Assembly: GCA_009760855.2 (NCBI GenBank)
Contig: WPIO01000101.1
Location: 470,001 to 534,000, forward strand
Source of the DNA: Cristatella mucedo
Taxonomy: Eukaryota > Bryozoa > Phylactolaemata > Cristatellidae
Length of the DNA: 64,000 bases
Direction of reading: 5' to 3'
Shown piece after piece: positions 1-64,000 of this stretch; positions within the stretch are counted from its first letter, which is position 1; every line of letters begins with the position of its first letter. Under the pieces are notes generated by a model. The model did no database searches. It saw only the letters and a program-made list of their open reading frames with translations, and had not been told where the DNA came from. The position numbers and the translations under genes were made by a program.

Positions 1-1136
1 AGACGGTGGCAGGTGCTGCTTTGCTGTCCCTGGTCTGAGCGGGAGAAGCTTCGAACGAGAGCCGCTTCGCAGGCAATGCGAGAGTCTGGATATGCCCAGT
101 CGGTTGGGACGCGGTAGGCGGCCCGCTGAAAGAGGCGCCTTCAAAGTGGCTGCGTCCTCGTCTTGCAATGGAGAGGAAGCAGAGCTTTAACAGCAGCCTA
201 GAACACTTGAGCTGCTGCGGCTGCAGCACAAATGCGTCCGCTTCACAAGTGTGGTCGAACTTGAACTTGTTAACCGTAAAACTCGGAAATTACACGCTGC
301 GGAACCGCCTCCTTTCCAGCTCGTCACACGTAGCCATAGGTGAATGCAAACGGTCTCCTCGTCGCCGACGACTTTCGACTGGCGATACTGCCGGTCCGGC
401 GCCAGGCAGCCGGTGGGGAAACGTGCTGCAGAAACGTGTTTGTCCTCTCGCTCTGCGCTGCTTCTCAGATTTCGTCTCGCGATCGAAAAAAAATCCATTG
501 CGGGCGCGATGCTATGCAAAGGCTGTTGATTCTCCGTAAGATATGGCTGCTAGTGCCACAAGCGAGTTGCTTTCGAGATACTGATCCGGCGATGAGATTC
601 GTGCATTGTTGCTCGATCTCGTGGTATTCAATACTCAACTACACCCCGTGCAACACAAATTCTTGTTTCTGCCTAATGAGCATTATTTCGTATTGCTTAT
701 TACTCAAAAGTATCGAATATGGCCATTGTTTTTCACAAAATTTGCTTGTGTGACCAAAGCAGTGAAAAAACATGAAACGTATCCACTTCCGGTGAGAACA
801 CGGACTAATTCGCATGTTTTGGATTAAGTTTACTCTGGAAAAAACAACAAATAAATTCAAATTACCTTGTACTCAAGTTTAACAAGATTGCCACAAACAT
901 TTTAGAAACGGAGATTTTTAGAAGTTTTGCGATCACATTGCTAATCACTTTCACTAATCAGGCCCTAAATGTAGTTTCCCACCAAGTTCGCATGATGCTA
1001 TCCTTAGTAGCGGCATTTCAAGTTCATTAAATCCGGGCATAGCACTCACGCTGCTCCTCGGAATGAGCTCCGACGTCCTCCTTGAATTTCTCGAGACGAG
1101 CATCAAGGATATGGATCACCTGCAGAAGTAGCAGTT
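1..1136. other. upstream DNA, no gene recognised
   Basis: Short overlapping open frames occur on both strands at 168-753, but none resembles a known family and sense and antisense frames are equally open, so I do not call a gene. From about 560 to 1000 the sequence is AT-rich and without repeat structure that I can see. Confidence 0.5.
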
Positions 1137-1252
1137 GCTCGAGCGGTCAGTCTGGCATGCTGACCCTGTGCATGTCACTTCTAACCATGTTATGCTCGTC
1201 ATTGAGCACGCTACTGTAAAAGATGTATTGTTATCATTATTATTATTATCAG
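1137..1252 (+). mobile_element. LINE C 3'-UTR fragment with (ATT) tail
   Basis: The stretch containing TGACCCTGTGCATGTCAC followed by TAACCAT closely matches the 3' UTR of the LINE C copy at 17487-17520. It ends in an ATTATTATT-type tail at about 1233-1250, as LINE C copies do. It lies on the + strand although the adjacent LINE C coding piece (about 1300-2010) is on the minus strand, so the two are in inverted orientation. Confidence 0.6.
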
Positions 1253-1299
1253 TCTGTCAAAAGGTGAGCGATTCGTTCAAATATCTCAACATACCGATC

Positions 1300-2010
1300 A
1301 AGGTTCGACTAGGATACCCCATATTTCAGAGGTACCTCGGATGATCTTTGTCCATTCACGTCAATACTCTGGAGTCTTCCACTGAGATAGGACCTGAACC
1401 ATTGCAGAACAGTGCCAGTGATGCCCAGGTGAGGTGAGAGGCGCTCTAGAAGAATTTCGTGATCTATAGTATCAAAAGCTGCCGAAAGATCGAGCAAAAC
1501 AAGCAGAGACATTCTACCTAGGTTTTAATTCCTGAGTAGGTCGTTGTACACCCTAAGCAATGCTGGCTCTGTGCAGTGATTAGCTCTAAAGCCAGACTGG
1601 AACTTACTAGCGAGGTTTGAAGTTTCGATGATCGATACGAGTTTAGCTGGTCCGCCACGACCCGTTCCAGTGTCTTTGATAGGAATGCTAGAAATGAGAC
1701 TGGGCGGTAGTTGCTCACGTTTTCTTGGTTTAGTGTCGCTTTCTTGAGAAGTGGCCTGACTACAGCTTTTTTGAAAGGTGCCGGGACATGACCTGAGGCT
1801 AATGACATATTAATGATGTTAGTTATGCATGGAAGCAGCAGATCAATGCAACGTAGGAGCAGGACAGTAGGAATATGGTCCAGAGGACTTGTTGTCTTCT
1901 TTGATTGGGATACGAACTTAAGGACTAAATCACTACTGACCTGCTTAAATGTAGACATTGAGGTGCAGCCAGGAATCGGGGAACATCATTCTAGTGGGGA
2001 TGTTGTTGTT
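1300..2010 (-). mobile_element. LINE C copy 1, truncated reverse transcriptase
   Basis: Read on the minus strand, this encodes the N-terminal half of an L2/CR1-type reverse transcriptase. It has a pre-RT segment with SPIPGCTS, then PLLKKATLNQENVSNYRPVS, then KFQSGFRANHCTEPALL, and the RT palm start LLVLLDLSAAFDTIDHE. It stops at the KYGVS position, before the YADD motif, so it is truncated at its 3' side. The frame changes near 1610-1640 and a TAA stop lies at about 1531-1533; both lesions also occur in the copy at 15.9-17.6 kb. Non-functional. Confidence 0.85.
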
Positions 2011-4599
<2,589 letters not shown>

Positions 4600-5060
4600 C
4601 AAAAGCTCGCCCGCCCTCATGGTTGGTCAGCGAGACTCCAAAGAGGAACTCCCAGTCTTGAGAATGCAGTAAATGTATTACTATTGAGCACAAAGTAGTC
4701 TATAGAGTGTCCAGAGGTGCGTGTCTTCGGCACAGATTTAGAGTGCTTCTCCTGGAGCAGCTGCTTTTCCCTCTGTTTTCAGACGGGACTAGAAAGGCTG
4801 CTAGGCCTTCGGCAAGCACGCTCAGTGCCACTCTGCAGAGGAGCTATCTTTTTTTAATTAAGATTGTGTCGTTAGAGTGTCTATATAAGTAATGATTTTT
4901 AGACATGTTTGACGAGGGCTTACCAAGCTGCGTACCTTTGGTGCACACGTGGCTCACGCACTCAAAGTAGGGAGATCAATTTCTTTCAGGCGCGTCGAGA
5001 AATGCTTCCGAGTGCGCGTCTTCGGCGTTCTTCGGAGGCGTGCTAGAAGTGTTAGGAAAG

Positions 5061-5235
5061 ATTAAATAAAATAAATTTAGCTGATTAAACAGTCCATTTG
5101 TATAGTGTCATAATAGCCCTAATGGCTACCCCCGCTTCTGCAGTGGGCAATAATAGATCGCCCACTGCACGACTCAAAGCCACAACCTGGGTCGTGAAGA
5201 CCGAGCACCTTACCTCCTGGCCAAAGACCCAGTGG
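5061..5235 (-). mobile_element. tRNA-derived SINE, copy 1
   Basis: One of four copies of a SINE of about 160-185 bp on the minus strand. Its 5' (tRNA-like) end is near 5235. It has a decayed B-box region near 5185-5195, then the family core matching GGGCGAT(C)...ATTGCC(C)ACTGCAG, then a 3' segment with TTTAATCAGCTAAA and an A/T-rich AATAAA-type tail at 5061-5078. It shares the order tRNA head, GGCGATC core, TATACAAA, TTTAATCAGCTA and tail with the copies at 6.8, 26.5 and 51.6 kb. Confidence 0.75.
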
Positions 5236-6539
5236 ATACAGCGAGCAGTTGAAATAACAACAAGAATTAAATTAACGAGTTAATTTGCAAAGAGCTTTTC
5301 GGAACGAGGTTTCAGAAATACTTGACCTTGAGGCACGCCCTCGAGGTCGAGGCTTTGCCATCGCCGTAAGAAAATCGTGGCTACGCTCACGAGTGGAAGT
5401 AGGGGACGCGATCGCCGCAACGTCTGACGACCCACCTGCTTAGCCCCTCACCTCATACTATTTGACGTCACTTTAATCGCTGGGACCACAGCCACCGCGC
5501 GTTCTAAAACGGAAGGAGGGCTTTTAAGTTGAACTCTTGCGACAGTTTCTAGGGGCAACGAGTCATCACGAGGTGATGAACTGCAGGGGTAGGCGTACAC
5601 TGCTGCTTCCGGTGCTCCTCCTGGCAACTCCTAAAGCAGCGCCTGCATATAGCGGCTGGATCTAGACAGGCCAAGGAGACCGGCAGGCGGCTGCACAGTA
5701 CAGCCAATGTCAACTCCAGGTGCATATTGCTCAAGCAGCAGTAGCTGCTGCTGCTGCTGCTGCTTGAGCAGTTCTGGTGAATGAGCTGCATATACTGGTT
5801 ACCAGCATTCAATAAGTGCAAAAGCTTGCTCGAGCAATATAATGTAAATACCGGCGTGCACCCATTGCTGTTGTGCATATTTTACACAGTAAATATGAAC
5901 GTATGGTGTGTGCGAGAAGTTTTAAAGTACTTGTTTTTTAGCTGAGATTGCGAGAGCCTAAAAAATTCTAGCGTCCCAAAAGCACGAACCTCCTTTTCTC
6001 GCTCCTTTTTGAAGCGTGAGAAAGCCATCTCACTAGAGAAGTCATTCACGTGATAATCGCGTGGCTGTACTTAAAAGATGGAGGCACGAACTGAATAAAG
6101 AGATGCTGGTTCTTAACTGAGAAAGCAGCGGAAGTTCAAATCAGAAATTACTCCCTTATTGCACATGGAGTACGCTTATTATACTAAACATAAACTCAAG
6201 AAGATAGCAATTTTCCATGGCGCTAAGGACACGGAAAGTAGAGGGTAGAGCCAAAGTAAATACTTTGAAAAGAATGCCACATAATGATGAAGCGGAGGTA
6301 TTCAAAAAGAGAAGGGATACAGAAACCCGAAGGTGAGCAATCGGCTGGTAGGAACTGTACTTAGATGAGACGTTGCCCCTTTAGCCACGACATGAAAGGC
6401 ACTTCTGACAACGCGTGCAAGCGCCTCTGAGTTTGCCTCCTCTAACGATTATTTGTGCCATCGGTTGCATCTGTGAATATTGAAAGGAGCATGAGTTTTT
6501 GCATCGAATTTAGGAAGCGGCTTCCTCTCACAGCGCTAG
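5236..6539. other. unannotated intergenic stretch
   Basis: No gene is supported. A short CTG/CAG cluster with the flanking inverted phrase TTGCTCAAGCAG...CTGCTTGAGCA lies at about 5725-5770. The rest is unremarkable mixed-composition sequence. Confidence 0.4.
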
Positions 6540-7370
6540 TCTTCAACAATTGCAGGTCAAGGCTGCTGCAATTCTGTTTAGGCTGGCCTAGCGAAAGAAG
6601 CCATTAAGGCATTTTAGCAGGCGATGACATTGGCTGCAACGTTTGTCAACAAATCAACACGAAATTCAAGCACGTGCCTCCTTAGCTGGAGCAGCTGCGA
6701 TGCCTCCTGGTTTATCAGCAACAGCGGAGCAAAATTGTAAATCTAGCGCACTCGGCCAGCCATGGCTTGGCTCATTTGTATTTAGCTAAGCTGCTACTGC
6801 ACCAGTTGTAGCCTTCTCGTGCCCTCGGGTCATAAATAAATAAATAAATACTAGCTGATTAAACAGCCTCTTTTTGTATAACGACAGAAGAGCCTTTACA
6901 GCTATCACCACCGCTTGCAGTGGCGATAAAGGATCGCCCACCACACGAATCGAACCCACGACCTCGGGACCGAGGTCGTGAAAGCAACCACCTTACCTAG
7001 TGTGCCATCACGGCTCATCAATGAACACTGCATTTGTAGTTCCGCTCACTCGATTTAAGACAATGTGTAACCGAAGCTATCGCTCTGCTCTAGACTGCAT
7101 AGCGTCCGAAGTTCTTGCGAGACGACTTCTGCTCTCGAGTCTGCAGCCGAGAGTAGCTCCTCATTTCCAGCCGTCGCGCGCGGCCATGCCAAGCACTTCC
7201 TCGATCCCCCTTCAGACGGAGCTGAGCCTCTCGTGTTCTCTTGGCTGCTTGAGATAGCTCCACTGGCTGCCGTGCGTGAAGTGGGACCTGCACTCAGGCT
7301 TTGAGTGCACTCGAGAATACTATCCAGCGCAACACCCACTCACTCAGTCTTTGTGGCTTTGCCAAGTCGC
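6540..7370 (+). mobile_element. LINE B copy 1, split by a SINE
   Basis: This is a decayed C-terminal part of an L2/CR1-like LINE ORF2. In pieces it encodes the segment matching LEQLRWLPVxQRI (seen as LEQLRCLLVYQQQRSK at about 6690-6735) and HGLAHLYLAKLL (canonical HGLAPPYLAELL), ending at the GTGCCCTC.GGTCAT position (6820-6831). The coding match resumes after the SINE with SSMNTAFVVPLTRFKT (canonical SCIDNKLSVPFLSLKT) from about 7015. The 3' UTR phrase AACACCCAC...CAGTCTTTGTGGC at about 7331-7360 is shared with the LINE B copies at 14.4 and 57.3 kb. Many stops; dead. Confidence 0.7.
6833..7015 (-). mobile_element. tRNA-derived SINE, copy 2 (best preserved)
   Basis: On the minus strand, the 5' end has an A-box-like TGGCACACTAGGTAAGGTGG and a B box GGTTCGATTCG after a hairpin (CGACCTCGGTCCCGAGGTCG). 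The family core GTGGGCGATCC and GCCACTGCAAG follow, then GTTATACAAA, GTTTAATCAGCTA and a (TATT)n tail. The A/B-box spacing is as in tRNA genes and indicates internal Pol III promotion. It interrupts a LINE B copy; the flanks GGGTCAT and CGGCTCAT may be remains of a short target duplication. Confidence 0.88.
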
Positions 7371-9405
<2,035 letters not shown>

Positions 9406-10587
9406 CTGCAAGTGATGCGGAAGTACCGCTCGGACTGGGCTGGGCTCGCTTGAGCTCCTACGTGGACCTTGCACCTAGTTAGTCATTCGCTCAGCTCGGA
9501 CCACGCCCGACTCGCTCGCTCCGCATTCCTCAGCCACTACGCGGCGCTAATTCCACGGAGAGATCGGATTCCTCCCTCGCGGAGCTGCACGTCCCGCTCA
9601 TGGGATTGACTGCCGCGTAGCGGCCAGCAGCCTGCCGGACCGAAGTCCGAGTACTACCGAAGCAGAGCGACAATACAAGACTGCACGGTGCCTGCGCATC
9701 GTCCGATTCGCCCTTCGCAGGTTTCACGTTTAAATTCTGGTACATTCACAGGCGGCAATTACACGGTCAAAAAGAGAGCCATGAAGAGTTCCATCCCAAG
9801 AACTTTTCGGGTGCAGATATACGGATCACTGCACCACTCAAACTGACTGTTTGCTCTTTTTTCACGGTGGGCCCTGAAAACAAAGTTGATCTGGAGGGTG
9901 CACTCCTCCTCTCTATCCACAGATCCCTTCATCTATCGCGCCAGTACTACGCTACCCTGAGCTCACCGTATCCCCTCTTTGAAGGTGCGTCGGCCGTCTT
10001 CAGGAGATGGCAGCAAGTCGGAAGGCGAGGAAGATGTGGCATAGTCGGATTCCCATTTCGCAGATGCGGCTGAACAGAGAAAGCCTTACTTTCCCTAACA
10101 GAACGACCTCAGCGATCTGATGAGCGACCTTGGCCTTACCCAAGTTCAATGCGGAGCTTCTGACATCTTAGCTCAAGGAGTGGAGCTTACTTGAGGAAAG
10201 TGTGAAAGTAACAGATCCGAAACAGGTTTTCCAACTCCATCAGTCGTCAAAATGGGTTGTGCTTCCGTAGCAACATGGCCGGTCTATTCGAGGCTGCGGG
10301 AATCACTTGTAGCTAGAGAGAGTGGCGCCTATTCCGAGTAGACCCGAGACATCGAGGAGTATCGAAGCCCTGTCATCACCTATGGTGCAAGCACCCGTCT
10401 CTTCCATTGGCTCACTCTGTAAACCTCAGAGAGGACCGTGAGTTAACAGGTTGCCGAATGTTTTAAGTATAGCCACGCTACTATAGCGGGGAGGTCATTG
10501 ATAACTTTAAAATGGCACCTGATTCCTGATTGGTCTCCAAGTTGGTCTTCATTGCCTATCTTGCTTTTTTCTTTGCCTATTGGCACT
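9406..10587. other. unannotated stretch
   Basis: No gene or recognisable repeat. Confidence 0.4.
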
Positions 10588-10685
10588 TTACGCGCACGCG
10601 CGCGCACACTCACGCGCGTGCGCACGCACGCACGCACACACACACAAGCACGCACGCACACGCACACGCACACACATAACGCGCA
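10588..10685. repeat. alternating (CG/CA)n tract
   Basis: A purine-pyrimidine alternating tract that begins CG-rich (ACGCGCACGCGCGCGCACAC) and becomes CACACA with ACGC interruptions. It is a candidate Z-DNA-forming segment. Confidence 0.9.
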
Positions 10686-11493
10686 TGCACACAGCAATCC
10701 ATTTAATTTTAATTCTTGAACGTTCCGTACAAGCCTCGTGTAAGCTGACTATCGATGATTCCAGCCGGCGTCAATCATTTGAGAGAAAGAGAGAGAGCCA
10801 GAACAGTTTGCACATACATATCATGTTGCAAAAATGCACTCGAAGCGTTAATTTAAAATAAAATAAGATTTTAAATCGAATATAAAATAATATGATTAAG
10901 ACATATTTATTGCGTTTGCACGTCACATAAATTGAAGTCATCACTGATTCCCAGCGAATGGGAAGAGAGTCCGCGAGAATATAAATGTCAATGGAAAAAC
11001 GCACTCTCACTCAGTTGAAAATTAAATATCCTTGGATAAAACCAATAGTAAGCAGTAGCAAAAAGTAAGAAAGTATCCAAATTTAACAGCAACGGATCCG
11101 TAACAGAGACAGAAAAGCGCATAGGATTGCTGTGCTTAATTATGGCCAGCAGAAGCGATAAAGAAACAGCAGAGAAACCACCTCAGTATTGCACCTCCCG
11201 AAGCTCGCCGAAAAATTATGGCTGCACTTAATTTAATGACAAAAATCAGGAGAACCATTTCAAAATATTTTTTAAAACAGAGTGTGGCCAAAGCAAGAGA
11301 AACGACATTGTAACCCCACAAAACACCGCAAGGTTTGGCGAGCAATACCGTTGAGAACTAATGATCGGCAAAACCTGCTTAGGCACTCTGCTGCTTATCT
11401 CCAATACCCAAGTCATACAGTATGGTGCGCTCACCAGCTAGATCTGCGGACACTCACGAAGGCCTTCCAAAGTAAAGCTAAATTTTTCTGTTC

Positions 11494-11552
<59 letters not shown>
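11494..11552. repeat. compound (TA)n(GA)n microsatellite
   Basis: About ten TA units run directly into about nineteen GA units. Confidence 0.97.
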
Positions 11553-11554
<2 letters not shown>

Positions 11555-11889
11555 TAGGCATGTATATATACAGGTATACCAAGAAATATGTCTGCACATC
11601 ACCTCTCCTCTGCACACCTCACCGATGAACGGCATGGTTATGGCACATATGCGGCAGGCATGAATGTGGAAATATTGACGATGACCGTCAACAATCTCTT
11701 TACCCGCGCCCAAATCAGCCCCGTATCTAATGTTCCTTACGGCAATCCAGCTCATCATTTTTTTTAGCTTCTTCGTCAGAAATAATATTGATAAAACACA
11801 GTGTCCCTCAGTGTGTGACGCAAACACTTGATCTACAAACTCCACTCCGGACGCTCTTCCTCAATTTTCACGATGTTGCCCTGATTATG

Positions 11890-12018
11890 CCGGTGGGGGG
11901 GGAGGTAAGGTGTTTACTTTTACTGACCAACGTTGTGGTCTAGAGCCCTTGGGCACGCATAAAGCGCCCGGATATAGATTAAGATCTCTTAGGGCGCTAT
12001 ACAAATAACAAATTTTTT
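11890..12018 (+). mobile_element. L2-like LINE 3' tail
   Basis: The phrase GATCTCTTAGGGCGCTATAC followed by AAATAACAAATTTTTT matches the 3' termini of the LINE C copies ending at 15618 and 17648. No coding part is recognisable 5' of it, so it is a solo 3' end or a badly decayed copy. Confidence 0.6.
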
Positions 12019-12184
12019 ATATCAAGCCTGTCCGTGCTGCCTCGTCGGGAAGCTAATCTCTTAGCCTAAGTAAACAACTAGCCCTCAAGACCCCATACTT
12101 ACTGTCCTCGTTCCGCGATGCCTATATGTATTACTGCCATGAGTACATGACACAATAGTCTGTCCTTGGCCTCGGCTTTTTGTC

Positions 12185-15100
12185 CCAGCACCTTTCAATG
12201 AAGCTATTGTGTCAGGCCACCTACTAGAAAGTCTACGCTAGACCAGGAGAGCTTGAGTAACTTGACCTCTATCTTCCTACTGCCGTTCACATCAAAGACT
12301 CTGGAATGAGTCAGAGTGGATCAGCTAAACTCCTGCATTAAAGCTTCGAGCCCAGCTCTAGTCAGCTCTAGTCAGCTTTTAGAGAAAATCACTCCAAATT
12401 TTTTAGAGAAAATCACTCCAAAAGAATTTTGTTATAAACTTAACTAAGCCAGCACTCAGTTAAGTTTATGACGAAATTCTCAGCAATGCGGACTTACGGT
12501 AGAGTCCGCCTGCTATTTCCGCAGGATCTGTCGGCAGGCTCTGATAAAATTGCTCACCGAGGAGGTGCTACATGTCTCCCATCTCGCCTAGGCATCGGCG
12601 ACACGGCACTGCAATTGTTTTCGTCCTGCTTCAGAGGGTGCATTAGCTGAGCATTGATGCCGGCGAGCGAGCGAGCGAGCGACCGTCACCCGAGAAGCCA
12701 CGAAAGAACGGTGTACTTCCGTGGCTCTTTGCTTGGTCTGCTTCTTTGCAAAATGCACGGCCTTCCTTTTGCCGACGTAATTGCCAAGCACAAACTAGAC
12801 TTTCATTGTACGCATACGACACTCAGCTGTACCCGTGCTTCGATCCTTCGCTGTCTTCTTGCACGTCAAACTTTTTCAACTCTCTTGCTGCAATCGCACT
12901 AGGATAGCAACTAACTTTTTTCAAATTGAATGACGATAAAACCTACTTGCTAATAGTGGGCAAACCTATTTTCATCCAGAAACTGCAAAGCCCTGTCCTT
13001 CAAATTGGCTCAGCCATCATATCTCCTTCTATGGCCTATGTAAAGAATCTGTAAGTCTTTGTAAGGTCTCTGTGAGGTCTCTGCAGAAATCTATATTATA
13101 AGGTCTCTGTAAGGAATCTGTAAGGGGCATGTCACTGTCCTAGCGCTGCTAGATCTATTGGCTGCCTTCGACACCATTGATCACGATGTCCTACTTGAAC
13201 GATTAAGGACAACGATCGGTCTGTTAGATGGGGCAGTGGCGTGGTTAAATCGTACTTGTCTGATCGAGTTCAATCCGTCTTGAGTGTGGGTCAGGTCTCA
13301 TCCACTGGACCAGTCACCTGTGGAGTTTCGCAAGGGTCCGTCTTCGGTCCGTTGCCATTCTTCATTTATACTCAACTTCTGGAAAAAGTAATTAGAGCGA
13401 ATGGAATAGGATATCACTTTCATGCTGACGATACGAAGCTGCATTTTTGTCATTTTAAACCGTCGGAATCTGCTGCATCAACTGATAAATTGAATGCTTG
13501 CCTTGCCGACATTCGATCCTGAATGTCGGAAAATTTCCTTAAACTAAAGGACGATAAAATGTAACTGCTTCTCACAGGACAACCTAAACGTGTGGCTGGA
13601 CTAGAAGGCTCTGCTCTTTTAATTGGTGATGCGGTTTTCGTCTTTGACAGCTGCCTACATTTTGAAAGTTTTGTTGAGAAGACTGCTTCCACAGATAGCC
13701 ATCACGTCAGATCCTTTCTGGATTAGAAATTGTAATCCAGGGTGGCTTGCAAAAAATTTAACCGAGTTCCTCAGTTCTGTCTCGACTAGATTATTGTAGT
13801 TTCCTTTTGGCTGGGCTACCGAAAAAAGCCACTAGGCCACTGCAGCTGACTTTGAATATGGCTGCAAGGCTAGCCTTCAAGTCCCAGAGGTTTGACCACG
13901 CTTCTCCTTAGCTAAAAGAGCTAGTATGACTGTCGGTTGATCAACGGATACAGAGCAAAGTTTTTACGCTGACCCACAACCCTCCCCCGCCACGGCTTGG
14001 CTCCTCCATGCCTAGCTGAACTGCTGAACCAGTTTCAGCCTCCTAGTACCCTCAGGTTCTGTACGGACAATCAATTAATTAGCTGTTTCATTCCTCCTCT
14101 TAAAGGCCGTTAGCGACAGACGCTTAGCTCTGCACGTCCTACACTGTGGAACTCACTTCCACAATTCATGTGCAAAGACAACTACTCTCCTGCTGCTGAC
14201 TATGGCACATCGTTTTCAGCCGTCCTGAGCTACTACTTCCATGTTACTGACTACCTCAACTTCTCTCCTGACTCTGCTATGCTTTCCACTTTCTCTTTGT
14301 TGCGTGGGATGAAGTCGGTTGGCTACCGTAAGCAGCTTATGCTGTGAGTGCGGAATACAAAACTCTCTTGCGTAACACCCACACAGTCTTTGTGGTTTTG
14401 TGGAGTTTCAGATGGAGATACATTACATTGCATAAGGAATCTGGAAGTAGACTGTAAGGAATCTGTAAAGTGTCAGTAAGGAATATGTAAGGAATCTTAA
14501 GTGGCCTATGAGAAATCTGCAATGTGCATCTTCCCAAATAACTTTTCCCTGGAGCACGTCAGCTCCTTTTAGTTACTGTCCGTCTTCTTTCACCTACATG
14601 ACAAGGCAACATGTTAGGCTTGCATGGAAAAGGTCGCCAAAGCCAAGCTGGTCCATGCGTTTCGTTAACCCGCGTGTAAAGTGTCCAGAATGAGAGATTG
14701 ACTTGTCTGGTTTTTACTTCGCGATACAAATATCTTACGCTATTATTAGCGGTGACATTCCGTCCTAGACATCTATAAACAGTTACTTGTACGTCTTCGT
14801 GCCCGTGCAACAATACACTGGCAGTTTTCGCAAATGTCGGCAGCTAGGCTGATCAGTCGTAAACGCCGCAGCTGCCACGTGATACCATTTCTCGCCGACG
14901 GCCGCTGTGGCTGCCATTCCGTCAAGCAGAGTATTTATTGACTTCAAGATTCCGTCGCCCACCTTTAGGCCCCTTCATTTCTTTGCTCCGGCTTACCTAC
15001 AGGTACCTCAATCAGTTTCACATCCGGCTTCGCCCCGTCGCATAACTCGCTCTTCGGCCTCGGGTGTGCGACTGGTCGTGTCGCTCACTTAATTCAAGCT

Positions 15101-15618
15101 CCTCGATGCATCCTGTTCTCCCTGCACCTGGAACTCGCTAGCGACTGACACTGAGCGTCACCTTAACATTTGGTAACAATAAAGAAAGTAGTTAAAAAAA
15201 AGTCTATCTGCTTCCCACAGCCTTTGCTATGCCCGCGTGAATTGCCTTTCCTTTGTTCTTAGCACTTCTGTAACTGCGCTCGCTGTGACTAGGGCAAGAG
15301 AACGACACGCTTTTGTACGGCGACTTGTGAACTTGTCTCTTTTCCCCCGCATGTTTCGCAGAGTATTGACTTTGGAGACAGGGTATTGACTTCAGAGTAT
15401 TGACTTATTGCGCGCGACTCAGCGCAAGATACTAGCTAGGGAACCTACGGGTCAGATGCATCGAGGTGTCGAGTGGGGGCGCCCTGAGCCTTTTTGCATG
15501 CTCGCTCGCCATTAATTCCAGATAACTGCTTATCTAGCGGACAGTTGTGAGGCGCGTGAATAGAGATTCAATTCTCTTAGGGCGCTTTTCAAAAGACTCT
15601 GTATTATTATTATTATTG
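12185..15618 (+). mobile_element. LINE C copy 3, interrupted by LINE B
   Basis: A decayed LINE C copy reads in order: the CCAGCACCTTTCAA...GCT block at 12186 (PAPFKKA region); AGAGAAAATCACTCC (FRANHST) near 12380; VRLLFPQDLSAGSDKIAH at about 12504-12557; SRLGIGDTALQLF near 12585; PFADVIAKHKLDFH at 12766-12810; and the thumb start near 12950-13050. After a LINE B insertion it resumes at 14502 with AMCIFPNNFSLEHVSS, KAKLVHAF and AARLISRKRRSCHVIPFLAD. It ends in a 3' UTR with TCTCTTAGGGCGCTTTTC and (ATT)n at 15600-15618. Numerous stops and shifts; dead. Confidence 0.8.
13052..14501 (+). mobile_element. LINE B copy 2, nested in LINE C
   Basis: A 5'-truncated L2/CR1-like LINE begins in the RT domain (LALLDLLAAFDTIDHDVLLE at about 13139-13200). 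It continues with SYLSDRVQSVLSVGQ, GVSQGSVFGP and HADDTKLH (canonical YADD, first residue changed), then NFLKLKDDK, the HGLAPPCLAELLNQF block near 13995, WNSLPQFMCKDNYSPAA near 14148, and a 3' UTR with CAGTCTTTGTGG. It contains several stops and frameshifts. It is flanked by near-identical copies of TGGCCTATG...AATCTG (13032-13051 and 14502-14519), which read as a target-site duplication. Both junctions carry short tandem TGTAAGGAATC-like repeats (13052-13122, 14420-14500). Confidence 0.85.
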
Positions 15619-15854
15619 AACGTGCTCGCATGTCGTTCTGGATCGTACGGCCCCCACGGTTGCGGCGCCAATGGGACCCCATCTTTTGCCTTCAAATGTT
15701 GCAGTTTAGCAATGCATTCGCGTTGCACCGGAAAGCACCAAGGCCCTTAACCGGAGGTCCGGCTAAATCCACTGCCGCACCTTCCTTTCGTCAGCTGTCG
15801 TTGGCGACTGCGTCCGCCGCGAAGGCGCGCCGAAGTACTCAGCGCATCGCCGGC
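15619..15854. other. spacer between two LINE C copies
   Basis: About 235 bp separate the tail of LINE C copy 3 from the coding start of copy 2. It is GC-rich near 15810-15870 and has no recognised content. Confidence 0.5.
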
Positions 15855-17648
15855 GGCGGCGAGAGTTTATATCCCAATCAAAGAAGACAGAAATTCCTCT
15901 GGACCCTATTCCCACTGCCCTGCTCCTACGTTGCATTGATCTGCTGCTTCCGTGCATAACTAACATCATTGATATGTCATTAGCCTCAAGTCATGTCCCG
16001 GCACCTTTCAAAAAAGCTGTAATCAAGCCACTTCTCAAGAAAGCGACACTAAACCAAGAGAACTTGAGCAACTACAGCCCAGTCTCCCTTCTACTATTCC
16101 TATCAAAGACACTGGAACGGGTCGTGGCGGACCAGCTGAACTCACATATCGATCATCGAAACTTCAAACCTTGCTAGTAAGTTCCAGTCTGGCTTTAGAG
16201 CTAATCACTCCACAGAGCCAGCATTGCTTAGGGTGTATAACGACCTACTTAGGAATTAAAACCTAGGTAGAGTGTCTCTGCTTGTTTTGCTCGATCTTTC
16301 GGCAGCTTTTGATACTATTGATCACAAAGTTCTTCTAGAGCGCCCCTCATCTCGCCTGGGAATTACCGGCACTGCTCTGCAATGGTTCAGATCCTATCTC
16401 AGTGGGAGACTCCAGGGTATTGACGTGAATGGACAAAGATCATCCGAGGTACCTCTGAAATATGGGTTACCTCAGGGATCTGTGCGTGGTCCAGTTCTTT
16501 TCACGGTTTATACTCTCCCTCTTGCCGATGTGATTGCCAAGCACAATCTAGGCTTTCACTTCTATGCGGATGACACTCAGTTGTACCTTTGCTTTGATCT
16601 CTCCCAGCCTTCGACAACCTCGAATTCTCTCAACTCTCTTGCTGCATGTATTGATAACATCCGCACATGGATGGCAGCAAATTTTCTTAAATTAAATTAT
16701 GATGAAACTAACTTACTAGTGATGGGCAAAGCCAGTGTGGTTAAGAAATTGGAAATGCTAGCGCTCAAAATCGGCTCTGCCAGCATATCTCTAGTTGAAT
16801 CTGCACGAAATCTGTGTGCCATGTTCGTAACACAGCTTTTGTTAGACGACCACATCAGCTCCACAGTCAGATCTGCCTATTTTCAGCTTCATAACATTGC
16901 TAAAATTCGGGCTTGTTTAGATAAGGAATCCACGTCTAAGTTGGTCCATGTATTTGCGACATCCTGTCTTGACTTCTGTAACTCACTGCTTACTGGCCTA
17001 CCAGCATGTGCGATCAGGCGATTGCAGCTGGTGCAAAACTCCGCAGCTAGGCTTGTCTGTCGTGAGCGTCGCAGTTGCCACATCACACCACTTCTCGCCG
17101 ACCTGCAGTGGCTCCCAGTCAAGCAACGGATTGACTTCAAGGTTTTGTCGCTCACTTTTAGGTCACTTCATTCTTTGGCTCCAGCCTATCTCTCAGATCT
17201 ACTCCCCACCAGGCCAAGCATCGTACCACCTGCTTTTCGGAGTCTAACAGTTTACCAATACCTCGTACAAACCTCGAGTTGTTTGGAGACCGTGCATTTA
17301 GTTCGCATGCTCCCAAAGCCTGAAACTCACTCCTGACTTGCGTCATAATATCCCCTGACCTGACCACATTTAAAAAGAACTTAAAAACACACCTATTTAG
17401 GACAGCATTTAGTGGGTCCCTGTGATTCGTCCTTGATGTGCTTTTGCGTGCTGACACTGTGCATGCTGCCACTAACCACATTTGCATGTTGACCCTGTGC
17501 ATGTCACCCCTAACCATATTATTCATGCTGTTTATCAAGCATGATATTACTCAACATTCAATCGCGTTTCCTTTTGCAGCAAATTTAAAGCCCCTAGAAA
17601 GAGATTGAGTTCTCTGAGGGCGCTGTATCAAGTCTATTATTATTATTA
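15855..17648 (+). mobile_element. LINE C copy 2, best preserved
   Basis: An L2/CR1-clade non-LTR retrotransposon, 5'-truncated within the pre-RT region. It reads SQSKKTEIPLDPIPTALLLR (15862 onward), PAPFKKAVIKPLLKKATLNQ, then a frame change at about 16170-16185, KFQSGFRANHST, a TAA stop at 16257-16259, and the RT/C-terminal frame 16272-17336. The C-terminal phrase DLTTFKKNLKTHLFRTAF follows in another frame (about 17357-17410). The 3' UTR ends with GTTCTCTGAGGGCGCTGTAT and (TTA)n at 17635-17648. The endonuclease domain is absent. Confidence 0.92.
16272..17336 (+). pseudogene. reverse transcriptase fragment of LINE C
   Basis: An open frame of 354 codons covers the RT palm and thumb of an L2/CR1-type polymerase. 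It starts with LLVLLDLSAAFDTIDHK (first catalytic Asp), then GLPQGSVRGPVLFTVYTLPL, the YADD active site at codons 98-101 (16563-16574) in FHFYADDTQLY, NFLKLNYDETNLLVMG, and the C-terminal LINE block RLQLVQNSAARLVC, LQWLPVKQRIDFKVL, LHSLAPAYLSDLL. The thumb motif expected as ARNLGVxFD reads ARNLCAMFV, and the end (after SLTVYQ) is shifted relative to family members. There is no proper start: a stop and a frameshift precede it, so it is part of a dead element, not a host gene. Confidence 0.9.
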
Positions 17649-17926
17649 AGCTTCCCGAGCAGCGCCGCGAGCTCATTCGCCTGCGAAGCTGTAAAGGACT
17701 GCGAGGGCTCGCCTGCCTAACGGTGCTAAACCATTTCCCAGTCGGTTGCAGTGAGCCTTCGCCGTGAAGTAACGCTGACGGACTCACGTGTGCGACTGCC
17801 TGTCACAGCACATGAAGCCAGGCTCTCTCTCTCTCCTTAGCAGTGGCGGCCGGAAACGCGTTCGTACATCGCCGCCGCCGCGACGGTCACGTGGGATTCA
17901 GTGATGGCTTCATAAAAAAAAGCGTT

Positions 17927-17930
<4 letters not shown>

Positions 17931-18014
<84 letters not shown>

Positions 18015-18128
18015 TTCTCCCTCACTCACTCATCGCTCACTCATTCACTCACTCACTCACTCATCGCTCACTCATTCACTCACTCATCGCTCACTCATTC
18101 ACTCGCTCATTCACTCTCTCTCACTCAC

Positions 18129-18170
<42 letters not shown>
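17931..18170. repeat. (CT)n array and CACT-rich minisatellite
   Basis: A pure CT run (17931-18012) passes into repeats built from CATCGCTCACTCATTCACTC-like units (18013-18120) and back into CT (to about 18168). Confidence 0.95.
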
Positions 18171-18172
<2 letters not shown>

Positions 18173-19179
18173 CCTTCCAAGAAGAAGAAAGTGCGCTGCG
18201 CTTAGGTTTTCGCACTTCGGCATCTGCGACGCCGTGGCCTTGACTGAGCTTGCCCGCTGCCGGTCAGCCTCGAGCGCGCACATGACACCGAGACTCCCGC
18301 GTCTCTGCCCTCTCCCTCTCACAGTTCTGAGCCGCGAAGTCGACGCCTACACGCGTGCTGTTTTCCTACCCTCGAAACTTCACCTTGCCCCTGATGCGAC
18401 CTTGCGACGCTCTCCGCCTGGCGAGAAGCGCCGCGTCCTACGCGGCCGCCGCTTCCGACGAAGCGTCGATCCACTGGCGACGGCGGCGGCGGGGGGGGGG
18501 GACGCCGTGTAGCGACACTGCGCGACGGACGCGCTATCGCTCTCGCGTGCGCGGTGACTCAGAGCCGCAGCGGCGAACTTTCCTCGCGAACGCAACAATG
18601 TTTCACCTCCACGATAAAAGGAGCCGAGCGCAGTGTAGCGAGCGATCGATGTTTGGCCAGGTGGATCCAGTGGTCCATTGAGAGCGGCGGCCGCCGCCGC
18701 CGCCGCGGGGCACCGCTGGCCGACTACCCGACCGTAATGCCGCCGGGGAGCAGCTCCATCCCGGCGCCGCGAGCGTTTTCGCTCGCGGCGCGCGCGCTCC
18801 GTCTTTCTCGCTCGACTCCCGCGACGGGCAGCCGCCCTCACCGAGGCGTCGGCGCTGAGGGCGCACGCTCGCCGCCGCCGGCATACTCTGTCGCCGCGAC
18901 GCGGGGGCGGCAGTCATTGCTCGAGTGCCGCCCGAGCGCTCAGCTCGCTCGCTCGCTCGGGCGATTCCGAGCGCGCCTCCGCCGCCAGCTCGCGGGCGCG
19001 CAGCGGCGACGGACGAACGGACAGACGCCGAAAGACCTCGACGGTGGCGCCAGCCGCGACCGAGTCGCGTTCGGGCGGCGGTAGGCGCTCCGCTCAGCGC
19101 CCGACGGAGGAGTTCGACCGCCGGAGCAAGCGGCCATCTGATTAATTACTGGCACGAGCGGCGGAATAATTGGAGACAA

Positions 19180-19193
19180 TTAATGATCATTAA
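19180..19193. promoter_or_regulatory. palindromic homeodomain-type site
   Basis: TTAATGATCATTAA is a perfect 14-bp palindrome containing TAAT-GATC-ATTA, the spacing recognised by dimers of paired-class homeodomains (P4 type). It lies in an AT-rich islet with ATTAATTA (19141) and AATAATT inside otherwise GC-rich DNA. Confidence 0.4.
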
Positions 19194-19812
19194 CGAACGT
19201 CGGCGGCGAGAGAACACCTTTGCGGCTGAAATTAATGGCGGCGCTTCTGAATCCTTCTCTTTACTGCTTCCCAGATGCCGCCGTCAGCCGCCCGCCGCTG
19301 CACAGGCTGCCGTTAACTTTTAAACGGCCCCTTCGCGATCTCGCGCGGGCGCCTGGCCGCGCCGGAGAGCGGCGGCCGAGGGCCGCGGACGATGGACCCG
19401 CAGCTCGTGGGTGGCCTCGATCGGCAGCCCGCAGCGCCTCTCGCGCTCGCCTGGGCGTCGGCCGGCCGGCCGCGCTCCGCCGCGCCGTAAATGGCAGACT
19501 TCGGCGGCTCGTCGGGATGAGCGACCGGGGCAAATAGCGATTCCGGCGAAAGTCTCGCTACTGCTCCTCCATTATTTACTAGAAGGCCATGCGTGCGTTG
19601 AGCAATGACAGGCCGAGAAGTCGTCACTTCCGCTTCAACCGCTGCTGCTGGTGCCTCTTACAATGCATGCGCTACGGCGGTTGCGGCTGCTTGACCGTCG
19701 CCGCAAGCGCTGCCGCCGCCGCCGCCAGCAGCGAGGATTGAGCGAGAGTGGGAGCCACCAGCGAGCGGAACTCGGGACGAGGCCCGCGCCGGCGCGTCGT
19801 GGCGCAGCCGCT

Positions 19813-20060
19813 GACTCCCCCTTTCTCACCCCCTCTCTCACACCCCCTTTCTCACTCCCTCTTCTCTCACTCCCCTCTCTCACTCCCCCTTCCTCACTCC
19901 TCCTCCCTCACTCCCCTCTCTCTCACTCCCCCTTTCTCACTCCCTCTTCTCTCACTCCCCTCTCTCACTCCTCCTTCCTCACTACTCCCTCACTCCCCTC
20001 TCTCGCTCTCCCTCTTTTACTCCCCCTCTCTCACTCCCCCTCACGCCGTCTCATTCACGC
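19813..20060. repeat. TCACTCCCC-type pyrimidine minisatellite
   Basis: Irregular repeats of CTCTCACTCCCC and CCTTTCTCACTCCCTCTTCT. One block of about 70 bp is nearly duplicated (about 19847-19905 and 19921-19985). Pro/Leu/Ser frames across it are artefacts. Confidence 0.85.
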
Positions 20061-21672
20061 CCCCTTACTCTAATTTAGAAGAAAACCTCGAGGCTGGCCA
20101 TCGTAGGCAATTAAACGCTCCCTTCCGCTGCCGCCGATGGGAGCGAGACTCACGTGCGAACTTGTCGGCGTCCGCGAACGGCGGCGCACTAATCGGCTGC
20201 CGGTTTGCTGGCAACGCCTGGGTACGACGTTTAGCCGCGACCGCGGAAGCCTGTTCCGCCTCCACTGGCGCTTCGCTGCCGCGAACGCATCAGCGTTTGA
20301 ATGCTCGAGGCCTCGACCGCGAAGCACGAAGTTGCTGACTGACGGTCGTTCATTCAAATACACCGCATATACCGCTGCTGCTAAGCATCGTGTGGCGGCG
20401 GCGGCGGAGAGAGCACATCAGTAGCTTCATAAAGTGCCTCTTACGAAGAGATCCGTCACTCGTACGGCTGCACATCAACGTTTTATCGCCATTAATTACT
20501 TGCGGTCGGACTACGTACGAGCAGCACCGACAGGTACCTTTACGTTCTCCTGAGGTGCATTCCTCTCGTGGTAGTGGGCGGGGCTCGCAGACCCCTCGAG
20601 TGCGCGATGTGCGCCGCCGCGCGGGCCTCGCTGCGAAGATCTCGGGGCGAGCGCGTGCACTGAGACGCGGCGTCCCGGCCGACGCCGCGAGGGGAATTCG
20701 GAACTATGCGCACAGCAGCTCCTACCCGCTCTGCCCTTTCACCTCTATCTCTCGGCTCTCACTCTCGGCTCTCACGCTTCGGCTCTCACTCTCCGATCTC
20801 ACTCTCCGCCATCGCTGTTCTCTTTGTCACACTACTCGCTCTTCGCCTACCTCATTTCCTCTTTGCTTTGTTTCTCTCCTCTCTACTCTCCATAAGCCAC
20901 TTCCTTTTTCTTCCCGACTTTCTCACAAACACGCAGTGCGATTTGCGGATACGGTCTGCGGTCACGGGACGCCGCTCGCGCTGTGCGAAAGGCGGGCGCC
21001 CCCAGCTACCCGCCACCGCCGCCGCCGCCGCCGCAGAGCGCCGCACGCGACGACCGGAGCGAGGCGAGAGGTGGCTGCCGCCGCCGAGCGCCGGCGTTGG
21101 GCGCCGCTCCTCATCCTCGGGAAGGGGCGTGCGGTCCGCTGGCGCGTGCGACGCCCTGAGCTCGCTCGCGGTGAGCTGAGCAGGCAAGCGCCTCTCCGGC
21201 GATTGACGAGCGCTGGGAGAGATAAGCAGATCGGCGGAGGAGGACGACTGTGGGGTGGGGACTTTGGAGGGACTTTGGGGGGGGGGAAAGAGAACTTTGG
21301 GGGAGGCGGACTGATACGGCAGGCAGCGATGTAGCGGCTGGAGCGGCGGGCGACCACGGGCAAAGTCCACGGGCACTGCGGCAGCGGCGAGAGGACGACC
21401 CACCGCAGTAGCGGTGGCCCCTTGACCCCGCCCCACACCGCCCCTGGCCGGCCTCCCAAGTCACTGGCACCACCCACGAGTCGGCTTACTTGCAGGTGCA
21501 GGCGGCGGCTAGGAGGGGGGCAGACTCCTCGTTAGGCCCCGTACCAGGCCGTCGCCGCCGCCGCGAAACGCGAGAGGCGTTCGCGAGCACCGGCTCGATG
21601 ATTGAAGATCGGGGGGGAGGAGAGGGGGTGGGGAGGGGGAGGGGAAAGGAGCGGCGTCGCGTGGTGCTGCGG

Positions 21673-21720
21673 CTACACACTCACACACGCACACACGCAC
21701 ACACGCACACACGCACACGA
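21673..21720. repeat. (CA)n-type ACACGC repeat
   Basis: About 48 bp of ACACACGC units inside the CpG island. Confidence 0.9.
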
Positions 21721-23069
21721 TGCGGCCTCTTTGATGGGAGCGGCAGCCGCTGTCGGGCCGCGCCGCAGTCCGTACACTGTGCGGCTCCTTCGCCCGGTCT
21801 CTCTCCGGCCTCCGCTAAGCGTGGCGCAGTCGCCGAAGCCCGCGAACCGAGGAGCGTCGCGAACTTTCGGGCAGCGTCTCTGCGCCCGATTGGCTCGCAG
21901 CCATCCGCCGCTCGCCCGCCGCGGTGCACGCGCCAACGCTGCAGCCGCTACTTGGCCTTCGCGGGCTCTCCTCGCGGCGGCGGCGGCAGCCTCCTACTCC
22001 TGCCGCGGTGGTCCTGTTGCGCCCTACCGCCGCACCACCGCGGACGGGCACGCCCACCGCCGCTTCGGCAGCAAAGAATCGTCCCGCCAGCGCTGGGCCG
22101 AAGGAGGCGGCGGCGGCGGCGGCGGGCACCGCGTCGCAGCTTGCGGGGGCCGCGGCCGGTAGGCGAGGCGGCAGCGCTGCGGCCAGCTTGGGCGGTGGCA
22201 GAGGCTCGAGCGAATATTTGCGTCGCAGCCCGGGAGCTCGCACTCCGTCTCCGGAGGCGGTTGGCGGACTGCTCTGCACCCACTTCCAGAGCGGACTCCA
22301 CACCGCCGCGCCCGCCGGTCGCACGCCCAGGCGGCGGTGGCGGCGGCGGCGGTCCGAGGAGGACGTCGCGGAGGTTGTTTTTTGGTAATCTCGCTTGGGC
22401 TCCAATCGGCTGATCGTCGCTCTGAGCTCGGAGCGGCGATCCGCCGATTAGAGCCCGAGCGCGGTTACCGAAAAGGAAGAGCTCGCGCCGTGAGTTTTGC
22501 TCGCTCGCGGCGGACGCGATAGCGCCGGCGCTGCTCCCGGCTTCGCCATCATCTCCTGCTTCGCCGCTGCCTCCACTGCCTCTGCCGCTCTGGATCAGCC
22601 GCCGCAGGGCCTGCGGCGCTAAAACGCCGACCGGCGATTGGCGGCGGCGGCGCGACCGCGGCGCGTTCACCCGTCGTTCTCCGCTCGTTCGCCGCTAGCG
22701 CTTCGCCAGCGAGCGGTCGCGCGCGAGCGTTCGCCTTTCACTCGACGGCTGACTGCGAGCAGCGAGGCGGCCGGCTGCGACGCCGCGGCGGCGGCGGCGG
22801 CGCGAGTGTTCGCACGAAAGCCGACGCTCGCGAACGAGAGCGCCGGTCCTCATGGACCGAGTAGGGTGCCGAGCGGGTAAACTCGATTCGCCGGTTTTTC
22901 GTAAGGTTTGGGCGCGCTTTTTCCTACGTCGGCCGGCCGACCGACCGCGAAGCGGTGGCCCCGAGCGGTGGCGGCAAGCGGAGGAGGCTGCTTCCGCTGT
23001 TGCCACTGCCGCGTTCAGAGAGGCTGGCGGAGGACAGAAGAGGAGGAAAGCTCGCCGCTCAGCCGGCCG

Positions 23070-23140
23070 CCGCTGCCGCCGCTGCCGCCGCTGCCGCCGC
23101 TGCCGCCGCTGCCACCGCTGCCACCGCTGCCGCTGCTGGC
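23070..23140. repeat. CCGCTG minisatellite
   Basis: CCGCCGCTG and CCACCGCTG units, about 70 bp, in the CpG island. Confidence 0.85.
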
Positions 23141-24748
23141 TTTCCCTCGCGTAAGCCCGAGCGCGTAAGCCGCAGCTAAGCAGCTTTAGCGCGCGCGATT
23201 TCCGGCGTTTCAACTGCTGAGCGATGAACCCGGCGATAATTGCCCGCGTCAAATCATCAATTACACCGAAGGGGTGGACTTCCGCGGTGCCGGCGGCAGC
23301 CGAAGCGGAAGCCTATCATAATAGGTCAAGGCGCGTCGGGGGCGCGCGCTCGCGAGAGGCCGCAGCAGCAGCAGCCGCCGCCGCCGCCGCCACTGGGCCA
23401 CCGGCTCTCTCTCTCTCTCTCGCCTGTGCGTCGCCTGCACGCGCGCCTGACAGGCCGTGGCCGCAGCAACCGTCCGCCGTCGCCTGCTCTACTCGGCTGC
23501 GGTCGTCGCAGCCACTTCTGCTGCTCGCTCCGCGCGCTCGCTCGTGCGTCCTCCGGGCACCTTCCGGCAGACGACGTCACGCGCGCGCGCGCGCGAGAGC
23601 GCGACAGCTCCGACTTACGAGACAGCCGGTAAGCTGCGGTCGCGGCTCGTGCGGCAGCCGCGAGCGATGCCGCCGCCGGCCGCATTCGCGGCGGCGAGGT
23701 TGGTCGGCGCGGCGGCGGCAGCAGCTGCGACGGGGTTGCGGGACGGGGTGACGGAGCGGCGGCGTCTGCGGCGGCCACTCGGGAGGGGGGCGGCGGCGGT
23801 TTCGACGACCTCTTCACGAAGGATTGACGGCCTCTTCGGCGGCGATGGGTCGCGATGAAATGGCGTCGAAGCGACGATTCTTCCGAGTTTCGATGCAGAG
23901 GCGAGTCGAGTAGTGCGTGAGTCGAGCGATCCCTGAGCCACCGCGGCCGCCGCGGCGGCGGGTGGCAGCCGAGCAGGCTTCTCCCTACGCCGCCTCTCTC
24001 GCCTCGACTACTCGCCGAGTAGTCGAGGCGACGTCTGCTGCGGCTAGCGTCTGTCCGACGCTAACCGCGCCGAGCAGCAGTGGGAGCGCTGGCGGGCGGG
24101 CGGGGGGGGCGGGCGGCAGCGGCAGAGGTAGTCGACGACGCTGGTGGCCTTTCGTAGCGGTGGTGGCGGCGGCGGCGCGAGCGCTTCTCCGGGTGACTCT
24201 CATTTGCCCGCACGAAGCGGTCCGCGTGCCGGCAGCGGCCGCGGAATTAGAGCCAAGATAGTTCGACGCCTTTTTCTAGCTCCTGAGAATTTGGCTAGGT
24301 CGCCCAATTGGAAATGCGGTTTAAAGGAGACGCCGCCGCTGACACAGCCGCCGCCGCGCTGATGCACTACCACCGCGGCCGCCGCACTGATGCACTACCA
24401 CCTACTACCGAGGCTCGTCGCTTAGCGTCGCTTAGTCGTCCGGCTTAACGCGGCGCTCGGCTTGGCCGCTGCCGTCTGCTGAGCGCCTAAACGGCTGGCT
24501 GCGGTCGCGGCTGCGTCCTTCGGACGGCGCCCTGCAGTCGTGCAGGCACTTGTCAATTCGTCGGGAAGGCTGTCCATATACTTGTTTTTTTAATTTTTTT
24601 TTATTGGCCCAGCCGGTCCGTAACGCATCGGGCGATTGTAGTAGCCAGCAGCTGAGGAAGAGATAAAACGAATGTGTGTGCCTTACTCTCAGTACTGCAT
24701 TCTCCCCTTTCTACCTGGAGAAAGGGCGGTGGAGGCCTTCTCCGAATT

Positions 24749-24876
24749 GGGTCTTCTCCGTCTTGGGTCTTCTCCGTCTTGGGTCGTCTCCGACTTGGGT
24801 CTTCTCCGACTTGGGTTGTCTCTGACTTGGGTCGTCTTCGACTTGGGTCGTCTTTGACTTGGGTCTTCTCCGACTT
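24749..24876. repeat. 16-bp minisatellite, eight units
   Basis: Eight copies of GGGTCTTCTCCGACTT with substitutions at the G/T and C/T positions; a degenerate ninth copy precedes it. Confidence 0.95.
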
Positions 24877-26467
24877 TCGCTGGCTTTGTTAGGCTGGACT
24901 ACAGATTTAGGCCCGCGTACCTCCGCCCTGAGTCGCTGCAGCAAGCCGTCACTTCGGCAAAGCACGAAGCCAGGCTAGGCATTTGCAGAAGACGAAACAT
25001 CGCGAGCAGGGCGAGCCATTGCTGAACAGAAAGGCGAGGCATCCAGCAAGCCCGGAGCAGACGTCCGAAGCAGACGTCCGGAGCAGACGCTAGGAGCAGA
25101 CGTCCGGAGCAGACGTTAGGAGGAGGAGCCTCAGCAGTAAGAAGACCAGCCGTCCAGCGAGGGCACATGCAGAGCTGGCAGGAAGTGCCCGACTCTGCCC
25201 GAGTGGCCACCAACTGTAAGGCTTATGGTAATGGCGCCATCGAGCGAGAGTAGCCGTCTGCCGGAAGTTCAGGTCGACCGCGGCTCGAGACAGCCGATCT
25301 GCTGCTGCTGGAAAGAGCTCCCCACCTCACTCTCCTGCGAACTATTCGGTGCAGTCGGGGATCGCTGCTTTGCAGCAGCATCCGGAGAGGAGGCAGGGCT
25401 ATTTGAAGGGCTACTTTGATAGCGTAGTCGGCGACCAATCAGGGCTGCCACTGCCGACGTGGCTTCTTTTGTGGGAATCTACTGCGTCAGCCCGCAGGCT
25501 CCATGGCGACGATTAGCGAGCGGACTCGTGTCACAGAGCTCTAGTAGCTGTCGGAAGACGCTAGCGGCCAGAGCGATGTAATCCTGCACCTGGTTGGTTG
25601 GCTTAGCCTGCAAGATCCTGCTCGGCGGCCTGTAATCCGTCAGAGTTCACCACATGGCTGGCAGCCATTACAAGCCTGCCTCAATAGTTAGTGGATGGAA
25701 GGTGTTTGGAGCTGCCTGAGTGGAGGGGTGAGGTGGGTTGGTGGTGGACGGGGACACTTGTAACTATTCCACGGTGCTCTTCGGTTGCTGTCCGGTGGTT
25801 TGCTTATCGCTAACCGGTAACTAATAGCTAATCGGGTGACCGGTGAGCAATTGCATGGACCTGCACGAAGGTGGATCGTGGCAGCTGTCACGTGTCGTCG
25901 ATATGTGCAGGCACCCGGGATTGTGCCAAGGAGGGTTCTGAATCTTGAGTAAGCCCAGCGGGCCGATCGAGGGGTGGAGGATCTGCTTGGCATGACTCAA
26001 GTTAGCTCAAGTACCTCTAGGTCTGTGTGGGTGGTATCGGTTGCTGGAGCCGTAGCTTGCTACTGCCCATAGCGTACCTTGCTAGGTTGTCATGTGTCTA
26101 AATCTAGTCAACGGCGTTTCATGAAAAGCTAGTAATTGTGGGGTTTGAGAGGTTGTTGCGTTACCAGCAAATACGAGCCGCTCACTTGCCTATGGACTCA
26201 CTTTGCCGAGTCATAGTAGACGTCAATTACATGTCACCACCAGAAGTGCTGGTCACGGAAGACAATGCTGCGCCATCTTGCGGCTTGACGGAGGAAGGGA
26301 CGGACTTTCTCACTATAACTACCAGCTGCCAGCTGAGGCTGCTGCAGACGCTCCCCCATGCCCCGCAATCGTGCAATCGCTGAAAAGAGCACCTGCACCC
26401 CCTGCTGGTCCGTCTCAGGGAAGAGCTTCTTTCCCACCCCCCGCCCGGCGATCGCAGAGGGGAAAAG
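24877..26467. other. unannotated stretch upstream of the first coding exon
   Basis: Apart from a 13-bp minisatellite at 25052-25117 there is nothing recognisable. Small frames lack domains. A noncoding 5' exon could be present but cannot be picked out by eye. Confidence 0.4.
25052..25117. repeat. 13-bp minisatellite GGAGCAGACGTCC
   Basis: About five copies of GGAGCAGACGTCC with GCTA and GTTA variants. Confidence 0.9.
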
Positions 26468-26630
26468 ATAGCTGATTTAACGGCAGCATTTGTATATCAG
26501 TAGAAGAGCTTGACAGCTATCACCACTGCTTGCAGTTGGCAATAAAGGGTCGCCCACTACAAGATTAGAACCCACGAACTGACGGCTGCCAAGAGCCAGC
26601 GCCTTACCTACCGGGCTCTGTCAGAGCAAC
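26468..26630 (-). mobile_element. tRNA-derived SINE, copy 3
   Basis: Same family as the copies at 5.1, 6.8 and 51.6 kb. On the minus strand: tRNA-like head with GGTAAGGCGC, decayed B box (GGGTTCTAATC), GTGGGCGACCC, GCCAACTGCAAG, AGCTGTCAAGCTCTTCT and TAAATCAGCTATC. The usual A/T tail is lost. Confidence 0.8.
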
Positions 26631-26893
26631 CAGAGCGCTTGGCAGCCTTCGTTTGAAAGAGACGCTGTCAATCTGTTGCACTATCTGCTGCCGCCGGTTC
26701 AAGCCGTGCGAGCTCACATGAGGTCAACTTTTTCCAGCTCACATACCCCGGGCGATCTCTGGAAAGAGCCCCCCTCATGCCATCGAAGGGAAAAGCTCAT
26801 GCTAATGCACACCCCCCCCCCCGTACGATCGATCGCAGGGAAGAGCGCAGGGAAGGGCTCGTCTCTGCCCCCCCCCCCGCCCGGCGACCGCAT

Positions 26894-27183
26894 GGCAGAC
26901 GACATTCAGCGGGCAGACGACATTCAGTGGGCAGACGACATTCAGTGGGCAGACGACATTCAGCGGGCAGACGACATTCAGCGGGCAGACGACATTCAGC
27001 GGGCAGACGACATTCAGCGGGCAGACGACATTCAGCGGGCAGACGACATTCAGCGGGCAGACGACATTCAGCGGGCAGACGACATTCAGCGGGCAGACGA
27101 CATACAGCGGGCAGACGACATACAGCGGGCAGACGACATACAGCGGGCAGACGACATACAGCGGGCAGACGACATACAACGGG
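26894..27183. repeat. 18-bp minisatellite, about 16 units
   Basis: Tandem copies of GCAGACGACATTCAGCGG. Two early units carry TGG in place of CGG, and the last five carry CATAC in place of CATTC, so variants are grouped as in replication slippage or unequal crossing over. The unit is a multiple of three, so several frames stay open through it; I do not call a protein. Confidence 0.97.
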
Positions 27184-28010
27184 TGAATCACAACCGGCCA
27201 GTAGGCTCCAGCCCAGTTCGTGCAATAGCCTGGGGCCCCTCCCACATGGCAGAGATCGAGCGGGAAGTTCAAGCGAAGAGGTCAATCACTAGCCTCTTTT
27301 ATAGAAGGGCAGCATCTTTGGCAGGAGGAGGGCCCAGCGCAGACGCGAACTGCTCGTCTCGTAGGTAAGCAGCTCCGAGCCTCGCGAGTATCAGGCCTAG
27401 CTCGTATCAGGCGTGCGCCGCCTGGCAGAGGTCACGCTGTGTCACGGGCTGCAAGGGCAGCATGGCCTACCATTAGAGCTTTTAGCGGTAGCCTAGCCTA
27501 TCCGCTGTGACGCCTGTGCTGGGGGTCATGCAATGCCCTCAGTGAGGCTTAGCCTGCGCCCTAGCGCTAGCCACCTGCAGGAACAATCTCGGACATGGCA
27601 AGGCGGATCGCGCTGCCTTGTTGCAGTGACCTCGCAGCGATTTGCCCTGCCCTTCAGGTGTGCGCTTGCTCGCTACCCTGAGGGGTGGAGCCGCCTCCAC
27701 TGCTTCGGCTAGCTACCTTACTGTGAGTTCGCAGCCTTGTGAATGATGTCTTCTCACTCGCCACATTTGGTGGCAGTAGGAGCCGACTGAGCTCAGTCGT
27801 CGTCCTTTCGGTCCTTGGCTCACGTGCCCCTCGAGGCTACCTCTGCAGGCGTACGGTCCTGCGGCCGAGCCTCTCTTTTGTAGCGAAAGTCAGTCCTAAG
27901 TGCCAGCTCCTCGGAAAGCGGCTTTCGGCAGCCGGAAGCTGAAAGCAGCTGACCAAAGACACTCTTTAAACGACGGGCATGGGATTTCAGGGCTCTCTCT
28001 TTTTGGCTCT
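27184..28010. other. unannotated stretch
   Basis: No gene or known repeat recognised. Confidence 0.4.
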
Positions 28011-28250
<240 letters not shown>

Positions 28251-28364
28251 TTTCATCTGTGGTTGCTTCTTCATGCCTTCCGTTCTTGCTATGCCTCATT
28301 CCCTCGGTGGCCACTTCGATGAATAGTAAAAACGAGGCAGAAGTGAAGAGGGAGGAGGTGCTGA

Positions 28365-28382
28365 GCGGGGGGGGGGGGGGGG
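28365..28382. repeat. poly-G run
   Basis: A run of about 17 G residues. Confidence 0.95.
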
Positions 28383-28802
28383 CACCGAGCTGGAACGAGG
28401 CACCGAGCGGGACAGAGCATATAGCGGGACACGGGGCATCCGCGATCGATGAGAAGCGATCGTTGTGTAGTTCTGGCTCGAATATTCAGCGATCTGAAGC
28501 CTTCGCTACCAGTCTCTTCCAACCTCGCCGAGACACACGGCAAGAAAATTGAGTAGCCCATGTCTTATAATTCCAAAGATCGGCTAAGTGTAAGCAGTTG
28601 GTAACCGCGTGCAATGGTGACGCACCTCAGGTCGGCCAAATGAGAGTCGGCCGCACGTGTTACAAAAGCCTGCATTCATGAGTTGCAATTCGATTTGCAT
28701 TTCCGCTAAGTCTAACTACCACGACGACGACGATTTAAAAGTCTGTTCTATGTTCCAAAATGCAGCAACAGGCAGTGGTGCGATTCTCACACCGTCCCTA
28801 GC

Positions 28803-29326
28803 TGGATGTCTGTGCGAGGATGTCTGCGCTAAAATGTCTGTGCGAGGATGCCTGCGCTAAAATGTCTGTGCGAGGATGTCTGCGCGAGGATGTCTGCGCG
28901 AGGATGTCTGTGCGAAGATGTCTGTGCGAGAATGTCTGTGCGAGGATGCCTTCGCTAAAATGTCTGTGCGAGGATGTCTGTGCGAGGATGCCTGTGCGAG
29001 GATGCCTGTGCGAGGATGTCTGTGCGAGGATGTTTGTGCGAGGATGTCTGTGCGATGATGCCTGCGCTAAAATGTCTGCGAGGATGTCTGTGCGAGGATG
29101 TCTGTGCGAGGATGCCTGTGCGAGGACGCCTGTGCGAGGACGCCTGTGCGAGGACGCCTGTGCGAGGACGCCTGTGCGAGGATGTCTGTGCGAGGATGTC
29201 TGTGCGAGGATGTCTGTGCGAGGATGTCTGTGCGAGGATGTCTGTGCGAGGATGTCTGTGCGAGGATGTCTGTGCGAGGATACCTTCGCTAAAATGTCTG
29301 CACCAGGATGCTTTCGCATGTCTGCT
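28803..29326. repeat. 14-bp minisatellite, about 37 units
   Basis: Tandem copies of ATGTCTGTGCGAGG, with variants GCCTGTGCGAGG, ACGCCTGTGCGAGG (four in a row near 29125-29180) and GCGCTAAA units. Because 14 is not a multiple of three, every frame gives a 14-residue Cys/Arg/Met-rich repeat; no start, termination or homology supports a real protein. Confidence 0.96.
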
Positions 29327-30454
29327 CGTGCCTGCAGCTCGAGACACTCTCCTCTGTGGACTGGATGCTGCTCGTCCATCGTACAGTGTCTCCTCCTCCG
29401 TGGCAGCTGCTGCGGGATCTAGAAAGCTATCTATTAGCTATAAATGGGCTGCAGCAGTCGGCACCGAGCAGCGAGAGGCACTGACTCTCGGACAAGCAAG
29501 CCTCGCCAGTGATGATGATGGATAAAGCAGTCATGGAGGTCGAGAGTCGGGGGGGGGGAGGAGGGCAGCTCACAGCCAAGCTCCGACGGTCTGACCTGAG
29601 CGACCACGTAAGACATGCTGCCAACTTCGGCTTCGAACGAAAGCGCTTCCAAGCTGAAAGACAATCGAATTCTTGCCTTCGGGCACTTCTTACATTGTGG
29701 CTTCGGGGTCCTGCAGTTGGGCTCAGGAGGTGCTAGCTTCGCAGTTACATTGTTGGTGAAATTCGATGCCAAGAGGGCCTGCTGACCAATACCCGAAACG
29801 GGATGCTCCAACTTCGTCGAATGAATTCACTTCGGGGGTGGCTGCAAGGTGGATGGTAGCCACACTCTCGACATGGAAAGCCAGTGCCACAACATAGACG
29901 TGTGCACATGGCCCACGTGGAGGTGCACACATGGCCCACGTGGAGGTGCACACATGGCTAGCATGTGCTTAGGCAGGTGCACTGCTTTGGAATGCGGTAG
30001 GATCCCTGAATGCTTGCTCCACCTGGCCCCTAGAGGAGCAGGTGAAGATGGCCGGCGAATAGAGGAGCCAAGTGGAAGCCTTGAGCAGACCTGTGAGCAG
30101 GTGCTCGGCCTCCATAAACATGGAGGCCGACTTCGATTACCCGGCTTCCTCCGGTACCACCCGTGCCTGGGTGTCTGGCAAGCTAGATATTACTCGACTG
30201 CATCATCATTCTGAGCTTTGACTGACCATCGCAGCACGTGACCCGAGCTTAGCTACTCCTTGCTTGCGATCGAGTCATGTAGAGGTAAGCAGATTAAGGA
30301 AAGTTGTCTACGATAAAACGCTCCCCCAGCGATTCTTTCACTCTGGTAGACACCTCACTTTTTACGAATGCACGCCTGACACCTTACGAGTCACCGTTAA
30401 CTTTCGCACTCCCCTTCAGTTCCACCAACTCTCTCCCCCTCTTCCCGTTCTCTC
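29327..30454. other. unannotated stretch with short duplications
   Basis: Contains a tandem repeat of GTGCACACATGGCCCACGTG at about 29897-29960 (2.5 copies). Nothing else recognisable. Confidence 0.5.
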
Positions 30455-30702
<248 letters not shown>

Positions 30703-30881
30703 CCCACCCGTTTCTCTTCTCCCCCAGTCCCTCACTCTCTGTCTTTGTTCTTCCTGCTGATCGATCTCTTCCTTCCCCAGCTCCTCTATTTCTCTCAATA
30801 AAGATAAGACAAACCGTTAAACCAGATACAGGTAGTAGTCGAATAGTTTCATCAACAATCATACAGCCTCAGGAAGCTCTT

Positions 30882-30956
<75 letters not shown>
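30882..30956. repeat. (GA)n microsatellite
   Basis: 75 bp of pure GA, about 180 bp downstream of a (CT)n array, so the two could pair as an inverted repeat. Confidence 0.97.
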
Positions 30957-30959
<3 letters not shown>

Positions 30960-31136
30960 TGTCTTCTGTCGCAGATTCACTACTGCTGTTGCAAGTTGTG
31001 GTGTGTAGTTGTGCCAGTTGGCAATGATTGGGGATGAGCTAGATGTCGGATGCCGATGTTCAGTTCTAGCTCTCTTTGACTAAGCGACATACGAACTGTT
31101 CAGTTCTGACCTCGCCATCCGCAAGCTCTACAGCCT

Positions 31137-31310
31137 GCGCTGCTCGTGATCGCTGCGCTGCTCGTGATCGCTGCGCTGCTCGTGATCGCTGCGCTGCTCG
31201 TGATCGCTGCGCTGCTCGTGATCGCTGCGCTGCTCGTGATCGCTGCTCGTGATCGCTGCGCTGCTCGTGATCGCTGCGCTGCTCGTGATCGCTGCGCTGC
31301 TCGTGCTGCG
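31137..31310. repeat. 18-bp minisatellite GATCGCTGCGCTGCTCGT
   Basis: About nine and a half units, with one shortened unit near 31240-31255. It ends about 300 bp before the first E-protein coding exon. Confidence 0.96.
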
Positions 31311-31599
31311 AGACTTTCTTCCCCCTTGCTCGCCTGCGTCTGTACCGTGTCTGACCATCCTCGACGGAGTCAGGAACTATCCAACCTCTGCAAACCGGAT
31401 CCTGAAAACGCCCGAACAGCAGTAGCCGTCCAGCTGGCTGGAACCCTTGAAGCATGCCGTCGCCAAACCGCTTCCGCATCTGCTTCGTTTGTCGCTTTGA
31501 TGACAGTTCTTAGCAAGCTTCGTGCCTCTCTCGTGTAGGTCGTGGTGGCACGCCAGTGGCTCCACGTGTCGTCATAGTCGTCCTTCAACCATCGCACAG

Positions 31600-31667
31600 A
31601 AGAGATGAACGCTCAGCCGCAGGACCGAGACTTGCACGAGCTTAACGACCTGCTGGACTTGTCAGCT
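31600..31667 (+). CDS. TCF3/TCF4/TCF12-like: E-protein (class I bHLH factor), first coding exon
   Basis: E-proteins are nuclear class I bHLH activators that dimerise with tissue-specific bHLH factors at E-boxes. Their N-terminus carries activation domain AD1, an LxxLL helix that binds CBP/p300 KIX and ETO-family proteins. This exon follows an acceptor (atcgcacag|AAGAG), starts at ATG 31605 and encodes 21 residues, MNAQPQDRDLHELNDLLDLSA, before a consensus donor gtaagt at 31668. LNDLLDLSA corresponds to the conserved LSDLLDFSA of vertebrate TCF3/4/12, and the intron falls at the same place and phase (phase 0). The next exon is at 43025. The paralogue or orthologue class cannot be decided from AD1. 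The residues before AD1 differ from vertebrates, and Phe is replaced by Leu in the LDFS motif. A noncoding first exon further upstream is inferred from the acceptor; alternatively transcription could start just upstream. Confidence 0.78.
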
Positions 31668-31819
31668 GTAAGTCGCTTCTGCTGACGCTGTGCCGTTGTG
31701 CCACGATTAGATTTTGTGCTGCAAAGTAGCTGCAGTATTACGGAGGCACACGATAAGCCATCGGTTTCCTTTTCCGCCTGGTGTGGCTGAAGCTCATCTA
31801 CAATAAAGCGGGCCAGCCA

Positions 31820-31905
31820 GCTACTGTGCTCTACGGATTACAGCGGCATTTGAACCCCTCAACCTGTCAGTCGAAGCCAGCTGTTCTTTTCTAGCTGTGA
31901 GCCGA
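31820..31905 (-). mobile_element. possible tRNA-like SINE head
   Basis: On the minus strand GGGGTTCAAATGCC resembles a Pol III B box and TCACAGCTAG...CAGCTGG could be a decayed A-box region about 40 bp upstream. No tail is recognised; weak. Confidence 0.3.
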
Positions 31906-32385
31906 CACTAATGCACCACGGTGTTCCTAAGGGGGGCAACTGTCCCTGGCCCTTTGGACCTGACTCCAAGGTGTCTGCCAAGCAGCTTGCTGATAGAAAT
32001 AAGACCTTTTCAGCTACTCCCCCATGATTGGCCACCCCTTCAAGGTCAGGGCTTGATCAATTCCTGTATGTAGTCCTGGCTAGATTATTGGGAGCTAGGG
32101 ATCCTGTTTGGCATAAATGGCTGATATGCAGAGCTATTTTTCACTTCGAGAAGCAGTTCTAAAATGTCTGTGCTTTGTGTGATGACTGCAGGCATAAATC
32201 GAGATGCAACATTTCTAAGGCGGTTTTTCGATATTGAGGATGTTACGAGCTCGGTCGTCGGCTTCTTCAGCGCTTCGAAAATGGTTCGGTGTTGTGTGAG
32301 TGGTTCTGTGTAAAGCATGACAGCTTTTCCATCATGCTGTTCCAGCAGACTAGAGCGTTCGACGGCCTGCATAGTCCCCGCTAAG

Positions 32386-32456
32386 TAATAATAATAATAA
32401 TAATGCACTTGTCAAAGCGCAAACAGTGAAATCAATCTCTTTTTAGGCACTTTACA
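32386..32456 (-). mobile_element. L2-type LINE 3' tail
   Basis: On the + strand (AAT)n is followed by GCACTTGTCAAAGCGC, ATCAATCTCTTTTTAGGCAC and TTTACA, the reverse complement of the tail plan TAAAGTGCC...AGAGATT...GCGCT...(ATT)n seen at 15.6 and 17.6 kb. Confidence 0.6.
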
Positions 32457-32846
32457 TTTTTATAATGCATGGACTGGCTGTACCAGTCACAGAATATTAT
32501 AGCTTTGTTAGAAGGCAAACAGATAGCAGGGAACGAGTGGTAATAACGAGGAAGGAGAAAATAACACAGAGCAACAAGCAATAAAGTCAAGATCTCAGAT
32601 TTGGACGTGGTACCCTGAGCAATTAGCAGGTGGATGGGGAACTTTTACTGACTCGTTAGCAAACCAGTGCGAGTTACAGAGCCGTCCGAAAGCTAGATGA
32701 GCCAAATTGGCCTCGTAAATGCTTGACGCGGACAGAGGGAGAGCCTATATTTGCGTTTCAATAAGCACGAAAGACATATGGCATGAGTGAGGCCATAACC
32801 AAGCACCCAGGGAAGGGGTCGGTATGGGTCGAAATCGTTCGGTACC

Positions 32847-32848
<2 letters not shown>

Positions 32849-32886
<38 letters not shown>
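32849..32886. repeat. (GA)n microsatellite
   Basis: About 38 bp of GA. Confidence 0.95.
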
Positions 32887-32889
<3 letters not shown>

Positions 32890-33799
32890 AGGACGGCAGT
32901 CCTGGCGGGAGAGCTTGTGTGGAGACTTGTGAGGAGCAGGGTTCCAGTTGGCAACGAAAATGACTTTTTTGGAGGGGTTTCCGTAGGACTCGACCAATTG
33001 TCTGAGCCATTCAGAAGGACTGGTACATTATTGGTCAAGCTAGAGTGGCGATGCTGTGCATCTGCCAAGGATATGTGCAGAGTAATGTGCTATCTCACCT
33101 AGCTGGCTGCTACCATAGCTGTACTTCGAAGACTTCTAAGGATGCTGAACCCGCATCTGGTCAGATTCTTTAATGGCCGAGCGGTAATATCCGTCTGCAG
33201 GCCTACTCACCCCGGAGTGACTGCCGGCACCCCAACACCCGTCAGTGGGCATGCAGTCACATCTACATGGCAAATTGTAACATGTGTACGGCGTTTTCCC
33301 GAGTTCCTGCTTCATTCTCCCCTCATACTGCACCGGTTAAAGGTCAAGTTCAGGTCAGGCAAGGTTATACTGGTTCAAGGTCATGCAGGTTCTCAGTGGA
33401 AGTTACTTGCAGACCCTGCGGTGCATCTTCCGGTCCTGCCAACTCGAAGTACGAGATGCAGGCAAACGAAATTCTGCGACACTCCTTTTACCGGTGCGAA
33501 CCACCCACAGCGTGAAGGGCACGGTGAGTCGGTGGGGCGACCTTTTGTCTGAAGCTGGAGTGCACGACACGCCACTTGGTTAAGCAAGCCAAACAGCTCG
33601 TGGCTTGAAGATTCTATTCTGTCACGGTCGCCGGTTCAGAGGCCACTGGGTGCAAGCATAAAGGACCGCCAGTTTCTGATCAATGGACTGTATGGGGTCA
33701 GAGGGGCTTTCTGCCGCAGGCGGGTGGGAGGGGGGCTCCCACCGGTATATGCCGAGCCGACCAGAGCACCCCCAACTGATGAAGCACCGACCTGCCGAG

Positions 33800-33865
33800 C
33801 GAGCACCGGCCTGTGGGGGGCTGGTCGGTGAGCGGCCTGTGGGGGGCTGGTCGGTGAGCGGCCTG
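33800..33865. repeat. 27-bp tandem repeat
   Basis: About 2.5 copies of a unit containing GGCCTGTGGGGGGCTGGTCG, followed at 33880-33898 by a poly-C run. Confidence 0.85.
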
Positions 33866-36253
33866 CTGTCTACCCTGCACCCCCCCCCCCCCCCCCCGCC
33901 CGAAGGTGCTCCCAAGGCTGCAGTGTGTGCTAGTACGCGGAATGCCGGACACCTGTAGCTGCTGCGGTAACCGAGTGGCACAATCGAGATCGCTGTAAGG
34001 CATGCTAGATCTCGGCGGGTCTACCTCCTGCTGCACTGCCTTAAAGATATCTGGCGCTTCGTAGCTGCCCCCTCTCGACCGTGACAATTTCCATTTGCTG
34101 AGGTAGAAACTCGATTTTGTCATTAGCGAGCAAAATGTTAGGAATTTGAGCGGTGCACTCTACGGTGTACGATAATCATAAATCTGTAATACGTAATCGC
34201 TGTTCGCTCTTCGCACGACCACTGATTTTTAGTGGCTCTTGGTAGATTGATAGTGGTGCCGTGTGCCTAACGATCTAGACAGCATCGTGTCATCGGTCCC
34301 ACGTGCATGGATTTCTTTTTGAGCTACGGTGTTTTTCGGGCCAGACAAACTTGGATCATTGCTGTAGATGTCTCTTCGGTCTTGACTTCGTCATTCTATG
34401 ACACTTGATTAATGTTATCGTCATGCGGAACAGCCATTAGCGACTTGAGTGGTCAGATACTGACTGGCTGAATTAGGCGAAACAGCTACATTGATTCCTT
34501 TACTCAACGAGTTGATCAGAGGTTTCGCAGCGGCCAGGACGGGTTACCTGCTTGGCCAAGGTTAACGGGCACTTGTTCATTCACAGTACTCTGTGATGCC
34601 CAGTTTCAGCACAGACCTGTCGCAGCTATGACAGCTATAGAACTGTCACAGCTGTCATCTGCTTTCGCTAGGCTTCCGTGGTGCAAAATCAGAAGGTGTC
34701 ATTTAGCTCGACACTTTTAGTTGACTCACGAGGAGTCACGCCTTTGAATTTCACTAAACCTTGGATGGTGTGATGAGCACATAACAAAAATAGGCTCGCG
34801 AGGGCAAGGCGATGAAGAGCGCATGATAATGCATGGTGGGTAACGATTAAAGTAACCATTGGCTAATATCGTTGGCCGCAGGTCCCGATTGCACATGCAT
34901 GGATGACACCGAAGTCGCTCCATCGCTTGAGATCTAGGGTCAATGCATCCGGCAATGGAAAACCAGCGATTCTTGGGCAATGACAGATTAGAAAAAACAT
35001 TGTGAACATTACGAAAAAAAAATGAGGCTTAATTAAACCTGTTCCTGACAGCTGTTAGCACTTCAAAAAAAATGTCGGCCATCGAAGAAGTGCTAAAGAC
35101 TGTCTACTCCAGGTTCGAAGCTGAAAGCACACCCTCGTCCCGGGAATTCCTAGAGTGAAGTCGAGCTTATGTCGAGGGAGCCGATCACGAGCCCTGCTCG
35201 ATCACTCTGCTCGACGCACGGACGTGGGGGATGCAAAGACTCTGGACGATTGGAGACCGTAAATGTAGTGCAATACGATCCTGCGTTTGCAGATAACTCA
35301 CGGCATCAGCAATTCCCACCATGTCCCCAGCTATCCCCCACCCATGTCCCCCTGCAGTCACCTCACCGGCATCACTCCCAGCAGTCCCCTATCATAGCGT
35401 AACATTTTCTTTGCGCCCTCCATAGCCGGTCAGACCTGCATACGAAACAAGCTTTGGGCATGAGCATGGTCTGCAAAACAGGCTCAGGAATCTGCTGACA
35501 GGAATCTAAACAGCGTTGGCTTTAGTGCTCTGGCAAGTTATAAATATAAAATAACACAACCTGCTTCCCACTGCCTTGCGGGCAGCCGGCCAGTGGTATG
35601 TCGTGTTATCTGAGACTCTGGGGAAGCTGCTAACAGCAACATGTCAGCTTGATGTTTGTTCCTCTGTGTGTCAGGCACCTTGCTCTACAGCTGCCTGGTC
35701 GGTTTCAAAAGCAGCCTTGAGTCATTGAAGCTGCTGCATGTAGGTATCGCTAGCGTGCCTGCTGCTGAGATGAGTTGCCGTGCTGTTGACTTACTGTTGA
35801 CTCACTATGGCTGCTGCTGCCCGGGCAAATGTAGTCTGATGCCCTTCCGGGTACTGTGAAACCATTTGGCCATCTGCAGCAATTCGGCCATGTTCTCAAT
35901 CCCTAAAAGTAAATTCGGGATTAATAATTCAAATTGCTCACAGCATCCTTTTAAGTTAACCTTGACTGGCTGGTCGATAAAGAAGATGCCAGATATGAGT
36001 CCGACCACTGCTTTACTTGCAACCACCTCTATAGGCCACACGTGCATTCAGCCAAGAGTGTATTGCTAAGCGTGTGGCAGCAGCAGCAGACGGCTCGTGG
36101 GAGTAATCCCTACGTGCCTAGACCATCTCCTCCATCCGGGCGGTACACCTCAGGCGTAATGGTTGCAGCTTGGCCTGGCCTTATGTTACATTTAGAAACA
36201 TTTAAACTAATCAGGCAGTATGCAGGAATCCCGCTCGGGAAAGAAGTCCGGGT

Positions 36254-36350
36254 TAATATAATATTAATTATAATAATAATAAATTTGTATAGCACTCTCA
36301 GAAAACCGAATCGCTCTCTAAGCACTTTACAATTGCTGCATATACAGCAT
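36254..36350 (-). mobile_element. L2-type LINE 3' tail
   Basis: (AAT)n then TTTGTATAGCACTCTCAGAA, CGAATCGCTCTCTAAGCACT, TTACAATTGCTG on +; a minus-strand 3' end of the same plan as 39.2, 50.2 and 61.4 kb. Confidence 0.7.
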
Positions 36351-36517
36351 TACCAAATGATAGGTGATAACAGCCGCAAGCAGCAGGCGTAGTGCAAGCT
36401 TACTAGTTACACGCACGCACAAAAAGGACGAATCACGAAGACTCACCAAATGCTGTAAACAGGTGCATTTTAGAGAAGCAGTGCTGGGGCTCGGGTAAGA
36501 ATTCCATCGCGGGTGGT

Positions 36518-36518
<1 letters not shown>

Positions 36519-36566
<48 letters not shown>
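36519..36566. repeat. (GA)n microsatellite
   Basis: About 48 bp of GA. Confidence 0.95.
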
Positions 36567-36567
<1 letters not shown>

Positions 36568-36811
36568 AATCCATCGCTGGGGAGGGGGGAAGCAGTCCAT
36601 CGTGGATGGAAAGCAGTCCATTAGGCGACCGGTCCCCCTTGGACAGGCCCAAAGGGGGTGGCACACCGAGCGTCCTTAAGCCTTCTTGATTGGCTGCCTG
36701 TGGTCTAGACTGCTAGTTCTAGCCTCCCCTCCCACCGTATCTCAACTCAGGCTGCCGGGATGGTGCTGCTGCTGCTGCTGTTTCGCCCAGCTGCCGATCC
36801 GAACGAACTGA

Positions 36812-36945
36812 GGGGGGCTTGCAACTTGCGATCAGCTCATGCTCAGGCCTCAGTGCACAGGTGCCAGGACTGCTGACGGGGGGGGGGGGTTGCAGCTTGC
36901 GATTAGCTCATGCTCAGGCCTCAGTGCACAGGTGCCAGGACTGCC
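36812..36945. repeat. 65-bp direct duplication with poly-G junction
   Basis: A block containing TCATGCTCAGGCCTCAGTGC and ACAGGTGCCAGGACTG occurs at 36812-36876 and again at 36881-36945 with very few differences. Each copy is preceded by a G run. Confidence 0.93.
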
Positions 36946-39175
36946 GCTTCGCAGCCTCCGAACGTCACCCAGTGTCACGCAGTGGGAATTGTTAGGCTCG
37001 CAGGCGCTCGACTCTGAGGGCAGCATTTTTGAAAAGGTGGGCTGAAGGCCGCCCGGCTATTTTGCTGGGTACCACGAGGCAAACTTGAGCTATTCTCAGG
37101 CGAAAATTCGGGTCGGGTAGCAGGCCAGGCCAGCAGCAAAGGCCGCCCAGCAAGAGCAGCCAATGCGATGATGCCGATGTCTCTGTGCGGTACTAGCTGC
37201 TTCCTGCAATACGGAAGAACATGTGACAGACTCGAGTCGAGTTTGTCTAGCTCTGAGCAATTCGGAAATTTCCGGGAAAATTCGTAAATTAGATTCTTGA
37301 GGGGAAGTGCCAACGGATAGGCAAGGTGAGATTTAAAACAGTAGACATCCTCTTTCACTTCTCTAACACTCGCTGAAGTGCAGCTTGTCTCTTTAATTCG
37401 ACCTCGTTATCGTATATGGGCTGCTTGCAACGCAGTTAAAACTACTTGGCCATGTATATTGACGGATAGCAGTTCGGTCTATGCACGACCAGCTCAATGA
37501 TGTGTGATGAGGCAAGTTAGTCCGACCCTGTATAATAACCAGTGCTAACCCACTAGCAGTGTGACATTGCAAAGCACCAAGGAGAAAGTGATGACAACTG
37601 GCCACCCGTATCGTCTTCAGCCACCGAAGTAATACGATCGACGTACCGCTGAAATAATGGCAATAAATCGCCAAATGCTTCTGTGATGAACCTTTCGGCA
37701 AAGAGGTTATCCGGTTCCCGGTTCCTGGTTCCAGCGCCAGACAGCCGGTGCCTGGTTGTTCCTGGCCGTCCCAAAAGACTAATCATTATCTCCCAAAACC
37801 TCATGTGTGAGTTAGTTACCTTAATGGCTACTCCAGCAACTACACTTTCTAAAACATGAACAAAGCTGCCCTGCCTGAATGTTGCCTTTCATTGAACAAT
37901 TCAGCGACTGCTCTTAAGATGTGAGGTCAAGCTGACCACAAAGCTGCCATAAGTTCAGGGGTCTCCGACCCGAATCTCGAAGACCGCCAGACAGATAGAA
38001 TCTTCAGAGATCTGTTTCTCTTTTCTTGCATGTGGCTCACCAGCCTTTCTGAGAGGCAAGCCACCAAGCCAACATTAGTCACAACGGAAGGCCCGGATCC
38101 TTGAATTTTTTCAGTAGGGCATAATCGCAATTGGCAAGATTCTGCAGCTTTGAACTGAAAGGACTTTTGCTCAGGTTCCGCCGCGATGCCGCGCTATATA
38201 GAGCTCGCTGGCAGGAACAGTTTCAAATTGGGTTCTTCAGGTTGCAAGCTACAGGTTTAGGTCACAGAGCTGCTGTCAAGCAGTTATCCTGCAGGGCTAA
38301 GTTTTTGGAAGGTACATGTTCAAGGAATTCCGCAGGTGGTGAATATTAGAAAGATTGCAGCCCCAAACCAAAGAGACCTGACGCAGAATTGAAGGGTGCC
38401 GAAGGGTCAAGGTCACGTTGACGACCCAGCGAAACCATTGGCTCGGTTTGACATCCGACCTGTACAGACGGTCTGCCACCGAAACCATGGCAGTAGCCTC
38501 CAGAAAAGTGACTCCGGATGTGCGCATCGAAGGCGCCGCTACGCCCGTAAGGCCATTTAGCTTCTCTAAGAGGTGCTGCTATCTACTTATCCGAAAGCCT
38601 GAAGCTTGACCTCGAAGGCAAGCCATCCGGAAGAGCCGGTACGTTCATCCGGAGGGCTCGACTAAGGCTGCACTGCCCTCCGGGCGGCGTACTTGGCCAG
38701 ATGCAAAACAAGTTGACTTCGAGGTCTCCCTTCGGATGAGCAACTTACGGCTGAAAATTGCAGCCACGGAGGGCTCCTTAGTTAGCCTGCCCTCTCTGCC
38801 CCTGCCATACCCATCCCATTTTGGAGCGCGCTGGGAGCTCAGCCTCATTCCGGGCAGCCGCCCGGAAGTGAGGCTGAGCTAGGCAGTACAGAGCAATCGA
38901 TTGCCTCGATTTCGTGAGTCCGAAATCACGGGCTGCTCTTGAGATGATAAACTCTTGGGCACCACTAAGAAAAAAATCGGTAGCCTCCCTGCAAACAGGA
39001 CGACGGCCGCCTTCTGGAAATCGACCCGTCAGCATGCTTGCTAGCTGAAGGTGGCTGTCTGCTCCAGCAAGGCCTTGCATGTGGGAGCACCTACAGGCTT
39101 TGGGTGCTGCACTTTCAGGCTGCCATCCGAAGGGCTCGGAGGCTATGGGAAGGGCTGGGAGGGGGCTTAAGCCAT

Positions 39176-39262
39176 CAAATAATAACAAATCATTTGTATA
39201 GCACCATAAGAGAACCAAGGCTCGTTCTGGGCACTTAACAAATGCTGGAAAGGAAGCATGTC
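39176..39262 (-). mobile_element. L2-type LINE 3' tail
   Basis: CATTTGTATAGCACCATAAG, AGAACCAAGGCTC, GGGCACTTAACAAATGCTGG, AAAGGAAGCATG. It shares the AATGCTGgAAAGGAAG extension with 61.4 kb, so these two belong to one subfamily. Confidence 0.7.
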
Positions 39263-42200
39263 AAAACGAGCACATTAATTACAACGTTCGCTTTGCGATG
39301 TAACTGCAAGCCCTGGCCTCGTGCCTAGGGGTATGACTCCCACTCAACATTTCTTTTAAACCGTCTAGGTCATCGACTCACGGTTCGCCTGGACTGCCAA
39401 GTTCAGCGACTCCTGCCGGGGAAAGGGATATCGGCGGTATTGCTTGTTGTATGCACTGGTCAGTTATACTACAGTGGCCGTTGGCCGTCTGCTAAAAAGA
39501 CGTTTCTCAGCTTCTTCCGAAATAGCCTTGGAATCACAGCTCCAGCTCAATGTCGGGCACCGCCCTCCCCAACCCAACTCACCCGTAGTCCACGGATCCT
39601 TTCTAACTGGTCATGCAACGCATGCATCAGTGTAATGAGGACTTTGCCACCGAGATGCTCTATTACCTATGCCACAGTAGCCAAACGTAGAAAGGACGAG
39701 CGGGCGTGTCGAGGGCCAGGCTTCCCGACACTCCTCTCTGGGTCTTAGCAGAGCCGTCACGTGGCCGTCAGATCCTTTTAAGGGTCAGGAGGTCAGGATG
39801 AGGTGCCTCCTTTCCATACTCCAGTGATGTAGTGCACGACCACTGCCTAGTTGGTCTTAGCTGCTTGCACTCCTTTCATTGCCGCATCGGGTCTTCAGCC
39901 TGCAGCGCCTGCGGATACTTGCACTCCTCGGCGGGAGCCGAGTCGTCGGCTCGAGTCCTGCGAGCCGCTCAGGCTTGCTAGTCTGCTTGCTATCGAAAAG
40001 AGAGGGTGGCGCATCTATTTTTTACTTGCCCTTTTTTACATTTTACTTTTGAAATGGATTATAAATCCAGCCGGCCTGCCCAACGGGCATTCAGCCAACT
40101 GAATGCTCTGGTCTTCCCCCTCCCCGGCGAGATCGTCACAAAGCCACCGGTTTCTCTCAGCCACGCCACGCCATGCGGCTTGTGCTGGGACTGTTCGCAC
40201 CCATGGCAGGCAATCACTTTGCGGCTGCTTTTACGGCAGCTCAACGTAGCTCTCTCTCTCTCTCTCCTCTCTCTGTCTCTCTCTCTTTCTCTCTCTTCCC
40301 CTCTCTCTCTCCATCTCTTTCCGGGAAGAATGCTTCGACGAACAGAGCAGATACGTGAGATACAGACACGATTCTAGGTTGAATACCTCCTTCCCTGCCT
40401 CCTGATGTATGGACGCAGATGCTACGCAGGACATCCGACTGCATCCCAGAATACTTCTCTTCCCGTATCAGCCCTATGCGGCAGGGACCAGCAGCAGCAG
40501 CTCTGGCACAGCTAGCCGCTGCCTAGCCGAGCAAGAGCTGCCGACGGCTGCACCTGGCTTATTCCGGATGATTTCTCTCACGGTCGGTCAGTCAGTCACC
40601 GGTAGCTGGCTAGTCAAATGTCACTGCCATTCATTACCGGGGGGGGGGAAGGGGGCAGTCAGTCTTCTCGTGAACCCAGCTGCTCTTGACCGATTGCCCC
40701 TCTGCTCTTTTCGCTTACTATAGATCTGCCTGCCGCCTGACTTCCGCTTCTGTCGCCGTGTTTCATGCCTGTCGGAAGGAGCAGACGCAGTTGTGCCATG
40801 CACCGGCTCGTCTGTCACGACCAGTGCCTTGCGAGTTCGAGAAGCTTTAGGGATGGAGAGAGGGTGACAGAGTGGGAGGGGAGGGAAAGGGAGAGGGAGC
40901 AAGAAAGGAGGATGCTTAGCTTTACACAGACGAGTTCCGACTCTTTCCCTGCGCCAGGCTAGCAGCCACTCTGTCGCTGGCAGGCAAGCCATGTGAGCTA
41001 CAGAGCAGAACGAATCACCGATTACTATTTTAGAAACGCAAATTCCCCAAATACTTGCATGCTTGGACCTTGCCCGATCATAGAGTTTCTTATTTCTATG
41101 TACACTGCTGTAGGTAGAGCAAACTTTTTGATATGGATTCTCCGTGTTAGTTTTTTATGTATTTTTATTGTTTTTTTCTATCAGTTACACACATCTGTGC
41201 GGCCACGAGCATACATTGTAAGCCTATGAGCACATGCAAAGCTTGCACAATATATAATGTGCTCAGAGAGTGCAAATTTTTAAGAACGACTGAATTGGTT
41301 AAGGTGTGCACCATGCTGAGCCAACTGCCAGACTTATGTAGTACTAACTAACACAACAAACATGGCATTATCTTGACATGGGAAGAGTAAGTCTAGCTGG
41401 CCAAATGAGTTTTCTCCCTCCTTCCGGTGCTGAAGGCAAAGGGTCGCAGCAACGTCCCAATTGTAGCCACGAGTGTCCTCCTTACGACTTATGCTCTCGG
41501 GGGTACGCCAGGCTGAGGTTCAACTACGAAATCGATTGGACACGTGGCAATTAATTAAAAAAATGCCACGAGCCACGCCGAGGCTGGATCGCTGAGCAAT
41601 CGAGCTATCGATCGATTCAGTCGTATTCGATAGTCATGTGCTTTCTCCGAACATTTCAGTCAGGCTTGCATATAGCGTAAATCTATTTTTACATAGAGAC
41701 TAGTTTCAATGGCGTGTCTACTGCTGGATCGTACCGTGTTTCAAAAGCCAGTACGAAAGCACGAATGCCTGTAATCAGCCCTGGAAACTGGAGCAGGGGA
41801 TGCATGTTGTGTTGCTTGTATTCTATTGGTCTACTACATCTTGCGTTGTTTTTATTCTCTTTGCCTCTGATATCTTGAATGGAGCGGTTCTTACATCCAA
41901 CCTGAGGTAGCTAGGCACTACTGCAGTCGACACCTGCAGGCTCTGGCAAATCGATTGGCGAATTCGCATTCGAGCCGTGTCTTCGAATGGATTTGTAAGG
42001 GAATCTCGAGAAAAGTTAAAAGTTACTCCGGACTCGACGCACACACTTTTCCCTGACGGCTGCGGGAGAAAGTGCTGGCAGGCTCCTCGCTAGATCGCTC
42101 TTGCCAGTACGGCTGCTGCAGGCAGGCGGCACGCTTCCGACTCACCGATTTGGTCTACTCTACTCAGAGACCGGAAGGCGGCTCAGCCTCGGGCCGACCT

Positions 42201-42726
42201 GCCGGCCTTTAGAGGGAGGACGAGAGGAGAGTCCACTGGAGCTCCGATGATTAATGGCCGACAGTTTTGCTGCCGTCGCTGGCAGCTGCTTAAATAGTTT
42301 AATTCATCGCAGGCAGCTTGCGGCTGTGGCAATAGCCCATTCCGCCTATACATCACCGGTCGAAGCTGCTAAACCACTCAGGCAGATGACTTGAGCAGGC
42401 ACAGTCGTCGTCGGCTGCCTGGGCTTCTGCCCGGGCAGCTGCCCCAGGCAGCGAGACTGCAGTTAGCCTGCAGTGCTACCGCATGCCGCCCACCCTCTCC
42501 CTGCCACCGCCAGACCACCACCGGCCAAACTCAGGGGGGGCGTGGGAGACGTTAAGAGGCTAGAGGTTCAGCATTGCCTGCCTCTGGCTGCTTCTTAACC
42601 CCTCCACCCTAGCGGGTGCTCAACCCCCTTGCCATACAACCTAGGCGTGTAAAGGCCAGGCCCCAGCACTCCTGAGAGAGAAGCCCTTACTCAGATGCCT
42701 GCTTTTGAGGCACCTGGCAGGTGACA

Positions 42727-42822
42727 GGGTGGAGGCAGGGAAAGGAGGCAGGGAAAGGAGGCAGGGAAAGGAGGCAGGGAAAGGAGGCAGGGGAAGGAGG
42801 CAGGGGAAGGAGGCAGGGTGCG
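42727..42822. repeat. 13-bp minisatellite GGAGGCAGGGAAA
   Basis: About seven units; the last three carry GGGGAA in place of GGGAAA. It lies about 200 bp before the second E-protein exon. Confidence 0.96.
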
Positions 42823-43024
42823 AGCCTCTAACCTGGGCGGCACCCTGCCGATGCAAGAGCTTCAAAAGTATCAGCCGTCAGGCCCGGCCCCCCTTGTGCT
42901 TTCTGCCATCGGCTGCCTGTCACTCTTTCACACACGCCATCGTCTGCTACCGCTGCCTCGAGATCATTCGCACGGCTTGACCCGCACGATCGCTCAACCT
43001 AGCCATGTCTCTTGTTCCTTGCAG

Positions 43025-43094
43025 ATATTCACCCTGCCAATAGGAGGCAGCAGTGGCAAAGCCGGTGCCGCGGACGCTCAGTACAACTACAGAG
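43025..43094 (+). CDS. TCF3/TCF4/TCF12-like: E-protein, second coding exon
   Basis: A 70-nt exon between a strong acceptor (cttgttccttgcag) and a donor (AGAG|gtacgc). Read in phase 0 from the previous exon it encodes IFTLPIGGSSGKAGAADAQY followed by NYR and one base, so it ends in phase 1. In vertebrate E-proteins the exon after AD1 begins MFSPPV.SGK (TCF4/TCF12) or MFPLPV.NGK (TCF3), starts in phase 0, ends in phase 1 and is about 73 nt, so position, length, phases and the F-x-x-P-[VI]-x(2-4)-[SN]GK pattern agree. The first residue is Ile (ATA) where vertebrates have Met. The next exon (vertebrate SGSWG-type region) was not found in the remaining 20.9 kb. Confidence 0.75.
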
Positions 43095-43197
43095 GTACGC
43101 TGCTGCTGGACAGTACGCTAGCTCGTTCTCTCTGTCACTCTTCCGGAAAGCAATCTTCACAGCAGCACACCCCTATCCCTCTCCAAAGTCCTGTCAG

Positions 43198-43551
<354 letters not shown>

Positions 43552-45954
43552 GCCACACTGGACTAATGGAGCTCTCGCCTACGTTCCACACTCGGAATGA
43601 CGGATCTGGAAGACATCTTGACCGGCTTAGCAGTGGCTATGGTCGGAGGGCAGTCCGGCTCAATGCAGCTGGCGGTACGGCCTCAGGTGGTGCTGCTGAG
43701 CCGGTTCGGTCGGCCGAAAGCTCGGTTAGCCATTGCGGCTAACGGGAAGCTGGAGATTCACGATCGAGAGGTTCTGCTTTGACTGAGCTGCACCGTGCTG
43801 CTGCTGGGTGGTAGCAGCAGCTGTGGCTCCGGTTCGAATGCTAAGCCGTTCGCAGCGACCGTGGCCTTTGTGGTAAAACCGTCTCGGAGCCACCGTGGGC
43901 GTGGCAGCGAGCTTGGTTGGTCGATTCTAGCTCTCTCGTACGTCCAGCGAGGCTGAGAGCGATCGAATTTGCAGCGTTTTTTGTGATTCTTTTTCGTATG
44001 CAGCTGGCTAAGCGTTGGGGCTCCTTGGGACTGCAGGCGACCTGTAGAAGCTATCCTACCATCGCGAGACTCGTGACCCGAGCCGGCGATCTCTTTAAAT
44101 CCTTTTTGTTGTCTGTCTTTCTTCTTATTTATCATTTTCTTTTTATTATTTACTATTTGTCGCACTTTTAGCTCGGATTCCCGTGGAGCGAGTGGTTTCA
44201 TTTCTCTATCTTCTTCATGCTCAAGCTTGCTTTGAACACACTGTAAAGACAATGGTGTTCTACATCAGCCATACCATGACTCTTGAGATATTATTCGCAG
44301 TTCATGAATTGAATGACTAGGAGCTCCACGCGTCATAATCTATAGTTACGAGGCGAAAGTCTAAGTCGCGGAGCAGTGATTCGATTTGGCTCTAGACCTC
44401 GAATTAAGCAGCTGAGTGTCGCCCGAGGCGTCGTACAAAGAGCTGTGAGACTCTAGGAGAATTGCTATGTGCCATGGCCCGTGCTGCAAACCCTTCATCC
44501 TTCAAGGCTATCGAATAGAGCACTCTACGCTAAGAATATGAACTTTATTATCTCAAGTAATGGGTGATCTTTATTGGTGCCGTGTTTCCCTGCCACCGGG
44601 ATACCTACGTATTTGTGCTGCATCTAAAAGTGCATTCGCTGGTAAGTTGATTCTTGTACGAGCTCTCACCGCCGCGTGCACGCTCAAGGTCAGGTCAATG
44701 AAGAGAGCACAGTCCACTATCACGATAAATTAGATTGGGTGAGGTTACGGTCGAGGTTAGGTCGAGGGCTAAACTGCTGACATGGAAGGCTCCCCAGTCT
44801 TTGGAGTAATTAGTTCATCCCTTATCGCTGCATCTGTGCACTGCCCAGAGATGTGCGTTATTTTCACTCGCGGTTTGCATGAGGAAGAAGAAATTTGCCC
44901 AAACGTCTGCGAAAATGTATAGCGATTAACTGCAGAGGCACCTATCGAACAATTAGAAGGAAGGAATGGAGGAAGTACTTGTCGGCGCTTGACCGCGGTT
45001 TGCTGTAACTGTACGACCTCCAAAGCTAGAAGCAGCTTCGGTCCTGGCAGCTCGCTCATTCAGCGATTATGCTGGGTCTCTGAGTGCTTCGACAGATTGC
45101 ATTACTTAACCTAGCCACTGCCATTTTTGAAAGCAGGGGGCCATATTAGCTTTTTGTGCGGCATCTCGGATCAGTCCGAGAGCGGATTCCTCTTCTTACC
45201 CTGGGTCATTCATTCCAGCTTCTGTATATCTGATTGTTTAATATTGAGCAGGCGCTTACCGATTATCGTGTGCAGACTTTCTTGGGCTATATCGGCCTAA
45301 CACCCGAATATTATGTACAGATAGGTAGCGTGTGCAAAGAATGGTTTCTCATAAATGGGAAATAGCATCCTTGGTACAGAGGTTAGTATGGATTGCTCTG
45401 ATTTTATTTCCATATTATCAGCTGTTTAAAGGTGGAATCTGCTCCTTGCTATTTATAGGGTCTCTGCCTACTCGGCACTTTGTATTCCCACATCCGTCTC
45501 ATCCCATCGGAGATCTTTGTTTTTATAGTGGGCTATTTTTTGGGAATAGGGAGCATACATAGAACTATAGGCGGCATAATTAATAAATAGTCATGCCCCC
45601 ATCATCTTTGCAAGTATGACACTGTATATACCTTTGCACGAACACCACACACACTCACAGCAGCTCACCGACCCCTCCCTCCTGCCACAAGTAAGGAGCT
45701 AATACTGGCCGTCCAGTCATAAGCTGCAGGAAGCCAAAGCCATGAAGCGACGTTTTTCTGTTCGATTACCTGCAGTACTTCTCAACTCAGAACTCAGCCA
45801 CTCCAGCAACTGAATCGAATCAGTTTCCTGAGCCGACCACTATCTGTCCAACATGCAGAGGCTCTACAGAAACAGGGAAAAACCAAGCAGCAGCCAACGG
45901 CAAAGGCACGGATAGGAGACTAATAGTTACACCGATGGGCTCACCTATTCTGGC

Positions 45955-46080
<126 letters not shown>

Positions 46081-46399
46081 CATAGAGAGGCTCATGCTTT
46101 GTCATCAGTAATATTGTTATGCTGGTGAATGCCAGTAAGTGACCCTAGGTGGGTCCCGATACTGCCAGAGTGTAGATCCATTGACGCATCATCCACCGGC
46201 TGGAGTATCAAACCGACATGTGGGTGTCCACATATCTCAATTATTTGCTGACTACTTGGAGCCTCCTCCCACTACCACGCAATAATCCCGATTATTGGTT
46301 ACCATATTTTAGCACTGCCTGCTTCAGATGCTCTGACTTTTACCGTGAAAAACAATAGGACAAAGGAAAGAGGTAGTCAGTCAATCTACCATCATGACC

Positions 46400-48680
46400 T
46401 CGAGCATCCACTTCCTATGCAAAAATACCTCACATCTTCAACCCTTATTCCTGCATTGGCCAGCTAAGTCCTCATATCGGCTAACCTTTCTTTCATGTGC
46501 CACCTCCGTGTTTCCTTCCCACGGCACCAGCAGGTCAAGAAATATTGAATCGCGGTTTATGACTGGAGCTATGACCACCGCACAGCATCCGGATCGAGAT
46601 TCGTCAGCAGTCCGTGTGGGGGAGGGAACGCCACACAGTATGGTAAGGTAAGGTCTGCCACCACGTGCAACTCTCCCTCAGCATTGAGCAGCAGTTTCAA
46701 AAGACCGCACTTCTCAAATCCCACTTCCTTATCCTGGATGACACTTGTGTGAAGTCATCACATTCCTCTTTGTCCCTCCGGCGGAACCATTCGGACTATC
46801 TCGCTCCATTCATATTCCATTTCGCATACTTCCACCGTCAGTTTCTTCAGGACCGCCAGCAACTGGTCAACTACTCTAAGACTGCTCGCAGCCTCACAGA
46901 ATAATGCGCTCCAACGATCCGACTGCGTAGCCTCTCACATGCCTGTTGTATTTGCGAAGTAACCGCCTGACCAGATTGCAGTGTGTGCGAACAGCTAGTC
47001 GCACGTAGCCCGAAGCACGAAGGCCAGCCGGGCATGCTCTTAGTTCGGTCCAAGTAACCTTGATAAGTAGATCCGATTTCTAGGTGCTCCGATGGCCGAC
47101 GTTGCGGCGGCTGCTCTCTACTGTCTTTGCAAGCTTCGCCGCCTTTCTTCTTCTTCTTCTTCTTCAGCTTCAGCTTCAGCTTCCCTCGTCTGCTCGATCG
47201 ACACAGGCTCTCCAGGCTCTCCAGAATCGACGTCAGCGCGGCTTTTCTACGGCGGCGCAAGCCCGTGCCCAGTCCCGCCAGTCGAGGTTGCCGCGATTGA
47301 GTCTTTCGTTGCCAGACTAGATAGATCCAGTCTCCTCTGCACTGGCGCGCTTTGTCGCTTCTTTTCTTCCGGCGCAGAGGTCCGGGCAAGAGCTGCTTAC
47401 GGCACTTCGTGGCCAGAGAATTGCGAAGCATCGCTGCATCTCTTACCTGTTTGACTTTTTACTTCTCAGCCGGGTACTTAATTGCAAGCAAGACATAACT
47501 CGAAAGTTGATGGATACGACGCATTCGCTTACAACTTCTCAGTGTGACCACGTGATGCCACCGCCAGACACTCGATAGCTCACTTTTTACCCTTATCGCT
47601 CCACAGGGCTCTTCGGGATGGAATAAATCAAGAGACGCCATAATTGTCGAGGTATTAGTCTGGCAGTACCAAATTTTAAGATTGCCCTGGTGGACGACAT
47701 TTGTCGATGGCTGGCAGTCCTATTCTACAGCTTGCCTACTAATCTTATTCCTACGAAACCTGTCAGCTTGGGGATCGAAGTACCATCACCCTAGGTGTTC
47801 AATTAAAAGTGGCATGTGGCTTCTTCAGCTACAAAGCATTGTTTCACCACTCTGCCCCTTTGAAAGTCAACGAGTGGCTCTTGCTCAGCTTGAAGACCAT
47901 CTGGCACCAAGCGAATAACTCATCCAAACTCTTTGTTACACCACTTACCTGGTCGCTAGGCAGGAATCAATGGTAACGTTGTCAATGAATGCCTGCATTG
48001 ATGGTAGACTTAGCATGTCAGCTAGGTTTATCCCCGAGACTACAGATGCTACATTAAGGAGGACCATTTCCATAACTAGCACAAGTCGAGACATAAGATA
48101 CTCAGCCGACTGGGACGCCAAACTGAAGGGCTACCACGAAGTAGTGAAAAGTCGCTTCGTGAACCTTACTTGGAACTTCCTGTCGTATTCAGATTTGGTT
48201 TAAGCTTTCTTGGTAAAAAAGTGAAACAAAACCAAAAAGTGAGCCAGGGTAGCCTTGATTACCTTGTGGTACATGGAACCGTAAGTATCTGACAGATCAA
48301 GCCGCACCAAGCTAATATCAGTCGTTGGGTTTTAAAAGCGGTTCAATTACATTCCAAAGAAGGCTACCCTGTTCCGAGCATCGGATAATGCCTGCTATAC
48401 CAGCTTTCTGAACCACTGGATCTATGCCCTCTTTTCATTAATGAAACTAGCTAAACTCCTTAAAGTACCGCTGAAAAAATTTCCTTGCCTTCTACGAGTG
48501 CAATAGGCCTGGACTGACCAACTTTTGCAGACTTTGTTATGTATAGCCGTTTGCATGGCACCGCTACACTCGTACAAGTTCCATGGACCTCCGGTGGTCT
48601 AGCAACTAGGCACGGCAATCCCAAACTGGTAGAGGGCATTGCGTGCACGTCCTATCACACCGATGGCCTCCGGCCCAGGC
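46400..48680 (-). mobile_element. element D: degenerate RT with C-terminal endonuclease-like domain
   Basis: On the minus strand, in several frames, this reads as an old retroelement of a family widespread in marine animals. Order: SRPIALVEGKEIFSAVL (about 48460-48520, canonical QFRxISLLNVEGKIFFS); DISLVRLDLSDTYGSMYHKV (about 48250-48320, palm Asp in LDLxxAxGSVxHK); VLVMEMVLLNVASVVSG near 48030-48080; FIDNVTID near 47970-47995 at the catalytic FxDD position (second Asp changed to Asn); FKLSKSHSLTF near 47860; the RRKKRQSA...GTGHGLAPP segment near 47260-47370; and LDLLVPWEGNTEVAHERKVS at about 46480-46545. The last block fits a restriction-like endonuclease fold (E-x-T/x-VPWE then ERK) as in REL-endonuclease non-LTR clades. 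Many stops; non-functional. Clade assignment is inference. Confidence 0.7.
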
Positions 48681-50167
48681 TCGCTGCCGGCCCTTGACTC
48701 CCGATAGTGACCTTACTCTAGAAAGCACTCGTTCGGCCTCCCGGCTCTTGCGATCGTCCCGGGCTCAGTTAGCGTTCGCCACCGAGGAAAGTCGCCAGAC
48801 ATCTCAGTAACGGCATGAGCCCCGAATAAGTTGTCCTGAGATTTTCTCAACTTTCTCTTCCTTACTTTTTTTTACGAACCACTTGTACTTACCTCGAACA
48901 GCCGTTTTGAGGAAGCACGTGTGTCTTTAGCTGAGCTGAGCTAGATTCCTGCTTTTTTGTTTCCTAATCTTACGATAAGCCTCAGGTCTCTAACTAACTG
49001 CCTTCCTAATCTGAGCGATGATATAATTAATGTTGCTTGTTGAGTCGACTTTCTGACAAAGATTGCACGCCCTCACAGCAGCAGCGACTTGAGTCGAGCT
49101 CGACCACGTGACACGTCTCTCCCGCTGCCTCCATGAGAGGCCTGGAGCACAGACTTCGATCCCAAAGGTGGCAGGGCACGCCCGAGACAACTCCTGATGA
49201 CTAGAATAACTGTAAGATTCACTTTTATAGCTCCTCAAGAGAACTGTATCTCCACCCTGACGCTTTACATATGCCGGAGGGCTCGACGTTAGTCATTTCA
49301 GGGGAGCACCCCTTGGCCAAACCAGATTGGCGATACACAACGTACATAGTACTATATCCCTTGTTTGGTGTATATCTATAGTATTTAGGACATGCTTGCT
49401 TGTACCTAGCTTGATAGGCGACCAGCAGCAGCAGGTTAAGGAATGCAACGTGCATTGATAACGACTAAGGCTTTTCCTGACCACAGTAACCAGCGGTGAA
49501 TCCCTGACGTGTTCCTTATATTGCCAGACTGTGGCACTTTCTCTGATACTCATGCTCGAGCACATCGCAGAGTGAGTGAGGATTTCTACAGTTGTGTTCC
49601 CACCGAAGCATTTTCGCCCACAGCTTCCGGGAAACCGGTATAGAGCCGTTGCTGCCCCTGCTGTCCATGAACAGTCCGAATAGTATGCAGCCCTGAAGTC
49701 TTCTAGCACGACTTGCATAGCCAGAGCACCTCCCCATCTGTTGGGTCCTCGAAGGCGAGAGCGATGCAGCGTTCGGAAGATTTGCGTAAATGTTGGCCTT
49801 TTTGAGATGATCACCATACATCTAACAAGCGTTTGCTTTCAGATATGGTGGCAGAACTTTTTAAAATGAGATAAATCGTAAATAATCGTAAGTAAATCGC
49901 TCGATGGTGGTGCAGTTAGATCATAGATATATTGATTATTGATTAGCATAGAGGATCTCCATATTAACCACTTCGTGATGGGTCAAACGTGTTCTCCACA
50001 AGTTCAGTCGTGGTGCACTCTAGGCTGTGGGCCTGATCGCCTGATCGAGTTAAATTAGTAAAAGATCGTCATGCTATAGAATTCAACGGTGAACAGTAGC
50101 AAGCCCCCCTTTGTACTCGCGACTTTCTTTGAGAAGTTGCAACGGGTTATGCTAAGACAGCCTAATG

Positions 50168-50235
50168 AGAATACAAGTTGGCTCTTTATATAGCACCCTA
50201 AGAGAACTTAATCTCTATCTAGGCACTTTGGAACT
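50168..50235 (-). mobile_element. L2-type LINE 3' tail
   Basis: CTTTATATAGCACCCTAAGA, GAACTTAATCTCTATCTAGG, CACTTTGGAA on +: the reverse of the LINE tail plan, without an (ATT)n end. Confidence 0.65.
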
Positions 50236-50830
50236 CGAAGCAAGAGTATCAATAACCAAGGATTAGTGATATTCATGGTACCAATCTCGCAGAAGCAAGC
50301 AATTATCATGCTTCGGCCTGCTTGCTAAAGCAGACGTGGAGACATTCATGGCCACCTCTGGCAAGTAACGAATGTGCACTGGTACCGAATCATGCACGGT
50401 ACCCAGACCAAATACAGCGGAAGAGCAGACAAGTTCACTGGGGCGAAGGTAATGCTGACCGGAGCAGGTGCGCCTTCGGCTGTGACGAAAAGAATGCATG
50501 GCCATCGCATTGACAGCAGCCGAAAGCGAGTTCCAGACTTTTGGTGCATACAAACTGAAGGCTCGATCACCAAAGATTTATTTTAATGCATAGGGACAAA
50601 TCCTGAAGATTCTGCGATGACTAGAAGCTGAGTTGCAGGTGGTTGGTGAGCACACAGGAAGAGCAAGGAGGTCGAATAGGTAGGCTGCAGGTGCTAGCGA
50701 GCCAACTTACCTGTTCTCCAGACTGGTGATCTTGAAATCGGTTCAATTGGACTGGTCCATTACATGTTAGAAGTCCTTTCGTCACTGCAAAAGTCCTGGT
50801 ATAGTTTCTGAAGTAGGTCAATCTTCCAGA
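50236..50830 (-). mobile_element. dispersed repeat body attached to L2-type tail
   Basis: Contains GCGAGTTCCAGACTTTTGG, CTGAAGGCTCGATCACC, GGAGGTCGAATAGGTAGGC and GTGATCTTGAAATCGG in that order. This is the order seen in a common repeat of fish and marine invertebrates that carries the GCGCT-type tail. Recognition is from memory of that pattern; boundaries are approximate. Confidence 0.4.
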
Positions 50831-51075
50831 TCAAGGTGGCAGTGTGAGAACCTATATTCCCAAGGAGCGCGACTCCATTGATGCAGCATTGGGTCTGACA
50901 CCTACTGGTATGCAACGATGCCTTCTGAAATCATCGGTTCATTAACATAATCTTCATTGATTAGGTACCAAAAATTCGCATATAGCCAGCTGCATCGGAC
51001 CAGAATCTCATACAAAAGAAATCCATTAGAGGAATGCCAGCACGTGCTGCCTCCAGCTGTGTCACTGTCACTTCC

Positions 51076-51222
51076 TTCAGTGCCTGTTCCTCCAGCGTCT
51101 GTTCCTCCAGCGTCTGTTCCACCAGCGTCTGTTCCACCAGCGTCTGTTTCACCAGCGTCTGTTTCTCCGGTGTCTGTTCCTCTAGTGTATGTTCCTTCAA
51201 AGTCTGTTCCTCCGGCGTATGT
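51076..51222. repeat. 15-bp minisatellite GCGTCTGTTCCTCCA
   Basis: About ten units with GTTCCACCA, GTTTCACCA and more diverged 3' units. The Val/Pro/Ser-rich + frame and the Glu/Thr/Gly-rich minus frame across it are repeat artefacts. Confidence 0.93.
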
Positions 51223-51555
51223 CTCAGTTCTCCTTTTCTGTATATTTGGAAAGTACCTTTTCCTCCCAATCGCATTTAGCACTCAATATTGAAGCAGCTG
51301 GTCACCGCTGATCACTCTTGCCTACCTAGTCTGGTTTGAGCAGTGCGTGTAGTGCGTGAGCAGCGTGCTGTAGTGTGCACTAAGCTACTGGTCGGCGGCA
51401 GCTTTTCGGCCAACTTTCTAATGCTTGCTTGCAGTTTAGCAATGGGCCGGAAGGATCTGGCCGTTCGACGGAGGAGCTAGTCATCGGATGGTATCTCGAG
51501 ACACGGCGCCCTTCTACCTTTTGAGAAATATGTTGGTTCCTTTGTTGCCGCATTG

Positions 51556-51727
51556 TTAATATTAATATTATTATCTGATTTAGCAGCCTAGTTAGTATAG
51601 CGGCAGAAGAGCCTTGACCACCGCCATCACCCCCCCTGGCAGTTGGCAATAAGGGATCGCCCACTGCTGAATTCGAACCCACGACCTCTGTCGTTAAGAG
51701 CGATACCTCCTGGGCTATCAAGGCCCT
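51556..51727 (-). mobile_element. tRNA-derived SINE, copy 4
   Basis: On the minus strand: TAGCCCAGGAGGTATCGC (A-box region), GGGTTCGAATTC (B box), GTGGGCGATCCC, GCCAACTGCC, GGCTCTTCTGCCGCTATAC, GCTAAATCAGATAA and a TAATATTAA-type tail at 51556-51574. Second-best preserved copy of the family. Confidence 0.85.
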
Positions 51728-53315
51728 TGAAAAAATCCGGGCCTCGCCACTGTCGGTACGAGTCAGCCGAGATTCTTCGATTATTCGTATGAGTGCAGCA
51801 CGTGTCTTCGTGGGGTCTTTTGCATTCGACCTAGTCATGTCGGCTATACACCGGTTATCCACCATTGCTGTAGGAATCAACCGATTTCTGCTTGCATGTT
51901 TGACCGCCAAAGCCCACGGCCCTCTGGTCCACTGGCTACCTGGTAAAACATTTAGTCAAAAGATTGAGAGTCTGGAATGTTTGAGGACGCTTTCACCCAA
52001 AAGGGTAAGCGCCGTAGGTGTTTCCACCTCCCAAAGAGCTCCATCTAATTACACTTGTCAGTAATAATATTACTCGGCTGCTGCATTAACTGTTACCGAG
52101 TGTTTAAGTCAATTATCGGCACCCGGCCTAAGTGCCGTATGGTTTGTTTATTCATCCACGGCAGCAAGAAGGCCTCTCATTCTTCGACAAGGCTGTCCCC
52201 CCTTGGCAGTGACGGGCAGGCAGTGTCTAACTAAATGGCGTTGCCTGCCTGCTAGCTGAGGAGTGGGGAAGGGCTGAAATCGCTTGCCAAACAGCCAAAC
52301 CAAATACCAAACAGCTTGCTTCCTTAGACAGTCTGACCGGCTGAGAAAGTGGTGAAAGAGGTTGGCGCTCTGTAGCCCATGGACATGCTGTAGCCTCCTG
52401 CCAAGCGCAGGATACCGCACAGCGTGAGGGATCGAAAGTGTGAACAGGTAAAAAGATGTGAGGGTATACAAAAAGGTGTAAAGAAAGACAGAAACAGGAT
52501 CACAGCCAGAAAACGATGCAACGCACAAACACAATACATAGCAAGCGTGACTCACCATCACCTTGCTCGTGTGCGTCTCCTTCGCTCTTAGCAGACTCTT
52601 GCCTGCTCACACACGTGCTCGCGTGGGCGTAAGCAAGCTCAGGCATACACATGCATGCTCCTGCTGAAGAGTGAGACCCTCCCCAGTGGCATAGCTGTAC
52701 ACCGACATCACCTGCTGATTTATGTGGAATCCGCTTCCACTAATGTAGTCAGTCGGAAGAAGCTTAAGACAGATGTAATGCTCTAGTGCCGTTTTAACTA
52801 CTAACCAGAGAGCCATTTCGCCTGAGTGTATATCCAAACGACCTAAACCTATTGATCCACGGCCTCTAGCATTTCTATCCACCCAGCCCGGAGCATTAGG
52901 CGTGCACCAAGGCATTTTCCGAGAGCGGCTGGTCCTCGGCTCAGCTGGCTCAGGGAAGAATGGTCGTGCATGGTTGCACTCGCTCGAAAAAGCCGGCAAG
53001 TCTGGAGTTTGTGAAATGGGGCCTGCCGAGGCCGCATGCAGCACCCTCGCAATGTACGTCCATGAGCACGGGTACTCGCGGAAGCCCTAGAGAGAGTTCG
53101 TGGCAGGTCCTAGCTCGTCTTACCCACATGTCCCCAGGTTACTGCCAACAGGGTCCCCACCCAACCCCTCGCCCCAAAAGCGTCCCCATGAGCTGTGGGT
53201 GCTCTTCATTGCAAAGCGACTACACAAATAATTTTTAGGCACTCGCGCATAAGGAGAAATCGGCCAGGTACATCTGTGCCAGATGAGCATGAAGGGGGTC
53301 GACAAAGCGAACGAG

Positions 53316-53342
53316 CGAGAGAGAGAGAGAGAGAGAGAGAGG

Positions 53343-53396
<54 letters not shown>

Positions 53397-53417
53397 AGAG
53401 AGAGAGAGAGAGAGAGC
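53316..53417. repeat. (GA)n microsatellite with G runs
   Basis: GA dinucleotides interrupted by GGGGG near 53341 and a run of about 10 G near 53388-53397. Confidence 0.95.
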
Positions 53418-55491
53418 CTGAGTGCTGCTGCTACATGGGTTACCAGTGTAATGCTGGCGTCTGTTCGGCAGACTGTTGGCCCTGTTGACCGAATCGCAAG
53501 TAGTTTTTATTATGGAATTCCGATAAACTTTGTTTGGGGAAGATAACTTCACATATCGCTTACCAACTGGGCAAAGATTTTCTTAGGGCTAGCTGTCCGC
53601 CTGTGAGCTACGTTGTTACATACATACGTTAAAAGCGATCGACTTCGACACTGCTTTAGACTAAGCCTGATTTACACGAGTCTGCTCTCTCGGCCCGAGT
53701 TCCAACCACCCGCAGGTGTGAAGGTCAAGTGCAAAGTCTCTGATCGACTCAGAAGCGCCGTGGCCTCGTGTCAGGAGCATTTCGGGTCTCTTTGGCTTTC
53801 CAATTCAGCCCCCACCCACGAACAGGTGCTCTTGCCACCCACCGATTAGTGTGTACTGTACGTATCCTGTGCGCCCTCGTCTGATTCGCCCTTGCCCTTA
53901 CCCAGCGTCTCGCCTGAGGACTCGCTTGCTTGTGAGGGTCGGGCTGGGGTCGCGTTCGATCTTAAGGTATCGAGCCGGCACATATCAGTCACATCATCAG
54001 TCCTCAGCCAAAAACCTGAGATGAGAGAACACTCACAGCTCCTCATCCGGAAGAGCCAGGAGGCCGAGCGAAAATATCTGCCACAAGCATGAGCCCCTTT
54101 TTTAGTTAAGAGGGTCCTAAGTAGGACCTAGCGTTCGAGAGCACCTCCCGGGTGTTGCCAGCCAACTTGGGGCAGCCTAAATCTAACTTTGCTCGCCGAC
54201 GGACGATCGAGCCACACCTCCCACCTCCTGCCAGAAAGCGGCCACACATCCAGTGTCTTGGCCTTATAACCTTTTGCACAATATACCAGCTGCTGAGGGC
54301 TGTCTCATAAGGCAGCGCTCAGCACATCGGTCTGCAGAATAGCTTGTCTGACCCTACTGAGCCGATCGACCCTGCGGCCGGCCGGCTTCGGAGGCAACAG
54401 CAGCCGGTAGTAGCAGTCTATTAAGAGGCAGGCTTGGCCGGCTGCTCAAGACTGAGCTGCAGCACGAGCCAAGGCGTCTCGACCGCTTGAAGATGAAGGG
54501 CCGATTCACTGCCGGTGCCTGTGCGCCCACGGCAGCAGCATCGTCAAATCACGCTGCACACGGTCACCGTGAGTATTGTCCATCTGGCCGCGAGTGGGTG
54601 CCGGAGGCTAATGACTCTTTCCGGCAAGTCGGCCAGTCTAGCTTGTCGTGTCTTACCGTCTCCCTGTGGGAATCTGGATCTGGTGTTTTGCCGGGAGGTA
54701 CACCCCTATTCACTCTAAAGCGAGGGATACAGTTTGTTGGCCAGTGCACTTAAAGCCAGAGCGTCTGCTATTGCTTGTATGTGCGAGACGTTGATGCTCA
54801 GCTTCAGGCCTTCAGAGTTCACGTGTACGCACTGTTGCATCGACGAGTGGCATCTGCCCCTTCTCTCTGGGATCACGTGATATAAAAATAGTGATAACTT
54901 AAACAGCAGGCGTTCTCTTTGGATGATGTTGGCTTTCGTCGGATAATCGTTGGATCGCGAAGACACTATGGCGATAGCGTAAACCCCACCAACCCGCACT
55001 CCCCATCGACTTCACCGCGATGATAATGGTCATCGTAGGTAAACTGCACGAAAAAACCGAGCAAGTGAGCTCCACGGGAATTGCAACGTTTTACAATCCA
55101 GCTCTGGCTCCGGCTGAGTGCAGAACTACTAGAGATCGAGGAAGTTCTCGAGGTGCTAACAGTAATATCGCCGTCATTAAGAAGTGTTTTGGTTTTGTAC
55201 AGGCGATCGACATAGACTTCCTCGAAGGTGAAGGGCAATGGAAACGATGTTAGTCCGTCTCGTTTCCATGTTACAGTTTTGAGTGGACTGCAATTTCAAG
55301 CATGCAAAGATCTAGTGCACTCCCCCTGCATTCTGGCTGCAGTGTAGCTGCCAGTTTCCTTCTCTTGGATCGGAGTTTAAAAACTAGCGGGGCACGGTGG
55401 CTGCAGTGTCGAGCATCCTCACACTCATTGCAGAGATTGCACCGCTGTTGCTATATTTATGGAGCAGATTAGCTAGCCCAGCCCAGCCCAG

Positions 55492-55517
55492 CCCCCCCCC
55501 CCCCCCCCCCCCCCCCC
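55492..55517. repeat. poly-C run of about 26
   Basis: An unbroken C homopolymer after CCCAGCCCAGCC. Confidence 0.95.
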
Positions 55518-56921
55518 GCCCCAGAATGCAGAAGCTCCAGCTTGACTTTCGGTGGCTCTTTTGGCCGCAACCGTCGTCGCTAGTCCTTTACTGTTACTCG
55601 CATCCTCACGTTAACAGTTAGCCCCCTAACCTTGTGTGCCTAATGCTGAGCCAGCTTCGGGGACCACCAGTTTCTGAGGAGTGCTAGATACATCCAGAGG
55701 AGCGAGACGCTGCTCCTATGCTTTATAAGCCACGGCCGATCGTGCAAGTCCTCACCTCAGTGCAGGCCCCAATTAATTCTTGCCTTCGGCCGGCAGATCT
55801 TGGCAGCCGTACCAGACCAGGCCAGGCCAGGCAGGACACGAGTCCACAGAGCAGCTTCGCAGCAGCAGCAGCCGCCTGAAGCCTCCTGCAGAGCTCGCTC
55901 GGCCGGCATGACTGGGCCAGTCTGCCACGTGGCTGGGCCAGTCAGACACGTGACAGAGCCTGCCTGCCAAGCTCTGCAGAGAGCGACAGCGCGATACCCG
56001 GCAGCTGGCTTGGTGGCTAGATTGTTTGCGGAGCAACGTAGAGACGAAGGTAAAGGCTGGGCATAGAGTTGACTACGATCCCGCGCGAGTGCCGCGACAG
56101 CTAGATTCGAACGGCTTCGTGCCCGCGTTGGAAAATGGAACCTCACTTGCCCTCGGCCGGGCTGGTGCCCACTCACGTACCTCTCCCAAACCAGCGCCAT
56201 TGGACAACTAGCACCATTGAAAAATACTGGCTTGCTGAAGGACCACTCCACTGCCTGATATTCCCTTCAACAAGAGTGTCACACTTACCCTTTGTTTAAA
56301 GCCGGGTTCTCGGCTGACTAATTTATCTTTTGTCAATGGTCCTTCGATAGTGCCCAATCCCTCATTCCCAGACAAGGTAGTGTTTACACCTGAGTCCTTT
56401 ATTGTCCATATTGGGGATTTCAGTCATCGTCCTGGATCTGAAAGTGCCCTCGAGTGCCCTTCTTTTCTTTGACATGTGCATGTGCGTGACTGGTCGTCTG
56501 TCGTCGTGTGCGCACGATCCGAGAACGATCGAGCTCACACAACGGATGCACGTTTGGTGCAAAGACCCTGTTTGCGGCTCCTACTTTGCCTACCGACAGC
56601 TGTATGTTGGAATATGTTGGCCTTAATGTGTGGCACTACTTTGTTTGTTTTTGCAATATGGCGGGCCGGCAGAAGCCGAGCGGTTGCCAATGTGCAGGCA
56701 CACCGTTCGAGAACCGCCATACCCCCCAAAATGCCACTTCGGCCTCGGGGGAATTCAATATGGCATAGATTTGCCCTCACCATTCTACTCTCCTCACACA
56801 TGGGAAAGGCTGTGTTGTGGTCAGACTGACCGACCCTCTGCCAGTCAGTTACGAATCTCGGGCCGAGTTGCATGGCTGCATGTCTTATCCCCCCAGAACT
56901 TGGAGTGATATAATTTGCTTC

Positions 56922-57395
56922 TTAAGTTCTTACGCTGACCCACAAGGCCCACCACGGCTTGGCTCCTCCGTACCTAGCTGAACTGCTGCACCAGTTTCAG
57001 CCTCTTCGTGCCCTCAGGTCATGTATAGACAATAAATTATCTGTTCCATTCCTCAGCTTAAAGACCGTTGGCGACAGAAGCTTTAGCTCTGCAGGTCCTA
57101 GACTGCGGAACTCGCTTCCACAATTCTTATGCAACAAAAACTACTCTCCTGCTGCCGCCTATGACTCATCCTTTTCAGCTGTCCTGAGCTGCTACTTCCA
57201 TGCTACTCACTACCTCAACTGCTCTCCTGATGCTGCTATGGTTCCCACTTTCCCTTTGCTGCGTGAGACGAAGTCTGATGGCTACCGAATGCGTACCGAA
57301 AGCCGCTTAGGCTGTAATTACGCTATACAAAACTCTCCTGCGTAACACCCACATTGTCTTTGTGGCATTGCAGAGTTACAGACGGAGATGCATAC
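56922..57395 (+). mobile_element. LINE B copy 3, C-terminal fragment
   Basis: A 5'-truncated L2/CR1-like LINE. Its open frame reads HGLAPPYLAELLHQFQPLRA, then NKLSVPFLSLKTVGDRSFSS, GPRLRNSLPQFL, and a 3' UTR with CACATTGTCTTTGTGGC. It is the least damaged of the three LINE B fragments in this part of ORF2. The element ends in a (TA)n tract at 57397-57417. Confidence 0.85.
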
Positions 57396-60069
57396 ACATA
57401 TATATATATATATATATACATATACCTAAGTAAGTGGGTGAGTTCGTAGTAATTGCAGAACATAGCCGTTCACTGCCACTCGATGTGTGAAGAATTTCAC
57501 GAAATTTGTATATTTACACGAGGATTGAAGATCGAGGCCGAGGCCGCACAAGCAGTCACCTGCAGTGGAAAAAGAAAGAAAAATACAAGCAGCTGCACGC
57601 CCGGGCAGAATGGCTGAAACGATTGACCGACAAAATCAGTAATCACCAAGACAGAGCCGGGCACTGCAGAATTTCCATCCGAATAGTTATAGAGTTGATT
57701 CATAGCACCGTGAAGATGTGATCTGTGAATGGTAATATTGTTGTCACTGAGCAGTAGCACAGCCGAGGAGCGGGGCTTAGTTGGGCAATGAAACAAGATG
57801 GCTCGTGGCCGGTGCCTTGACCTTGACCATTACCTTGGTCCCAGACCTCGCGTGGCCCGACCTTGACATTGGTAAGGTCAGAAAAAATCAAAAGAAGGCT
57901 GAAGGGGCTTGTCGGGAAAGCACGGATATTACAGCAGGACCGTTAAAATCAGTACTTAAAAGTGCTTTGCTTATTAAATCTACTTCGAGCTACTCCGAGG
58001 GAGGCGTTGCCTTAGGGCTCGAACATTCAGTGTGTGAAGCTACCTGTAGTAGCTAGCATCTGCGGTTCATTTTTTGCGAGTGCCTACTTGCTATGCAAGT
58101 ATCGAAATAGCTAGAGCAGAATCTTACTTTTGACAGCGCTTGAAAAATGTCCTAATTCACAAGCCCCGCGTCTTAGCCCAGAGATAAAGTGCAAGCACTT
58201 TATGACCCTGGTTGTGGATTCCAAGTCCTACAGCAGGCAATTCTTTATTGCCTGCTGCATATTGCAGGGGTGATAGCCACCAGGGCTCGCGAACGCACAC
58301 ACACATACACACACACACATAAACATATACATAGGGGGAGAGAGAGAGGGGGAGATAAAGATGTGTTCGAGCGTCTAAATCGTGACCGCAGCATTCAAAG
58401 TGGAATAGGGGCGTCTTCAGTAATTAGGAATTTAGTAACTGTTGCACTGTGTTAAAGCTGCAAAGACATGCGGTTGTTGTGGATATAGGTTATTTAAACG
58501 TGCCGTTTCCATGGCCTAACAAGTCCGAAATGCTCCAGCATTGTGCTCCAACCGAGCTCTCTAATGATGCCTAATCACTACCTGCAGGTATGAGAGAGGG
58601 ATTTCCTTACCAATCGACAAAGGGATAGCTAGCTTTTTCGGCTCATTTTGGCTCTTAGTTCAAGATGCCCGGGAGGTCACTGCTCGACAGCACCACCCAA
58701 GGACGACTGCAGAGGCCTTGCATGAAATAGGCCAAAGCAACAGAGAACTGGCTTATTTGAGAAATCAACTGCATAGCGATTAGCTACAATGTTAAGAAGC
58801 TATACACTGCGGCTTGTAGAATCAGCGCTCAAGGAAGGTCGGTCAAGGAAATGACCGGGCGGCGGCAGTGGGACGACTGCCGAGGACGGCATCACTCCGA
58901 GAACTGTCTCTATCGCTAGCGACCTCTACCGGTGCGTTCATAAGCATAGAGGCAGTGCACCGGAGGTTTCCCAGGCCTGGCATACGGATAAGGCTCGCCA
59001 AACGCCTTCGAAACCTTCATAAGCAACGAAAGAGATCATCTAGGATGGTATCGGGGCCACGCCCACTACTCCGTAGATGACTTGGTATGTACTTGGGAGT
59101 CAGTGCTTTATGGACCGACGAGTCAAAACTCATGATTTTCTTTAAAAAGATAAGAACAATGAAATAACACTAGTCTTTGAAAATTTTTAGATGTACCATC
59201 CTGACTGCTCCAGCCAACGCTGAAATTTGATGGTGTAAGGTATCGTGATTTGGGGTTTTTTCTGCTCCTCCGGTGTCGGAGTTCTGCAGCATATTAGTGG
59301 ATGTAGTGGACCAGCTTTGCACTTCGATCTGGTAAAAGAAAACAATGCTGGGATTTCAAGTACTTGAGCTCTTCTGGTCACATTTGGCAGCAAAATAATG
59401 AACCGAAGCACATAGCAAAACTTCGCTGAAGTTTTCCCCTGAAGCAACTGTCTGAGTGGGCTGGGTCAGCCTGACCTATGTCCCGCTGAGCATCTTTAGG
59501 ATGAAGGTGAAGCACTGTCTGAGGAGGACTGGTGATTCTGTGCCTGCTACGACTCCAGAAGAGTCTTTTAGCCAACTGCAATACAGCTGGGATAATAATA
59601 CCTCAGAGACTTGTAAGAGATTGGCGAACTCTATGGTTAGATGTGCAAGAGAGGTTTAACCTACCTATAAATTGTTTGCACCGTAAATAATAGTTTTACT
59701 TAAGGAAGACGTTAAGCTTGATTTAGCCTATATATAGCAGAGATTCATTATGTATTCTTGTGTATGCTAAGTCGAAAGCCATCGATCTCTACCAGACGGG
59801 GGGGGGCCGTAGCCATGCCCGGATGAGACCAGTCTTTTGAGAAGAAGTGCATATATGTACAGGGTGAGTATATATGCAGGCTGTATGTGAGGCTGTTATA
59901 TCAGCTGCCCTCACCTACTCTACATGCGTGAACACGCTGGGCGGGAAAAAGTAGCTGGAGCATGTCTCTGTGAGTACATTAATGTAATTGCTAACCCAAA
60001 GGAAAGAGGTGGGCTCAGATATTCTAAACTAAAAATACTCACACTTGTTAAGGTCCCAGCAAAGCATTT

Positions 60070-60091
60070 GATGTGTGTGTGCGTGTGCGTT

Positions 60092-60122
<31 letters not shown>

Positions 60123-60130
60123 GTGTGTTT
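60070..60130. repeat. (TG)n microsatellite, left half
   Basis: TG dinucleotides with GCGTG interruptions; continued after an MITE at 60248. Confidence 0.95.
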
Positions 60131-60131
60131 G

Positions 60132-60247
60132 CAGTGGTAGAGCCAGGATTTTCAGGTTGAGGGCAAGGTACACCTCTCCTGCCCCTGGGGAAATTTGCCC
60201 CGGGATATAGGTACTTCTCTCTGCAATTGCACCCTGGCTCTGCCCCC
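60132..60247. mobile_element. hAT-like MITE of about 116 bp
   Basis: The left end CAGTGGTAGAGCCAGGATTT resembles hAT termini (CAGTGGCGGAxCCAGGATTT). The right end, reversed, reads GGGGGCAGAGCCAGGGTGCA; the inner 12 bases match 11 of 12. (TG)n flanks both sides, so the target was a TG microsatellite; an 8-bp duplication cannot be read clearly inside such a repeat. Confidence 0.55.
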
Positions 60248-60300
60248 TTTGTGTGTGTGTGTGTGTGTGCGTGCGCGTGCGTGCGCGCACGCGCGCATGC
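60248..60300. repeat. (TG)n/(CG) alternating tract, right half
   Basis: TGTGTG turns into GTGCGCGCACGCGCGC, a purine-pyrimidine alternation. Confidence 0.93.
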
Positions 60301-61012
60301 GAGCTCGTGCATTCGTGTGCGTTGTCGTGTGCGCTCAGGCGTGCTGTGCAGTCACGACTGGATTCAATGCAACATTTACCTTTGTGCCTTGCACATGCGG
60401 ACACAATTCGCCACGAGCGCAGGCGCACTCTGCTTTAGCAGATTTGTCAAACCTGGCTGCTTTTAGCAGCTCCACAAATTGTGTCTGTCTATGCTAGCCT
60501 CTTCGGTAGACATCGATCCTCGAAACGGTGCACGAGAATTGCACGTGCGACATAAATTGCACGGTGTGGGGTTCTTGAAGATATTTGGGCCTACTCGCCC
60601 CTTCCTCTTCCATGGGTATAGGTTCTTGGAATTAGACCGAGGTCATAGGTTAGCTAGCCCGAAGGAGAGGCCTAGGACACCTGCTCGGACACCAAGGGCC
60701 AAGACCAAAGGCCAGATACCAAAGGCCACCCACCAATGCACCGAAAGCACTGGTGACCTTCCGGTCTGCAAATGCTTTTAAAAAATCCAGTCCTGACCTC
60801 CGGTGCTGCAGCAGCAGCTGGGGCAGTTGGCACGCGATGTGGTGGCTGCCGAAATGCCAGCCTAGCAGATCAAGCAAACAGCTGTGTATGCCGAGCTGTC
60901 ACTCAGTTTTTTCGTCCCCCGGAACAGGAGCAAAGAAACTCGGGGAAGGCGGTGCTTGGCTGTATTCATCAGCAGCTCTGTTCATCCGCTGCTGCAGTTC
61001 CGGCCTGCTACC

Positions 61013-61053
61013 GGGATCCTGCTGCCGGGATCCTGCTGCCGGGATCCTGCTGC
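61013..61053. repeat. 15-bp tandem repeat, three units
   Basis: CCGGGATCCTGCTGC three times. Confidence 0.93.
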
Positions 61054-61324
61054 TGTTCTGCTTCCCGTGTGCCCTTTATCGGTTCCTTCATGCCCGTCCG
61101 CTTGGCTGCAACAACTGCTCACTGACTCGCTAGGCATCGCTAGCCGCCGTGTGAAAATAGCAATCACTTGCATAACTGGTCGTAGGCGCTTGAGCTGAAC
61201 CATATTGGGGGCCTAGTGAAAGCATCGTGAGCGGATGCAGCAGCACGTTCACTGTCTTTCCCGTGAATGCTCAGTGGACGCACTCGGTCGCCCTAGCTAC
61301 GATATGTATCGGTTTATCGAAATA

Positions 61325-61397
61325 AAATCCGGCTCCCACCAGAACTCCAACACGGGACCACCAGCCCGTTTGGCCACCGGTCTCGCGAGACCGCCAC
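61325..61397 (-). mobile_element. tRNA-like SINE head
   Basis: On the minus strand GGTGGCCAAACGGGCTGG then GGTCCCGTGTTGGAGTTCTG and GTGGGAGCCGG follow the layout of tRNA-derived SINEs (A-box-like, then TGGTCCCGGGTTCGAATCC-type B-box region). Different family from the four SINE copies above. Confidence 0.4.
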
Positions 61398-61408
61398 CCG
61401 TGCTATTC

Positions 61409-61505
61409 CTAATAATACTACTACTAATGCTCTTTTGTAAAGTGCCATCGGTGAAGTGAATCTCTCTTTCTAGGCACTGTATGCATGCTGTAAAGGAAGA
61501 ATGTA
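61409..61505 (-). mobile_element. L2-type LINE 3' tail
   Basis: AATAATACTACTACTAATGC, TTTTGTAAAGTGCC, GTGAATCTCTCTTTCTAGGC, ACTGTATGCATGCTG and AAAGGAAG on +. Same subfamily extension as 39.2 kb. Confidence 0.6.
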
Positions 61506-61759
61506 CGGTGTGGTTGCTAGCTAAACTCTCTCGTGCTTAGCCACACTGGAGGGACCAGTGTGCCCTGTCCTGGCGCCGTAAGTGGGATATATGCTCACTG
61601 AGAATGCCTGCAAAGCTGCTCGTTAACGCCGGTGAAAGCAGAGAGTCTGTAGAGGTCTAAGCCAAGTAGGGCCGGATATCGAACTTGACAGAATCAGCCA
61701 ATTACGGACTGAGGGGCCATTTCACGATTAGCCGGCTCCTCCCTTAGCTTCCCACGTTA

Positions 61760-61931
<172 letters not shown>

Positions 61932-62179
61932 TGCAAACTGCTGTGCAAAAAAATCTTCAGCTGAAGCTAAGCAAATTATACCATGTCCGAGTGCCAGGCA
62001 AGAGTCATAAAAATTGGCCTTGAAAATCCCACCGTGTGTGCCTGCTGGGTGGGCCGTGCCTGCCGGGCAGACCTGGAGTGACGGGTCGTAATTCCAAATG
62101 GCACAGCGACCGAAGGCCGCTGGTCCGCCTTGCGGAGGGGGGGGGGTTGCTGCAATGAAAGAATATCGCCTCCTCGAGC

Positions 62180-62252
62180 TGCGAGCGATCCTGTAACCTC
62201 TGGCTTGCTTACCTTTCGAGTGCTCTACAGAGTGAGCTAGCCGCACTGCTCT
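62180..62252 (-). tRNA. tRNA-like sequence, pseudogene or SINE head
   Basis: Minus strand: GCGGCTAGCTCACTCTGTAG, AGCAC, then CGAAAGGTAAGCAAGCC and AGGTTACAGGATCGC. TAGCTCACTCTGTAGAGC is close to a tRNA D-arm/A box (TAGCTCAGTxGGTAGAGC). The T-arm GGTTACAGGAT has lost the TTCGA loop. I judge it a decayed tRNA copy or SINE start, not a functional tRNA. Confidence 0.4.
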
Positions 62253-62949
62253 GGCTATGGCAACTAACGTAGCGCTGTAAAGCCTCGGCTTCAGATTTCC
62301 ACTTACATGCTCCAGCCGAATCCCAACGTACCTCGTGGGTGAATGCTCGTGTAATTCCAAGTCGGGTGCCAAGCTGCAGCTGCTATACCTGCTCTGTGGT
62401 CGGCAAATAGGGATGGAGAATTCGCTGCACAGATTACATGCCGGTCCAGACAAGTACGTCAATTCCCACACCACTTGGTTACACTACTCGGCACACCGTT
62501 ATTAGCTGCATGTGTCAGTGACTTTTGAGCGGTTTTGTCAAGTAAAGCGGTAAATTACCAAAATTCATAGCGACCTAAGGCCGCCTGACAGGACGTACTG
62601 AGACCCTAAGGTAAGTAAGGGTCATAGGTAAAGGGTCAAAGGCCATCTGACAGGATGTGTTGAGTGCCAAACAAGAAATCTGCCTAGAGCTTTGGTATGC
62701 CACTGCTGCGCTGCTGGCAGGCCCTCGACTCTCAAGCCTCGTTCCTATCGGCCGAGGCCCACAATATCTTTCATCACTTCGGATCTCGCTAGCTTACTGC
62801 TGCGATTGGCAACGGTCTGCATTCGAATTGTAATTGTGATGTGTATTTAACATTATGGCTTACCCTAAATTTTTACATTGCTGTGTCTGCAAAAAGCTGA
62901 CCTAAGTTAGGTGCAGGTGCATATCGGGGCTTTTATTTGTACAAATATG

Positions 62950-63213
62950 CTGAGGTGGATCTAGCTAATCTATGGGGGGGGGCCAGACCCGAAAGATTTT
63001 CATGCAGGTGGGCCAAACCTTCTAGTTATGAAAAATTATTGCGATAATCATTGATTTATTCGGCACAAACTCTGCGAACGCTCATAAGCTAAAGTGTGAC
63101 ATAATTTCGTTGTTCGTGACTGTCGGCAGGGCACGGGATGGGGGGGCAGCACAGGTCACTGTCCCACTTTAGATGGTGGGCAAAATCCCTGATTCCTCCT
63201 GTCTCTGCCACTG
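62950..63213. mobile_element. hAT-like MITE of about 264 bp
   Basis: The right end, reversed, reads CAGTGGCAGAGACAGGAGGA, a typical hAT-type terminus. The left end CTGAGGTGGATCTAGCTAAT is a weaker match (CAGxGGxGGATCTAG). G runs lie inside both ends (near 62974 and 63140). The flanks CAAATATG (62942-62949) and CAAATGTA (63214-63221) are a plausible 8-bp target duplication with two changes. No transposase coding capacity. Confidence 0.5.
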
Positions 63214-63412
63214 CAAATGTAAAGTGCATGTGCGTGCGTGAGTTTTATGCCGAGTGCACAGCCATTACAGTTGTAGCCTTTGCAAAAGTACGAGAATTTG
63301 ATTGGTTGCCCGATTGGTCGTACGATTGCTAATTATTAGTTGAGCTATAGTCAGTCGGTAATGTGACACGACCAACCGTCGTAAGTCTGCAGGGTACTGT
63401 CGCCAGCCGTCG

Positions 63413-63423
63413 GGGGGGGGGGG
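63413..63423. repeat. poly-G run
   Basis: Eleven to twelve G residues. Confidence 0.9.
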
Positions 63424-64000
63424 ACACGTGTGGCTCGTAGGAGGCAATTGTACAGAAGAATATGCAAGCACACCACTCACAATCTCCTCGCTCTAGCCTC
63501 GCTTTCCCCGCCGAAATCTATTGCCTCCTGCTGACTAAGTCCTCCCGCTGAGTCAAGTTGGTCTGCAGGAATTGCACACCGATGAGATAATCCTCATAAA
63601 TTCTTTATGAATACACATCTGACCTTTTTTCAAATAGCGGGCACAGCATCAAAGATGGAAATTTAAAGAGCAGCTGGCGTAAAAGCCTTACTTATTTAGC
63701 AACAGGAGAGCTGCTGCATTCTTTACTTGACTTCAGCGTTGGCTTCAGCTCCTTTTTCCAATCTTCCACGCGGCACATCACCAACAGGTTATTCGATACT
63801 GGAAAGGTGGCAGAGAGCACTTGTGTGGAAAGCATTGCCCTTTGTCCTGAGTGACTCGGGCGAACACATTTTTGCCACGAGTCCTCTCAATTTGGCCGTC
63901 TGCTATTTCTCATATAAGTCGCCTTTCTCATATAAGTTCTTCATATAAGTTTTCTGGCCTCCCCCCCCCCCCACAACCGGCTAAGCACGATCGACTGCAG

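Follow-up and report, generated by a model that had tools for sequence, protein, structure and literature searches.

The locus studied here raises the question whether two short open frames, lying about 11 kb apart, are coding exons of an E-protein gene or resemble such exons by chance. They are contained in a stretch of 64,000 nt that was analysed as a whole and is called the window in the following (G000:C2:470001-534000, from an assembly of 572 Mb in 688 contigs). The window almost certainly holds the 5' part of an invertebrate E-protein gene (class I bHLH, Daughterless-type), and its exons A and B are predicted to encode activation domain 1 (AD1).

Exons A and B in the window

The following features were assigned in the window (position 1 is its first letter).

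18001..24000, + strand: GC-rich and CpG-rich island, presumed promoter region, as suggested by its composition and by a similar island upstream of exon A in a second locus on contig C210
31600..31604, + strand: putative 5' UTR of exon A, preceded by a possible acceptor (...CGCACAG), or alternatively part of a longer first exon
31605..31667, + strand: coding part of exon A, 63 nt, 21 codons (MNAQPQDRDLHELNDLLDLSA), first half of AD1, phase 0 at its end; assigned by the E2A match and the paralogue
31668..43024, + strand: intron 1, GTAAGT...TTCCTTGCAG, separating the two coding exons; subtraction gives 11,357 nt
43025..43094, + strand: exon B, IFTLPIGGSSGKAGAADAQYNYR and one further base (70 nt), with the second part of AD1, phase 1 at its end; assigned by the paralogue
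43095..64000, + strand: start of intron 2 (20.9 kb), predicted to continue to C2:540508, a point 6.5 kb beyond the end of the window; the next coding exon found is C2:540509-540549

Exon A runs into GTAAGTCG with its donor GTAAGT, and exon B is enclosed by the acceptor TTCCTTGCAG and by GTACGCTG, which contains the donor GTACGC. When joined, the exons form one open frame, MNAQPQDRDLHELNDLLDLSA followed by IFTLPIGGSSGKAGAADAQYNYR, with phases 0 and then 1. A preliminary description of this DNA had placed a 21-codon exon ending at a GTAAGT donor and a 70-nt exon with clean splice sites exactly here, and both positions were confirmed; the first coding intron between them would measure 11 kb, as it had stated. 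The intron phases it had given hold as well: the join is open, and the second copy has the same phases. Its statement that the exon lengths match those of vertebrate E-proteins is correct as an approximation: the vertebrate exons have about 25 codons and 73 nt, compared with 63 and 70 nt in the window and 60 and 58 nt in the C210 copy.

Two coding exons of the gene were found inside the window because the next one, which encodes a Trp, sits past its end. A motif scan for this Trp exon within the window gave pattern matches at 47808 and 60810 without support. The peptide joined from exons A and B had no match in Pfam, and neither Rfam at gathering cut-offs nor ARAGORN found anything in the window.

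Similarity to E2A

The 44 joined residues were compared with the Protein Data Bank, where three sequences matched at E<=10. The top two were E2A, over the AD1 helix, with E values of 0.095 and 0.76 that are weak on their own; the third was an unrelated protein (1.3). In the alignment, HELNDLLDLSAIFTLPI of the window peptide is paired with KELSDLLDFSMMFPLPV of E2A. When the E2A piece KELSDLLDFS was searched against the window in six frames, exon A was the best match with a score of 33, followed by a score of 25. The exon A score was attained in one of 200 dinucleotide shuffles of the window, which is borderline if taken alone. Exon B alone was within chance against E2A: it ranked third with 26 behind two unrelated matches of 30, a score that was reached by 55 of 200 shuffles. 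The case for an E-protein is therefore made by the rest of the genome.

A second E-protein locus

A second bHLH match of E-protein type was found on the minus strand of contig C210, and 52 of 66 residues in its bHLH region are identical to the copy on C2. C210 is laid out like C2: a CpG-rich island comes first, and exon A with its AD1 sequence, exon B, the exon with the Trp and those for the bHLH follow in this order. A six-frame scan with the pattern [LIVM].[DE]LL[DE].[ST] covered 150 kb of C210 and 134 kb of C2. On C210, the single match falls in MNLQPDRDLNELNDLLDLSA, whose end is marked by a GTGAGT donor, and the single match on C2 is exon A itself. Exon B of C210 (IFNPPLSSKGGMDSQYTYR plus one base) was found 5.1 kb downstream of its exon A, with the phases of C2; the two C210 exons measure 60 and 58 nt. 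A looser pattern for the start of exon B was matched at six places in C2 and at five in C210 over the same lengths, exon B being included in each case.

With the second copy as query, the core of exon A scored 69 in the window, a value reached in none of 200 shuffles (highest score 37). The end of exon B scored 30, as did two of 200 shuffles. The start of exon B was not among the best two matches in the window, and 156 of 200 shuffles reached the best score of the window. A tblastx comparison of the C2 and C210 loci, with rows filtered by strand and bit score and once also by stops, gave mainly LINE and repeat matches; apart from these, it recovered the bHLH exons and a stretch rich in Ala.

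Both copies share a phase 0 split after the LDLS-type segment and a next exon that ends in phase 1. In vertebrate E-proteins, a phase 0 intron likewise divides AD1 after LDFS(A), and the next exon ends in phase 1.

Trp and bHLH exons downstream of the window

A scan of the assembly for the bHLH family scored 76 candidates, of which 41 matched at E<=0.001, compared with none in 14 control genomes. One of the 41 lies beyond the window end on the + strand, at C2:562977-563111, and the C210 match is another. The exons assigned outside the window are the following.

C2:540509-540549, + strand: Trp exon (exon C), ADPPSAWNHAGDYR, small, phase 1-to-0, 6.5 kb past the window end
C210:250014-249977, minus strand: Trp exon (exon C) of the second copy, ADNSSWNNNSDYR, small, phase 1-to-0
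C2 from about 540698 and C210 from 249792: candidate exon D, proposed from a weak alignment (score 37) and acceptors in phase 0
C2:562325-562399, 562977-563123 and from about 563330, + strand: bHLH exons, 28-30 kb past the window end

The preliminary description had regarded the window as the 5' part of a bHLH regulator locus and had set the search for bHLH exons further downstream on the same strand as its test in advance; the last entry above is what this search found. The boundary of the first C2 bHLH exon falls within the Arg codon. The joined bHLH exons (C2:562325-563400) matched E2A with 1.6e-34 and TCF4 with 1.7e-24 in the Protein Data Bank. Eight of the eleven matches at E<=0.001 were E2A or TCF4 (counting a Max-E2A chimera), and the remaining three were TAL1 (4.4e-4) and MITF (9.4e-4), all at 4.4e-4 or weaker. 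Being nearest to E2A and TCF4 and carrying the E-protein tail RERNLNPK, the C2 bHLH belongs to class I. A tblastn search with human proteins returned the bHLH exons and otherwise, among the matches listed, mostly low-complexity sequence.

A search for a downstream exon of SGSWG type on the + strand had also been proposed. The Trp exon was found, and it came out on top among 84 and among 20 splice-compatible candidates in comparison with vertebrate pieces. Taken alone, its resemblance to the SGSWG exon of vertebrates is not significant, as shuffles matched it in 184 of 200 cases for C2, 14 of 200 for C210 and 12 of 200 for both. The similarity of the two exons C to each other was attained in none of 200 shuffles once low-complexity pairs had been filtered; unfiltered, a low-complexity pair outscored exon C. 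Patterns for AD2 gave no match in C2:513000-564000 and one in C210 in no sensible context, and exons between the Trp and D exons and the bHLH exons were not located.

CpG island and probable transcription unit

In 2-kb bins, the island of the window has a GC content of 0.66-0.71 and a CpG observed/expected ratio of 1.16-1.32, which then falls to 0.99 at 24001 and 0.79 at 26001. Both loci were also profiled in 3-kb bins, omitting bins with too few letters. On C2, the ratio is 0.87-1.18 upstream of the island with a single bin of 0.73, 1.16 and 1.29 in the island (489001-495000), and 0.68-0.87, below the island, from 495001 to 567000; the next five bins have 0.83-1.17. On C210, the island reaches 1.20-1.30 over about 281-266 kb, and the ratio afterwards stays at 0.49-0.83 to the end of the stretch read, beyond the bHLH exons, without recovery. 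Low CpG fails to single out the E-protein gene because C210 has a further low block (0.52-0.84) ahead of its island; single bins outside the C2 gene are also as low as the gene itself. The transcription unit probably spans the region from the island to just beyond the bHLH exons. Transcription would start near the island at about 18-24 kb, and exon A would be spliced across 11.4 kb to exon B and then on to the exons for the bHLH, some 50 kb beyond.

Alternative explanations

Chance resemblance would mean that two short open frames in intergenic, repeat-rich DNA happen to be flanked by splice-like signals. The borderline score of exon A, the chance-level score of exon B against E2A and the several places that match the exon B start pattern are what one would expect in this case. 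The same exon A, together with an exon B of the same phase and ending, nevertheless recurs upstream of the second E-protein bHLH gene in this genome, the shuffles stay far below the exon A core, and bHLH exons follow on the same strand. Chance is thus extremely improbable and was already largely refuted by the paralogue. It is also very unlikely that the C2 gene is a decayed copy (pseudogene) next to a working gene on C210. The C2 tail is changed where C210 has ACLKRREEEK and its frame ends shortly after, as decay might produce, whereas in both copies the examined exons for AD1, Trp and bHLH have open frames and intact splice signals, and the bHLH residues strongly match E2A. That C2 carries an ordinary gene, a further E-protein of known type, is well supported.

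The preliminary description had called the gene TCF3/4/12. The E-protein part of this name is borne out by the downstream bHLH exons and the paralogue, whereas the vertebrate names do not apply given the mitochondrial code of the host. The COX1 frame of contig C688 stays open for 517 residues under codes 4, 5, 9 and 13, in which TGA is Trp, and the vertebrate code leaves a longest open stretch of 201 residues instead. AGA and AGG stand at positions that we take to be Ser, ATA at presumed Met and AAA at presumed Lys positions, and code 5 (invertebrate) was chosen because of these conserved residues. Four further contigs carry broken copies resembling COX1, which suggests that the mitochondrial contig stems from the animal itself. 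TCF3, TCF4 and TCF12 are paralogues of vertebrate hosts, and mitochondrial AGR is read as Ser here; the gene is therefore described as a Daughterless-type E-protein. High GC, many microsatellites, long introns and a diverged AD1 would suit a vertebrate homologue of TCF3/4/12, for instance from lamprey, and the three E-protein homologues of lamprey fall outside the three clades of jawed vertebrates according to the sections used of PMC8199221. Against the COX1 evidence, a vertebrate gene is scarcely credible, and lamprey origin, considered for GC, microsatellites and AD1, was ruled out by the mitochondrial code.

AD1 helix and the coactivator KIX domain

The E-protein of the window is expected to dimerise via its HLH and to bind E-boxes, and its N-terminal helix ELNDLLDLSAIF may dock on CBP/p300 (KIX) or an ETO-type corepressor. 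Both copies contain ELNDLLDLS at the N-terminus, in place of the LDFS / LxxLL (PCET) helix of E-proteins, with Leu replacing Phe of LDFS. A genome scan for the KIX domain gave three matches at E<=0.001 (six scored) at two places, C441 and C54; the C441 sequence includes EEYYHLLAEKIYKIQKELEEKR. The C441 domain presumably keeps the equivalents of Ile611, Phe612, Arg624, Asn627, Leu628, Tyr631, Ile660, Leu664 and Lys667, while Thr614 and Ala619 would be replaced by Ser and Val. Further changes are present in the C54 copy, presumably including Ile for Asn627. The KIX residues contacting AD1 were taken from PMC8283981. There, the CBP/p300 domains KIX and TAZ2 and the NHR1 domain of the ETO corepressor are described as binding partners of E-protein AD1, and E2A Leu20 is reported to be essential for KIX and ETO, and Leu19 and Phe22 for TAZ2. 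Reporter assays in the part used of PMC3137626 showed stronger activation by TCF4 isoforms with full AD1.

The genome thus encodes a CBP/p300 KIX domain as well as an AD1 that may bind it. Because the TAZ2-essential Phe of LDFS is Leu in both copies and KIX keeps most AD1-contact residues, AD1 might act via KIX (and ETO-type corepressors) rather than TAZ2. Such a lineage-specific coactivator shift, kept in two paralogues, is a tentative and rather unlikely reading.

Comparison with known E-proteins

An E-protein is expected in a bilaterian; two copies and the LDLS motif are mild surprises. An AD1 divided between two exons that lie far upstream of those for the bHLH was found in two genes of one invertebrate, and a paralogue can confirm so short an exon pair from genome sequence.

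The AD1 isoforms of the vertebrate E-proteins TCF3 (E2A), TCF4 and TCF12 (HEB) have an N-terminal LDFS-type AD1 helix as in the window gene, in an invertebrate host here. The AD1 of TCF4 is spread over exons 3-6 with LDFS in exon 3, according to the parts used of PMC3137626, and AD1 of the window gene is also distributed over several exons. The window copy keeps the equivalents of E2A Glu15, Leu16, Asp18, Leu19, Leu20, Asp21, Ser23, Phe26 and Leu28 (roles as given in the sections used of PMC8283981). Differences to E2A are Leu for Phe22, reported as TAZ2-essential, in both copies, and His for Lys14, Thr for Pro27 and Ala for Met24, where HEB also has Ala; the C210 copy has Pro for Leu28. The RERNLNPK tail is shared with the vertebrate E-proteins. 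An intron cuts the bHLH in its basic region here, while the bHLH of TCF4 is one exon in the same parts of PMC3137626. Daughterless, described as the sole E-protein of Drosophila in the sections used of PMC4736037, is also an invertebrate class I bHLH protein and related via the E-protein family, compared here by description. Unlike the single Drosophila Daughterless, the gene described here exists in two copies with AD1 at the N-terminus.

CpG profile and repeats of the window

The CpG observed/expected ratio drops steeply at window ~24000-26000, from the values of the GC- and CpG-rich island to 0.6-0.8, and stays there up to the window end. Judged from base composition, this drop past the island is as would be expected of gene-body methylation. 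The window also contains tandem repeats and LINE-type remnants, and CT/GA microsatellites are numerous as well. Several of the tandem repeats lie less than 1 kb from exon A or exon B of the E-protein gene.

Tandem repeats and LINE-type remnants (window coordinates)
8157-8322, perfect (GCT)55 run
26894-27183, minisatellite, 18-mer x16
28804-29281, minisatellite, 14-mer x34
31135-31305, minisatellite, 18-mer x10
42731-42818, minisatellite, 13-mer x7
1518-1985, -, LINE-type remnant, RVT_1 match below threshold (0.024)
16260-17336, +, LINE-type remnant, reverse transcriptase match (Pfam RVT_1, 7e-16)
56926-57345, +, LINE-type remnant without a match in the Pfam search; recurs on C210, the contig of the paralogue, with 81% protein identity

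Copies elsewhere in the genome

The mitochondrial contig (G000:C688), on which the recognisable long gene frames all lie on the same strand, carries duplicated ORFs. Broken COX1-like copies were found on four further contigs (C166, C83, C549 and C299) and look like nuclear insertions.

G000:C441 and G000:C54 each encode a CBP/p300-like KIX stretch; the flanks of the two resemble each other, and the stretch on C54 is the more altered one. Together with the two E-protein genes, these paired stretches may hint at a wider duplication in the genome.
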